Source of the DNA: Hypomesus transpacificus
Lineage: Eukaryota > Chordata > Actinopteri > Osmeriformes > Osmeridae
NCBI RefSeq assembly: GCF_021917145.1
Contig: NC_061074.1
Location: 8,675,382 to 8,739,381, forward strand
Direction of reading: 5' to 3'
DNA length: 64,000 bases
Position numbers and translations under genes: made by a program. This document shows positions 1 to 64,000 of this stretch, piece after piece; positions within the stretch are counted from its first letter, which is position 1; each line of letters opens with the position of its first letter. Under the pieces are notes generated by a model. That model was not told the origin of the DNA, did no database searches, and saw nothing but the letters and a program-made list of their open reading frames with translations.

Positions 1-108
1 GCAGACGAGGGGTTAACACACCTGCCACCGTCGAGGGGCGCGTATGAGACAGTCTAGCTGAAAGATTCAGTGCTCTACAACCACGGTTTCCTTCTCTGCG
101 TCTTCCTC

Positions 109-300
109 CACGACCGCCCCCCTTCCCTCCTCCCCCTCCTCCCCCTCCCCTTCTCTCCTCCTCCCCCCTTCCCTCCTCCCCCTCCTCCTCCCCTTCCCTC
201 CTCCCCCTCTTCCCTCCTCCCCCCCTTCCCTCCTCCTCCCCCCCTTCCATCCTCCCCCCCTTCTCTCCTCCTCCCCCCCCTTCCCTCCTCCTCCTCCCCA
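109..300. repeat. Polypyrimidine low-complexity tract in itpkc intron 3
   Basis: Almost pure C/T (CCTCC, CCCCTT units) immediately beside the donor of itpkc exon 3 at 307. The 175-residue proline-rich open frame across it is a composition artefact. Confidence 0.85.
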
Positions 301-307
301 GCCTCAC

Positions 308-633
308 CTGCTGCCCATCTTGCAGTCCATGATGGAGGGCGAATCGAAGTCAGCCAGGAGGTCGTCCATCAGGTTGTAGTCCTGCCCGTCCTTCTGCACC
401 ACACCGTGGTAGCCGGGCACGTGGGGCCGCAGGGTGTCCTGCATCAGCTTCTCCAGACACTGCTGCTCACACTCACTGTGGCGCTTCAGCAGGCGGCCAT
501 ACTCCCCGGCCTGGAAGTTACCTGGGAGGAGAACAGAGAGGGGCGTTCGAGAAAAAGAAAAAGAAGAAAAAAGGATTCAAACGCGGACAACTACTGAGAT
601 TACAAGTGGAAAGAAGGAGATAGGCACTGGCCA

Positions 634-704
<71 letters not shown>

Positions 705-1799
705 CGCATACCTGCATGGCCAGCGAGCTGCACCCAGGGGTATTTCTTCTTGAATGACACCACAAAAGGTGTCCAGTGGACCATGGTCTTTACCTTCTGC
801 CAAGGCTTGTTCTGGAGGGAGAGAACAGGATGGTTGAGTGACTGGGTAGGATGCCTGTTCATGAGAAGCCTCAAGCCTAAAACCTGACACTAAATCTCAC
901 ACAGGTCTCTGCTATGTCACAGGTTGAGAGAGAGAGAGAAACACTGACAAAGGGAGAAGATCATCCCTGTAGCAGTCATGCACCCCCACCCCCCTCTTCC
1001 CACACACACAAACAGACTTTTGCGAAGCCCTCCCATCTCATATCAAGGACAGCCGCTCCCGTTACGTACAGCCCATTCATAAAACATTTACCAGGACTCA
1101 AAACAGACGTCCCACTGTCTGGGAGCTTCAATGACCATTTGTGTGTCTGAGTGTGTCTGTATCTGTCTGATTGTGTATCCTCGTGTGTGTGTGTGCACAC
1201 ATGGGGGAGTATGTTTTATCTGTTGGGAAACATAGGACCGAGGTCACTGTGCACTGGGCTCTGACGCAAGCAACTCGACAAAAGTACACCACATCCATTG
1301 CACACAGAAAGGGAAAGAATTAGGAAACGTGTCTGTGACACATCGTGATCAGAAGGAACATGTGCAAGAGTGCTTCCATCAAGTGAAGGGAGTGTCAAAG
1401 TGTGTCCTTAAAAGACAGCGACAGAGGAAAGGTAGAGACACTCTACGGAACAGGGAGCTTACGACATTGTAATGCTGTAAAGACAGCGTAAGTCAGGAAG
1501 ACAGAGGCGGACACAGAAAAGGGCGAGGCCAAGGCCGATAGGCAATCAAGCGGAATGGCAGGGCCCCCATAAACTAGGCTTTTATGATAAGTGCAAAAGA
1601 ATGCAACACTGCAGTTCATGCAGAACGTGTGCGTGATTCTGTGTGTGTTTGAGAGTGTGCCTGTATATTCCTGTTTATGTATCTGCTTCTTTCTGTGTGT
1701 GTTTTTTGTGTGTGTGTTTCTGTGTCTGTATGTGTGTGTTTTAGGGCGTTTCAGTGTGTGGCTGTGTGTATTTGTGTTTCAGTTTGTGTGTCTGTGTTT

Positions 1800-1835
<36 letters not shown>

Positions 1836-4800
1836 ATCTCCTCCACTCCCTTGCATTCCTCTCAGTCTATTTCCGTCCCAATCTATCAAGAGAACTCATG
1901 GTGAAACAGCAGACGGTTGGTCACTATACTTGCCTGTAAGGCTTGACAGAGAGGGTACATAGCTGCTAATGACAGGATATAGATGGTACACACTTGCTGT
2001 AGTGCTGTAAGGTGAACATGGAGCAAACTGAGGAGTCTTAGAGCCTCCTGGTAGGACAGCCAGTCAACTTCAAACACACCTGACACTTCAATCTCTTTAG
2101 CAGCTTAACCCTCACATGGCCCTGTCGCTAGGGACAACAACAGCACACTAAACTGCCTCCCGCAGAGTTAACACACACACAGGACCGGAGCACACACACC
2201 TCTCACTCAGTGTTGACAGTGCATCTAAAAGGGAGTCAGATGTAATTTCACCTTTCTTACTTTCATTGTCATCTGGCCTAGCACTAGCCTTAACAAACCA
2301 TGGCACGAAGCACAATCTCACGTTCTGTTCTTTGTTTTTCTCTTTCTTATTATCTCCTCTTTTGTTTACTCGCTATAAATCTTTATTAATTTCCCACTCA
2401 TTTCCTCATTCGTCTCTCCTTTCATTCGCACCAGAATTCCTCCATCGCCTCCTTCCCAGATTGAATTTCATCTTTTACCCCCCTCCCCCTCTCCCTCACT
2501 TAAACCCGGTTTGGCGTTTTCCCCTCTTCTCCCTCCTGTCCACCCTGTTTCCTCACAGTCTAACTTCACCCTGCCGTCCTCCCTCCTCCGTGTGGCATCT
2601 GCTTTTCAAAATCCTCACCCACCTTCTTTTCTTCTCTCCCTTCTCTCCTTCTTTACCAACTACACTAACTAAATGCTTGGAATGCAGTGGATGTGTCTGG
2701 TCTTCGTCATCGCTCGTGACAGCCTCCATACAAAAACAGACACACACAGAGCAAGCACTGACATTTTGCCACTGGGGCCCCTCCCGTTCCTATGACGACA
2801 GGAGTGTGCCTGCCCGCCGGGGGCCACGTTGACCACAGAAAGGCTTTTGTCCAATCACCAGCTGATCCCTTGTCCCTTAACCCAGACAGCTGTAGCAACT
2901 GAGAGGATTGAAAAGGTGACAGCCAGAAAGCAAGGATTAGCGAGAACCAGGAAGCAGTACGCTGTGTTCATTGCCCAATCCTTTCTGATTGACAGGAAAC
3001 ACATAAAGGTACATTATGTACAACAGCAGGCAGACGAATTGTGACCTGCGTTCTGAGATCAAAGGCCATTGAAGGCCAACTCCGTCTAATCCAGTGCAGA
3101 CCATCATCCTAAATCCTCTCAGATTACAGAAATCTTAAACCAAAAAGGTGGGAGGTGGGAGGCTGAGGTCTCTCAAACAATAATAACAGAACACCACACC
3201 TGAATAGCCCAAACATGTCCGTGCCTGAGAACATATGGGGCTACTAAGCAGCGAGACTGGAGGGCTTGTCAAGCAACAACTTGTCTCTCTCAGACCGTCT
3301 CTCTGTGTCTCTCTCTGCTCTGGAATACCTCCACCCGCCCTCACCTGAGTGACGAGTGGAAATTATTATTATTCATCTTTCAGTCCCTCATACACTCTCT
3401 CAAATTGTTGCTTGGTCTCACACACGTTGACTCTCGGGAGCACTCGAATTCTAACTCCCACTGACCTTTCCTCTCACCTTCCTCAGTTTCGCACTCTCAC
3501 TTCTACTGTCACTTCTACTCTCACTTCTACTGTCACTTCTACCAGCTCCAGTTCTTACCTGCACGACGGAGCAGTAATGCAGAAGCAGGCCGGCGGTGGC
3601 ACAGGCACACACAGACACGGAGAGCAAGTGAGAGCGGAGCCAGCAGCACACACTCCGCACCATCAGCACGGGGTCTCGCCAGGTGACACCCTGTTGCATC
3701 TAGCGCGACGTTAGCCTAGCGACGTTAGCGTCTATTCAAGTCCTGATCTGTCCCTCAATTAGCACAGTGTTAGCATGAAGCTAACCATGCATTTGTCTGT
3801 GCATGTCTGCTGTGGTGGATTTCAGGCAGTGGGACTGCCTTTCAGTGCAAGCACTGAGGTAGGCTACTATACAGCAGCTTATATTGTCGGGTGAACAGTC
3901 CCCTTTCTATGAGGTAACACTAATCTCTCTTGCTGTCCCTCTCCATCACTCTGACCTCCTCCCTCCCCTCTCGCCCCTGTTCTCTTTCACACCAACACAC
4001 CATCTCTCTTGTTTCAACATCCTGTCACACCTCCCTTTCTAACTATCAGATATCCTGTCTCTGGCTTGTTGTGTTCCTTCAGCTTGCACTGTTTTTACTG
4101 GCTCGCGAGTCCTTTCAATCTATCCCTCAGTCTCAAGCGGTCTTTAGCTCTATTTTTCGTCTACTGATCCCTCTCTCTCTCTTTTTCTCTCTCCCTCTCC
4201 TTCCCTCTCTCTCTCTTTCTCTGTCTCCCTCTCCTTCTCTCTCTCCCTCTGTTTCTCCCTCTCCCTCTCTTTCTCTCTAATCCCCCATCGGCTTGCGCTC
4301 TCAAAAAGCCCCATGCAGAGCCAATCTCTCATCACAGTCACCAGCAAGAGACATGACTGTAATACCATGCTACCCTCGAGGCAGGGGGTGGGGTGGGTTC
4401 CAAATCGCTGCAACCTGTATGCGTGTGGGCTGAATATGAGTCTCTTTCCCTCTTTGTCATCGAGAGACAGAAAGAGAGTGAGAAACCTGTCGGACGACCC
4501 GTGACCACAATCAGATCAGAAAAATAAAGTGCTGCAATTGAAGGGGTGCTCAGAGTCTCTTTAAAGAACTGAAGTTAAAAGAAAATGTCTGTGTTACAAC
4601 TCGAAGGTGTCTTTCAAGTCTGGTGGTGAGCTTCTTTCCAGGCCTTGTTTTCTTCAGAGCCACTTCCCCTTACTGTTCCACAGCTCGAGCAGCACGACTC
4701 ACACCTCGACCACAGCCCTGTGCACGCGCATGTGCACGCACGCGTACGCATGTGTACGTGCGTGTGAGTGTGTGCGTGGGCAGGGTGTTTATTCTCCACT

Positions 4801-7467
4801 TATCTCTATTTTCCTCTCTCTGCTCCACATGTTTCAAGGTGTTTCAAAGTATTTGAGGGGAAAATAGAAGGCCTTAAGTGCAAAGTTAAATAGAGGGAAA
4901 TACAGAGTCAGAAATAGGACATCTAAGACTCAGAGAGACAGAGAGAAAATAATAGTTTGTTACAAATTAGTTTTAAAGGGAATAGAAGATTCAATATACG
5001 CAGAACATTTAACTGCAAAAGATTAGAGAGGCTGGTGAGACAGCAGAAAAGAAAGAACTTCCAAATAAGGCAATGATGTCACCTAGCAACTGAATTGCCG
5101 TCGGCCAAATTTTCCATGACACACATGCTAAGCTGTGAATGAGCGATGGCATCCGATTGTGTGTGTGTATGTGTGTGTACCTATACTTCTGAATATAGCT
5201 TCAGCAAGCATATGCTGGCGTCACTGAGCAATACGAGCACTTCAAGTACAACAACTGGTTTGGCTACACTCGAATAGTGTGGAGCTTACGGCTGGTCAAT
5301 AACAACAGACGCCCGCAAGCTCTGACACTCCCCTCCATCTAGTACAGTCAGCTTTAACAACCATGGGTGACAGCATGCCTGACCAGTTTCATACCAGTTT
5401 CATACCATTTCAAACCATGTTTCAGAGCTCACTATGACCATTGAAATAGTTCCTGCCGTTACTGTAGCTGTCCTGGTTATTTGACGACTGGCAGAGGGGC
5501 CTTGGTCTTTGGCCGAGAATCCTGATACAAGGTAACACATTCCAACAGGTTTAACAAGATCACAAAGAAAACTATTTCCATATATCTATCTGGGTGAGGA
5601 ACGATTTCGAGATAAACAGCTTGTGCGAGGGTGAGAGAGATAGAGGGAGTGTTTATGCATGCGTGTGTGTTTAGGTGTGAGTGTGTGTACTACGCAGAAA
5701 GAAAGCATGTGCTGATATTGTTCCATTTCCAGGAAAGACATCCTGCTTTTAAGGACTAGTCATTCCAGCCATGTCTCGTTAAGATGCATCAAAGGAGTTT
5801 GCCTCAAAACAGAAACATCAGAACGTCCCATAGGAACAAGTGAGGCGACCAGTTATTCACAACATCTAGAGTATTACTACCATTTTCTACAAGAAAGTGA
5901 CTGAGTAGTATCTAGCTCCCAGTTCCACACCCACCAAACCTCTTTAACAGCATGAGAAACCACAAGGCTGTAACAACAGTGGGTTGAGAATGGGGTAAAC
6001 CCTTTGCAGATCCTTCTCGTTCCATTCCAGTTTCCACCACTCAGAATCATTGATTCATAATACTGAATTCAATATTCCAAGCCTTGAAGCGAACACTACC
6101 CTATTCAACCCTCCACTAAGCAGAAACTGTATGGTATTCAGAGGGGAACTTTTGCATGAATCAGGGAAACGTATTAGTGTTTTTGTGTGTGTCGCTCTTT
6201 TCTTTGTACTGTGTTAGTTGGCTAGAAACATACAGTTATAATCATTATGCCTGCAGAACACATATTTCCCAATGAACCTCAGGTCTACCATAGACATTTA
6301 CCGCAGGGTGAATCAGAGATGTGCACTCACCCCTGTGCCCTCGTCCGGACTGCGCGAGTAGCATCTGGCCGGGGAGAGGCTGGATTCGATGTCGCTACCA
6401 GTGAAGTCATCCTCAGATTCGTCAAACGATGAGGCGGATGACAGGCCGGCTGAGGACGAGCTGGAAAGCTTTCGGGGAAAGCGCATCAGCGCGGGGGAGC
6501 CTCCGCAGCCACTGTCCGAGCAGGGCGATTCGTCATCTGGGTGAAGGTCTACGCACGACCCCCTGTTCTGGTGATCCAGCGTTTCCTGTAACCCACTTGG
6601 ACTCGAGTCACTGGTTATGATAAGCTTCGGGATTGTACCGGGGAAACTTTGGCTACACACTGGACTATGTACCTTGGTGGTCGATGTGTCCTTTTGATTG
6701 GCGGAATCAACTGAAAAGTTATTTTGGTAGGACGGCCTGTCGACACTAGGCAGAGACGAAACAGTAGTAGATTTGGTCATTTCTGTACATCCTATATGCT
6801 TCTCATTCTCTGTGGATAAGGTTGAGTTCAGCGAAGCAAAAGATCTGACGTCTTGGCCAGAGGTGCGCAACAGTACAGAGCCTACAGCCCGTGACAACTC
6901 CTCGACCTCGGAATTAACTCCACCCTGACAACTTTCTCCGATAGTCTCGTTTTCCATTGTCCTTGTTGAGGAATCCCAGGCATGGTCCTCTCCTGCAGTC
7001 GTTCCTTGGCCGCCGTTCGGCTTGGCCACGAAGCCGGTACTGTTGAGTCCACTGGCCCGTCTATCCAAACTCGACGCATCGGATGACGAGTTCGCCGCTC
7101 CCCGGTTCACCTTGTCAATGTTAAGATTCCTTATCTGTCCATGATTTATTCCAGCTGGGCTACCTCCGACCGGGGTTTTCAGGAATTCACTCTCTAAGTG
7201 GCCTCTTCTGAACTTTTCTTGTCCGTAATCAAGACGTGTTTCCGAAACTCCGATTAGACTCAGCGCAGATTGACATGTTGATTGGTTCTTCCTCTCAAAG
7301 CACGGCAACACCTTATTTTTCTCCGAAGTCCTGTTGAACCGGTCACCCCCAGGCTTCTTACTCCTAAATCTGCGGATATGGAGTTGTTTGGCTGTCTCGC
7401 TTGGTTTCCATTTCGCTTTGCTCGGCGTGGATGGGGAGTGTAAGAAGCTAGAACGAGTTTGACCCAT
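308..7467 (-). CDS. itpkc: Inositol-trisphosphate 3-kinase C, 5' part (3' exons outside window)
   Basis: This kinase phosphorylates Ins(1,4,5)P3 to Ins(1,3,4,5)P4 in the cytosol and so shapes calcium signalling. Three coding exons are visible on the minus strand: 7467-6331 (379 codons, phase 0), 811-712 and 521-308; the last ends in phase 2 at a GT donor, so the rest of the kinase domain lies left of base 1. Exon 1 is a disordered, Ser-rich regulatory region. Its end carries two features I recall from mammalian ITPKC: a PKLIIT stretch and the block [12 protein letters not shown]. Exons 2-3 encode the kinase start, with [45 protein letters not shown] and the substrate-site motif [16 protein letters not shown] and CKMGSR favour the C isoform over A and B. 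The start MGQTRS fits an N-myristoylation pattern. Intron 1 is 5.5 kb. The paralogue assignment is less certain than the family. Confidence 0.93.
636..700. repeat. (GT)n microsatellite
   Basis: An uninterrupted TG dinucleotide run in itpkc intron 2, ending a few bases from the donor of exon 2 at 711. In the minus-strand transcript it is a CA repeat directly after the 5' splice site. CA repeats there are known hnRNP L targets, so an effect on splicing is possible but not shown. Confidence 0.9.
812..6330 (-). other. itpkc intron 1 (no gene recognised)
   Basis: A 5.5-kb intron between the regulatory exon and the kinase exons. It holds GT-rich stretches (about 1141-1195, 1620-1833, 5159-5180), a CT-rich tract at 4171-4278, and short TCAC-TTCTAC repeats near 3493-3540. 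No open frame here has coding character or flanking splice sites that I could support. Confidence 0.6.
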
Positions 7468-7557
7468 TCTGTATACCGTAGTTCAGACACAGACCTTCAA
7501 CGATGGGTTGTAGCAGAGCATGTAGTTTGTAACCATTCGTGCTTCAGAGCAGCATAA

Positions 7558-7576
7558 GTCACGTGATCCAATGATT
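7558..7576. promoter_or_regulatory. E-box and CCAAT in the itpkc 5' flank
   Basis: A perfect CACGTG at 7560-7565, in the extended form GTCACGTGAT, is followed by CCAAT at 7568-7572, about 95 bases upstream of the itpkc start codon. The E-box resembles a TFEB/TFE3 CLEAR element. Binding is inference. Confidence 0.4.
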
Positions 7577-7604
7577 CACATTTTCGGGTGGTGACTCGTA
7601 AATG

Positions 7605-9780
7605 TGATTAATTTTCTCCTCTTTGAGCGCGTCTTGTTTTTTCTGGAACAAAATTATTTTCATAGTATTTTATTATAAATCGACACACATGGGCTCTCAA
7701 TTTTTTCTTCCTTTTTTAAGATTTCATTTTCATCAATGTGCCAGTAAACAAAAACGGAGAAATCCTTCCCAAACGCTTAGGAAACATAGCAGGATAACAG
7801 CATAACAAAATTACATTTTAATGCTGCACATCAGTGTAGGGCTGATTGAAAAAAAAAAAAGTTATATTATTCCCTCTTTTATAAACAGATAACACTCATG
7901 CCAAAATATAACCATCACACTTATGTTTTGTTCTGTATTTTAAAATGACACTAATTTCCAATCAATCTGGTTAGAGGCAGAAAAAGGGATGTCTTTTCTT
8001 CCTGATGTAAAAGCCAAGAAGGTAAGCTTGACAGCCAACAGAGATCAAACAGTCCATAATTCTGCTGCCCCCTTGTGTTTGTACATTTCCTGACTCTTTT
8101 TTGTGGTTTTCAGGTATCATACAACATCAATGACAACACACAAGAGTTTGAGAGATTCAGCTATATTTAAACATAATTTACTGGACCCTCCACAAGTATC
8201 AGACAAGCAGCCACAGTCCTCACAGAGCATCTCCTCAGCCCTAGTTAATGTTGAGTATGGTTTCAACAGAGCTATGTAGAGTTGGAGTGGGGCGGTGGTA
8301 ACCAAAATCTACATAAAATAAAATAAATACAGTTTACTGTGGTATAGGGCATATGTTTGGTTTTAAAATAAAAATTCATGCTGGCATTTTTCTGGAAAAT
8401 ATGTCCTATTGTCCTCAGCCACATTTCACACAGTCAGTAATCATTATCTTGGTTAATATAAAAATGAAACTAGAATTACATTACTGCAGTACTTGGCCTC
8501 CTCATCAGAAAGGAATGCTTGTGGACAGGAAGTGACACAGCAATGGAATAAATAACTCAATAGAACTCTCTCACACACAAACACACATAGACATTAGTTG
8601 TTTCTGGCATGACTTATGACTTAACACAAATTGCTCACTGCTGCTACTGACAGTTTAAAAAGTCCCTTATCCCTGAATATTTTGTATAAGACTTCATGTT
8701 TAGAAATGTAGTTTCAGAAATGACTAAACTGAACACAGGGAAAATTTACACTGATTCAAAAGCTCCCACATCAAGTAAACATGTCACAGATTAAATAGCA
8801 TAAAATATACAATGATCAGGGGGATAGAGAATAATTGCATTACACAATTTTAACACTTCACAGCTGCATTCTTCTATCTATAGAAATATGGCAGCCTTAA
8901 CGGATACATTCTGCAATTGTATACTTGAATTAGAAGTATACAAGTATACTTGAATTACTCGGAAATACAAAAGCCTAAATACAATAAAAGTTACATTTGA
9001 AACGACCTACCATCAACAGAACATCTATGAACTTCACTCCTCTGTCAGTAACTATGGGGAAATGTGGTTGTGTAGTGTGTAGTGGTATGCCGTTGGATGA
9101 CTGTGTGGCTTATCTATTTAGCAATGTGTGCACTAATCTTGTGAGGTAAAAACATGTGGTGAAGTGAAAGAGGAAGCCCATGTCAAAACACTTAGACTGA
9201 GACACACCCTCAACATGAATTAGGACAAATCCCCAATCAGACTAACCGTTACAATAAATAATTTTCAGATCACGCAAACACAAACAATTAATCTGCATTT
9301 AATTAAGGGGAACAACTAGAGTCTTAAGTATAAGGTTTTATACTTATACTATGTTTATTTATAATGAATCAGTATAACAATGATACAATTATGTATATAT
9401 TTTGGATGTAGATGTTTACTTTTGAAAGCTAATTAATTGACTGCCATTTTTATTTTATACATGTTATGTAATTACTGTAATTACTGTTTACGGGTGCAAA
9501 CTATTGAAAGGTGCATTCGTATTTTGACACCGCTTGTACTCCACGAACAATCATTTCACAATGTAACCCGAGTCTGTCAGGTTGGATTGGATGAATGTTC
9601 TCTACTGCTTGAATTCGGTTAAATTTGTATTCTTGCACTTTTTCTATTAACAGGTTTAATTTATTTTTTGCAAACTGATGAACGAAATAAAAAGACAGAT
9701 TTATCAGTATGAAAACCAATCTAAAGTTACTGGTGAGTGTTTCCAGGTCACATGTTTAGTGTACGTGCAGTTCCGTTCTG
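7605..9780. other. Intergenic region itpkc-lamtor1
   Basis: AT-rich DNA between the divergent itpkc and lamtor1 starts. I saw no exon with family resemblance. The short open frame at 8117-8305 (minus) has no recognisable domain. A small direct/inverted repeat around the word GTATACTTGAATT lies near 8933-8956. Confidence 0.5.
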
Positions 9781-9792
9781 TATTCACTTACG

Positions 9793-9800
9793 CCGGAAGT
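9793..9800 (+). promoter_or_regulatory. ETS-type site (CCGGAAGT) in lamtor1 promoter
   Basis: CCGGAAGT lies 235 bases upstream of the lamtor1 start codon. Such ETS/GABPA sites are common near the start of TATA-less housekeeping promoters. The functional assignment is inference. Confidence 0.45.
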
Positions 9801-10034
9801 CAAGTTGTGTTATTGCTCAGCTCCAGTGTGCCCGTCATGTGATAGTTGTACCAGGAGGTAGCTGACAGTAGCAATCAAGCTACCAGAAGAAACCAAACCA
9901 AGGAAAGAAGTTGGATTTTTATCCACAAGGGCCGATAAGTGGTCGGTTTCTCTTTTAAACCGTTTTTTGCAAAGAGAAGCTGGAGATACGGGTCGCATAG
10001 TTTGGCACAACGCCGAACGCCCTGAGAGGACGAC

Positions 10035-11601
10035 ATGGGTTGCTGTTACAGCAGCGAGAACGAGACCACAGAGCAGGTAAGTAGCCGCTAGCCGATTAGC
10101 TATTAGCAATTATGTATTCGTGTCGATATTGAAGATACCCAACTGCTCCATGTTCAGCTATTTATCTAGTATCGTCGGAGGCAGTGACAAAATCAGTTCC
10201 GGTGGTTGTGGCGTTTGAGTATGTGAAGCTAACGAAATTTGTCACACAACAAGTGCTAGGATACCAAACCTACTGTAGCCTACCTCCCTGCTCGGTACCC
10301 AAACATTTATTTAATAGCTAGGTATCTGTGTGTCCAGAATGAGTAATCCATGCCCCTATTGCACTGCATGAGATTAGATTGACCAATGTTCACGTAGCGT
10401 CGCTTATCCAACATAATCAATTGCTGATAAGCCAGTTGACTAGCTAACAACAGCCAGACACTGCGTTTTAAATTGGCGTAGTCACATGTTCACTTTGGAC
10501 TACAGTCCTGACCAATCAGCTATGCAGTTGTTGTCATATGATCAACAACTTTTCATACTGTTGCGAAGAGGGTGGCCAACACAAGGAGTCAGCTTTACTT
10601 CTGGAAAATGGTCTTTTTAAAGGAACACTTATGTTGGTCTCGGATAATGAATGATGATGTTTGAAATCAGACTTGGTTTGTTTGGTGCTGATGAAATGAC
10701 AATACGAACATGATCAGGTTTATTACTAGCACCTGTGCTACACGGTGTAGCCTACGGAGAATTATTGATGGTTACCACCTTCTAATCATGAACAAATATA
10801 TGGGGAAAGACAAAGGAGCCGGGGAGTTGTGCCTATGATGATATTTGTATTTCCTGTTCCTCAGGATCCGGAACGTAAGCCGTTGATTCCCCACCCGAAC
10901 CCCGACAGCAAGCCTCTCAATGGCACAGAATGGAGTCCTGCCAGTGTCCCGTCAGCACGCACTGACGAACAGGCACTCCTGACATCCATCCTCCACAAGA
11001 CAGCTCTGTAAGACTCACACAGATGCTAACTGCAAGCAACGTTCCACTGAATGACTGTGCTAACTGTTTGGCCCTGTTCCTTTCAGAAACATCATTGATG
11101 TGTCGGCTGCGGACTCCCAAGGCATGGAGCAACATGAGTATATGGATAAAGCACGGCAGTACAGGTGTGTTAGGTTGTGCTCAGTCACAGGTATATCATA
11201 TTAGATGTTTGATTTGTGACTGTCTAGTCTGGGCTTAACGTGTTCTTTGTGCTTGTCTGTTTTCAGTACAAAGCTGGCTGTGTTCAACAGTAGTCTCTCT
11301 CAGAAGAAACCCCAGCTATTCCCGTCCCTCACCAGCCAGCCTCACCAAGTGCTCGCTAGTGATCTGGTGCCATACTCCGATGTGGAACAGGTGAAAGACA
11401 CGCGCCATCAATTTACTATTCACACTGCCCATTAACAATGGTGTATATACGGTCGTTGGCTTCACACGCTGTGGTTTATCTCAATATTCTATCGATTTTG
11501 TTTTGCAGGTGTCCAAGATTGCAGCTTATGCTTTCAGTGCAATCTCTCAAATCAAGGTTGACGCAAAAGAAGATCTTGTGGTTCAGTTTGCTATCCCCTG
11601 A
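10035..11601 (+). CDS. lamtor1: Late endosomal/lysosomal adaptor LAMTOR1 (Ragulator p18)
   Basis: LAMTOR1 anchors the Ragulator complex to late endosomes and lysosomes, where it recruits Rag GTPases and allows mTORC1 and MAPK signalling. Five coding exons, 10035-10076, 10865-11007, 11087-11164, 11267-11390 and 11509-11601, join in phase to 159 residues (human 161). The N-terminus MGCCYSSE carries the glycine for myristoylation and two cysteines for palmitoylation. [41 protein letters not shown] and the C-terminal [14 protein letters not shown] are nearly identical to the mammalian protein. The start is fixed by the lipidation signal. The gene converges on lrrc51, and lamtor1-lrrc51-numa1 is the human 11q13 order. 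Confidence 0.97.
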
Positions 11602-13185
11602 ATCTGTGACACGGCCTCGACATAGCGCCCCGCTTCCACTCTCGCTTTGTCGCCTCTTCGCATCTCCAGGTCCATCATGCATACATACAGCTCAACCCCT
11701 GTGCTACTTGGTAATGTTACTAACAGCTACAGCTCAGGACAAAACTGATAATGGTCAAGTCTCAAATGATACCCTATACATACACATATAGCTGAACCAA
11801 GACTGCGGTCACCATGGTGTGATGAGAACCCCACTGAGAAAGAACCCCCTCACACAAACACATTTAGAATCAGCTCTGGATAACCATATTTGTTTTCATG
11901 TTTAAGACTTGTCCAGATATTCTTTTTCCAATTATAGTACAAAAACCTACCGAAACACTGTATTTTTATGTTTTTGTTTTGAGAAATGAGCTGCCAGGCG
12001 TTACATAATTGATTTGCAAGATAGCTTACATGGTCTGTTGTGTACTTACTGATGTGTAGGTAGACAAGGATTCTTTGCTCTTCTCCAGAGGGCACTAGCC
12101 ACTGTAATGGAAGATTTGCATCCAGACCTAGCATACATTATTCTAATTCATCCAGAACAGACACACATATAAAGAGCGCAGTTACGTTCAGTGCGTGCGT
12201 GTGTGTGTGTGTGTGTGTGGGGGGAGGGGGGGCGTTAGGTTAAATGCCTGAGTTTACTAGGAGAAATTCTTTCTTTTTGCAGTTCCATAGCTCAAATAAA
12301 TTTACAGGCTGGTGGTTCTTCAACTTGTATCTTTAACAGATTCATTAAAGGAAGGGGGCAAGATACAGATGAGGGGCTTGTAAATGTAAATGTATGTCAA
12401 TGCCTTTGTACATAATTGTGTGATTCCCTCAGAAGCAGGAAATAGATTGTATGAAGCTCCCCTTAGTTGAGAGTTGGTTGGTCAGAATGGGCTGAGGCAT
12501 CACTGGGGTTGTGCAAGTAGCCAAGCAGAGTGTTTCCAGTCACTAAAACACCTCGAACACAAAGGTGGAAAACTTTTAATAATAAAAAATCAACAGATTG
12601 TAATAAGTAATCTTTTATTTGTTGGTGTGAAAGCAGTAACTAACGGCCACAACAGCAGTTTGAGAGATCAACATTAACATGATTATCCCTCTGCAGGGTA
12701 AAGGAGCTCTTGTGATTATTTATTTCTGTTTTAAGTGTATTTATCCTCTTTGTGGGGAGAGTGAGAGTGGTGAGAGACGTGCCTCTTTGAGGTCTTTAAA
12801 GGGATGATCTGCTAGGCTTAGATTTCTTTTTTCTTTTTTTACTATTAATTTGGGCTTTTTGCTGTGTGCTCGTAGTATTATTTTTTTTGTTCTGTTACTT
12901 CAACTGTATACTACTACCTGGATTACTTTGTACATTTTTAGGCTAGCACCAAAAAGTTTCAACATGTGTTAATCCATTTTCCCAATTTATTGATTAATGC
13001 ATTAAAGACTTTAAACAATAAGTTTTGGTTTGTGTGATCTTAAATTTGAGATGAAAGAGAAACTGAAGTGAAAGTAGTAGTTCTGGTTATCTGCAGTTCT
13101 GTAATGAAACAAAAACTGCACACATCTACTAGCTTCACCACAACAAAGGGAAAATACAATTCATCAAACAAAATTGACATGATAA
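11602..13185. other. Convergent interval lamtor1 / lrrc51
   Basis: Contains the presumed lamtor1 3' UTR, a (GT)n microsatellite around 12196-12220, and AT-rich DNA up to the lrrc51 polyadenylation signal. No further gene was seen. Confidence 0.5.
12295..12300 (+). terminator. Possible lamtor1 polyadenylation signal
   Basis: AATAAA on the plus strand about 0.7 kb beyond the lamtor1 stop. It is the first strong match after the stop that I noticed. A (GT)n tract with a G-run lies upstream at 12196-12231. Confidence 0.4.
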
Positions 13186-13191
13186 TTTATT
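13186..13191 (-). terminator. Likely lrrc51 polyadenylation signal
   Basis: AATAAA on the minus strand about 80 bases downstream of the lrrc51 stop at 13269. This would give a short 3' UTR. Confidence 0.5.
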
Positions 13192-13268
13192 TAAAAGCTT
13201 CCCAGCTTGAGTTTGGGATCAAGGAACTTCTTGCACAAGTTCTCTCGCTGCCTTTCCATGGATAGAGG

Positions 13269-14556
13269 TCAGGTTCCCTTCCTACCGCTTTGGCCACGGT
13301 TGACAGGTCGCTGCCAGACTTGAGCAAGGGTTCTCTCCTGGCGTGTTATAGCACTGAAGTCAATTTTTTTCAATTGAGGCAGAACTGCAATCACATACCT
13401 CCTAACAGACAAAGACATGTGATACAATATTATGGCATGCCTCTAATGTACAATAATACATGTTAGACAGATACCTCTTAACCCTAAGTAGTCTTCAGAG
13501 GTCTATAACCCTACTTTCATTTAAGACAGAGCCTGGGTACTGTACATGTGTAAATGGTGTTGCTAGGCAGACAGCAACACTGTGTAACTGGACCCTGATC
13601 TCTGCTCCTTTTAAGCACCTGTCAGAAATCTAAACAGCTGCAAGCTAGCTCAGCACCGGTTACACATAGCACACACATACAGCTCTCAGATGGTGCACTC
13701 TCAAAACCCTTTGAGGCTGAGGACAGGATGAGGTATGGGTGTCTACAGGTTCCAGTTCACTTCTAACCGACATATTGGATGATCATATATAAATAGATGT
13801 TACAGAAGGAAAAGATTAAGCATCGCTAGGCCTATGATACGGTGCCATTCACACCAGGTGCGGGGGGGTATTTGTGTCTGTACCTGTAGCCTTTCTCGTT
13901 TTCTACAGAGTTCCCATGCATGGTGAGTGTGTGCAGGAAGGGCAAGGCTCCTAGTTTGTCCACCTCTGAAAGGTTACAGATGCTGTTACCATGGAGATAC
14001 AACACCCGCAGCTCTGGAAGCTCACAGATGACCTGAGAGACAGTTTCATTCGATAGTTTACTGATTTAATCATTGAAAAAACATACACTGAGCATAAAGT
14101 TGACGGTTGGTGACTGTTGGTAGTAACCCGATTATGATATGGACTATATAGGCCTACACCATGACGACGAAGACTCACTGCGTTTATGTGTGATATGTCG
14201 TTGAAGGAGAGGTCCAGCCAGGACAGCAAAGCTGGTTCAGAGAAGTAGTGTTTGACAGTTTCACAAAGGCCACTCAGTTCGGTGAGGAAATTGTTGTTGA
14301 GACGTAGCGAACGGCTGCAGAACTTATCCTCCGAGTTCTTTCTCACTGGCCGCAGTCCGTGATTGGGCTCCTCGTTCAGTGCATCTTAGAGAGAAAGTGA
14401 GAGAAAGTAAACGTTGAGAGACAGGAAGATTGAGAGTGATAAAGGTGAACGTGATTAACAGTAAACTGTTACCCGGAACAGTCACATTATAATTTAACAT
14501 TTACCTGCCACTGAACTAAGGCTTTTGAATGAAAAATCCACCGGAGCTCCATACAT
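13269..14556 (-). CDS. lrrc51: Leucine-rich repeat-containing protein 51
   Basis: A small leucine-rich repeat protein whose molecular role is poorly known. In primates it overlaps the LRTOMT locus. Four exons on the minus strand, 14556-14505, 14384-14179, 14032-13884 and 13401-13269, join in phase to 179 residues (human 192). The protein reads PVDFSFKSLSSVADALNEEP, then LRR cores SLRLNNNFLTELSGL, LLSWLDLSFNDISHI, LRVLYLHGNSICNL and LHTLTMHGN, the LRR-cap-like ENEKGYRRYVIAVLPQLKKI, and a basic tail ending RGQSGRKGT. These align throughout with my memory of human LRRC51. The chosen ATG is the first in frame, but the frame stays open upstream through a possible acceptor (TTTCAAAAG), so an extra 5' exon is possible. 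Confidence 0.94.
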
Positions 14557-15203
14557 TTCAGCCTTTTGAAAGTAAAACAAGTCTTATAGTAGACTTATAG
14601 ACTTAAGTCTTATAGAGTTATTCTAAGAACCTACATGAATATATTAACGTTAGCAGATCATTATATATAGCTATATATAATACACAACAACTTGAAATAA
14701 GCTTCTCCCATCACTGGTTAAAAAGAAACTTGAGCTAAGATTCAACAAACGTTTCCACATTAGTCATTCCATTTGCTAACCAGCATCCTATCGAGATAAA
14801 GCTGCAAAATATAACTATCACTATCATCTATAACTATGAACAATCTATTGACTGTGGTATACACGTTGCAAAATAATATTTATAGGAATTTAGACAGGTA
14901 AACGTTGCGCAGAAAGCTTTGTTTACATAGAGAGCTCACTGTTGCAAAACCTGTTTCCAAGGTGATGGGGTGGGAAATGTAGTTTGTTGTTTACTTTTAA
15001 TTGTCCTTTATGTGTGGTTTCACACCGAGTAAACCTGTTAAATACCTCTAACCTTTGTAATACATGTTTATACATACAATAGGTTGATTTATATGAAGTG
15101 CAAAGGCACATATAATACGTACATAATCAGGAAAACTGTTTCCAAGAACTACAGTGATTGTGTATTGGCAAGAGCCCGTCTACGTCCGGCCGTCCCTTAG
15201 TCA

Positions 15204-15224
15204 ACTTCCGGTACAATCACCAAT
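15204..15224. promoter_or_regulatory. Candidate shared lrrc51/numa1 promoter (ETS + CCAAT)
   Basis: ACTTCCGG (15204-15211) and CCAAT (15220-15224) lie between the divergent lrrc51 start (14556) and numa1 start (15787). A plausible numa1 non-coding exon ends at a GTAGGT donor at 15336 and would splice to an acceptor near 15772. Bidirectional use is inference. Confidence 0.4.
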
Positions 15225-15786
15225 CAACGCAATGCAGCTTCAGTTGCGCCGAAATTTAAAAGAAGGACGGGTCGAAGAATACGAAAGGGTCAAGTTAGCT
15301 CTAATATTTCGGAAGATTACTTTTTCGGGCTGCTAGGTAGGTTCAGTTTATTTTCTAAATATGTTCTGAATTTACCTATCTATAAATTATTCCTAATGGG
15401 GCACATTTTCATAGAAGGTTTAAATAAAATAGTTTCTGCAGGTTAGAGAGTGGCTGCAAACATTTGAAACAAGTTTTCTGACTACACGCCTCGGTTCAGG
15501 ATAACTAGCCTACAGTAGCTGACACTGATAATGACTAACCGTAGCCTGGTACTGAACTGTATCCTCCTTGTTTGTTTTTGATTTATACAGTTTGTAGATT
15601 TTAGACCGACTGTTAATGTAGTTGTAGCTAGTAGCTTAGTTACTTTGTGCCAGTCACGGATCTACACCAATCAGCCAACCACGCCACTGCATCTAGTTTG
15701 CTAGCGAAATATTTTTTCAATTTTAGTCTTTAAGCTGTACAATTTTGCTTACCATCTCGCTTGCACATCTAGTTGAAGTTCGTGAA

Positions 15787-16789
15787 ATGGCCATCGACAA
15801 ACTGAAAGAAGAGGCGATATTGGAATGGGTAAGATGGCAATTCTAAAAACTAGTTAGCGCTAGCAAACATAATCACTACCTGTTGGAGAAAACAGTGCAT
15901 ACTTGACAATTGGTTTGTTACTGAGTAGTGAGTACAACAACTCTCACTGATCCAAACAGGTCAACAGCATGAAGTTGGATCTGCCGGTTTTCAGGATTAT
16001 CGATTTACAAGACGGACTTTTACTGATGAGAATTGTGCATAAATTGTAAGTTTAAACAGATTTCCTTAACCAGCATGTGTTGTGAATCGAGTATCGTTTA
16101 TTTTAAATTTTTACTTTGACCATCAGACCTGGTGACCTGTATGTCATTATCTCTCCTGTCTCAATCTCAGAAAGAAAGAAGAACCCCCGGAGAAGATTCT
16201 GGAGCTGCCTGAAGACAGGTTCCAGTTCATCGCTGACTTCTTGCAAAGTAAATCAAGTTTTACTGATAAGGAATGTTCAGGAACATCACAAAGTACACTC
16301 AGACTACATTATTGTAATCACTTCTATCTATTAGGAGAATGCAGATACCTTGCAAGCCAGGGAACTCTGGTCAACTGGGACAACCTTGTACATGGAATAA
16401 ACCTTGAGGTGGAGCTGTCAAAGGTGTGTTATGCACATAAAAAAATCATATGTGATGTCAGTTTGCTGTGTAATTGTGTGTTAAAATGTCTCACTTTTCC
16501 TGTTGTGTTTTTAGGTTGTTTTGTTGCTGCTGTTCCAGGCTTCTATGAAAGGCTCTCAAAGTCTCAATGCTCTGGAGTATAGAATTGAGGTAGGAGGATT
16601 CCTGATCCATGTGATGCACAATCCATAAACCAGTAGAGAACAGTAGAGTGATTTGTTTTTCTTCCCTTGGCTTTAGCTTGAACTCGCATCCATGCTTCGC
16701 TTTGTAATGGATAGTGAGAATGAAATCAGCATAAGCAATTGCCTGGAAAAATACCTGAAAAAGGAATGTAAGTAGTGATTTTAAGTGTA

Positions 16790-16820
<31 letters not shown>

Positions 16821-17891
16821 CTTCATGAATATTAATGGCTTACGTGGCTTTCCAATAAAAAACATAATAAACTCCTGTCTCCCATGGCTCTCTAACCCTC
16901 AGCGGTGGTGTCCATGCTTGTGAGTAGTGACAGTTCCACTGCCTCCTTCACAGACGACGAGTCCCCTGTCTTCCAGCGCTCTCAGAGGGTGCAGTTCCTG
17001 GAGCTCAACACTGTCGCCACCTCTTCTGTGAGGTAGCATTAACTTGACATGCATGCCTGGACACCCTCATTTCTCTCAGGGCTCAATAAAGTTCCTGATT
17101 ATTTGTAATATCTTATCTGACAAATCTAATAGCTTACTGCTTGTTGAGAATTTGGGCCAATTATGTTATGTACTTTTTTAAGAATCTAGCTTAAGCGTAG
17201 GATAGCTTTTTATTTGAATCTGGGCTTAATAAAAATGGCTTATCGAGACACACATCCTCCTCCTTTTCTTTAAAGCTCTCCTCTGCAAGACATCATGAGA
17301 ACTCCTCAGTTCCAGCGGAGGATGCGGCTGAAGGAGCTGGCCCAAGAGAGAGAGATGAGGGACGAGTTGGAAAGAGAGCTGACCAACAGCAAAGCCACGA
17401 TCCAACAGAGAGGTATCAGTCCAAGATCACTCTCCTGTAAAACATTCAGCTTTTTTGTTTTGAGAAGAACTTCTCAAATGTTCTTGCTCTGCTGACACAC
17501 TTGTGTTCTTCCAGAGACTCAGATCCACCAGCTGCAGCACCGTTTGGAGAGACTGCAAAGGGAGCAAGCAGAGCTGGAGGAGGGTCCCAGAGCAGAGCTG
17601 GAGGAACTGAACACTAAGAACCAGCGGTACGGCGGAATAGAGCCTGTGTGTTTTTCAAAGTTCCGGCTCTGTAACTGTATCTGATAAACAGTGTCTCTCA
17701 CAGGCTGCAGTCTCGTCTCCACGAGGTTCTGAAACAGCACCAAGATCTGAAGACCACCTCCTCTCACATGGAACGCAAGGTGGACGAGCTCACAGAGGAG
17801 AACGGGACTCTCTCTGACCAGGTGATGACTGAAAACCAGCTTTGTGTGTTGGTGTACAGAGTTCAAGGGCTTTTGGTGAACATATTTGTCC

Positions 17892-17924
<33 letters not shown>

Positions 17925-20900
17925 ACCTGTCAGGTGGTAGAGGTGTGTTCTCGGCTGGTCAGAGCCGAGACTGAGGTGGAGAGGCTGACTGAGACACAGA
18001 CATCAGCTCAGGAGAAATGGAGCAGCAAAAACGAACAGCTTTCGGCAGAACTCAGACATGCGACTGCAGAAAAGGTAAATGGGTCTCGACCTTAAAGGCA
18101 GGGTTTGGAAGTTTGGCGAAACTAGCAGTTTTGGCTTGAGTTTGAAGGGATTCACACCTAAATATCCCAACCCCTGCCTTCAAAGACACCCCCCCTAAAA
18201 ACACATGACTTTTGCCGGGAGGTAGATAGACAGACAGACAAGTAGCCTGAACAATTTGGTCCATCATTAATTTCAGTCCAAACTCAATGATGATGATGAT
18301 AGTACACTCCTGCTACGCTCACAGATATCAGATTTATGATTTATGTCAAACCTGTTTCTCAGGATGTGAAGTTTATTTAATCAAACGTGACAGAAGAGCA
18401 TCTCAACATCCCCCCTCCCCCAAATAGAAGTGTACATTATACAAAATAAACGTTGGTGTTGCTTCCTGACAAGTGATATCATGACGACCTGTGTCATCTC
18501 TGCCCTTCAGGAGTGTTTAAATGAAAAACTTGAGATCCTTCAAAGTAAGATCCAGTCTCTGGAAGATGAGCTCAGTCGAACCTTGGCCCAGGAGAAAGGG
18601 GAGAGCATGGGACCCATCATGGAGGTAAGCAGAGGCATCACAAATGTATCACTTCTGAGTCTGTCCCCTGTTTGATAGCAGATGTTATGAATATTGACAG
18701 TTTTACCTAAAACAAATCGCCTTTTCTTCACAGTGGGAGCAGCTGAGACAGGAGCTGGTTGCTGCCATGCTCAGACACACTGAGCTGGAGGTCACCATCT
18801 CCAGTCTGGAGGGGCAGATCCAACAGACCAAGGCCCAGCATGCAGAGGAGAAGGCCCAGCTTCAGTCAGAGAGCCAGCTTCTCCAGGAGGTTGTGTCTGA
18901 CCTCCAGGGGACCCTGAGTGCTCTCAAGGCTGAAAAAGAAGCTCTTCAACTGGCCTTGAAGGAACAGAGCGACTCTCTTAACACCCACCTCCAGAGCCTG
19001 AGCAAAGAGTTGGACCGCCTTACCACTGCCATTCAGCAGAAGGAAAAGGAGGTGCAGGCACTAAGAGAAGAGGTTCAGGAGGAGAGGAGGAAGGGAGGGG
19101 AGCTGAGTGTAGCCTTTGATAAACAGGGGAGCGAGGCCAGGGAAGAGATTCAGGGTTTGAAGGTCCAGGTGGAGACCATGGAAACATCTCTCAAGGGGGC
19201 CGAGAATGAGATCCAGGCCAGGGAAGGGCAACTGGTGAGGTTTCAAAATGAGAGCTCGGCACAGAAAGAGCAGCTGCGAGAGGAGATCCAGAGTCTGAGG
19301 GTTCACATGCACAGCATGGAGGAGTCCCTGAGGAAAGCCGAACAGGACATGAGGGCTAAGGAGGAGCAGCTCACAAGCTACCAGCAAGAGAACACCAAAC
19401 AAGCGGACATGCTGCAGGAATGTGTGGCCGCTACCAAGGAGGAGGTTGAAAGACTAAAGGAAGCACAGAGTGAAAAGGAGGTTCTCCTCCTTCAGGCCAC
19501 AGAGAAGATGGAAACCCTCCAGGCAGAGATCTCTACCGTCTCGTCCCTCTCTGCAGATAAAGACCTGCAGCTCAGCAGCCTGAGAGAGGAAGTAGCAAAC
19601 CAGAGCAACTCACTGAGGAGCGCTGAGCAGGAGGTGCAGGCCAAGAAGGAGCTGCTTGCCAAGTTGCAGGAGGAGAACATCCAACAGAAGGAGGTGCTGC
19701 AACAGGAGATCCAGTGCCTGAAGGTCCAGATGGAGAGCATGGGTGACTCCCTTAAGAGGGCTGAGGAGGAGATCCAGACCAAGGAGGAGCAGCTGGCTAG
19801 GATCCAGGAGGAGATTGTCCACCAGAAAGAGGAGTTCCAGGATCATGTGGCTTCCAATGAAAAGGAAGTGCAGAGCATAAAGGAGGAGGTGCAGGCAAAG
19901 GAAGAACAGCTGGAAGCATTGAAAATGGAGATCTGTTCCCAGAAAGGCATGCTGCAGGAGGAGATCCACAGTCTGAAGACACAGATGGAGGACATGGTAA
20001 CTTCTCTCAGTAAGGCTGAAGAGGACATCCACGCCAAAAAGGAGCAGCTGGCCAAGAAGGAGCAGGAGCATATCCAACAAAAGGAGGTGCTACAGAGCCA
20101 TGTGGCTGCCACAGAGGATGAGGTGAGAGAACTGAAGCTGGCTCAGAGTGAGAAGGAGGTTCTCCTCCTCCAGGTCACAGAGAAGATGGAGTCCCTCCAG
20201 GCAGAGATCTCTACCGTCTCGTCCCTCTCTGCAGATAAAGACCTGCAGCTCAGCAGCCTGAGAGAGGAAGTAGCAAACCAGAGCAACTCACTGAGGAGTG
20301 CTGAGCAGGAGGTGCAGGCCAAGGAGGAGCTGCTTGCCAAGCTGCAGGAGGAGAACATCCAACAGAAGGAGGTGCTGCAACAGGAGATCCAGTGCCTGAA
20401 GGTCCAGATGGAGAGCATGGGTGACTCCCTTAGGAGGGCTGAAGAGGAGATCCAGACCAAGGAGCAGCAGCTGGCTAGGAGCCAGGAGGAGAGTGCCCAT
20501 GAGGTGGAGGCTCTCCAGGGGGTGATCCAGGGTCTGAAATGCCAGGTGGACAGTGTGGAGGCTTCGCTGACAAAGGCCGATGATGAGCTGAAGCAAAGAG
20601 AAGAACTGCTGGCTAGGTTGCAGAACGACAGTGCCCGTCAGGAAGAGCTGCTTCAGGCAGAGATTCAGAGCCTGACTGTACAGGTTGGCAGCACGAGTGC
20701 CTCTCTTCAGAAAGCCTTGGAGGACACCAAGGCTAAAGAGGAGCAGCTCGCTATGCAACAGCAAGAGAGCACCCAGCTAAAGGAGGCATTGCAGGAGAAG
20801 CTGTCCATGTCTGATGAGGAAGTGCATAGGCTGAAACAGGAAGTCCAGACCAAGGAGGAGCTTCTAGAAATACTGAAAAACGACAGCTCGGCTCAGAGTG

Positions 20901-23900
20901 TGCTGCAAGAGGAGATCCTGGCTGTCAAAGAACAAATTGGGAACCTGAATGCCACTTTGAGAAAGGCTGAGGTGGAGATTAGCACCAAAGAGGAACAGCT
21001 GGCCAAGACCAAACAGGATGGTGCCCAACAGGTGGAGATGCTGCAAAACCTCTTGTCTGCTACTGAGGGAGATGTGGGAAGGTGGAAGCTGGCTCAGAGT
21101 GAGAAGGAGGTTCTCCTCCTCCAGGCCACAGAGAAGATGGAGTCCCTCCAGGCAGAGATCTCTACCGTCTCGTCCCTCTCTGCAGATAAAGACCTGCAGC
21201 TCAGCAGCCTGAGAGAGGAAGTAGCAAACCAGAGCAACTCACTGAGGAGCGCTCAGCAGGAGGTGCAGGCCAAGGAGGAGCTGCTTGCCAAGTTGCAGGA
21301 GGAGAACATCCAACAGAAGGAGTTGCTGCAACAGGAGATCCAGTGCCTGAAGGTCCAGATGGAGAGCATGGGTGACTCCCTTAAGAGGGCTGAAGAGGAG
21401 ATCCAGACCAAGGAGCAGCAGATGGCTAGCAGCCAGGAGGACATTGTCCATCAGAAAGAGGAGTTTCAGGATCATGTGGCTTCCAATGAAAAGGAAGTGC
21501 AGAGCATAAAGGAGGAGGTGCAGGCTAAGGAAGAACAGTTGGAAGCATTGAAAATGGAGATCTGTTCCCAGAAAGGCATGCTGCAGGAGGAGATCCACAG
21601 TCTGAAGACACAGATGGAGGACATGGTAACTTCTCTCAGTAAGGCTGAAGAGGACATCCACGCCAAAAAGGAGCAGCTGGCCAAGAAGGAGCAGGAGCAT
21701 ATCCAACAAAAGGAGGTGCTACAGAGCCATGTGGCTGCCACAGAGGATGAGGTGAGAGAACTGAAGCTGGTTCAGAGTGAGAAGGAGGTTCTCCTCCTCC
21801 AGGTCACAGAGAAGATGGAGTCCCTCCAGGCAGAGATCTCTACCGTCTCGTCCCTCTCTGCAGATAAAGACCTGCAGCTCAGCAGCCTGAGAGAGGAAGT
21901 AGCAAACCAGAGCAACTCACTGAGGAGTGCTGAGCAGGAAGGGCAGGCCAAGGAGGAGCTGCTTGCCAAGCTGCAGGAGGAGAACATCCAACAGAAGGAG
22001 TTGCTGCAACAGGAGATCCAGTGCCTGAAGGTCCAGATGGAGAGCATGGGTGACTCCCTTAGGAGGGCTGAGGAGGAGATCCAGGCCAAGGAGGAGCTGC
22101 TTGCCAAGCTGCAGGAGGAGAACATCCAACAGAAGGAGATGCTGAAAGACCATGTGTCGGCTTCTGAGGAGGAGATCAAGAATCTGAGGATTGATGTCCG
22201 GGCCAAGGAGGAGCTGCTGGACAGCTGGCAGAAGGAGAAAGCTCAACAGCAAGTCAAGATCGAGGGCCTGAAGGTTGACATGGAGAGTATGGACAACTCC
22301 ATCAGGAAGGCCAATCAGGAGATCCAAGCTAAGCAAGAGGAACTTTCCAAGCAAAACCAATTTGACACCCAACAGAGGGAGGTCTTGCAGGAGAAGTTAT
22401 CTGCCTCTGAGGAGGAGGTGAGGAGGCTGAAAGAGGACATTCAAACCAAAGAGGAGCTACTGGCCAGGCAGCAGCATGAGGTGCTGCAGCAGGAGTTGGC
22501 AACCAAGGAGGTGAACCTCAGGGAAAAAGACGTATTCCTTCACGAGAAGGAAGCGCTGGAAACCAGGGTCCTCCAGGCTGAAGGGGTTCAGAAGGAGCTG
22601 GAGAGGCAGCTTGAGTTGCTGCGCCTGGAGAAGGAGATCTTGGCTGCAGCCAAACGGACTATGGAGAGGAAGGGTCAAGCTTCCCATACGCTGGAGGAGG
22701 TACTGCAGCAGGAGATGGCTTCTCTACGGTCGGAGAGGGATAGACTCATGGAGATGCAGATGCAGTCTGAGGAGAGGGAGAAGCTGACAAGAGACATGCA
22801 GGAGCAACTCTCCGCAAAGACCGAGGCGGTTGAACATTACAAATCACAGGTAGGCCATCCGCCTAACTGCATCACACACAGACGTCTCTCTTATCTATAC
22901 ATTTGCATATGTGTGTGTAATATATAGACACACACACACAACCAACGGCCGGTGTTGTGGCATTACCAGGTGGAGAAGGCCAAGGCTCACTACGATGGGA
23001 AGAAGCTTCAGCTGCAGGAGAGCCAGGGCCAAGTGCAGGAACTCCAGCGCTGCCTGGAGATCAAGGAGCTCGAGTTCAAGGCCGTCTCTCAGGAAATGAT
23101 ACTGCTGAATATGGACCTGGATAAGGTTCGGAGCAATGAAAAGCTGCTCAGTAATCAAGTCGCCAGTCTGGGGGCACAGGTACTGTATTCATGCACACAC
23201 GTGCATATGTACAAGATGTTGGTCATAAACTAAAATGTGTGTACAGTATATGTGATTTTTTTCAAATCAAGTTATTATATAGGATTTTTTTTACCAGCTG
23301 GCATTTGCAGACCGTAACTTGCGTGAGCAGGGCAGGTATCGGGGGGGTCTGGAGAGCAAGGAGGCGGAGCCCCAGAAGATCCACACGCAACAAGACAAAA
23401 GCAACGACAGTCTCGATTACAGCTTGGATGACTCGCTTAACACCACACGGTAATCTTTACCATTCACCTCCACTATACCTGAATGACTTTGTGGGATTGA
23501 ACTCCCTCTTAAGACCCAGGCCAGTGTTTAACTTCAGATCTGCCCGTACAGGAAACCATCGTTTCCGGAGGAGTCCAGCACACCCATGGTCCGTAGCTCT
23601 GAGCGCCTGGCCTCGAAGCGCCGAGCTCTGCAAGGGGAATCCCTGGAGACCCTCTACTTCACCCCCATGAACACCCGCCAGCAAAACAGGTCAGTTCATC
23701 TCTCTGAAGGTCCATGTGCAACTCTGGTTATTTCACAAGCACCTCCTCTGAATTCTAAATAAGACTGAGACATAATGTGTGTGCTGATACTAGGACCAGT
23801 ACGGACAGGAGGCTTGAGGGCAGCATCACCTCTCTAGCGGAGCTGGCTCTGGATTCAGCCCGTAAACCCCCCACCTCCTCAGCCAGACGCCGTAGAACCA

Positions 23901-26331
23901 CCCAGGTTATTAACATCACCATGAGCAAGGTAGATGGAGCATGTGTCTCACACTCATAAGCAGGGAATGATCTCTGATGATGTTTTCGCTACTGGCAAGC
24001 CCTGTTGACTCCTCTCCCTCCTTCTGTGACATGTAGAAAACTCCAGGCCGTGGCGAAGAAGTGACCGACGAAGACAACGGGATGTACTTCACCCTGCCGG
24101 CTGCTCGCTCCCATCCCAACCTGACGCACTCGCAGGCCTCTCGCCCTGTCTCCGTGGAGATCTTCAGCACGCCAGGGAAAGCGGTGTTCGGCTCCAGCGA
24201 CCAGCTCCTGAGCCTTCCAGGATACAGGCGAAGCACTGCCCACAGCATGCCCCCGCCACGGAGTGAGTTGGATGCACACCCCACCAACAGAGGGTGCACG
24301 GTTTCGGTTGATAGGGGCCCAGTTATCTAAATAATGTGCTGTGTGTGTGTGTGTTTGCAGGCACCAGCACGTTCTGTGTCGGGGCAGATAATGAGCCTGA
24401 GCAGGCGGGTGATGACTGGATGCGGATTGCGGAGCTGCAGGCCAGAAACAAGGCCTGTCTGCCCCATCTTAAGAGCAGCTACCCCCTGGAGGTCAAGGTA
24501 CGGAGTACTCAAATCAAAATGTATTTGTATAGTCCTTTTTACAAGCAATGGGTACTCACACACACACACACACGTTATGTCACAGACAGACAGTTGCCGT
24601 TCTGTAAGATTGGCATACGTCTGTCAGCTGTATTTGCTCTCGCTGAGAGGTGCTGTAGTGTCTGTGGACATCTCCAATCAAAGCCTGGCTTCTGTTCCCC
24701 CAGCCTGTCGCCACTCCAGCGTTCACCCTCACGGATGACGACATGCGCATGGGTGACCCCACAGAGACCATCCGCAGGGCTTCCATGATGCCCGGACAGA
24801 TCCTGGACTCCCTCTCCTCGCACCGCCTCTCCATGATGCCCGGACAGATCGGGGCGGGCGTCAGCTCTCACCGGCTCTATCTGGCGCCCAAAGCCAGTGA
24901 ATCCCACATCAGCCGAGCCAATGGCAAACGATCGGCTGACCAGCTACAGACCCTCTCGCCGCAGGTGGGGCAGAGAAGAGGGATGGAAAGGCAGCTTAGA
25001 GTACACCATGTAGACAGTGTGTGGTTGAAATCGGAGCTTTGTTGAAGGTCTTCCCTGCTTTTTCTCGTTTTTCTTTCTCAGTCTAAACGCCAGGCCAGCT
25101 GTTTCCCTCGTCCCTTGACTCCTAAAGATAAAAACCGGGTGGTGTCCTCCAGCACCCTCAAAAGCCAGCCGCTCAGTCCGGTGAGTCTCAAGTTCAAGTC
25201 TTTTATTTGTCAGGTGCACAGAGCAACACAAGGTTAGACTGGGCATTGAAATTCTTAAGACAAGACAACGCAAGCACCTGGCATAACATAACATATAAGT
25301 ACACAGAACAAATTGACATCTATGCTGAGCTTGGATAAGTGAACTTCCTAAATATACAGATAGCAATAAATAAACGACTATACTAACCCTAACACTAAAA
25401 CTTCCTAAATTACAGATAACAATAAATAGTACGCTATACTAACCTCTAGTCTCCCGGATCGTTCACACTTCGACATCGTAAACGTCACTCGTTTCCTGTC
25501 CTTAAGTCCTTCCTCTCTCCTCCACCCCCCACGCAGGCTAACAGGAGACAGTCAACAATGTTTACCATCGAGAACACGCCACAGAAGGCCTCCAAGAACC
25601 TCCTGCAGCGAGGCATGAACAAGCTGCGGAGCTCGACCAGAAAGTCTCCAGGGAACTCCTCCAGAAAGTCTCCTGGAAAGTCCTCCAGGAAGTCTCCAGC
25701 ACAAGTTGCTCGTAGGTCCCCAAGGAAGCAGGTGGGGGTGCCCCGGGTCAGAACAACCAGACCCGCTGTCCAGTCTCCTCAGGTGGGAGCTGGGGAGAAA
25801 AGGAGATCTCCTCGCACCAGCAGGAACACGGACCCTAGTCTAACCTCTAGCGCTCGCAAGGTAAGCCAACACACACACATGCAAGTAACTGACAAGGAAT
25901 CCTAGATGGAGAGAACACCATATCAGAGCTATCTCGACTCTTAACTCCTGAGTTATATTATGTGTGTGTGTGTGTATTCAGGACCTTGCTGTTTCCGGAG
26001 CATCTGGTCATTAAAGGTCTTGTCATCTTATTCAAACAGATTTTGGTCTTCAGGGTCTCTCGCTTTACACACCATTTGTTGTTTACCTTATGATTGAGAC
26101 AACCATGATAGAAGTCTCTTTTTATTTATGTATTGAACTGCACTTTTCCATTTATATCTAGTGGTGTGCATGCATGTGATGTATTTGTGTATGTTAATAT
26201 CATACTATACAGCACAATGTATGTGGTGTCTTTCCCCAGAAGTGGGGCTGATGTAGTGGACTGTTTGTCTGGTGAATCACTGATCTCCTGTGTTTCTCCT
26301 TTAGATGATGAACTTCAGGATGAAGGTGTGA
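15787..26331 (+). CDS. numa1: Nuclear mitotic apparatus protein 1
   Basis: NuMA organises spindle poles and tethers dynein with LGN at the cell cortex; in interphase it is nuclear. Twenty-three coding exons join in phase to 2345 residues (human 2115): 15787-15828, 15960-16045, 16171-16247, 16335-16423, 16515-16589, 16677-16767, 16903-17032, 17276-17412, 17515-17626, 17704-17821, 17934-18074, 18511-18624, 18734-22849, 22970-23179, 23298-23449, 23552-23689, 23794-23929, 24037-24262, 24361-24497, 24704-24964, 25082-25180, 25537-25860, 26305-26331. Residues 1 to about 150 form the hook-like head (WVNSMKLDLPVFRIIDLQD). Residues 405-1776 come from one exon and are coiled coil. The tail keeps ESLETLYFTPM, RRRTTQVINITMSK, LLSLPGYR, DDWMRIAELQARNKACLPHL, the CDK-type sites PLTPKD and ENTPQKA, and SRKSP-type basic repeats. 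Extra length lies in the coiled coil. Confidence 0.96.
19464..22150 (+). repeat. numa1: In-frame tandem duplications inside the numa1 coiled-coil exon
   Basis: A module beginning QSEKEVLLLQ.TEKMESLQAE and running through SADKDLQLSSLREEVANQSN occurs four times, starting near 19464, 20142, 21092 and 21771. A second module (EEFQDHVASNEKEVQSIKEE) follows the first and third copies, near 19814 and 21442. The whole segment of about 1.0 kb from 19464 recurs about 1628 bases later at very high nucleotide identity, including silent sites. Unit lengths keep the reading frame. Confidence 0.9.
25188..25455. repeat. Dispersed repeat fragment in a numa1 intron
   Basis: Intron sequence with the fish repeat-like string TTTTATTTGTCAGGTGCACA, followed by an imperfect direct repeat of about 50 bases (ACTTCCTAAAT...CAGATA.CAATAAATA) near 25345 and 25401. 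Family not identified. Confidence 0.4.
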
Positions 26332-26847
26332 AGAACTATCACTGATACTGCACATTATACTACTATGTGCACATTATACTACTATGTGTACATGGTATAT
26401 ACTTTATATACAATCCACATGATTTTATTTTAAGAATCCAATCTCATTTCTCATTATGTGCAATTTGGATACAGTGATTTGCATATTGCATACTTTATTG
26501 CATACTTTTTTTGTAAAAGGTTTGTCTAAAAGGCTTCATGTCTCTTGGTATGTTTAATTATAGTTCAATCGCACTTATAGACATCTACATCACATATGTA
26601 GAATTACTTTATGTTATGGTTTAAGGAGCAATAGGTTGGGTCTCAGTAAGACATAAATGCTGCCAATTTCATTTTTATCATGGATGTTTTATTGGTCCAT
26701 TTTCTTCTTGTACACATTTGACTTATTTTTCCTCTTTCTTTCCTTTTTTAAAACTTATTATTATTAGTAAGTTGTATTCGTATTATTCTCATTTTAATTT
26801 CTTGATTATGTAATATATACATGTTCTTACTGGGCTTTAAATTAAAA

Positions 26848-26853
26848 AATAAA
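26848..26853 (+). terminator. Likely numa1 polyadenylation signal
   Basis: AATAAA in an A-rich context about 0.5 kb beyond the numa1 stop, and before the next gene begins. Confidence 0.5.
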
Positions 26854-27004
26854 TGAAATGGATGCGTATCCGTATAATTCTTTGATTGAATCCAACAGTT
26901 TGCACAGAGTGGGAACATTTAGGACATTCTAAATAACCTATTATGGAGCCACCTAGTGCTCAAACGGTTTCAAATCAAGCAGTTACCTACTATTTATTCT
27001 TCCT

Positions 27005-27014
27005 GAAACTGAAA
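27005..27014 (+). promoter_or_regulatory. ISRE-like site upstream of the NLR-type gene
   Basis: GAAACTGAAA matches the IRF-binding pattern GAAANNGAAA. It lies about 50 bases before a possible non-coding first exon that ends at a GTAAGA donor near 27062. A good acceptor (TTCTAG) at 27294 then precedes the coding start. Interferon regulation is inference. Confidence 0.45.
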
Positions 27015-27324
27015 GTAAAGACCGACATTTTAAATGCGGAAATAGCATTGCCAAGAACAAGGTAAGAACGTGTTATGTGGGGATGTGGAAAGTCATGTAT
27101 GAAATCTTACGAAAACAAAATTCGTTTTTAAGTAAAGATTGAATAGGATAACTAAATTGACGCGCACATCCAGCTCATGCATTCAGGTGGCCCAGTGTTT
27201 ACTGGAAGCGCGAGGGAAGAAGCTGTCTTGCTCAAGACTGATCCGAACTTGACGACACCGATTTTAATGGTGAAATTGTGTTTCCGCCTTCTAGAAGAAC
27301 GGGGAGGGACAGGTGTCTGAGGCC

Positions 27325-28715
27325 ATGGACTCGGACACAGAGGTTAAAAGGTGATTAAATCGTTCACAGATTTTACAGATCTGAAAGACAAGTAGTTCTA
27401 TGGCCTTTTCTGTCTAAAATGACAAGCATAATCGCACAGGAGCGGGGTGAAACGTAAATTAGGGTGTTTGCGGCAACCATTTTTGTCAGTTAAATATTAA
27501 GACTTAAGTTGTCACATACAGCTGGATATCAGCTTAACTTTTCACACGACACGTTTTGGTCTCTTTCAAGGATCCTCCGTGTGAGGAAGGATGATGGTCA
27601 TGAGCGTCCAGAAGCTCCTCCCTCTAGTTACGGCTCAATGAAGAGTGACGAAGAGGAGGAAGACATCACAGAAACAACCGAGCCACTGGCCATACCTGAG
27701 ATTCCAGAATCAATCTTTGGCACCACATTGTACTTTTCTTTTCGAATACATAAAGCCACAAAGAGTTATAAACAAACGTAATCTGTAATGGAAATGTTTT
27801 CAGTGCCAAGACGAAGCTGCTCTGTTTCCCAGGTTACAGCTGAACCGCTCAGACTCACCAGAGACCCTTCACACAGAGTTCACCCAGCAACAGTCCCTCT
27901 CTGCCAGAAAACATGGAGCATACATCACTGACAGGTAACACACCTGCATGGTTAACTAGCGCCAACAGAAAATAAACATTAGGAGCTTATCTCCAAAGCT
28001 TTGGGCAGGAAGCTTTATGTCTCCCTGTGTCCCTCCGCCTGTCCTTCTGTCTGCAGTAGATCGGAAGATGGTTTGGAGGAGGTGGAGGAGGATGGAGATG
28101 AGGAAGACTGGGACGGGTGCCCCCCAGACTCCCCAGAGCCCCCACCCATCGAGGACCCCGAAGACCAATCAGTGAGTGATGAGCAGAGTGAAGATTCCCG
28201 ACTGGGCCAGCTTCACCCTGAGCTAGACCTTCCGTACATATTTAAGGTGAGTTTGAAAACAGATTCTCTCATGGTGTGAAGCAGGGATTCCCAAACTGTG
28301 GGCCACGGCTATCGGTCGGGTTATCGCGATGGTTGTCGGTCGATAAAAAAAATAAAAATAAAAAAAAAGCACCATCTAAGTGCAGGGTTCAGAGGGGATA
28401 TTCTGACTTTCTGTTCTGGTTATTAAAAGTCATGTTTTTAACTTCAGCAGAACTTGTAGACCTGGCCTCCCCCCACCCCCTGGTATTACTTATCACTGTC
28501 CTGTGCATGTAGCCATATTTAACGTCATGTTATATGGAACTATATGAATGGTTGTAGTTACGCAGCTTACCTCTCTTTACAATGTGTGCTTACTTTGGCT
28601 TCCTTTCTCTGCAAGTGGGCCGCAAATTGGAAAAAGTTGGGAATTACTGGTGTAAAATGTACACAAACGATGGCCATATACAATTCTGTATTGCGAGTCA
28701 GTGTGTGTGTGTATG

Positions 28716-28782
<67 letters not shown>

Positions 28783-31059
28783 AAGCAATTGCATTGAAAG
28801 GATTATCTCTCTGTGGGTCTCCAGGCCATACAGAAAGCCTTATCTCAGCTGACAGGCGCTGAGATGTACCAGTACAAGCGCAGCCTGTGTTGGCGTGACC
28901 AGCCCTTCACCCTGGAGCAGCTGCAGGAGTGTGACACCCTGGACGTGGTGGACAAGATCATCGAGGCATATGGTACAAATGACATCCGACACCACATCCT
29001 CGTGGAGGTCCATTTCCAGTGCTAACGTTGTACTTTGTGGACTCAGTAACATCCCCTGTTCATCCTGTCTAATGCTCCGGGTGTTTTGATTGGACAGGGA
29101 GGGGCGAGGGGCTGGAGATAGCCATACAAACCATGCACGATATCCGAAAGCCCGAATTGGCAGAAGAGCTGGTCAAGACATGCAGGAGAGGTAAGAGAAG
29201 CTGTCCCAGAAGTGATGGAGCAGGTAGGATGGACTCACTCCGCAGGGTAGATTCAAACTGATGTATTTTCTGTCATTTCTCTCCCTGTTCCTTTTACTCG
29301 TCCCCTCCCCTCCCTCCCTCCCCCCCGCTTGTCATCTTCTGGTCAACTTTCCTTGTCAAATCCTTCTGCCCTCCCTCATCACCCAAGCACTGGTCCAGTT
29401 GTCTGTGAAGGTTGTGCTGAAGAGGAAACACAGCACCATCCACGAGGGCATCCCAAAGGCTGGCCAGCAAGTCAGCCTCCACAGAGTGTACACCGAGCCC
29501 CAGATATCCTCCTGTGGCCATGGTGGTATCAGCCCGTTTCACGAGTTCCCTGGCATGCCCCCGGCCCCTGTCCCCCAGGTGGCCTCCCCCGATACATTTG
29601 TCAGAGGGAATGATATATTCCGCACCCCTCCCGGGAGCGGTGCTGTAAGGACTGTCCTGACCACAGGGATCCCTGGGATAGGCCTAACGGTCGCCGTGCA
29701 GAAGTTCATTATGGACTGGTGCAAAGATCTAGCCAATAGGGTGAGTAATATCTCTCTAGGGAAGGACATAGTAATATATTTACAGTATGATGTGTATCTT
29801 GTGTCATTACAATAACAATATGTGTTTATAGTCCGCTCTTAAAAGCAGTGATTTAATTGCTGTGTCCCTTTCCTTAGGACATCCAGTTCGTCTTCAAAAT
29901 CACCTTCCGGGAGTTGAGGGTTAAAAAGTATCATCACATGAAGCCTGGGCAAACTCTGTCCTTCAAGAAAATGCTAACCTACTACTACCACGACTTGAAA
30001 GACACTAATTTACTGGAACAACCTGACTTCAAGGCTCTATTCATACTGGAGGGAATGGACCTCTACCAATCCCCCCTGGACTTCAAGGTACGCTCTCAGT
30101 CACTCACAACTTAATACACTCAAATTATTACACCCTAACTCTGATGCTGTACCTAGGGAGAAGTAGAACGTAACTGTAGGAATACCCGGAAGATTGTGGT
30201 AATTGTGAGAGGAGGGATCGGACTCAGTTAAACTCACAAAAACGTGTACCTTTAAACGGATTAAGTATTATAAATCTAAGGGTATTTAGATTCAAGGTTA
30301 TCTGGATGATGATGTGTATACCCATGGGTATTCTTACCCAGCCCTTCTCTGATAGTGGGTGGAAAAACGGAACAAACCAAAAGGCAAATGGGGGTCAAAG
30401 CTTAGGACTTGATACAGAAAACCTGTCTCAACCAGAAGATGGAACCAATCAGGTTCCTGGGCGAGAACGAAAACCGCACACCACTGACACACACGAGTGG
30501 TGGACGTGACACACGCACATCTCCTGTTCACCGCCTTCACAAGCTGTGGCCGACCCCAGCCCCTTCCACACACACACACCTCTCTCTGACTCTTCCTCTC
30601 CCCAGCCCCTTACACACACACACACCTCTCTCTGACTCTTCCTCTCCCCAGCCCCTTACACACACACACACACACCTTTCTCTGACTCTCCCTCTCCCCA
30701 GCCCCTTACAGACACACACACCTCTCTCTCTGACTCTCCCTCTCCTCAGCCCCTTCCACACACACACACACACACACACCTCTCTCTGACTCTCCCTCTC
30801 CTCAGACCCTTACACACACACACACACACACCTCTCTCTGACTCTCCCTCTCCTCTGTTCCCCTCCAGGACACTCCTGTCCTGTCTGACATCACTGAGTC
30901 GGTCTCATTAGACTGCCTGTTGGTGAACCTGATCCGAGGGTCTCTGATGCCCTCCTGCCTGGTCTGGATCACTGGCAGGCGTGCCGCCACCTCTCAGATC
31001 CCTACAGAGTACCTACACAAGGTGTACGAGATACAGGGCTACAGGTAGGGTGTGTGTGA

Positions 31060-31090
<31 letters not shown>

Positions 31091-32410
31091 GGGGGGGGGT
31101 GGAGTGGGGGGGGGGGGTGGATTAGCAACGAATGGCCTAAAACAGTGTGGTGTTGAAGTGTTTTTCATTCATCCCTCGTCCAGTAATGAGTTGAAGGAGG
31201 AGTTCCTGACCAAACGCTACACAGACAAGGACCTAGCTGCTCAGATCATCACCCAGATGAAGATCTTGCCCTCGCTGTACGACCTGTGCCAAATGCCCTT
31301 CATGTGCTGGATGGTCTCCATGATCTTCGAGAGGGGATTCCAGAACGAAGATAACTACGGAGACAAGCCCCCCAAGCTGACACCCTTCTATGTTCACCAC
31401 GTGATCGTTCAGACCAATCGCAGGCTGGAGAAATACTACGATGCCCCGCAAAACTACCAGGTTCTGATTGGTCGCTTTGATCGTTACTAGTTCCAGCGAC
31501 GGCAATAATTTATTCGTGACTGTCTGTTCCTGTTTTTCCCCTCTTTCTCTCTTTCTTTTTTTTTTCTTCTGTTGTTCTCAGACCTGGCAGGAGACCGACA
31601 GAGAGTTCTTGAAAAAGGTGGGCAAGATGGCGTTTAAGCTCCTGGAGAAGGGTCGCCCCTTGTTCCACGAGGAGGACATGAAGGATTACTCTCTGACCGT
31701 GGAGGAGGTGGCTGTGTACTCTGGCATCGTGACAGAGCTGCCGGTCGAGTCGAAAAAGAGGCGGACGTTCAGTTTCATACACTACACCTTCCAGGTAGCA
31801 CCCCCCCTCTGAAACGACAGATACTGGTCTTGCTTGTGCTGCCTGCTGAGCATGTTTGCGTCAAGCACATGATGTTGCATTCCTGCTTGCTTAAAAATAT
31901 TCTGATTATGTCGGGGTCAGTTTGTGACGGTTTGTTGCTTCATTCATTGCTTATCAATTATTTCACAATCAGAATATGACAGTTTGAGTAAATTCTTGCC
32001 CCCCCCCCCATAAACTGTTATTGTGATGTCATCCCCAGGAGTTCATGGCAGCCCTCTATGTGTTCATGAACTTCCGCAATGAGGGGAAGAATGTTCTAGA
32101 CCAGTCCCGCCTTATCTCCCGCCTCGTCAAGGACCGTGCCATGGTGGACCTGCTCCGCAGCGCCATCGACCGAACCCTGAGTGCTCCTTTCGGCCGATAC
32201 GAGATGTTCCTGCGCTTCCTGTGCGGCATGGCCCAGAGGATCAACAGCAAAGACATGCTGCGAGGGCTCTTCTTTGAGCACGATACCCCTCTGGTGAAGG
32301 GGCTGGAGGAGGCGGCCAGGCTGCTGCAGAAGAGGATGGAAAGCGCCGAGCCCGAGAGACAGGCCAACCTGGAAGAGTGCTTCAGAGAGCTGACACAGTC
32401 TGATGACTGA
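27325..32410 (+). CDS. Pyrin-FISNA-NACHT (NLR-type) protein lacking LRRs, with degenerate Walker motifs
   Basis: NLR proteins are cytosolic immune sensors; this one looks like a pseudo-ATPase. Twelve coding exons (27325-27350, 27571-27729, 27833-27934, 28057-28246, 28825-29007, 29109-29190, 29388-29740, 29878-30087, 30869-31044, 31184-31460, 31582-31794, 32039-32410) join to 780 residues. Residues 1-159 are acidic and disordered, with the fish NLR-like SSYGSMKSD. Residues 160-247 form a pyrin domain (ALSQLTGAEMYQYKRSL...LDVVDKIIEAYG). A FISNA-like stretch (RVYTEPQISSCG) leads into NACHT. The P-loop reads GIPGIGLT (341-348), with Leu where Lys is expected. Walker B reads LFILEGMDL (419-427), with Glu423 for Asp and Leu427 for Glu. 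LVWITGRRAA and FSFIHYTFQEFMAALYVF are typical NLR motifs. The protein ends at TQSDD, before any LRR. The exon 6 acceptor and the donor at 31461 are the weakest junctions. I do not recognise a named orthologue. Confidence 0.9.
28282..28649. mobile_element. hAT-type MITE in NLR-gene intron
   Basis: 368 bp with imperfect terminal inverted repeats (CAGGGATTCCCAAACTGTGG and, inverted, CAGTAATTCCCAACTTTTTC) and a flanking 8-base near-duplication, GTGTGAAG (28274-28281) versus GTGTAAAA (28650-28657). The 5' end is of the Charlie-like hAT type. No transposase is encoded. Confidence 0.65.
28718..28781. repeat. (GA)n microsatellite
   Basis: About 32 GA dinucleotides in the same intron, 43 bases before the acceptor of the pyrin exon. 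Being purine-rich, it leaves a purine tract rather than a pyrimidine tract upstream of the acceptor. Confidence 0.9.
30567..30868 (+). repeat. Pyrimidine/CA minisatellite carrying repeated acceptor-like ends
   Basis: Six imperfect units of about 45-55 bases of the form CTCTCTGACTCTCCCTCTCC-(C/T)CAG-CCCCTT-(AC)n lead directly into the real acceptor at 30867-30868. Each unit resembles a polypyrimidine tract followed by AG. Confidence 0.8.
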
Positions 32411-32738
32411 ACCGACCAGGGGAGGACTTCCTGTGACGCATGGCTCAGACTCTACACATGCGTATCCTTTCAGCATTTTTATATTGGGACTTGGGAAAGT
32501 GTTATGCTGAAACCTGGAGACTCAAAGCCACAACACCAAACCACACAGTCACTATGTGAAGGCTGTGACATGGTGTTGACCTACACTAGTTTTAGAGACC
32601 AACATAGAGGAATATGATTTTAAGTGTTATGTGGGGAGTGGCTGTGTCATAATTACAAGGCTTGAGTCTTGTGAGTACATGATGATCAAACCCGTTTAAG
32701 TGATTGAAGTGTGAATGCAGTCAATGATCTATAAAAGT

Positions 32739-32744
32739 AATAAA
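32739..32744 (+). terminator. Likely polyadenylation signal of the NLR-type gene
   Basis: AATAAA on the plus strand 330 bases after the stop codon. Confidence 0.5.
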
Positions 32745-33180
32745 TGTACTTAAGTGGTGAACTGGGCTTGTAACTAACTTTTTTCCTCACTGTCCCAGTA
32801 CCGTCCCAAAGTGAAAAATGAACCGTCCCAAACTGAACTTGACCCGTCCCAAAAATGTAAATTCTTGTGTTTATGCATTTTGACATTCTGACATGGGTCT
32901 AGGTTCTTTGCAACACTAATTAAGTAATCCATACAGTCATGGGGGCTTAAATCAAAGTCTGAATTTCAATGTCAATACATACACAATAGAATACACAATT
33001 TTCTTGCTTGTTTCATGGTGGGGCTAACACAAATCTTGTTGTGACTGTAGCACAACCAGCCTTACCCTGCTGCCGCCCATGTGGGTAGTAGCTCTATGTC
33101 TTGTGCTTCGTCAAACTTGACATTACTCTATTGAAAGTGGTTGAACGGCCGAGAACAAGACCCACATGACTAATGTAACT

Positions 33181-33335
33181 GCCAAAAAGAAAGAAAACCA
33201 CAAAACATAAGTTCTATTTATGAAATGGGTAAACTGTTGATTTTCTTATCTAGAACCTCATAGAGGATAACAAGTGTTAGGGGGTTAGTGACTCCACATA
33301 GAAAAATAAACTTTGCAAACTCAGCACAAAACCTG
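33181..33335. repeat. Left member of a direct repeat flanking lectin copy 1
   Basis: AAGAAAGAAAACCACAAAAC followed by TAGAGGATAACAAGTGTTAG and AACTTTGCAAACTCAGCACA recurs in the same orientation at about 38172-38333. The two members bracket lectin copy 1, which suggests an older tandem duplication. Confidence 0.7.
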
Positions 33336-33447
33336 TGTGCAGTGGCGCCCCCACATGGACAAACCCTTACGCCTCTCACACGGCCTGTTGTAAACCAAAT
33401 ACACTGTCTTCCAGATGAGTACAGTCACTGTGTGTGTCTATGACGTG

Positions 33448-33644
33448 CAGAGCCGGCCCAAGGCATAAGCGAATTAAGAGGCTGCTTAGGGCCCCTGTGG
33501 CCACTAGAGGGCCCCCAAGAGCACATTAAATTACAGCTTGATTAAAAAAAAATATTAACGTTATGTCAACGGTAATTGTACAAATTCCGAGGCGCCCCCT
33601 AATCAATTCTGCGTAAGGCCCCATAAAGGCTTGGGCTGGCCCTG
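33448..33644. mobile_element. hAT-type MITE, filled site
   Basis: 197 bp with ends CAGAGCCGGCCCAAGGC and, inverted, CAGGGCCAGCCCAAGCC. It is flanked by ATGACGTG (33440-33447) and GTGACGTG (33645-33652). The duplicated segment at 58041-58050 has a single TATGACGTGC with no insert, which defines the element boundaries directly. Confidence 0.8.
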
Positions 33645-34307
33645 GTGACGTGCATGTGCTCCAGGTGGTGGTCACGTTAGTCTGTTAGCAGGTGTTGACA
33701 GGGGAACTCTCTCTAGACCTGGTCTAACATTAGGAACATGGCGGCTTCTAAATGTAGCCATCTACCAGGTTTAAATTCACAGTTTAGAAGTTTCTCTTCA
33801 ATTCACAACCGACATTAAAGAAAATAGCTTGTTTCAGTTCAAAATATGGCAGGGATAGATGCAAGAGTTTGGATGTGTGGGTTCCACAGAAGACAAGTGT
33901 TTGAGCAGCTGGTGCTGGTGCAGAGAGGACAGGCTGTGTCTGTCTTCTCCCAGTGTCTCTGAGATGGGAGAGGATGATGATCAGATGATCTCAGTCCCTT
34001 GCGTACCTCTCTTCCTTCTCATTCTGTATTTCATTCTCTCTTCCTCTTTCTTTATAGTTCCCTTTTTCACTTAATTAAAATTAGGTAACGTTTATCTCTC
34101 TTTCTTCACTTCAAGGGCCTTGTTTTTAGTTCAATTCATATAAAACCTGACAATAGTTATTGGTACTGTATGGCTTATCTTAGCTGCTATAAAATTTTAT
34201 AGCAGCATATTTCATATTTGATAAATATTGGCTATCAAATATATCTCAGAATGGCATATTTGGTGTTAGGGCTTGATTGAATGGGGAATGAATGATTGAT
34301 TCATTAT

Positions 34308-34313
34308 TTTATT
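34308..34313 (-). terminator. Possible polyadenylation signal of lectin copy 1
   Basis: AATAAA on the minus strand about 540 bases downstream of the lectin stop. It is a weak call because the region is AT-rich. Confidence 0.3.
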
Positions 34314-34849
34314 TGTGTCATATACAAAAGTCCCCAACCCTCATGGGTTTACGAGACCAAAAAAGTACAGTTACAATGGTCAAACGTCTTTAAATGTCAT
34401 TACAAAATTACTTAAATTACCTTACAGCTCAGTCTTGAACAAAATATTGTCTTTTCCCCCCCAAGATTACAAACAAAAGCTGCTACTAAAATGGTTCCCT
34501 TCCTGAAGCATACATCCAGGTTCATCTAACCAAATTGACATATATGGAGGACATTTTACTGAAAACTGCAACCCCTACATTATCATAGGACAGTAAAACC
34601 ATTTTTTTTAAACTTAATTCTCAATTTCACCTAGCTCACACAACAGACAAAGCCTTCCCTCCTCTGGAATAACATTATTAATCCTGCCTGTCTCAAGGGT
34701 TAATGATAATGTTCCTGAACGTAACGGGCACACACAGACATTTATCTTTTGTTTAAATTATGCTTCACATAGGATTCTACCCTTTAGCTATCCTCTATGA
34801 AACAGTAAGGCTGGGGTACATACTGGATGCTGGTGTATGATGGATAGTG

Positions 34850-36830
34850 TCAAGCCATTTTCTCACAGATCCATGTTTGAACAGTGGTACAAGATAAATC
34901 ATTCCAGTTACTTTTGGGATTAGAGTTAGAAACAATATGAGCACAGTCTTCCTTAGCACCCCATCCTCCATTGTCAGGCTGATATTGCCTCCAGTACCTG
35001 TGGGGTCAGCAGAGAAGCACACAGACAATGTTGTGACAGTTTGGTTGGTAAACCATGACACAGATGCTGTTGCCTATACAGGGTTATAGAGCGACACAGA
35101 AGCAGAACAGGAGCTACTAAAGAGGTGTTTTCTCACATAGTAGACAGCAGCCTCATCATTCCAGTCAGGGTACGAGTGACACAGGAAGTGTTGTTTCATT
35201 TGTTGTTTAATTTGTAATTTGTTTAACTACATGCTCTAATCGCTCTGGATAAGAGCGTCTGCTAAATGACTAAATGTAATGTTTCTTCCCATTGGCACTT
35301 ACTTGCTTTTCACAATGAATGCATCATATTTTGGCTACCTGCAATGTTTTTGGGGGTATCTCATTGTTTATGATCATTGACCTATGCACTTTTGTAAAGC
35401 TCTCTCTTGGAAGTTGCTTTGGACAAAACTTAAAGCGTCTGCTAAATGAATACATGTAAGTGTAGGGAAAGAAGAGCAGTTGTTTCTTACGTTGTGGTGG
35501 GTACAGTCCCATCTACCCACTTCCAGGTGCCCTCAGTGTCTCTGTCACTCAGACCAATCCAAGGGGATGTTTTACCTAAGATGGAAGAGATGAACTCCTG
35601 CAATGGAAAGTTCAGAAGTTTACAGTGATAGTTACAGTGATACAGTGAGTATAGATTGTGCTCCTCCCCTCATTTTCTCTTTCCCACCAGACACACACAC
35701 ATGCTTGTTTTACTAACCTAGTGATGGCCGACAATTCACTATGATGACCTTATTATAATTCTAACCCTGACACAAATTTTAACCATAATCCACAAAAAAT
35801 CTAGTGAAAGAATTCTTGAAGATGTGGGGACAAAGAAAATTGATCCGCAAAACAATGTTTTTCATAGTTTACTATCAGGTGGAAACAAGACCACACACAC
35901 ACCTGTTCATCAGAGCTTTCTATGATCACCAGGTCAGCTCCTTTCCTCCTGCAGTCCTGCCTGCTGTCATACCAGGATTGTTTCTTATCAGACAGGAAGT
36001 AACAACTGTTATAATACTTCTTCCATCCATCAGGACAAGATCGTTCTGTGAACAAGAGAGATGTCGAATGTCTCCTTCACAGTGTGGGGTTATTAAAATA
36101 ACTGACACATTTACTGTCAAGGACAGCGTTTAGCTATTTGGGACTAACTAGTCTTCAACTGATCTCTCTCCTCAGTCAGGTTCAAGAGGCTGGTTTTCAA
36201 CTGATCTCTCTCCTCAGTCAGGTTCAAGAGGCTGGTCTTCAACTGATATCTCTCCTCAGTCAGGTTCAAGAGACTCTCTTCTAAACCGTGCACCATCTCT
36301 TTATCTAAAACAGAACAAGAGAAATATCTGAACACTCCTTAGCTCTCTGAGTGCACTTAATATCAGGGTTTACATCAACATCCTGGGCTCCATGTTGCTG
36401 GTGCAAACAACAACCTCCTGTCCCCTCGCCACTCCTCCCTAATAAAGGTAATCTAGGGATGAAATAAAAGATGCAGAATCTGGGATACCATGTGGTACAG
36501 GACCAGGTGATCTCCAGCTAAGCGTTACCCAGTGTCTGAAGTAGCTTTGAGTAAAAACCAATACTCACTGTAGGTCCAGTAGACTATGATCCCAACCAGG
36601 AGAAGCAAAGACAGCAACCCCGAGCCCAGGACAGCAGCCTTGTAGCGTCTGCTCTCACCACCTAACCAGGACAAAGATGTTCATAGTTTCTCCTCCACTG
36701 GAATGATCCCTAGATTACATTGATCCGCACAGATCACTGATTTACCTGATGGTTTAGTACCTGTAGATTCTCCTGGATCACTGAACTTCACATGGTTTTC
36801 AACATTGGCGTAGATGTCTGACATCTCCAT
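34850..36830 (-). CDS. Type II C-type lectin receptor (galactose-type QPD), copy 1
   Basis: A predicted single-pass type II lectin of the CD209/asialoglycoprotein-receptor-like group found in fish. Six exons, 36830-36746, 36661-36569, 36304-36149, 36045-35903, 35597-35491 and 34997-34850, join in phase to 243 residues. A short cytoplasmic tail with the tyrosine motif IYANV precedes a membrane span ([20 protein letters not shown]). The neck has three 14-residue repeats of the type [14 protein letters not shown], each with an NLT sequon. The lectin domain starts [16 protein letters not shown] and has [15 protein letters not shown], a following Glu (AKEDC), WNDLSC and a terminal WICEKMA. QPD implies galactose rather than mannose preference, and the calcium ligands look intact. 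The tyrosine motif is only ITIM-like because the -2 residue is Asp. The first-exon donor could be either of two in-phase GT sites; I chose GTAAAT. Confidence 0.86.
35191..35457 (+). mobile_element. LINE 3'-end insertion in lectin copy 1
   Basis: 267 bp flanked by AAGTG at 35186-35190 and 35458-35462; copy 2 has a single AAGTG at 59622-59626 and no insert. It resembles the 3' part of the LINE fragment at 37.6-38.2 kb and contains two tail motifs: CGCTCTGGATAAGAGCG near 35240 and a decayed version near 35415. Confidence 0.75.
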
Positions 36831-37585
36831 GATCTGCCCTGGTCTCAGTCTACCAGGTTCTTGGTGCTGTATGGTGCTCTGTGGTCTCAGACACTTGCAC
36901 AAACAATTATTGTGAAAAATTGTGAAATTGAAGAGAATTTTAGTGAGAAAAAGGAAGTCTTTAAGAGTTTAAAGAAGCTGCCTTCACCCTAAGACCACTT
37001 CCTCTTTAGCAGTTCAGACATTTATACTCATGCGGTTTATAGAAAGACACCCTGGTCTAGATTTCTAGATTTCAAGTAGTTCTGGAAGCAAAAAAAGTGG
37101 TATCTGTAGAAATGTTAACTGGACAGTGAGAGTGTAGGGGTTAAATATTGGCCAAACAACCAAAACTAATTCCCCTATGATTTAAAGAAAGATGGGCAAG
37201 TGAACATTGTGTTAGCATGAACCAAATCATGCCAATACCAATAGAATTACAGTTATTTGACTCTATGGATTAAATCATAGCAAGAATGGTCAATGTAAGG
37301 TTAAATTAAATGCACATTTAATAACATTGCAAATGAATGAAAACAATTACAAGGCAAACATGTTACAAAATGAAGGTTAAAGCCCAATTTATACTTAGGT
37401 CGCAGACACTTTTAAAAAGGTCGCCGACAGAAATGGCGTCACAGTCGACACTTTTAACTGTCGCCTACCCTTAACTCTATGTGCCTACCAGGAGACATTT
37501 CTACTGGCGCTGATGTCGTCACATAGTGTCGCGCAAGTGTGATTGGCTAGTAACTCTTACCTACGCTACCATGATCAGAGAGACA
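36831..37585. other. 5' flank of lectin copy 1
   Basis: Upstream flank of the lectin, shared with copy 2 up to about 37130. Beyond that lies an AT-rich stretch and a GTCGC-rich repeat-like patch at 37390-37545. No coding exon was recognised. Confidence 0.45.
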
Positions 37586-37589
37586 GCAA

Positions 37590-38170
37590 GGTGTGAGGAA
37601 GGAGAATAAGTACAAGGACAAGCCAGAGCTGAGGAGAAGGTCTCAGGAGATCAACTCCCAGTGGTGGAATCAACTCCCCACCTCCATCAGAGACACAGAC
37701 CGTCTCTCCACCTTCAAGAGAAGGCTCAAGACGCACTTGTTCCGGTAGTACAACGGTAATTAGGAATGGTTTGCTGAACCCAATGCTAGTTTCCTCAAGG
37801 ATCACAATGACTCTTGCTTAGAGACTTGTTGCTCTTGTTGGTCAGTGGTAACTGATTTAAACTTTTGTATTCGCTGCGAAATATTCTATTTTAGTTAATC
37901 TTATTTTTATTTTTACTGTTGCTTGCTTTTTCTACAGGTACACTTGCACTTAGAAATTCATGTTGTTTAATTGTAACTTGCTTAACTACATGCTCTTATG
38001 GTTTCTTCCCTTTGGCACTTATTTTTTGGTTGTTCACAATGTGTGCTTCTTGTTTTGGCTACCCGCAATGCTTTGGGGCTATCTTGTTGTTATTATCAGT
38101 GACCCATGCACTTTGTAAAGCTCTTTCTTGGAAGTCGCTTTGGATAAAAGCGTCTGCTAAATGAATACAT
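37590..38170 (+). mobile_element. 3' fragment of an L2-like non-LTR retrotransposon
   Basis: Residual coding sequence reads WWNQLPTSIRDTDRL then STFKRRLKTHLFR and stops at 37747-37749, which is the usual end of fish LINE ORF2. The 3' UTR ends in GCTTTGGATAAAAGCGTCTG plus CTAAATGAAT. The same tail occurs on the SINEs in this window. It is 5' truncated. The L2/UnaL2-type assignment rests on the stem-loop tail. Confidence 0.7.
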
Positions 38171-38171
38171 T

Positions 38172-38333
38172 TAAAAAGAAAGAAAACCACAAAACATATT
38201 TTTTATTTATGAGACGGGTAAACTTTTGATTTTCTTTATCTAAAACTTAATAGAGGATAACAAGTGTTAGGGAGTTAGTGACTCATATCTTCCAGAAAAA
38301 TCAACTTTGCAAACTCAGCACAAAACCTGGAAG
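38172..38333. repeat. Right member of the direct repeat flanking lectin copy 1
   Basis: Matches 33181-33335 in the same orientation, including TAGAGGATAACAAGTGTTAG. It begins directly after the LINE tail and diverges near 38335. Confidence 0.65.
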
Positions 38334-38495
38334 TGACATCACAGTTTAGACCCCCAGGCAGAGATCTTTACACGGTTCATACAGCCTGTGTAAACCTGCT
38401 CAGTGTGAACAATGACGTAACGTTAACCATGAGACTCCTGTCGTTTCAGCCATGAAGAAACAGATGTACAAACCAGGAGTTAAAAAAACAACAGC

Positions 38496-38501
38496 TTTAT
38501 T
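38496..38501 (-). terminator. naalad2 polyadenylation signal
   Basis: AATAAA on the minus strand about 60 bases after the naalad2 stop. It gives a compact 3' UTR. Confidence 0.55.
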
Positions 38502-38556
38502 GTGGACAGACATGGTGAAGCACACAAGGGCTTTGGATGTGTGTGTGTTTGAATGT

Positions 38557-41500
38557 TCAGGAAGGAGGTATGAGTGTCATGCCGGCAGCATGCACAGTAA
38601 AAGCTGCAATACTGATTTGACGCCTCACTTCCTCCCATGCCTTCTCTGGATTGGCTGCGTGTTCTATGTCAAACAGCGAATCATAGATGCCGGGGAAAGA
38701 CTCGCCTGCATACTTGTTATGGCTGCTGGGGGCAAAGATCACATGTCTGGGGGGAGGAAGGTGGAGAGGGATGGGACGGAGGACATTATTTATTTATTTA
38801 GTTATTTTATAGATGAGATAACATCATCTTGGTGTATGTGTGTATGTGTGTGTGTTACTTGCCTGTAGAAGGGTCTGCCAGGTAAACCCAGTGGGTCGAT
38901 GAAGGCTCTTTCCAGATACATCAGCTGGTCATTCACCATACGCACCTGGAGGGAGCTGAGAAACACACACACACACAACTCTCAATCAGTGATACACACA
39001 CACACGCACACACCAAGTTGCTCCTGATTGGCCGGCCAGTGCCTTGCATGGCAGCTCCGCCGCCGTCAGTGTGTGAGTGTGTGTGAAGGCGTGAATGAGT
39101 GGCAAATGGAAAAGCGCTTTGGGTGTGGCTGCTAGGTGGTGCTAAACTGCGCTTTATGAGTGCAGTCAATCGACCATATATGTACCATGTATACAGACAA
39201 ACTTACTCTGTCCTGTCCAATGTTTTCAGACGATCATGGAAGTCTGTGGCTGCTACAGTGAAGTTCTCCACTGCAGAAAACAAGGAATCTGGACAAACAC
39301 AATAACAATTTCAGTATGTGGGTGTGTGGGAGAAAATGTATGTGTGTGTTTACATTTAGTCATTTAGCAGACGCTCTTATCCAGAGCGACTTACAGTAAG
39401 TACAGGGACATTCCCCCGAGGCAAGTAGGGTGAAGTGCCTTGCCCAAGGGCACAACGTAATTTGGCACAGCCAGGAATCGAACCAGCAACCTTGGTCATG
39501 TGTTGGTCATGCCTTACCAAACGTCACTCTGTATGTCACCAGCTCATCAGGGTGTCTCTTCCCCAGCTGAGCGATGGTTTGGGCGTATTTCTCCAACGCC
39601 TGAGCATACTCGCGGACGTCCAGGGGCAGCAACAGGGAGTCAGCCAATCGGAAGACGAGGCCGGCTCTCACCCGAGCAACGGCTTGGAGCTTCCGGAAGG
39701 TTGGGTCATAGAACTTCTCCACCACCTCAAATGTCTCATAGACACTGTGGTACACCGGGTAGCTACTGTACCTCTCTGTCTTCTACACACACACACACAC
39801 ACACAAAGATAAAGACATATTCACAATTCATCTTAACTGCAGATCAGAGAGGCAGTGTCTCTGAGGCTTACCCTGTTCTTGGTGTATCTGGCCCTGCCTG
39901 CAGCAATGCCCAGACGGATGAAATAGGCTTCAAAGTCACTGCCTGAACCCAATTTACTAATCCTGCAGAGAGAGGGAGGAGAGAGGGTGGAGAGAGGGGT
40001 TGGGTATAGCTCAGCGGCAGAGAGAGGGGGGAGAGAGGGGTAGGGTATAGCTCAGCGGCAGAGAGAGGGGGGAGAGAGGGGTAGGGTATAGCTCAGCGGC
40101 AGAGAGAGGGGGGAGAGAGGGGTAGGGTATAGCTCAGCGGCAGAGAGAGGGGGGAGAGAGGGGTAGGGTATAGATTAGCGGCAGAGAGAGGGGGGAGAGA
40201 GGGGTAGGGTATAGCTCAGCGGCAGAGAGAGGGGAGAGAGAGGGGTAGGGTATAGCTTAGCGGCAGAGAGAGGGGGGAGAGAGGGGTAGGGTATAGCTCA
40301 GCGGCAGAGAGAGGGGAGAGAGAGGGGTAGGGTATAGCTTAGCGGCAGGACATGCAGACTGCAGATGAAGACGTCACAAGGTCAAATCCACGCTTGAGTG
40401 TCACTTTAGATGAAAGCGCCTGCTAAATGAATTCATCATTATAAAAAAAGATTTAGGAGGGAAAACAGAAAGGTGCCTGTTCCTCTCATGAGGTCCACAT
40501 CAGTACGTAGAGGGGGACTAGCTTGGGAGACGGTGGAGGAAGGGGGCGGGGGTCACCTGGGAGCATCGCGGTCGTCAGTCCAGTTGTCGCGTTTGTGCCA
40601 GCTCTCATAAAGAGACATGCCTTCCTCTTCCTCCTCTGGACTAGCAATCTGTACACACAACCCCAGCCAGGATTAGATGTACAGGAACACTTCTTTATAA
40701 AACACATGTTAAATGAGGATGTGTTTGTTATATTCCAGGTTTGACTGACATACCTGTTTAGTGAGGTCGTATACCAGAGTGTGCAGAGAAGGAGTGCAGT
40801 CTACCCTCAGAGTATACATACCTGCAACATACACAGTCACAACCTGCTCTCTCTTTTACCTACTAGAAGCAGTCATTTTTCAACAACACGCACACAGTCT
40901 CACCTTCTATGGCTGAGTCTGCATTGATGTAAGCCACTGCTCTTTCCTGGAGCAGTTTAGCATTGTCCTACACAGTTGGGAGAACATGTTTTTACTGTTT
41001 GTACGTGTGTACATGTGTGTGCATGTGTGCGTGTGTGTGTGTGTCTGTTACCTCAGCCCACTCTGTGGATCCTAGAAGACCAAACTCCTCTGCATCCCAG
41101 CTGGCAAATACTACAGTCCTTCTGGGCCTCCAGCCTACAGAACCACACACACACACACACACACACACTTGGTATGCAACCCATCACTTCCAAAGAAACT
41201 GCAAACTGAATGTGTTGATATGTGTGTGTGTGTGTATTGCCCCCCTAACACACCTCTTGTGAGCAGTCTCCCAGCGCTCCTCACGGTCTCATGCACCACA
41301 GCGGCACCAGAGGTCGGATCGATCCCCCCAAACACCCAGGCATCGCGGTGCCCCCCCAGGATCACGTAGCGGTCTGGTCACCATGGAAACATGTTGTTTT
41401 AGGAAGGGAAGGGGTCCAACATCAGAGTCACGCTTCCTTTAACCAGTCCAAGCTGCTCGTTGCCAAACTAATAAACTAAACTGATTTGAGAAAGCAAATA

Positions 41501-43612
41501 ACTGTCCAGGAGTCTTAAGTCCCACTGTTGGGAGGGTTTAGCTATGTAGTTAAGCTGCTGTAAGTGATAGCACTTCTGGACTGGATCTCTCTGATGGAGA
41601 GTTATGAGTCAGTGAGGGTGTCCCTGCTGACTGGTCTGGGGAGGGTGTGTGATGTTCTACCTGGTTCCACCGCCCCTCTGACCCTCCCGATGACGTTGTA
41701 GATGCGGGTCACCACGTTGTTGGTGTGGATGTTCATACGGACCTTCCTGGGACAGGCACACGTTCACACACATAGGATTTCTGTATTATTTTTTTTTATA
41801 TTATTATTTTTCTGTTCTGTTATCAACATTACTGTTTGTGGTAGAAAACCTCCTCCACCTCATTGTGTGTGTATGTGTGTGTATGTGTGTGTTGGTGTGT
41901 GTGTGTGTGTGTGTGTGTGTGTGGAGGGATAGAAGGGTTCCCACAGGACATACAAGGGCCTCTATTCTGTTGCTCTGGGCTTCTGGCCAGAGGGCTTTTG
42001 AAGACAAAGGCAGAGAGAAAGAAAGAATAGAGACAGAAAGAATAGAAAGGAGAGAATAAGGGAGGAGAAGAGAGGAGAGGAGAAGGGAAGAAAAGGGAGG
42101 AGAGGACAGGATGTAACGGTGTAAAGGGAACTTACTGGGCCTGGAAGCCTTCAGTAAAGCCTGGCCCAATCCGATAAGAGATGTTCAGCGCTCCTTTCCA
42201 GTTATTGGGTGGAATCTCTCCTCCCATATTCCTATTGGATGTCACATCACACAAAGGATGGAGGATTAGACATAACTTTTAGGGAAGTGAGGTACATCTC
42301 TGTAACATCGTCAATGATCTCATTTCCTGTCAGCTGTGTCCTACTGCTCGTCTGGCAGAATGTGCTCACACCTCATGGGATACTCATACTCACTTTAACA
42401 GATGAATGGCATCATGGTAGCCAATGGGATGCACTGGAATCTTAGGAAGCCCCACCCCCTCTTCTTTACTGGTTCTATAGGTGTACTCTATGTTTGAGAA
42501 GAAAAAAAAACAGTTAGTGCACAAATGCACAAACACTTATACACACCTGTCCAAAACGCGCACACAGACCCCCACACATGATGTATAATGATGTGTGGGT
42601 GGGTAATGTAGTCCATTCTCCTTCTCTCTGTGCTGGAAACACCTTTGGCAGGGTACCCTGGTGTGAGTGGGTCTCCCGCTCCGTTCAGGTTGAGGACGTT
42701 GCCCCGCTGGACTCCGCCTCCTGGGAGGTTCCATCCCCGGGGATACGTCTGCACAGACCCACCAGCACCACACACAGCAACATTAGGTGTTCAGAACCAC
42801 TCAGTATAGCACCACTGGTTTGATATATGGGTTTTAAAACTTTTGGATTGTGTAGTCAACTGTGGTTTGTATGATGGCTGAGTTAGAGGGACTTCTGGGT
42901 AATGTTGTCAGTGTGGTTGGTATCTGGATGGCTGAGTCCAAGGGAATTCTGGGTAGTGTAGTCAGTGTGGTGCTGTGTACCTCCACTCCTGGGGCACAGT
43001 AGTCAGCTGGGTCTGAAAAGAAGATGATCCCACTGGCCCCAGCCAGCATGGCGTTCTTCACCTAAAAGACAGGAAGTCAGATGGCTGAGCGATTAGGGAA
43101 CCGGGCTTGTAATCTGAAGGTTGCCAGATCGATTCCCGGCCATGCGAAATGACGTTGTGTCCTTGGGCAAGGCACTTCACCCTACTTGCCTCGGGGGGAA
43201 TGTCCCTGTACCTACTGTAAGTCGCTCTGGATAAGAGCGTCTGCTAAATGACTCAATGTAAGTAGGGTGAAGTGCCTTGCCCAAGGACACAACGTCATTT
43301 CTCACGGCCAGGAATCGAACCGCCAACCTTCTGATTAATAGCCCAATTCCCTAACCGCTCAGCCATCTGACCCCCCCCCCATCTCTCCCAATCTGAGGGA
43401 GTGTCTGGGTCTAGCCTGTTGGTGGGAGTCCACTCTACCTTGTTGCCTCGGAATATCTTCCCGTATCTGGCGATGGCAATTTTCCCGCTCACGTTGATGC
43501 CCATCTCTCGCTCCAGCTGAGAGAAGTCCTCCGTGCGACCATAGTTCACATACACCAAGTCACCCTGGGATACACCGCACGTTAGTGTGTGTGTGTTTCT
43601 GCGTGGGACTGT

Positions 43613-43650
<38 letters not shown>

Positions 43651-45131
43651 CTCTGGTTGTCCCTGTGCTGAGAAAGCGCTGTATGGAGGTACGATGTCAG
43701 ACACGTGTTCATAGCCCTCTGGAACAGGCTCTGCTAGAGAAGTGTTGAACACCTGGCAGATCACAGACCACTATCATAACAACTCCCGAGGTGCACGTCA
43801 CCATACACAGTTACTAATATGACATGATGCAATATACTTACTGTTGATATATCTCTCTCTCACACACACACACAAACACATGAACGCACACACATGCTAT
43901 GTAACATATTATCATGTCAGTAACTATCAGCATAAATGGACCTTGGCCTGCCTTGCGTTTTCAACCAGAAACAAAGAGCACTGTGTGTGTGTGTGTGTGT
44001 GTGTGTGTGGGGGGGGGGGGGTGTCTGTGTGTGTGTGTGAGAGTGAGGGAGTGTAAGAGAGGGAGAGTGTTAGAGAGTGAGTTAGAGAGGAAATAGAAGA
44101 TAAAGACAATACTCTATGAAAGGGAGTAGGTGTAAATTAGTTCCTTTTGTGTGTGTGTGTGTGTGTGTATGCCTGTCTGTATGCCTGTGTATGTGTGTAC
44201 CTCATTCCCCAGCAGTGTGTCCACTATAGAGATGTAGTTGGGTTGTGATTGGTTGGGGTAGGACAGCAGCACATCATAGGGCACCAGTTCTACTGAGTCC
44301 ACTCCAAACGCAAGCCAGTCCTCCTTGATCTGCTCAGCCAATAGCAAATTCTGCTTTGTACCAGCCAGGTGGGGCAATCGTGTGAACTTCCTGCAGAAAG
44401 TATGAGAGAGAAACATGAGAGAGAAGAAGAAGAAAGAGAAAGGAGAACAGAGAAAGGGTGTCCTTCAACATCGGCTAAGTGAGTTCTACAACCTACCTGA
44501 GATGTTCTTTAATGTTCTCCGGGCGCATCTCGTCCAGGAGCTCTCTGAGGTAACGACTGGAGGAACCATCTTCTTTCGTGTGTGTTTGTGTCGGCCTGGA
44601 AAACCAGCCTTAAATACACACATAGCCAGACACAAAACAGACAGAGCGACAGACATATATATTTTTTAATCACATCTCAGTACCTAACACCCGCAACATC
44701 CTATAGGTCTAGGTGTACCGTAGAACAATATGACTATGATCCTAAAGGTCAGATCACGGAATGGTGACACAACTAAATGCAATATGTCCCAAGGACTGTC
44801 ACGTATGGGCCAGGGGGGTTGTCTTGACGACCGCGTGTGAGACCACCGCGCATTAAGTAGTAGAATGTGGCATACCTGTGACAGGATAGCAACCAGCAGG
44901 CACAGACACGCGCACACACACACGCACCGTAATACCATTGACATGCAAACACACAGATTAACACAGTCAAAAATGTAATGCTGCGACATTAATGGTAGTT
45001 TCTTTCGTTTTAAGTTATCGAACATCAGTATGACATGACTTAAACTCACCTATGATGAAACCAAGCAGCAAAATCGCAGTTATGACAGTGAGGTAACCGA
45101 TCCACCGCACGAGCCTGCTTTCTCTTCTCAT
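38557..45131 (-). CDS. naalad2: N-acetylated alpha-linked acidic dipeptidase 2 (glutamate carboxypeptidase III)
   Basis: A type II membrane di-zinc peptidase (M28 family) that releases C-terminal glutamate, for example from NAAG, outside the cell. Twenty exons join in phase to 740 residues, the length of human NAALAD2: 45131-45050, 44608-44497, 44390-44201, 43752-43651, 43564-43439, 43061-42981, 42748-42643, 42487-42394, 42231-42136, 41746-41661, 41373-41254, 41134-41052, 40967-40904, 40821-40754, 40648-40557, 39962-39872, 39782-39518, 39288-39207, 38955-38863, 38746-38557. The membrane anchor is residues 10-30. Zinc ligands and base are present: His367, Asp377 ([13 protein letters not shown]), Glu414/415, Asp443 and His543. 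Ser509 in [12 protein letters not shown] replaces the Asn of GCPII/PSMA and marks GCPIII. The intron before the last exon starts GC, not GT. Start: first ATG before the anchor. Confidence 0.95.
39351..39497 (-). mobile_element. tRNA-derived SINE, 5' truncated
   Basis: In minus orientation it ends with the tail CGCTCTGGATAAGAGCGTCT and carries a box-B-like GGTTGCTGGTTCGATTCC. The tRNA head is cut short. Confidence 0.75.
39982..40437 (+). repeat. 41-bp minisatellite built from the head of a tRNA-Cys-like SINE
   Basis: Nine units with a 40-41 bp period, each containing GGGTATAGCTCAGCGGCAGA, lie in the naalad2 intron at 39963-40556. The last unit (from about 40328) runs on into a complete tRNA-Cys(GCA)-like body (GACTGCAGATGAAGACGTCA, then GGTCAAATCCACG) and the tail AAAGCGCCTGCTAAATG. 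The repeated unit therefore looks like the box A half of the SINE plus GAGAGGGG filler. Confidence 0.85.
41880..41922. repeat. (GT)n microsatellite in naalad2 intron
   Basis: A TG-rich run. Similar runs occur in other naalad2 introns at 41020-41045, 41143-41168, 43617-43649, 43982-44038 (with a G-run) and 44149-44168. The 43617-43649 run directly abuts the donor of exon 4. Confidence 0.85.
43081..43372. mobile_element. Two SINEs in head-to-head inverted arrangement
   Basis: 43081-43262 is a plus-orientation SINE with box A (TGGCTGAGCGATTAGGGAAC), box B (GGTTGCCAGATCGATTCCC) and tail (TCGCTCTGGATAAGAGCGTC). It is followed at once by a minus-orientation partial copy (43262-43372) that ends in the complementary head CCGCTCAGCCATCTGAC. 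The pair can fold as a long hairpin inside the naalad2 intron between exons 5 and 6. Confidence 0.85.
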
Positions 45132-46745
45132 TGTGTGATCGTCCAGCACTCCGAACTCACTGCAAGTGAAAGCAATGCGTGTAACAAACTCCCAGCAATG
45201 GAGAGGGGTGGAAGACAGTTAGGTCCTGAAGAGAATGGGGGTGTGAATAGGGAGGGAGGTGGGGGAGGGAGACGGTCTGGCGGTGCCTTGACAGAATAGC
45301 TGTAGCCAATAAACGCACCTTGGTCTTTGACCGTATGCTGACACGGCCACCGTAATAGTGATCTTTATAACCTCCCTTAAATTAAAGTAGCCTATTCAAA
45401 TCAGCACCCCCTCATGTGACCGACAGTGTAGCCTACTGGCACTATCGGCCGATTGTAGATTATAATATAGGCTATTGTCATGAAGTTATAGTATGCAGGA
45501 GGGCCAATTCCGACATGTTTTCCAATACTCCTATGGGAGTTGGCCTACTGGTCGCGCATGACCGCTTGTTGCTCACTGGACAGCTGCGGGCTGCACTCGG
45601 TACATTCATGCAGTGGGCTCGAGCGTGAAGATCTGGAATGACCCTAGTGTTCGACAGCAAACGGGCTGCCGAATGTCAACATGACTGCCTGCGGGATGCC
45701 CGGAGTTTTAAAACTCGATGAGCGTAGTGGGTAGCCTCAAACTGTGGAACGGGTCATGTAGGCTAGCCTTTATACTTGAACAGTGGATCTGGGAGTCACT
45801 ATTTAACTAATTTCGAACTATTTTAACCACTGAATGCGGTGCGAAAAAGCATTAGGCCTATTTAATTCGACTGTTTGCTGAGAAATAATATCCATAGCGC
45901 CCTAGCAGATAAAACAACATGATGGTGACACAGCAGCGTGTATCTTTGATGGAAGTGACTCATCAGTCATGACAGCTTTTCTTCGTTTAGTTGAAGATAA
46001 CATGAACATAATGTATCTTTCAAGTGTGCCCAGTCAAAGCTCGACTTGTTCTTATAGTCGATGTAATGGGTGCTATCTTGGTACCTGTGGTTGACGAAGT
46101 CATGATTAAGCATTTCAACTGAAGGCTATGCAGAAAATGTTTTCGTGATAATAAAATAGCCTACAGTTTAACGGAAACGATCCCAATTTGTACTAACAAG
46201 GTTTGGTTGGACCATAGAGGGTTGGACCCGATGTTAAACTTAACCAACACGTTTTAGAACCACTCTTGTAAAGAATAGGTGAAAACGATTTGTGGTGCAT
46301 AATTTATCATTTCGAATTGTTTTCTTTAGACATATTTTTATTGGAGTAACATCAATGGAAAACGCAGTGTAAACTATATGTTGCGATGAAATATGGTGAA
46401 CACAAGATCCTAACACTTGCAGGTGTTGCCATGGCATCTAGGCCTACGCCTTTTAGAAATAAACCAATAAGCTAATCGTGCTTCCGTCTGTTTCAGTTTT
46501 GCTGAGGATATATTGATTCATATGACTACCTGCTAATAAACGGTGGTACACCTGATAGACGGTTTTCTTTTACAGGGGACTTCAGGGCCGCACCAAAGCA
46601 TTCACGCACATAGAGAAGTGCGATGGCGCCCTCCATCGACACATACTAGATACCGACAGAAAAAAAGATGAGGGAGGGGGGTGGAGGAAGAGAGCGAGAA
46701 AGAGAGCAAGAGACAGAGAGACAAAAATGACCGTCTGACTAACAG
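45132..46745. other. naalad2 5' flank
   Basis: Head-to-head interval between naalad2 and nox4, left of the foldback element. No exon or known repeat was recognised. The stretch around 46580-46650 has a balanced composition but no supported open frame. Confidence 0.5.
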
Positions 46746-46756
46746 CCCATTCTTCA

Positions 46757-48708
46757 GTAGGAGCTAAATCTTTTTTTGCGTTTTGGACGTCCATATGGAC
46801 GTCCATAGACTGACGGCGATGGCTGCTGATCTTTGCATGGATGGACGGACGGCGATGCTGTTCAGAGTGCCGTCCATAGAGGGAGCAGATATTTTGGACG
46901 GCGTCATAGCCGTCCATATGGACGGCGATGCTGTTCAGAGTGCCGTCCATAGAGGGAGCAGATATTTTGGACGGCGATGGATTAGCAGGGACGTCCCTCG
47001 TGCCGTCCATAGAGGGAGCAGATATTTTGGACGGCATCATAGCCGTCCATATGGACGGCGATGCTGTTCAGAGTGCCGTCCATAGAGGGAGCATATATTT
47101 TGGACGGCGATGGATTGAATGTTTAGCAGGCTGTTGAGCTAACAGAACTGCCGAAGGCTACCATAGCATGTAGCTAGCTACATTAACTTTGGATGACTCA
47201 ATCTTTTGTCAAGTTAATTTGTATGAATTGCATGTTAGTGCAATATTTACGCCTTGATTCTGTTTTTTTTACATAATCAGCAGTATGATCTCATGACAAT
47301 ATAGACTTGAAAAACAATATGTTATGGTTTGGGTTTGCCTATAGGCTACATTTATTTTAATTATTTCGAGAATTGTTAATAAAGACTCATTTAAAAGGTT
47401 AACATTGTGTTATGACCCTATGAAATACATTGCCATTTAGGTCTTTTAAACCGTCAGTTTAAAGTGTTTTATGGGTGGATTTGAAGCCACCAGTCAGTAG
47501 CTCCAATCTTGCGCACGAACTTTGCGCACGGAGACAAACGCAAAACAACAAACACTCGCTTGGAGCGGAGACCAATGCAAAACACAATACGATGTGTTGA
47601 GCCAAACCAAAGCCGTCAAAGGCTACCATGAATGTAGCTACAGCAACCGTGGATGACTCAATAAGTTTTGTCACGTTATTTTGTATTAATTGCATTTAAG
47701 TGAAGGCTATATATTTACGCCTTTATTTTATTTTTAACATACAAAAGTAGGCCAATCAACAATATAATCTCATGACAATACAGACTTGAAAAACAATATG
47801 TTATGGTTAGGGTTTGCCTAGATATAGGCTACATATATTTTAATTATTTCGAGAATTGTTAATAAAGACTCAATTAAGATTTTAACATTGTGTTATGACC
47901 CTATGAAATACATTGCCCTTTAGGTCTTTTAAGCCGTCAGTTTAAAGTGTTTTATGGGTGGATTTGGAGCCACCAGTCAGTAGCTCCAATGTTGCGCACG
48001 AACCACTTTGAGCGGAGACAAATGCAAAACGTAATAGCCTATGGGCCTAACACTCCAAATGTTAACCTTTTAAATGAGTCTTTATTAACAATTCTCGAAA
48101 TAATTAAAATAAATGTAGCCTATAGGCAAACCCAAACCATAACATATTGTTTTTCAAGTCTATATTGTAATGAGATCATACTGCTGATTATGTAAAAAAA
48201 ACAGAATAAAGGCGTAAATATTGCACTAACATGCAATTCATACAAATTAACTTGACAAAAGATTGAGTCATCCAAAGTTAATGTAGCTAGCTACATGCTA
48301 TGGTAGCCTTCGGCAGTTCTGTTAGCTCAACAGCCTGCTAAACATTCAATCCATCGCCGTCCAAAATATATGCTCCCTCTATGGACGGCACTCTGAACAG
48401 CATCGCCGTCCATATGGACGGCTATGATGCCGTCCAAAATATCTGCTCCCTCTATGGACGGCACGAGGGACGTCCCTGCTAATCCATCGCCGTCCAAAAT
48501 ATCTGCTCCCTCTATGGACGGCACTCTGAACAGCATCGCCGTCCATATGGACGGCTATGACGCCGTCCAAAATATATGCTCCCTCTATGGACGGCACTCT
48601 GAACAGCATCGCCGTCCGTCCATCCATGCAAAGATCAGCAGCCATCGCCGTCAGTCTATGGACGTCCATATGGACGTCCAAAACGCAAAAAAAGATTTAG
48701 CTGCCTCT
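46757..48708. mobile_element. Foldback / Mutator-like non-autonomous DNA element with 647-bp inverted arms
   Basis: The arms 46757-47403 and 48061-48708 are nearly perfect inverted copies; the outer end of each is AGCTAAATCTTTTTTTGCG. CCCATTCTTCA flanks the element directly on both sides (46746-46756 and 48709-48719), an 11-base target duplication. The arms carry arrays of GCCGTCCATAGAGGGAGC-type units and perfect palindromes such as GGACGTCCATATGGACGTCC (46786-46805). The spacer (47404-48060) contains a further diverged direct copy of the inner arm (about 47610-48005 versus 47150-47520). No transposase frame is present. Confidence 0.85.
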
Positions 48709-48919
48709 CCCATTCTTCACACTGTGCTAGGACGCCGGTACAATGTATAAGGACTGATAAATGGATAATTGAATCCTCAGAATGCCAGTGTGACCGAGAG
48801 GAGAACGGGTTTGGCTGCACTTGTGGCGGAACGAGGGAGAGGAATTTTATAGTTGATTAAACAGGATTGAAAACTTCCAAACTGGAATTTGGTAGTGTTT
48901 CGAAACTGCCGGCCAAACC

Positions 48920-49995
48920 ATGGCTCTGTCAATCCAGAGTTGGGTCGCCAACGAAGGAGGAAAGCACTTGGTTTTGGTGAGATAAATAGCTTCAGAGACA
49001 AGTCTTTGATTAGCTTACATAGCTACAACGATTTTGTGAAATCACTTGAACAGATATTGTAATGGAACGTTGCATTTTGTATCTGACAAGTGGTTGTCAT
49101 TGTAAATGATAACTGGTTTTCAATTGACCTTTTTTTTTTAACTAGGTTAAATAAAAAGTAAAACATAAAACAGTTTCAGACACCCGAGTATTGACCATGA
49201 ACGAAGACTGATGAATACTAGACAAGTGGGATAAAATAGCTATCCAGTCACTAATTCTCTACACCAACTATACTTTTAGTTTACTTTTGTTTATGCGTGT
49301 ATTTTTGCAAGATTATGTGGCTTGGCGTTAACACTTGGCTGTTCTTGAGGACGTTCATGACGTACTGCAGCGGACAACAATACTTCTACCTCCATAAGAT
49401 GCTCGGGGTAAGAAACCACTGATTGTTGTGGGTGAATACAGGATTTTTCGGTAACACACTGTATCTTAGCGATACGGGTTAGCTGCTTGTCGAGACCCCT
49501 GGCTCCTTACTGTCAAACATAACCATTCTGTTGGTCTTGGGTCAAGATAGCTCCATCTTAATTGCTGTCACAAGTTGGTGTGTATACACGTTCTTGTGTT
49601 CGTGTGTGTCAGTGTGTGTGTGTGTCTTGCGAGTGTGTGCCACTGAAACAACATTTTGTCTGCAGGACTCAAGATGACATTTTCAAACTTACACCCAATG
49701 TTTTCGTATGTAGTTCTGGAGTCTCTGTAAGATGAAGCCTGATACACCAACCCTAACTTAAACCCGAAACGTAAGGTGTTGAAGGCAGTCATGCAAGCAG
49801 TGTCCTGCACTCCTGTGCTTTGAGAGACATGAGAAGGAGGGCAAGTGTGGGCACGCAGCTGGCTTAGAATGCTTGCCTAGGATCACACACGCGTGTGTCC
49901 CCGAGTGTGTGTTTGGGGGAATGTACCGAACACAGGGTATCAAATCTCTCTTTGCTGTGGTTCTACTAACAGCTGTTTGTGCCTGGCACGCTCTG

Positions 49996-50055
<60 letters not shown>

Positions 50056-50411
50056 GTACAGAAGCCCTGAATGGGAATGGAGTAGGAGATTGTCTTGTGC
50101 TAGGAGCATGTATCGTTGCTTCTGGGTTACATTTACATTTAGTCATTTAGCAGACGGTCTTATCCAGAGCGACTTACAGTAAGTACAGGGACATTCCCCC
50201 TGAGGCAAGTAGGGTGAAGTGCCTTGCCCAAGGACACAATGTCATTTGGCACGGCCGGTAATCGAACCAACAACCTTCTGATTAATAGCCCGATTCCCTA
50301 ACCGCTCAGCCATCCATGGGTGTGTGTGTGTGTATGTTTGTACCGTAGCCATGAATATGAATGGAATAAGGGATTGTCTTATGCTAGGAGCGTTTATCCG
50401 TTGCTTCTGTC

Positions 50412-50446
<35 letters not shown>

Positions 50447-51556
50447 ATGTGTCCAGCTAGGGTTGTGTGTCAGCCGTGCATCTGCATCAGTGCTCAACCT
50501 GAACTGCAATCTGGTCCTGCTGCCCATGTGTCGGTCTCTGCTCACCTACCTCAGAGGAACCCATGTGGTAAGTAGAGAGGGAGGAAGGAGAGAGAGGAGA
50601 AGAGGGAGAGAGGAAGAGAGAGAGCAGGGGAGAGGGAGGAGATAGATGGATAGGGAGGGAGAGAGAGAGAGAGCAGGGGAGAGGGAGGAGATAGATGGAG
50701 AGAGAGAAAGGAGAGGTGGGACAGGTCTGTGGATGCGGCATGTCTACCTGGTTGCTGGGTCTCAACAAAAGGTGGTTTGTTTTGAAGAGGTGCTGCCTTC
50801 AACTTTTATTAAACAGTCACTCACTCACTGACTCCCACACTCCTCCAGGTGAACAGGAAGGCACGCAGACTGCTGGACAAAGGTAAAACCTTCCATGTGG
50901 CTTGTGGGGTGGCCATTTGTGTCTTCTCTGGTAAGTGTGTGTGTGTTTGTGTTATTGCATGTGTATTGATGAGCTCTTGGTGATTAAATGAGAAAACAGA
51001 TTTCTTAGTGTGTGTGGGCCACAGGGGATGAGGTAGACAAATTGACCCTGACTGGCTCTGCATTCCTGGGGTACCAGCTGTGATGGATCTGCTGACAATA
51101 GTGTGTGTGTGTGTCCTGTATGGGAAGCAGACTTGATAGTTTGAGCATACAGCTGCTACTCCACTGATTCCTCTGACGCCATGGGAGATCTCTTCCTCTC
51201 TGTTCCTGCTCTCTCTCCTCTCTCTCCCTCTCTCAACTCTCTTTTTCTCTCTCCCTCTCTCCCTCTCTCTCCTCCCTCTCTCCTCTCCCTCTCTCTCCAC
51301 TCTCCCCTCTCTCCTCTCTCCCCTCTCTCTCCCTCTCTCCTCTCTCTCCTCTCTCTCCTCTCCCTCCCTCTCTCCTCTCTCCCTTTCTCCCTCTCTCCTC
51401 TCTCTCCTTTCTCTCTCTGTCTCTCTCCCTCTCTCCCTCGGCCCCTTTCTCTTTTCCCACTGTCTTCTTTGCCTCCTCTCCCATAACCTCCCAGGATGCT
51501 TCCTGTAGCTGTCGCATTAGAAGGGAGATTGTAGAGTTCCAAAGTTCTGAGACAAC

Positions 51557-51641
<85 letters not shown>

Positions 51642-52276
51642 CAATGGAATAGAAAGGGATGGGGGTTCCCAGATAGGAATCAGAGAGAAGGGGGGCGGGG
51701 GGGGGGGGGGGGTGGAAGAAAGGCCTCAGTGTCTTATAATTACCCCCCACCCCACCCCCATTCTCTATCAGCTGTTTGGAGGAACATAAGTAAGCTATGA
51801 TGTCACAGAGGTGTGTGTCAAGGTGTGTGAGTGTTAGTGTCTGTGTGGGTGTGTGTGTGTGTGTGTGTGTGGTGCTCTGGGAATCCAGAGCATTGGTTGT
51901 TAAGGTCCTTCTAAACATCCTTGTAAAATGTGTGTGTATGTTTATATGCACGACGTGTGTTTAATTGTGTTTGATTGCATGTGCATGAGAGTGTATGTGT
52001 TTATATGTGAGTGTTTGCATATGTTTGAGTGTGTGTAAGTGTGCATGTGTAGGAGTGTGTGCGTGAGTGTGTAAGTGTGCGCGTGTAGCAGTGTGTGTGT
52101 GCACTGCGTGACCTTGGTTCCTCTGCTCTCCAGTGGTGCACGTGTCTGCTCACCTGGCCAACCTGGTCAACTTCAGCGTCAGGTACTCAGAGGAGTTCCC
52201 CGCTCTCAACGTTGCACGCTACAGGGGGGAGGTGAGAGGGAGAACACAGTTCCACAAACACACACACACACGCGCA

Positions 52277-52312
<36 letters not shown>

Positions 52313-55031
52313 TGTAACTCACAAATGTCTTTTCTGCAGGACCCCAGAATCATCATCCTGACCACAGGTCAGTCCAAGAGTCTGATTTTCACATGGACAC
52401 TTTTTTTTTTGCATGTTGTGTGTGTGTGTGTGCCTGGGTATCCAAGGTAACAATGAGCTGACAAATGTGTTTAAGATTAGAGTGGCTGCATGCCAAGGAG
52501 ACAGAAGGAAATGTGTCACACACACACACACACACACAGTCTAGAGTACATCCTTAGAATCCAGATCAACATCTGAAAAGAGCCTGGGAACGCATTTAAA
52601 CTAAACAACGATGTCATGCTAAAGTTGTCTGCAGTTCAAAAAGTTCTGACTTGATCTTTGATGCTGTGTTTTTATTGGTTCATACGATGTAGTTCCTGGG
52701 GTTACTGGCGTCCTGTTGGTCCTCGTCCTCTTCTTGATGTTTACAGCCTCCTCATACTGCATACGGTGAGATGTCATCACCAGAAACTTTATAATCATAT
52801 CTTCATCATCATCCTTATTCAGTGCTCTTTCTATCCTCTTATTTTAAGTTTCTGCTTCCGTTTTGTTCTAATATCTTTTCCTATATCTAGTTCTGTTTTG
52901 TTCTAATCTCTTTTCTTATATCTAATTCTGTTTTCTTTGTAATCTCTTTTCTTATATCTAGTTCTGTTCTGTTCTAATCTCTTCTCTTATATCTAATTCT
53001 GTTCTGTTTTGTGCTGTTCTCTTTCAGCCACCAAAGACATTAGGGGCCCACAGGGGCAGAGAGTGTGTGTTCTAATCTCTTCTCTTATATCTAATTCTGT
53101 TCTGTTTTGTGCTGTTCTCTTTCAGCCACCAAAGACATTAGGGGCCCACAGGGGCAGAGAGTGTGTGTTCTGATGGCAGTCTTGTCTACATTAGGGGCCC
53201 ACAGGGGCAGAGAGTGTGTGTTCTGATGGCAGTCTTGTCTACATTAGGGGCCCACAGGGGCAGAGTGTGTGTTCTGATGGCAGTCTTGTCTACATTAGGG
53301 GCCCACAGGGGCAGAGAGTGTGTGTTCTGATGGCAGTCTTGTCTACATTAGGGGCCCACAGGGGCAGAGAGTGTGTGTTCTGATGGCAGTCTTGTCTACA
53401 TTAGGGGCCCACAGGGGCAGAGAGTGTGTGTTCTGATGGCAGTCTTGTCTACATTAGGGGCCCACAGGGGCAGAGAGTGTGTGTTCTGATGGCAGTCTTG
53501 TCTTCTGAGAGTGGGTGTGTTTAGAGTGCTCTGGGAGGATCAGGATGTTTGAAGTGCTGTGTGGTGTTTGAAGTGCTGTGTGGTGTTTGAAGTGCTGTGT
53601 GGTGTTTGAAGTGCTGTGTGGTGTTTGAAGTGCTGTGTGGTGTTTGTCGTTGGAGGTGTCTGGTAGGGGGTGGGGTGATTAGGGGCTGTTGTGTGTACTG
53701 ACCTCTTTAATGTTGACCCCCACACTGGCCTGTAACTGTGGTGTGGAGGGTGTCCCCTCCCTCCCCCCCCCCCCTCCCTCCCCCCCCCCCCTCCCCCCCC
53801 CCCCCCTATCCCCCTCCCTCTCCCTCCCTCCCTCCCTCCCAGCCCTATCTGTTGATCTTTCTCAGCTTCTCACACAGGACCAGAGAAGCTGTGAGGGTGG
53901 TCGCTTTGTTGTTCTGACTGTGTGCCTGGAAGCTGTGTCTTTACCATGTGTTTTGTGTTCCAGAGTGTGTAACTATGAGATCTTCTGGTACACCCACAAC
54001 CTCTTCATCGTGTTTTATCTCATTCTGCTGGTACATGTGATTGGGTAGGTGTTTTGGTCATAACAGACTAGCACTATCAGTATGTTTAAACAGTCAGTAT
54101 TGTAATTTTTGATTGAATTACATGACTCAGTAGTATTCTCAGCAGTAGTATTGTAGTTTGCCTTTGTTGTACTATACTGCTGAATTGTTTGGCAGGAAAA
54201 TCATCTTTCCCTTCCTGTCTTTCCTCCAATAGGGGAGCTCTGAAGTTCCAGACCAACGTGGAAGCCCACCCCCCTGGCTGCTTCAGAGCCAATCAGACGT
54301 CCTCAGAGCATCAGGGGGAGGGGCTGGAACGAGGGGAGGGGCTTGAGAAGAGCTGTGGAGAGGAGGCTCATTTTCAACCCCACCAACCCCAGGTGTGTGT
54401 GTGTGTGCGTGTGTGCGTGTGTGTCTGCATGTGTGTCTGCGTGTGTGTGTGTGTGTGTGTGTGGAGATGGTGAGGGGTAGGTGTGGGTTATTGAGAAGCG
54501 TTGACAGGAGTGGGTCTGGTTTATGAGGGGTTCTGTAGGGGTGTGTAAGGGAGGAGAAGGTTGGGGGCGGTTGTGAGGAGAGAGTGTGTATCTTCTCACG
54601 TCAAGGCCTCGGTGTGTGTGAACATTCTCGTTATCGAGCACTGAGGTCCCATAAAACCTTCCACTGCTCTGAGAGCAATTATCGTGGATGTGAGTATGTA
54701 TGTAAGTGTGTGTGTGTGTGTTGCAGACCTGGCTATGGATATCAGGGCCCCTGTGTCTGTACTGCGCCGAGAGACTCTACCGTTACATCCGTAGCAGCGA
54801 TCCCGTCACCATAGTTACCGTTCTCCGACACCCTTGTGATGTCATAGAGGTGCGCATGTTGAAGAGGGAATTCAACGCCCGCCCAGGGCAGGTGAGTGAC
54901 AGGTCATTTTACAGAGTTTAGGATCCATCAGATTCAGAGGATTGATTGATCTCTTCTTTTACCCTCCCTCCTCTCTCTCCCCCTCTCCCCCTCTCCCCCT
55001 CTACCCCTCTCCCTCCCTCCCCGCCCGCCCT

Positions 55032-55093
<62 letters not shown>

Positions 55094-58000
55094 ATATCTA
55101 TCTCCCTCTCTCCCTCTCCCAGTACGTTGTCCTGAACTGTCCGACAGTGTCGTCGTTTGAGAACCATCCCTTCACGCTGACAGCGGTATGTCATCCTGGT
55201 GTCATCACTGACATCATCTCAATCACCCACCAATCGGCAGCCCCTCAGGAAAACAGAACTCTTGTTTTCTGGAGATGTGGGTGTGGGCGAGGCTTGTGCT
55301 TTCCTCCATACATTCCTCACCGTGACACAGCACATACTCCAAACTGTGCCCCCCATCCCTGTCAGAGAACATACTGTTCTTTCTTTAGTCTGGGGTGTGT
55401 GTGTGTGTTGGGGGGGGGTATGGGTTGATTGACAGCTCCACACCACCCTGCCCTCCACACTCCCTATATACCTGCTCCACACACACAGTTCTGCTCTGGC
55501 CTCCTACAGAGACATGTTTTATTAGACATGTGACATAAAAACACCAGTTTCTGCACCCTTCAGCTCTCTCTCTCTCCCTCTCACACACACACACACACAC
55601 ACACATGCTAGCAGCGTGTCCCAGCTTGGTGCGGCAGTGGGAATTTTGAGGAGGGTACAGAATCCCTGACAGGAAGCAGCCAGAAAGCAGACAGGCCCCT
55701 GAGGGCCGGAACACTGCAAAGAGGACTGTGTGTGTCTGTATGTGTGTGTGTGTGATGGGTGCATGCTTGCTTACCCACGTGTGTTTGTGTGTGTTATTCA
55801 TTCTGTGCACCTCTGCTTGTAGTGTCCCACAGAGAAGAGTGGGGTGTTTGGCGTCCATTTACGCGTGGTGGGAGACTGGACTGGTGAGTGTTTCAGCTGC
55901 ACCGACCAACTCAGTCTGGAGACGTTGGCTTTGATTTCCTCTCTCTCGTCCTCTCTGGGGATAAACAATTTCCGAAGTGTGTGTGTGTTTTGTGTTTCCG
56001 GAAGCTTCTGTGCAGTAGCCTAAGGGCTGTCCTGGCCCCGACAGTAGTAGAGCAGGGGCAGAAAACACACACACACACATATGTCTGTCTTCTGGAGAGA
56101 GAGACAAGACCCTCCCCCCAAAACTGCTGATTCAGCTTTCAGGTCTCCCAGCCCTAACCTGCCCAGCCTGGACATACAAGTACACTGTTGTTCTCTTTCT
56201 GTCTCTCTCTCCCTCACACACATGCTCAAAGACACACACACACACATACACACACACACACACACAGTGAACTAAGGCCTGTGTGTTTGTGTTGGCACAG
56301 TCTTTTTGCACTTCCATGACATCATGCTGTAAGGATGCATAAAACAAAGCTTCAGTACAACCCTAAACTAACCAAACACAACCCCAAACTAACCAAACAC
56401 AACCCTAACCAAACACAACCCTAAACTAGCCAAACACAACCCTAAACTAACCAAACACAACCCTAAACTAGCCAAACACAACCCTAAACTAACCAAACAC
56501 AACCCTAAACTAACCAAACACAACCCTAAACTAACCAAACACAACCCTAAACTAACCAAACACAACCCTAAACTAGCCAAACACAACCCTAAACTAGCCA
56601 AACACAACCCTAAACTAACCAAACACAACCCTAAACTAGCCAAACACAACCTTAAACTAACCAAACACAACCCTAAACTAGCCAAACACAACCCTAAACT
56701 AACCAAAACTACTAACAAACTCTCAACCCATAGAGCCTTTAAATGTCCTCCTTTCTCTCCCGGTATACTGTGCCTCTCTCTCTGTATACTGTGCCTCTCT
56801 CTCCCTGTATACTGTGCCTCTCTCTCCCTGTATACTGTACCTCTCTCTCCCTGTATACTGTGCCTCTCTCTCCCTGTATACTGTGCCTCTCTCTTCCTGT
56901 ATACTGTGCCTCTCTCTCCCTGTATACTGTTACTCTCTCTCCCTGTATACTGTGCCTCTCTCTCCCTGTATACTGTACCTCTCTCTCCCTGTATACTGTG
57001 CCTCTCTCTCCCTGTATACTGTACCTCTCTCTCCCTGTATACTGTGCCTCTCTCTCCCTGTATACTGTACCTCTCTCTCCCTGTATACTGTACCTCTCTC
57101 TCCCTGTATACTGTTACTCTCTCTCCCTGTATACTGTGCCTCTCTCTCCCTGTATACTGTGCCTTTCTCTCCCGGTATACTGTGCCTCTCTCTCCCTGTA
57201 TACTGTGCCTCTCTCTCCTTGTATACTGTGCCTCTCTCCCTGTATACTGTACCTCTCTCTCCCTGTACACTGTGCCTCTCTCTCCTTGTATACTGTGCCT
57301 CTCTCTTCCTGTCTACTGTATGTTGTTTCCATCCCTTTCTGCTCTCCTCTTCAGAGCGCTTCACGGAGCTGTTGCTTCCTGGGCCGGGGGTGGCATCAGA
57401 GATCCTTCCCATGGTGCAACAGAGGACGTACCCAAAGTAGGAGTAATAGTGTGTGTGCAGGTGTGTGTCTGTGTGCAGGTGTGTCTGTGTGCAGGTGTGT
57501 GTCTGTGTGCAGGTGTGTGTCTGTGTGCAGGCGTTTTAACGGTGAGGACGTTTGGTGAGCTTGTGAGAAGCGAGGGGTTGGTGGCTTTGATGTTGTTGTT
57601 ATTGATGTTAGGAGTCACAGCTGAGCGGGGGGGGGGGGGGGGGCTAAGCTCATACATGCAATGTATGTTGTGAATGTTTTTGTGTGTGTGTATCACAGGT
57701 ATTGTGTGTATGTGTTTTCCTGTATATTTTGTGTGAGTGTGACTGTGCTCGTGGGTGTCTGTCTGTGTTTTTTTTACCCAGTGACACAGCTGACATAATT
57801 TCCCATGACGGCTCAGAATCACACAGAGGTTACATGTCATGACCTCTTAACCTTAGCTCCTTTGTTTTTCCTGGTGTGTGTGTGATGGGAACAATGCCTT
57901 TTTTTGCTTTCTCTCTGTGTGGGGTTCTGCTGTGTGCAGTGGCGCTCCCACATGGACAAACCCTTCGCCTCTCACACGGCCTGTTGTAAACCAAATACAC

Positions 58001-61000
58001 TGTCTTCCAGCTGAGTACAGTCACTGTTTGTGTCTGTGTGTATGACGTGCATGTGCTCCAGGTGGTGGTCACGTTAGTCTGTTAGCAGGTGTTGACAGGG
58101 GAACTCTCTCTAGACCTGGTCTAACATTAGGAACATGGCGGCTTCTAAATGTAGCCATCTATTGTAACCAGGTTTAAATTCACAGTTTAGAGGTTCAACC
58201 TTTCAGTTCACAACCAACGTTAAAAAAAATAGCTTGTTTCAGTTCAAAATATGGCGGGGGATAGATGCAAGAGTTGGGATGTGTGGGTTCCACAGAAGAC
58301 AAGTGTTTGAGCAGCTGGTGCAGAGAGGACAGACTGTGTCTGTCTTCTCCCACTGTCTCTAAATCTAGTTATTGGTACTGTCTGTATGGCTTATCATATT
58401 TTATGTTTGATAACTATCGGCTATCAAATATATCTCAGAATGGCATATTTGGTGTTAGGGCTTGATTGAATGGGGTATGAATGATTGATTCATTATTTTA
58501 TTTGTGTCATGTACAAAAGTCCCCAACCCTCATGGGTTTACGAGACCAAAAAAGTACCATTGCAATGGTCAAACGTCTTTAAATTTCATAAAAAACTTAC
58601 TCAAATTACCTAACAACTCAGTCTTAAACCAAATATTATCTTTTCCCCCCCAGGATTCCAAACAAAATCTGCTACTAAAAAGGTTCCCTTCCTTAAGTAT
58701 AAATCCAGTTTTATCTAACCAAATTAACATATATGCAGGCATTTTTCTGAAAACTGCAACCCCTACATAATCATAGAAATGACAGTAAAACTATTTTAAC
58801 TCAACTCAATTTAACCTAGCTCACACAACAGACAAAGCCTTCCCTCCCTCCTTTGGAATGACATTATTAATCCTGCCAGTCTCAAGGGTGTCAGGTTGCT
58901 AAGCGGTTATGGAATCGGGTTAGTAATAAGAAGGTTGCCAGTTCGATTCTCAGCTGTGCCAATTACGTTGTGTCCCTGGGCAATGCACTTCACCCTACTT
59001 GCCTCAGGGGAAATGTCCCTGTACTAACTGGAAGTTGCTCTGGATAAGAGCGTCTGCTAAATGTGAATGTAAGGGTTAATAATAATGTTCCTGAACGTAA
59101 CGTGCACGTACAGACATTTCTTTTGTTTAAATTATGCTTCACATAGGATTCTACCCTGTAGCTATCCTCTATGAGACAGTAAGGCTGGGGTACATACTGG
59201 ATGCTGGTGTATGTTGGATAGTGTCAAGCCATTTTCTCACAGATCCATGTTTGAACAGTGGTACAAGATAAATCATTCCAGTTACTTTCGGGCCTAGAGT
59301 TAGAATCAATATGAGCACAGTGTTCCTTGGCACCCCCTCCTCCATTGTCAGGCTGAGTGTCCCTCCAGTACCTGTGGGGTCAGCAGAGAAACACACACAA
59401 TGTTGTAACAGTTTGGTTGGTAAACCATGAGACAGATGCTGTCGCTTATTCAGACAGACAGACAAACACACACACACACAGAGAGAGAGAGAGACACACA
59501 CACACACACACACACACACAGAGAGACACACACAGAAGCAGAACAGAAGCTACTGGTGAGAGCAGACATCAGCCTTCATACAAGAGATATCATTCCAGTC
59601 AGGGTACGAGAGTGACACATGAAGTGTAGGGAAAGAAGAGCAGTTGTTTCTTACGTTGTGGTGGGTACAGTCCCATCTACCCACTTCCAGTTGCCCTCAG
59701 TGTCTCTGTCACTCAGACCAATCCATGGGCATTTGTTACCCAAGATGAAAGAGATGAACTTCTGCAATGGAAAGTTCAGAAGTTTACAGTGATAGTTACA
59801 GTGATACAGTGAGTATAGATTGTGCTCCTCCCATTATTTTCTCTTTCCCACCAGACACACACACATGCTTGTTTTACTAACCTAGTGAGGGCCGACAATT
59901 CACTATGATGACCCTTATTGTAATTTTAACCCTGACACACATGTAACCATAACCCTCAACCTTTTAAAAACCCCTTGAAAGAATTCTTGAAGATGTGGGG
60001 CCCAAGAAAATTGATCCGCAAGATAATGTTTTTCATAGTTTACTATCAGGTGGAAACAAGACCACACACACACCTGTTCATCAGAGCTTTCTATGATCAC
60101 CAGGTCAGCTCCTCTCCTCATGCAGTCCTGCCTGCTGTCATACCAGGATTGTTTCTTATCAGACAGGAAGTAACAACTGTTATAATACTTCTTCCATCCA
60201 TCAGGACAAGATCGTTCTGTGAACAAGAGAGATGTCGAATGTCTCCTTCACAGTGTGGGGTTATTAAAATAACTGACACATTTACTGTCAAGGACAGCGT
60301 TTAGCTATTTGGGACTAACTAGTCTTCAACTGATCTCTCTCCTCAGTCAGGTTCAAGAGGCTGGTTTTCAACTGATCTCTCTCCTCAGTCAGGTTCAAGA
60401 GGCTGGTGTTCAACTGATCTCTCTCCTCAGTCAGGTTCAAGAGGCTGGTTTTCAACTGATCTCTCTCCTCAGTCAGGTTCAAAAGGCCTGTTTTCAACTG
60501 ATCTCTCTCCTCAGTCAGGTTCAAAAGGCTGGTTTTCAACTGATCTCTCTCCTCAGTCAGGTTCAAGAGGCTGGTTTTCAACTGATCTCTCTCCTCAGTC
60601 AGGTTCAAGAGGCTGGTGTTCAACTGATCTCTCTCCTCAGTCAGGTTCAAGAGGCTGGTTTTCAACTGATCTCTCTCCTTAGTCAGGTTCAAAAGGCTGG
60701 TTTTCAACTGATCTCTCTCCTCAGTCAAGTTCAAGAGGCTGGTTTTCAACTGATCTCTCTCCTCAGTCAGGTTGAAAAGGCTGGTGTTCAACTGATCTCT
60801 CTCCTCAGTCTGGTTCAAGAGGCTGGTCTTCAACTGATCTCTCTCCTCAGTCAGGTTCAAGAGACTCTCCTCTAAACCTTGCACCATCTCTTTATCTAAA
60901 ACAGAACAAGAGAAATATCTTAACACTCCTTACCTCTTTGAGTGCACTTAATATCAGGGTTTACATCAACATCCTGGGCTCCATGTTGCTTGTGCAAACA

Positions 61001-63459
61001 ACAACCTGTCCACTCACTACTCCTCTCCTAATAAAGGTGCAGGATCTGAGATACCATGTGGTACAGGACCAGGTGATCTCCAGCTAAGCGTTACCCAGTG
61101 TCTGAAGTAGCTTTGAGTAAAAACCAATACTCACTGTAGGTCCAGCAGACTATGATCCCAACCAGGAGAAGCAAAGACAGCAACCCCGAGCCCAGGACAG
61201 CAGCCTTGTAGCGTCTGCTCTCACCTCCTAACCAGGACAAAGATGTTCATAGTTTCTCCTCCACTGGAACTATCCCTAGATTACATTGATCCACACAGAT
61301 CACTGATTTACCTGATGGTTTAGTACAAGTAGTTTTTCCTGGATCACTGAACTTCACAAGGTCTTCAACATTTGATTAGATGTCTGACATCCCTGTGATC
61401 TGCCCTGGTCTCAGTTTACCAAGTTCTTGGTGCTGTATTGTGCTTTGTTGTCTCAGAGACTGATGCTGAAAGTGTGAAATTGTTGCTGACAACCAACAAG
61501 AGAATACAGGGTGAGAAAAGGGAAGTTTTTAATAGTTTGTAAAGAAGCTGCCTGTTACGTGGAGTGGTGGGGTAGGACCCAAATGCGACTAGCCAGGCAT
61601 TGCGTTAAACAAACAGGAAATTCACATTCACAAGGATAAGGACAAGACAAAGACGGGACACAAAACAGGAACCTAAAAACACAGAACCAAACAAGACACA
61701 CCTGGACACGATAAGTCTAACGAGAACTGAAACCACTGAACGAGACAGGTGAAGACAATGACACGGAAACAGGTAGAGCAAAACCTGTGGCTGTGATAGT
61801 ACCCCCCCACCTCTCAAGGGACGGCAGGGTGACACAGGGACAGTGTAGGACGTCGGCCAAGGTGGAGGACCGAGGAAGAGGCAGGGGCACAGGATAGGGG
61901 AACTGGGCAAGACTGAGGCTGGGGAACAGGATGGGACTGGGGCACAGGATGGGACTGGGGCACAGGATGGGACCAGGTACCGGTGGCCGAGACTGCCCGG
62001 CAGGAACAGCCCCGGTGGTCTGGATGCTGGGCGGCTCAACCTTGGGTCGAGGCAGGGGCACCGGGCAGGACCGAGACTGGAGTTGGGGCTCGGTCTGGAG
62101 CCGGGGTAGGAGCCGGGTCTTGGGGTGGGCCTTCGTCTGCACACTTCAGGGTCTACCGAGGGCAAGACGGGTCCCTATGAAAGGGTTGGGGTAACTCTCC
62201 ACTGGGTCCAATCTTGGTCTTGTCCTTCTGTTACGTGGAGTGGTGATGTAGGACCCAAACGCAGGACAGTAGCCAGGCATTGCTTCAAACAAAGGGTTTA
62301 TTCCTTCAAAAGCAGGAACAGCCAGGGACCTTACACTAACAAGGATAAGGACCAGACAAAGACTGGACACAAAACAGGAACCTAAATACACAGAACCAAA
62401 CAAGACACAGGTGGACACAATAAGTCTAACGTGAACTGAAACCACTGAACGAGACACAGGTGAAGACAATGACAGACACAGGGAAACACTAGGGCAAGGC
62501 AAAACCAAAAACAGCCTCCACTTCAAGACCACTTCCTCTTTAGCAGTCCATACATGTATGCTCATGCAGTTTATAGAAAGACGCCCACGTTTAGATTTCT
62601 ATAGCCTAAGTAATTCGGGAAACAAAAGAAAGGGTATCTGTACAGTGAGAGTAAAGCTCTCCACAGAATGACAGAAACAGTCCCAGTAGTTTCAACAGAA
62701 ATGTTGACCAACTGAGTAATACCACATACAAACCAATGACTTTATCATAGTCATCTCCTTGTTCTAATGACGTTCGAAATTTTGAGGATTTCCTGTTGAA
62801 AGGTACCATAGCAAATTTCTGTAGGTATTTGAAGCAGTACGGCAAAATGTTATTGTGTGAAGACAAATATGTTTTTCTTCATTTTTTAAATTTTTTTATT
62901 GGGCTGGAAACTCAGTCATAGTGTGAGTGTGTTTGTGTGTGTTTGTAATCACTGATGATCATTCTTATTGGCCTCCTCTGTTTCTGTCTCACTCATTTGC
63001 TGCTTTGTGTGGTTGTCCCGCCCCCTCTGTGTAGGCTTTACGTGGATGGTCCATTTGGTAGTCCGTCAGAGGATGTGTTTAACTACGAGGTCAGTCTGTG
63101 TGTGGCGGGCGGGATCGGTGTCACGCCATTCGCCTGCGTGCTACACACTCTGCTGTAAGTGGCTGTCTGGCTCTGTGTAAGGAATTGATTGGTTATTACT
63201 ATTTATAAATAATATACTTTTCATACCCACTCCCTATCTCTCTCCCTCCCCCTTTTCTCTCTTCTGCCTCTTCCTCCTTCCACTTGTACCTCACATTCTC
63301 CATCCCTCCCCTTCTCTCTCTACCCATCTCTCCCTCTCCTCCTATCTCAGAGACAGCTGGAGGACGTTCAGACTGAGGAGGCTGTATTTTGTATGGGTGT
63401 GCAGGGAGCTCCAGTCCTTCTACTGGTTTGCTGAGCTGCTGTGCACCCTGCACCACAAG
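48920..63459 (+). CDS. nox4: NADPH oxidase 4, 5' and middle exons (3' end outside window)
   Basis: NOX4 is a constitutively active membrane flavocytochrome that makes mainly hydrogen peroxide. Fifteen exons encode 462 residues in phase (human 578): 48920-48976, 49312-49407, 50457-50567, 50849-50930, 52134-52231, 52340-52367, 52693-52765, 53964-54044, 54233-54392, 54727-54891, 55123-55185, 55823-55883, 57355-57436, 63035-63154, 63351-63459. Conserved blocks include [16 protein letters not shown], haem-region histidines in [10 protein letters not shown] and [19 protein letters not shown], the FAD motif [16 protein letters not shown] and the NADPH motif [10 protein letters not shown]. His221 and Cys225 (AHPPGC) and Cys250 keep the E-loop residues linked to peroxide output, but the loop is about 19 residues shorter than I recall for human. 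The 57437-63034 intron contains lectin copy 2 in antisense. Confidence 0.97.
49999..50047. repeat. (GT)n microsatellite
   Basis: A TG run in nox4 intron 2. A second run at 50418-50445 is part of the local duplication described at 50062-50410. Confidence 0.9.
50062..50410. repeat. Local duplication split by a SINE
   Basis: The block around GGGAATGGAGTAGGAGATTG...GTTGCTTCTG (50062-50126) recurs diverged at 50346-50410, with the SINE at 50128-50317 between the copies. Confidence 0.7.
50128..50317 (-). mobile_element. tRNA-derived SINE, full length
   Basis: Minus orientation. The head complement CCGCTCAGCCATCC, box B complement AATCGAACCAACAACC and tail complement CAGACGGTCTTATCCAGAGC are all present in nox4 intron 2. 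Confidence 0.8.
51189..51480. repeat. (CT)-rich polypyrimidine tract
   Basis: About 290 bases of CTCTCTCC-type sequence in nox4 intron 4, followed by a (CA)n run at 51563-51638 and a G-run at 51690-51714. Confidence 0.85.
51563..51638. repeat. (CA)n microsatellite
   Basis: About 38 uninterrupted CA dinucleotides in nox4 intron 4, among the longest pure microsatellites in the window. Confidence 0.95.
52850..53135. repeat. 36-bp-type minisatellite in nox4 intron 7
   Basis: Repeats of TCTAATCTCTTTTCTTATAT plus CTA(G/A)TTCTGTTTTGT, several units. The last part is duplicated together with an acceptor-like CTGTTCTCTTTCAG. Confidence 0.75.
53038..53502. repeat. 51-53-bp minisatellite in nox4 intron 7
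   Basis: Eight occurrences of TTAGGGGCCCACAGGGGCAG followed by AGTGTGTGTTCTGATGGCAG. The last six are spaced 51-53 bp. Confidence 0.9.
53546..53644. repeat. 19-bp tandem repeat
   Basis: Five units of GTTTGAAGTGCTGTGTGGT in nox4 intron 7. Confidence 0.9.
53755..53840. repeat. C-homopolymer-rich tract
   Basis: Runs of 9-14 C separated by single T residues, about 120 bases before nox4 exon 8. The complementary strand has quadruplex potential. Confidence 0.85.
56353..56707. repeat. 21-bp minisatellite with telomere-like CCCTAA
   Basis: About 17 units of AACCCTAAACTAACCAAACAC, with an alternating AGCC/AACC variant, in nox4 intron 12. Each unit holds one CCCTAA, the vertebrate telomere hexamer on the C strand. 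Confidence 0.92.
56757..57320. repeat. 23-bp minisatellite
   Basis: About 24 units of TGTATACTGTGCCTCTCTCT plus CCC, ending about 35 bases before the acceptor of nox4 exon 13. It produces long spurious open frames on both strands. Confidence 0.92.
58890..59070 (+). mobile_element. tRNA-derived SINE with 6-bp target duplication
   Basis: Head GTTGCTAAGCGGTTATGGAA, box B GGTTGCCAGTTCGATTC and tail CTCTGGATAAGAGCGTCTGC. It is flanked by AAGGGT at 58884-58889 and 59071-59076. Copy 1 has one AAGGGT (34695-34700) and no insert. Confidence 0.85.
59224..61396 (-). pseudogene. C-type lectin copy 2, nested in nox4 intron, first exon broken
   Basis: Homologous exons are 61396-61312 (broken), 61227-61135, 60895-60320, 60216-60074, 59761-59655 and 59371-59224; all but the first are intact and in phase. 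In exon 1 the first ATG of copy 1 is ACA here. From the second ATG (61390) the frame reads Met-Ser-Asp-Ile and then stops at TAA, exactly where copy 1 has the cytoplasmic tyrosine. The neck exon has 13 fourteen-residue repeats against 3 in copy 1. The lectin domain keeps [20 protein letters not shown] and WNDLSC. It is either a young pseudogene or a gene using another first exon. The membrane span and lectin domain would still be usable from a new start. Confidence 0.8.
60320..60890 (-). repeat. 42-bp coding minisatellite (lectin neck)
   Basis: Thirteen units encoding L(L/F)N(L/Q)T(E/K)ERDQL(K/N)T(S/G). The exon is 576 bases against 156 in copy 1, a difference of exactly ten units. Confidence 0.93.
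61553..62513 (-). mobile_element. Short non-autonomous LTR retrotransposon
   Basis: Two similar direct terminal repeats (about 61553-61797 and 62229-62513) share GTTACGTGGAGTGGTG and GGACACAAAACAGGAACCTA. On the minus strand the right repeat begins TGTT and ends AACA, and a purine tract GGTGGGGGGGTACTATCACA borders the left repeat. The internal part is only about 430 bp and Pro-rich when translated. No gag or pol domain was recognised. It is absent from lectin copy 1. Confidence 0.75.
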
Positions 63460-63769
63460 GTCAGCTCTGGGGGTCAAGGGTCAGGGGTCAGGGGACTGGA
63501 GTGTGCTTACTGTCTGAGCATTTTTATCAAATGTAAATTTGGTGAAAATCTAGATTGTAGAGCATTAAGAATTAAGGATTAAATAAATATTGTGTCTTAA
63601 TGCTCTTTTTTTAAAATGAATTTCACTAGCTTTATTGTGATAGCAACAGTTTAGAAGGACAGGAAATGTAGGGGAGAGAGGGAAGGACATGTAGGAAATG
63701 GCCCCTGTGGTAAGGCCTTAATCTACATGGTCCATGCTCTTCCCTGTTCACCCCAGAATGCTGTAATGC

Positions 63770-64000
63770 AGCGATCCCCAACCTATGGCCCACGGCAACA
63801 GTTGGGCCGCCAAACCAATGAAAACTAAAGTATGAAAAATGCACTATTTATATATACTGTTGGTAAATTATTAAAATTACATTTTGCCTTTAACCTTTAG
63901 ATGAGTGAGTTCTAAATATTACCGACGCTTCCACCAGAGTGAGTTATTTTTTCAAAACGAAAGCAAGCTAGCTTTAGTTAGCTTCCGTTACCTAGCAAAC
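63770..64000. mobile_element. Possible hAT-type element, cut by window end
   Basis: Begins CAGCGATCCCCAACCTATGG, a typical hAT terminal sequence. The other end is outside the window, so this is only a likeness. Confidence 0.4.

Follow-up and report, generated by a model that had tools for sequence, protein, structure and literature searches.

We observe in the genome of Hypomesus transpacificus an intact, spliced NLR gene whose NACHT domain has lost both the P-loop Lys and the catalytic Glu of Walker B. The encoded protein has a pyrin domain (PYD), a FISNA domain, a NACHT domain, a winged helix (WHD) and an HD2 domain, and no LRRs were found in it; every other NACHT of the genome that could be aligned at the P-loop retains the Lys. 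The usual description of NLRs is of receptors that ATP switches. With a probability of roughly 0.45, we read the gene as a functional, single-copy PYD-FISNA-NACHT-WHD-HD2 NLR without LRRs that does not cycle ATP, that is perhaps the orthologue of zebrafish nlrc3l, and that brakes myeloid inflammation.

Gene structure and domain architecture

The gene occupies positions 27325-32410 of the + strand of the window, by which we mean the whole stretch of DNA that was analysed (64,000 nucleotides, C15:8675382-8739381). It runs from an ATG at 27325 to a stop codon at 32408-32410 through 12 coding exons that encode 788 residues. Each of the 11 introns is GT-AG and the frame is open across all 12 exons, so splicing bears out the intact frame reported in a preliminary description of the sequence. 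The donor of exon 2 is ambiguous and lies either after 27777 (AAC followed by GTAATC), which we adopted and which the residue numbering here assumes, or after 27729 (ATT followed by GTACTT). Either choice preserves the frame, and the two products differ by 16 residues.

All exons are placed by splicing. Exon 1 (27325..27350) carries the start codon, exon 2 (27571..27777, or ..27729) encodes an N-terminal peptide with SSYGSMKSDEEEE, and these are followed by exon 3 (27833..27934) and by exon 4 (28057..28246), which encodes an acidic linker. The two parts of the pyrin domain are encoded by exon 5 (28825..28972) and exon 6 (29098..29190), as seen also from Pfam and from alignment to NLRP3. Exon 7 (29388..29740) encodes FISNA and the altered Walker A, and exon 8 (29878..30087) the NACHT domain with the altered Walker B, both with Pfam and alignment as further evidence; these two exons and the intron between them fill the span 29388-30087 exactly. 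By alignment, exon 9 (30869..31044) retains the sensor 1 Arg480 in WITGRRAA and exon 10 (31184..31460) retains the P-motif Pro540. The winged-helix domain and a retained sensor 2 His661 are encoded by exon 11 (31582..31794; Pfam and alignment), and HD2 and the stop codon by exon 12 (32039..32410; Pfam). The string FSFIHYTFQEF straddles the junction of exons 11 and 12.

The Pfam hits on the 788-residue protein are all above curated cut-offs. They are PYRIN at residues 177-247 (PF02758, E 1.8e-06), FISNA ahead of NACHT at residues 263-333 (PF14484, E 5.8e-09), NACHT at residues 343-514 (PF05729, E 3.1e-16), the winged helix NOD2_WH at residues 603-659 (PF17779, E 1.9e-08), and NLRC4_HD2 at residues 661-785 (PF17776, E 4e-14). 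The NACHT match is not a chance match, because its Pfam E-value is joined by a phmmer match to NLRP3 at 6.2e-22. Pfam found no LRR family in the 788-residue protein, the protein gave no B30.2 hit, and two LRR-like patterns had no match in the three + frames of 32411-40000 downstream. One intron interrupts the pyrin domain, and five interrupt the stretch from FISNA to HD2, which is spread over six exons.

The closest solved match of the pyrin domain is ASC (E 5.5e-05). All 23 other pyrin matches in the genome span at least profile positions 2-74 of 76 in a single open frame, and the gene's own split pyrin domain is not among these 23. We compared it with ASC and with five paralogue domains out of the 23, those within the fetched stretches. 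Where ASC and the five paralogues have Lys or Arg, the gene has Tyr, and its Ser stands at a position that holds Glu or Asp, or once Gln, in the others; the three Asp of DxxDxxD are retained in all seven sequences. By these residues the pyrin domain of the gene is divergent in sequence. The absence of this basic and this acidic position, which may belong to the ASC filament interface, counts against the braking role proposed below.

Walker motifs and the nucleotide site

The P-loop reads GIPGIGLT (29666-29689) with a Leu codon CTA at 29684, and Walker B reads LFILEGMDL (30037-30063) with Glu431 in place of Asp and Leu435 in place of Glu, both as first described. The P-loop Leu had been numbered Leu347; it is Leu355 here, 8 higher, and the choice of exon 2 donor does not explain the offset. 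Leu355 aligns to K232 of NLRP3, leaving Walker A with no Lys. In place of the DGxDE of Walker B the protein has EGMDL, in which D302 and E306 are replaced and D305 is retained. In both motifs the protein departs from an active STAND/AAA+ ATPase.

We mapped ten NLRP3 positions (K232, T233, R262, D302, G303, D305, E306, R351, P412 and H522) that the literature treats as nucleotide-site motif residues (PMC9633759). In the alignment to human NLRP3, three of the ten are changed, namely K232 to Leu355, D302 to Glu431 (a conservative change), and E306 to Leu435. The other seven are retained as Thr356 (T233), Arg384 (R262), Gly432 (G303), Asp434 (D305), Arg480 (R351), Pro540 (P412) and His661 (H522), and the three P-loop glycines are retained too. 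The protein has thus lost the Lys and the catalytic Glu, whereas it keeps the Pro that faces the adenine and the His and Arg that face the phosphate. With seven of ten positions retained, the earlier claim that all NACHT ATPase motifs are substituted was too strong. The three substitutions require at least 2, 1 and 3 nucleotide changes, and a sequencing error is unlikely since it would have to account for 6 nucleotide changes across three codons.

Comparable mutants of NLRP3 show what such losses can do. Relative to wild type, NLRP3 K232A has an ATP turnover of 0.34 in vitro, ASC specking of 0.15 and IL-1beta of 0.08, and D305A/E306A has a turnover of 0.22 in vitro, specking of 0.27 and IL-1beta of 0.16 (PMC9633759). 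Because such mutants still hydrolyse some ATP and seven of the ten sites are retained here, the description of the protein as unable to cycle ATP was an overstatement; by analogy with the turnovers of 0.34 and 0.22, some ATPase activity may remain. The motif GxxGxGKT is reported as common to 14 of 14 human NLRPs (PMC9633759). Within the excerpts of the mostly open-access literature that we searched, no statement was found of nlrc3l, or of any vertebrate NLR, without the P-loop Lys, and the same search found no paper that combined NLR, NACHT and wording for a degenerate or missing Walker motif.

Comparison with other NACHT genes of the genome

A search of the genome (437 Mb, 376 contigs) with PF05729 gave 52 matches over the cut-off. 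These were covered by 51 stretches, of which 46 matched the NACHT query and 45 aligned at the P-loop. All 45 have the P-loop Lys, a control that is biased to good matches, since the NLR gene itself is absent from the 52 PF05729 rows and degenerate NACHTs could be missed. In the same 45, the Walker B Asp column has 44 D and 1 N, and the Glu column has 43 E, 1 G and 1 K. Five of the 50 rows in the P-loop column alignment have no letter there; L041, L048, L050, L054 and L057 are unaligned to the query and are left out of the 45. In all five unaligned loci a GxxxxGK[ST] string is present in the frame of the PF05729 match, but the search pattern itself demanded K. The 45 loci include recent duplicates, and a limit of <70% identity leaves 15 of the 35 FISNA-type rows. 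No other alignable NACHT in this genome shares the missing P-loop Lys, and few share the missing Walker B Glu (2 of the 45 others). An hmmscan of two same-genome NACHT fragments, for which coordinates were guessed, found no family.

One further locus, L056 (G000:C15:2051000-2057000, frame L056_+0_604), has an unusual NACHT-like region. It retains the P-loop Lys (GAVGTGKS), but in its Walker B, ALFLFNGMEKM, Asn takes the place of Asp and Lys that of Glu.

Among the best candidates scored in a protein-level search of the genome, 62 rows comprise 8 of the gene's own exons and 54 others. The best-scoring other row has 37% identity over 537 query residues, and none of these 54 exceeds 47%; within the candidates scored, we reject an assembly duplicate or haplotig on this ground. 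The paralogue analysis covered the fetched stretches, beyond which lie rows such as C22:12700052, C17:15026703 and C1:12016484. In the relatives, the FISNA-NACHT-to-HD2 part is mostly one open frame of 500-680 aa. LRR-like frames follow it in the three neighbourhoods for which downstream DNA was analysed, one of which also has a B30.2-like frame (all of these are pattern matches only), and a pyrin frame lies upstream in relatives L070, L071, L055, L052 and L069. The SMKSD-type N-terminal peptide of exon 2 is also found in one relative, L074, and because of this shared peptide a common origin of the gene with the NLR-C type is likely.

Relation to known NLRs

Fish NLR-B30.2/NLR-C genes resemble the gene in having FISNA and NACHT, the SMKSD-type peptide (L074) and, in some relatives, an upstream pyrin frame. 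That family is described with FISNA-NACHT-WHD-HD2 in one exon, LRRs, often B30.2, and a Walker A Lys (PMC4852459); in contrast, the gene has its PYD over 2 exons and FISNA to HD2 over 6, with no LRR or B30.2 hit and no Lys. Its GIPGIGLT also fails the Walker A consensus of the family, printed as G[IV]AG[IV]AGK[TS] (PMC4852459). We reject membership of NLR-B30.2 on exon structure, LRR and Walker A. The closest solved relative is human NLRP3 (89 of 355 aligned residues identical), whose sensor and P-motif residues are retained in the gene, although NLRP3 has LRRs and full Walker motifs. NLRP-type NLRs in general share the N-terminal pyrin domain and the NACHT with winged helix and HD2, and differ in that the gene has no C-terminal LRR hit. 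Human NLRP10 is likewise an NLRP without LRRs and is named among negative regulators (PMC9174460), but by its description it is set apart by a GxxGxGKT Walker A and a reported interaction with ATP/ADP (PMC9633759).

The closest described gene is zebrafish nlrc3-like, beside which we set the gene on the basis of published descriptions. Zebrafish Nlrc3-like has a NACHT and lacks LRRs (PMC9174460), and NLRC3-like is tabulated outside the NLR-B30.2 family as ENSDARG00000088041/R4GEV1_DANRE (PMC4852459, Table 1); the protein described here is likewise a NACHT protein without LRRs outside that multigene family. Among the NLRC3-like proteins of teleosts, a review lists a PYD-FISNA-NACHT class (PMC9978379). 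Of the zebrafish NLRs that stand outside the NLR-B30.2 family, a group that includes NLRC3-like, it is stated that the sequence round Walker A is atypical and that FISNA is absent (PMC4852459). The first of these statements fits a gene with GIPGIGLT; the second counts against nlrc3l orthology, since FISNA is present here (E 5.8e-09), but it is made of the group as a whole, and the review has FISNA in an NLRC3-like class. Taken on architecture, it is plausible that the gene is the orthologue of zebrafish nlrc3l. We take ENSDARG00000088041/R4GEV1_DANRE to be zebrafish nlrc3l, and zebrafish Nlrc3l is reported to bear a pyrin domain in work by Shiau in 2013.

The published role of the zebrafish gene is a restraining one. 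Loss of nlrc3l yields auto-inflammatory macrophages, a phenotype that is reversed by loss of myd88 or by re-expression in macrophages and that is retained in nlrc3l/asc double mutants (PMC12886890). Loss of zebrafish Nlrc3-like raises inflammation, and in mycobacterial infection loss of asc did reverse the nlrc3l effect on bacterial burden (PMC9174460). For NLRC3-like of both zebrafish and goldfish, a review reports an interaction with ASC (PMC9978379). That asc loss was without effect on the macrophage phenotype and myd88 loss reversed it argues against a simple ASC decoy. The scaffold, decoy or adaptor role first suggested for the protein would, by analogy, fit the published role of zebrafish Nlrc3-like if the gene is its orthologue.

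Maintenance of the gene

In a tree built with 15 FISNA-NACHT relatives, redundant ones removed, and with three other rows, the gene falls inside the FISNA-NACHT clade (96/95) on an end branch of 1.5 changes per column; its placement there is left unresolved, as the program warns that the place of long rows is unsure. Under neutral drift at 10% divergence, about 9 stops would be expected, and the probability of no stop is 1.3e-4. The GC content is 0.55/0.36/0.70 at the three codon positions and 0.46 in the introns. That so long a branch carries no stop, no frameshift and no damaged splice site is not as expected under neutral drift and argues for long maintenance of the gene as a protein.

We found 44 columns that are invariant in the 15 paralogues, and the gene keeps 29 of them and changes 15, with an overall identity to the same paralogues of 29-35%. 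The changes fall on 3 of 10 nucleotide-site columns and on 12 of 34 others, which is no enrichment. In a leave-one-out comparison L052, the next most divergent full-length relative, retains 44 of 59 invariant columns, with the Lys retained. Nucleotide-site columns are changed about as often as others, so the ATPase site may have been lost through relaxation and not through selection. The earlier view of a selected pseudo-ATPase rather than decay is thus upheld for the intact gene, by its open frame, the neutral expectation and the branch, and not for selection on the site loss (3 of 10 against 12 of 34). Relatives were looked for in a viral contig collection, with no pattern match, and in a genome contig collection, with 5 pattern matches and none confirmed.

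Proposed function and alternatives

A functional, non-cycling NLR would keep an NLR-like fold although the Lys of its P-loop and the catalytic Glu of Walker B are gone. The ATP-driven cycle of opening and oligomerisation would be unable to run, and the protein would be fixed in one form, probably closed and possibly holding ADP. Because the NLRP3 mutants speck poorly (PMC9633759), a protein without the Lys, the Glu and an LRR is expected to be a poor nucleator that may still hold ADP and retain its closed fold. Its pyrin domain and NACHT surface could then contact partners in the inflammasome/MyD88 pathway without nucleating filaments, and the outcome would be damped myeloid inflammation with no ligand sensing. 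A wider version, which we put forward tentatively as a possibility, is that the gene is a dedicated pseudo-NLR of teleosts, an ancient, single-copy, intron-rich PYD-FISNA-NACHT gene (nlrc3l or a sister) that, by losing its ATPase site and its LRRs, changed from a sensor into a constitutive brake on inflammation in macrophages.

Several other explanations have to be weighed against the non-cycling brake. The divergent pocket might bind and slowly hydrolyse nucleotide, so that the protein switches like other NLRs at low activity. The seven retained nucleotide-site positions, the three P-loop glycines and the residual turnover of NLRP3 K232A and D305A/E306A (0.34 and 0.22 in vitro) favour such a protein; the same mutants are weak in cells (specking of 0.15 and 0.27; PMC9633759), the gene loses Lys and Glu together with a change of Asp to Glu, and Pfam found no LRR sensor, and we regard a low-activity switch as rather unlikely. 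It is still less probable that the NACHT is constitutively open and presents the PYD to ASC or a pyrin-caspase with no ATP step, as a positive scaffold; we think this improbable. The pyrin domain is recognisable (E 1.8e-06, with ASC as best solved match at 5.5e-05), but Walker A/B-dead NLRP3 is inefficient at forming specks (PMC9633759), zebrafish Nlrc3-like restrains inflammation rather than driving it (PMC12886890, PMC9174460), and the pyrin domain has its Tyr where ASC and the five paralogues have Lys or Arg.

A lineage-specific or decaying copy, freed from its old role and drifting toward a pseudogene in H. transpacificus, would account for the length of the branch (1.5 changes per column), the 15 changed columns among 44 paralogue-invariant ones, and nucleotide-site losses that are not enriched over other losses, and no orthologue was seen in the two contig collections. 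A pseudogene is opposed by the intact frame and the neutral stop expectation: 788 codons and 11 introns contain no stop, frameshift or broken splice site where about 9 stops would be expected at 10% neutral divergence. The GC pattern is of the coding type, and 29 of the 44 invariant columns are kept against an overall paralogue identity of 29-35%. We therefore retain decay as an alternative and judge it improbable.

If the gene is a functional brake that does not cycle ATP, a NACHT scaffold alone could regulate inflammation in an ATPase-impaired NLR without LRRs, as an NLR counterpart of the pseudokinase. The need of Nlrc3-like for ATP would be directly testable in zebrafish, where nlrc3l mutants exist. 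A merely local, relaxed copy would be of modest interest.

Neighbouring genes and other features of the window

Upstream of the NLR gene lies a NUMA1-like gene, seen as a weak match of its C-terminal motif (E 0.038), and downstream lie a glutamate carboxypeptidase II/III-like gene (E 9.6e-29) and, near the end of the window, a NADPH-oxidase-like exon. Provisionally, these neighbours are named NUMA1, NAALAD2 and NOX4. In the literature searched, no paper was found that named three of nlrc3l, numa1, naalad2 and nox4. An open frame of 1409 codons at 18698-22927 (+) is by position part of the NUMA1-like gene and contains near-identical long coiled-coil-like repeats, for example QAEISTVSSLSADKDLQLSSLREEVANQSNSLRSA, which recurs. 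This suggests a recent internal duplication of the NUMA1-like rod.

A C-type lectin gene is present in two copies (35452-36895 and 59617-61461, - strand) whose main pieces are 95% and 91% identical. The lectin neck is a 14-residue repeat, with 3 copies in one gene and 13 in the other, that is encoded by a 42-bp minisatellite with an N-x-T sequon in every unit. Neck length thus seems to change by repeat number.

Rfam gave three matches in the window, all outside the NLR gene, and no tRNA was found in the window; the three are UnaL2 LINE 3' elements at 39354-39407 (-), 43204-43257 (+) and 50137-50190 (-). A perfect inverted repeat of 645 nt is formed by 46762-47406 and 48058-48702, with 651 nt between the arms, and each arm contains about two copies of a 133-bp tandem repeat. 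It looks like a recently moved foldback-type element. Finally, a 41-bp tandem repeat with 9 copies (39979-40348) adjoins an exon of the glutamate-carboxypeptidase-like gene.
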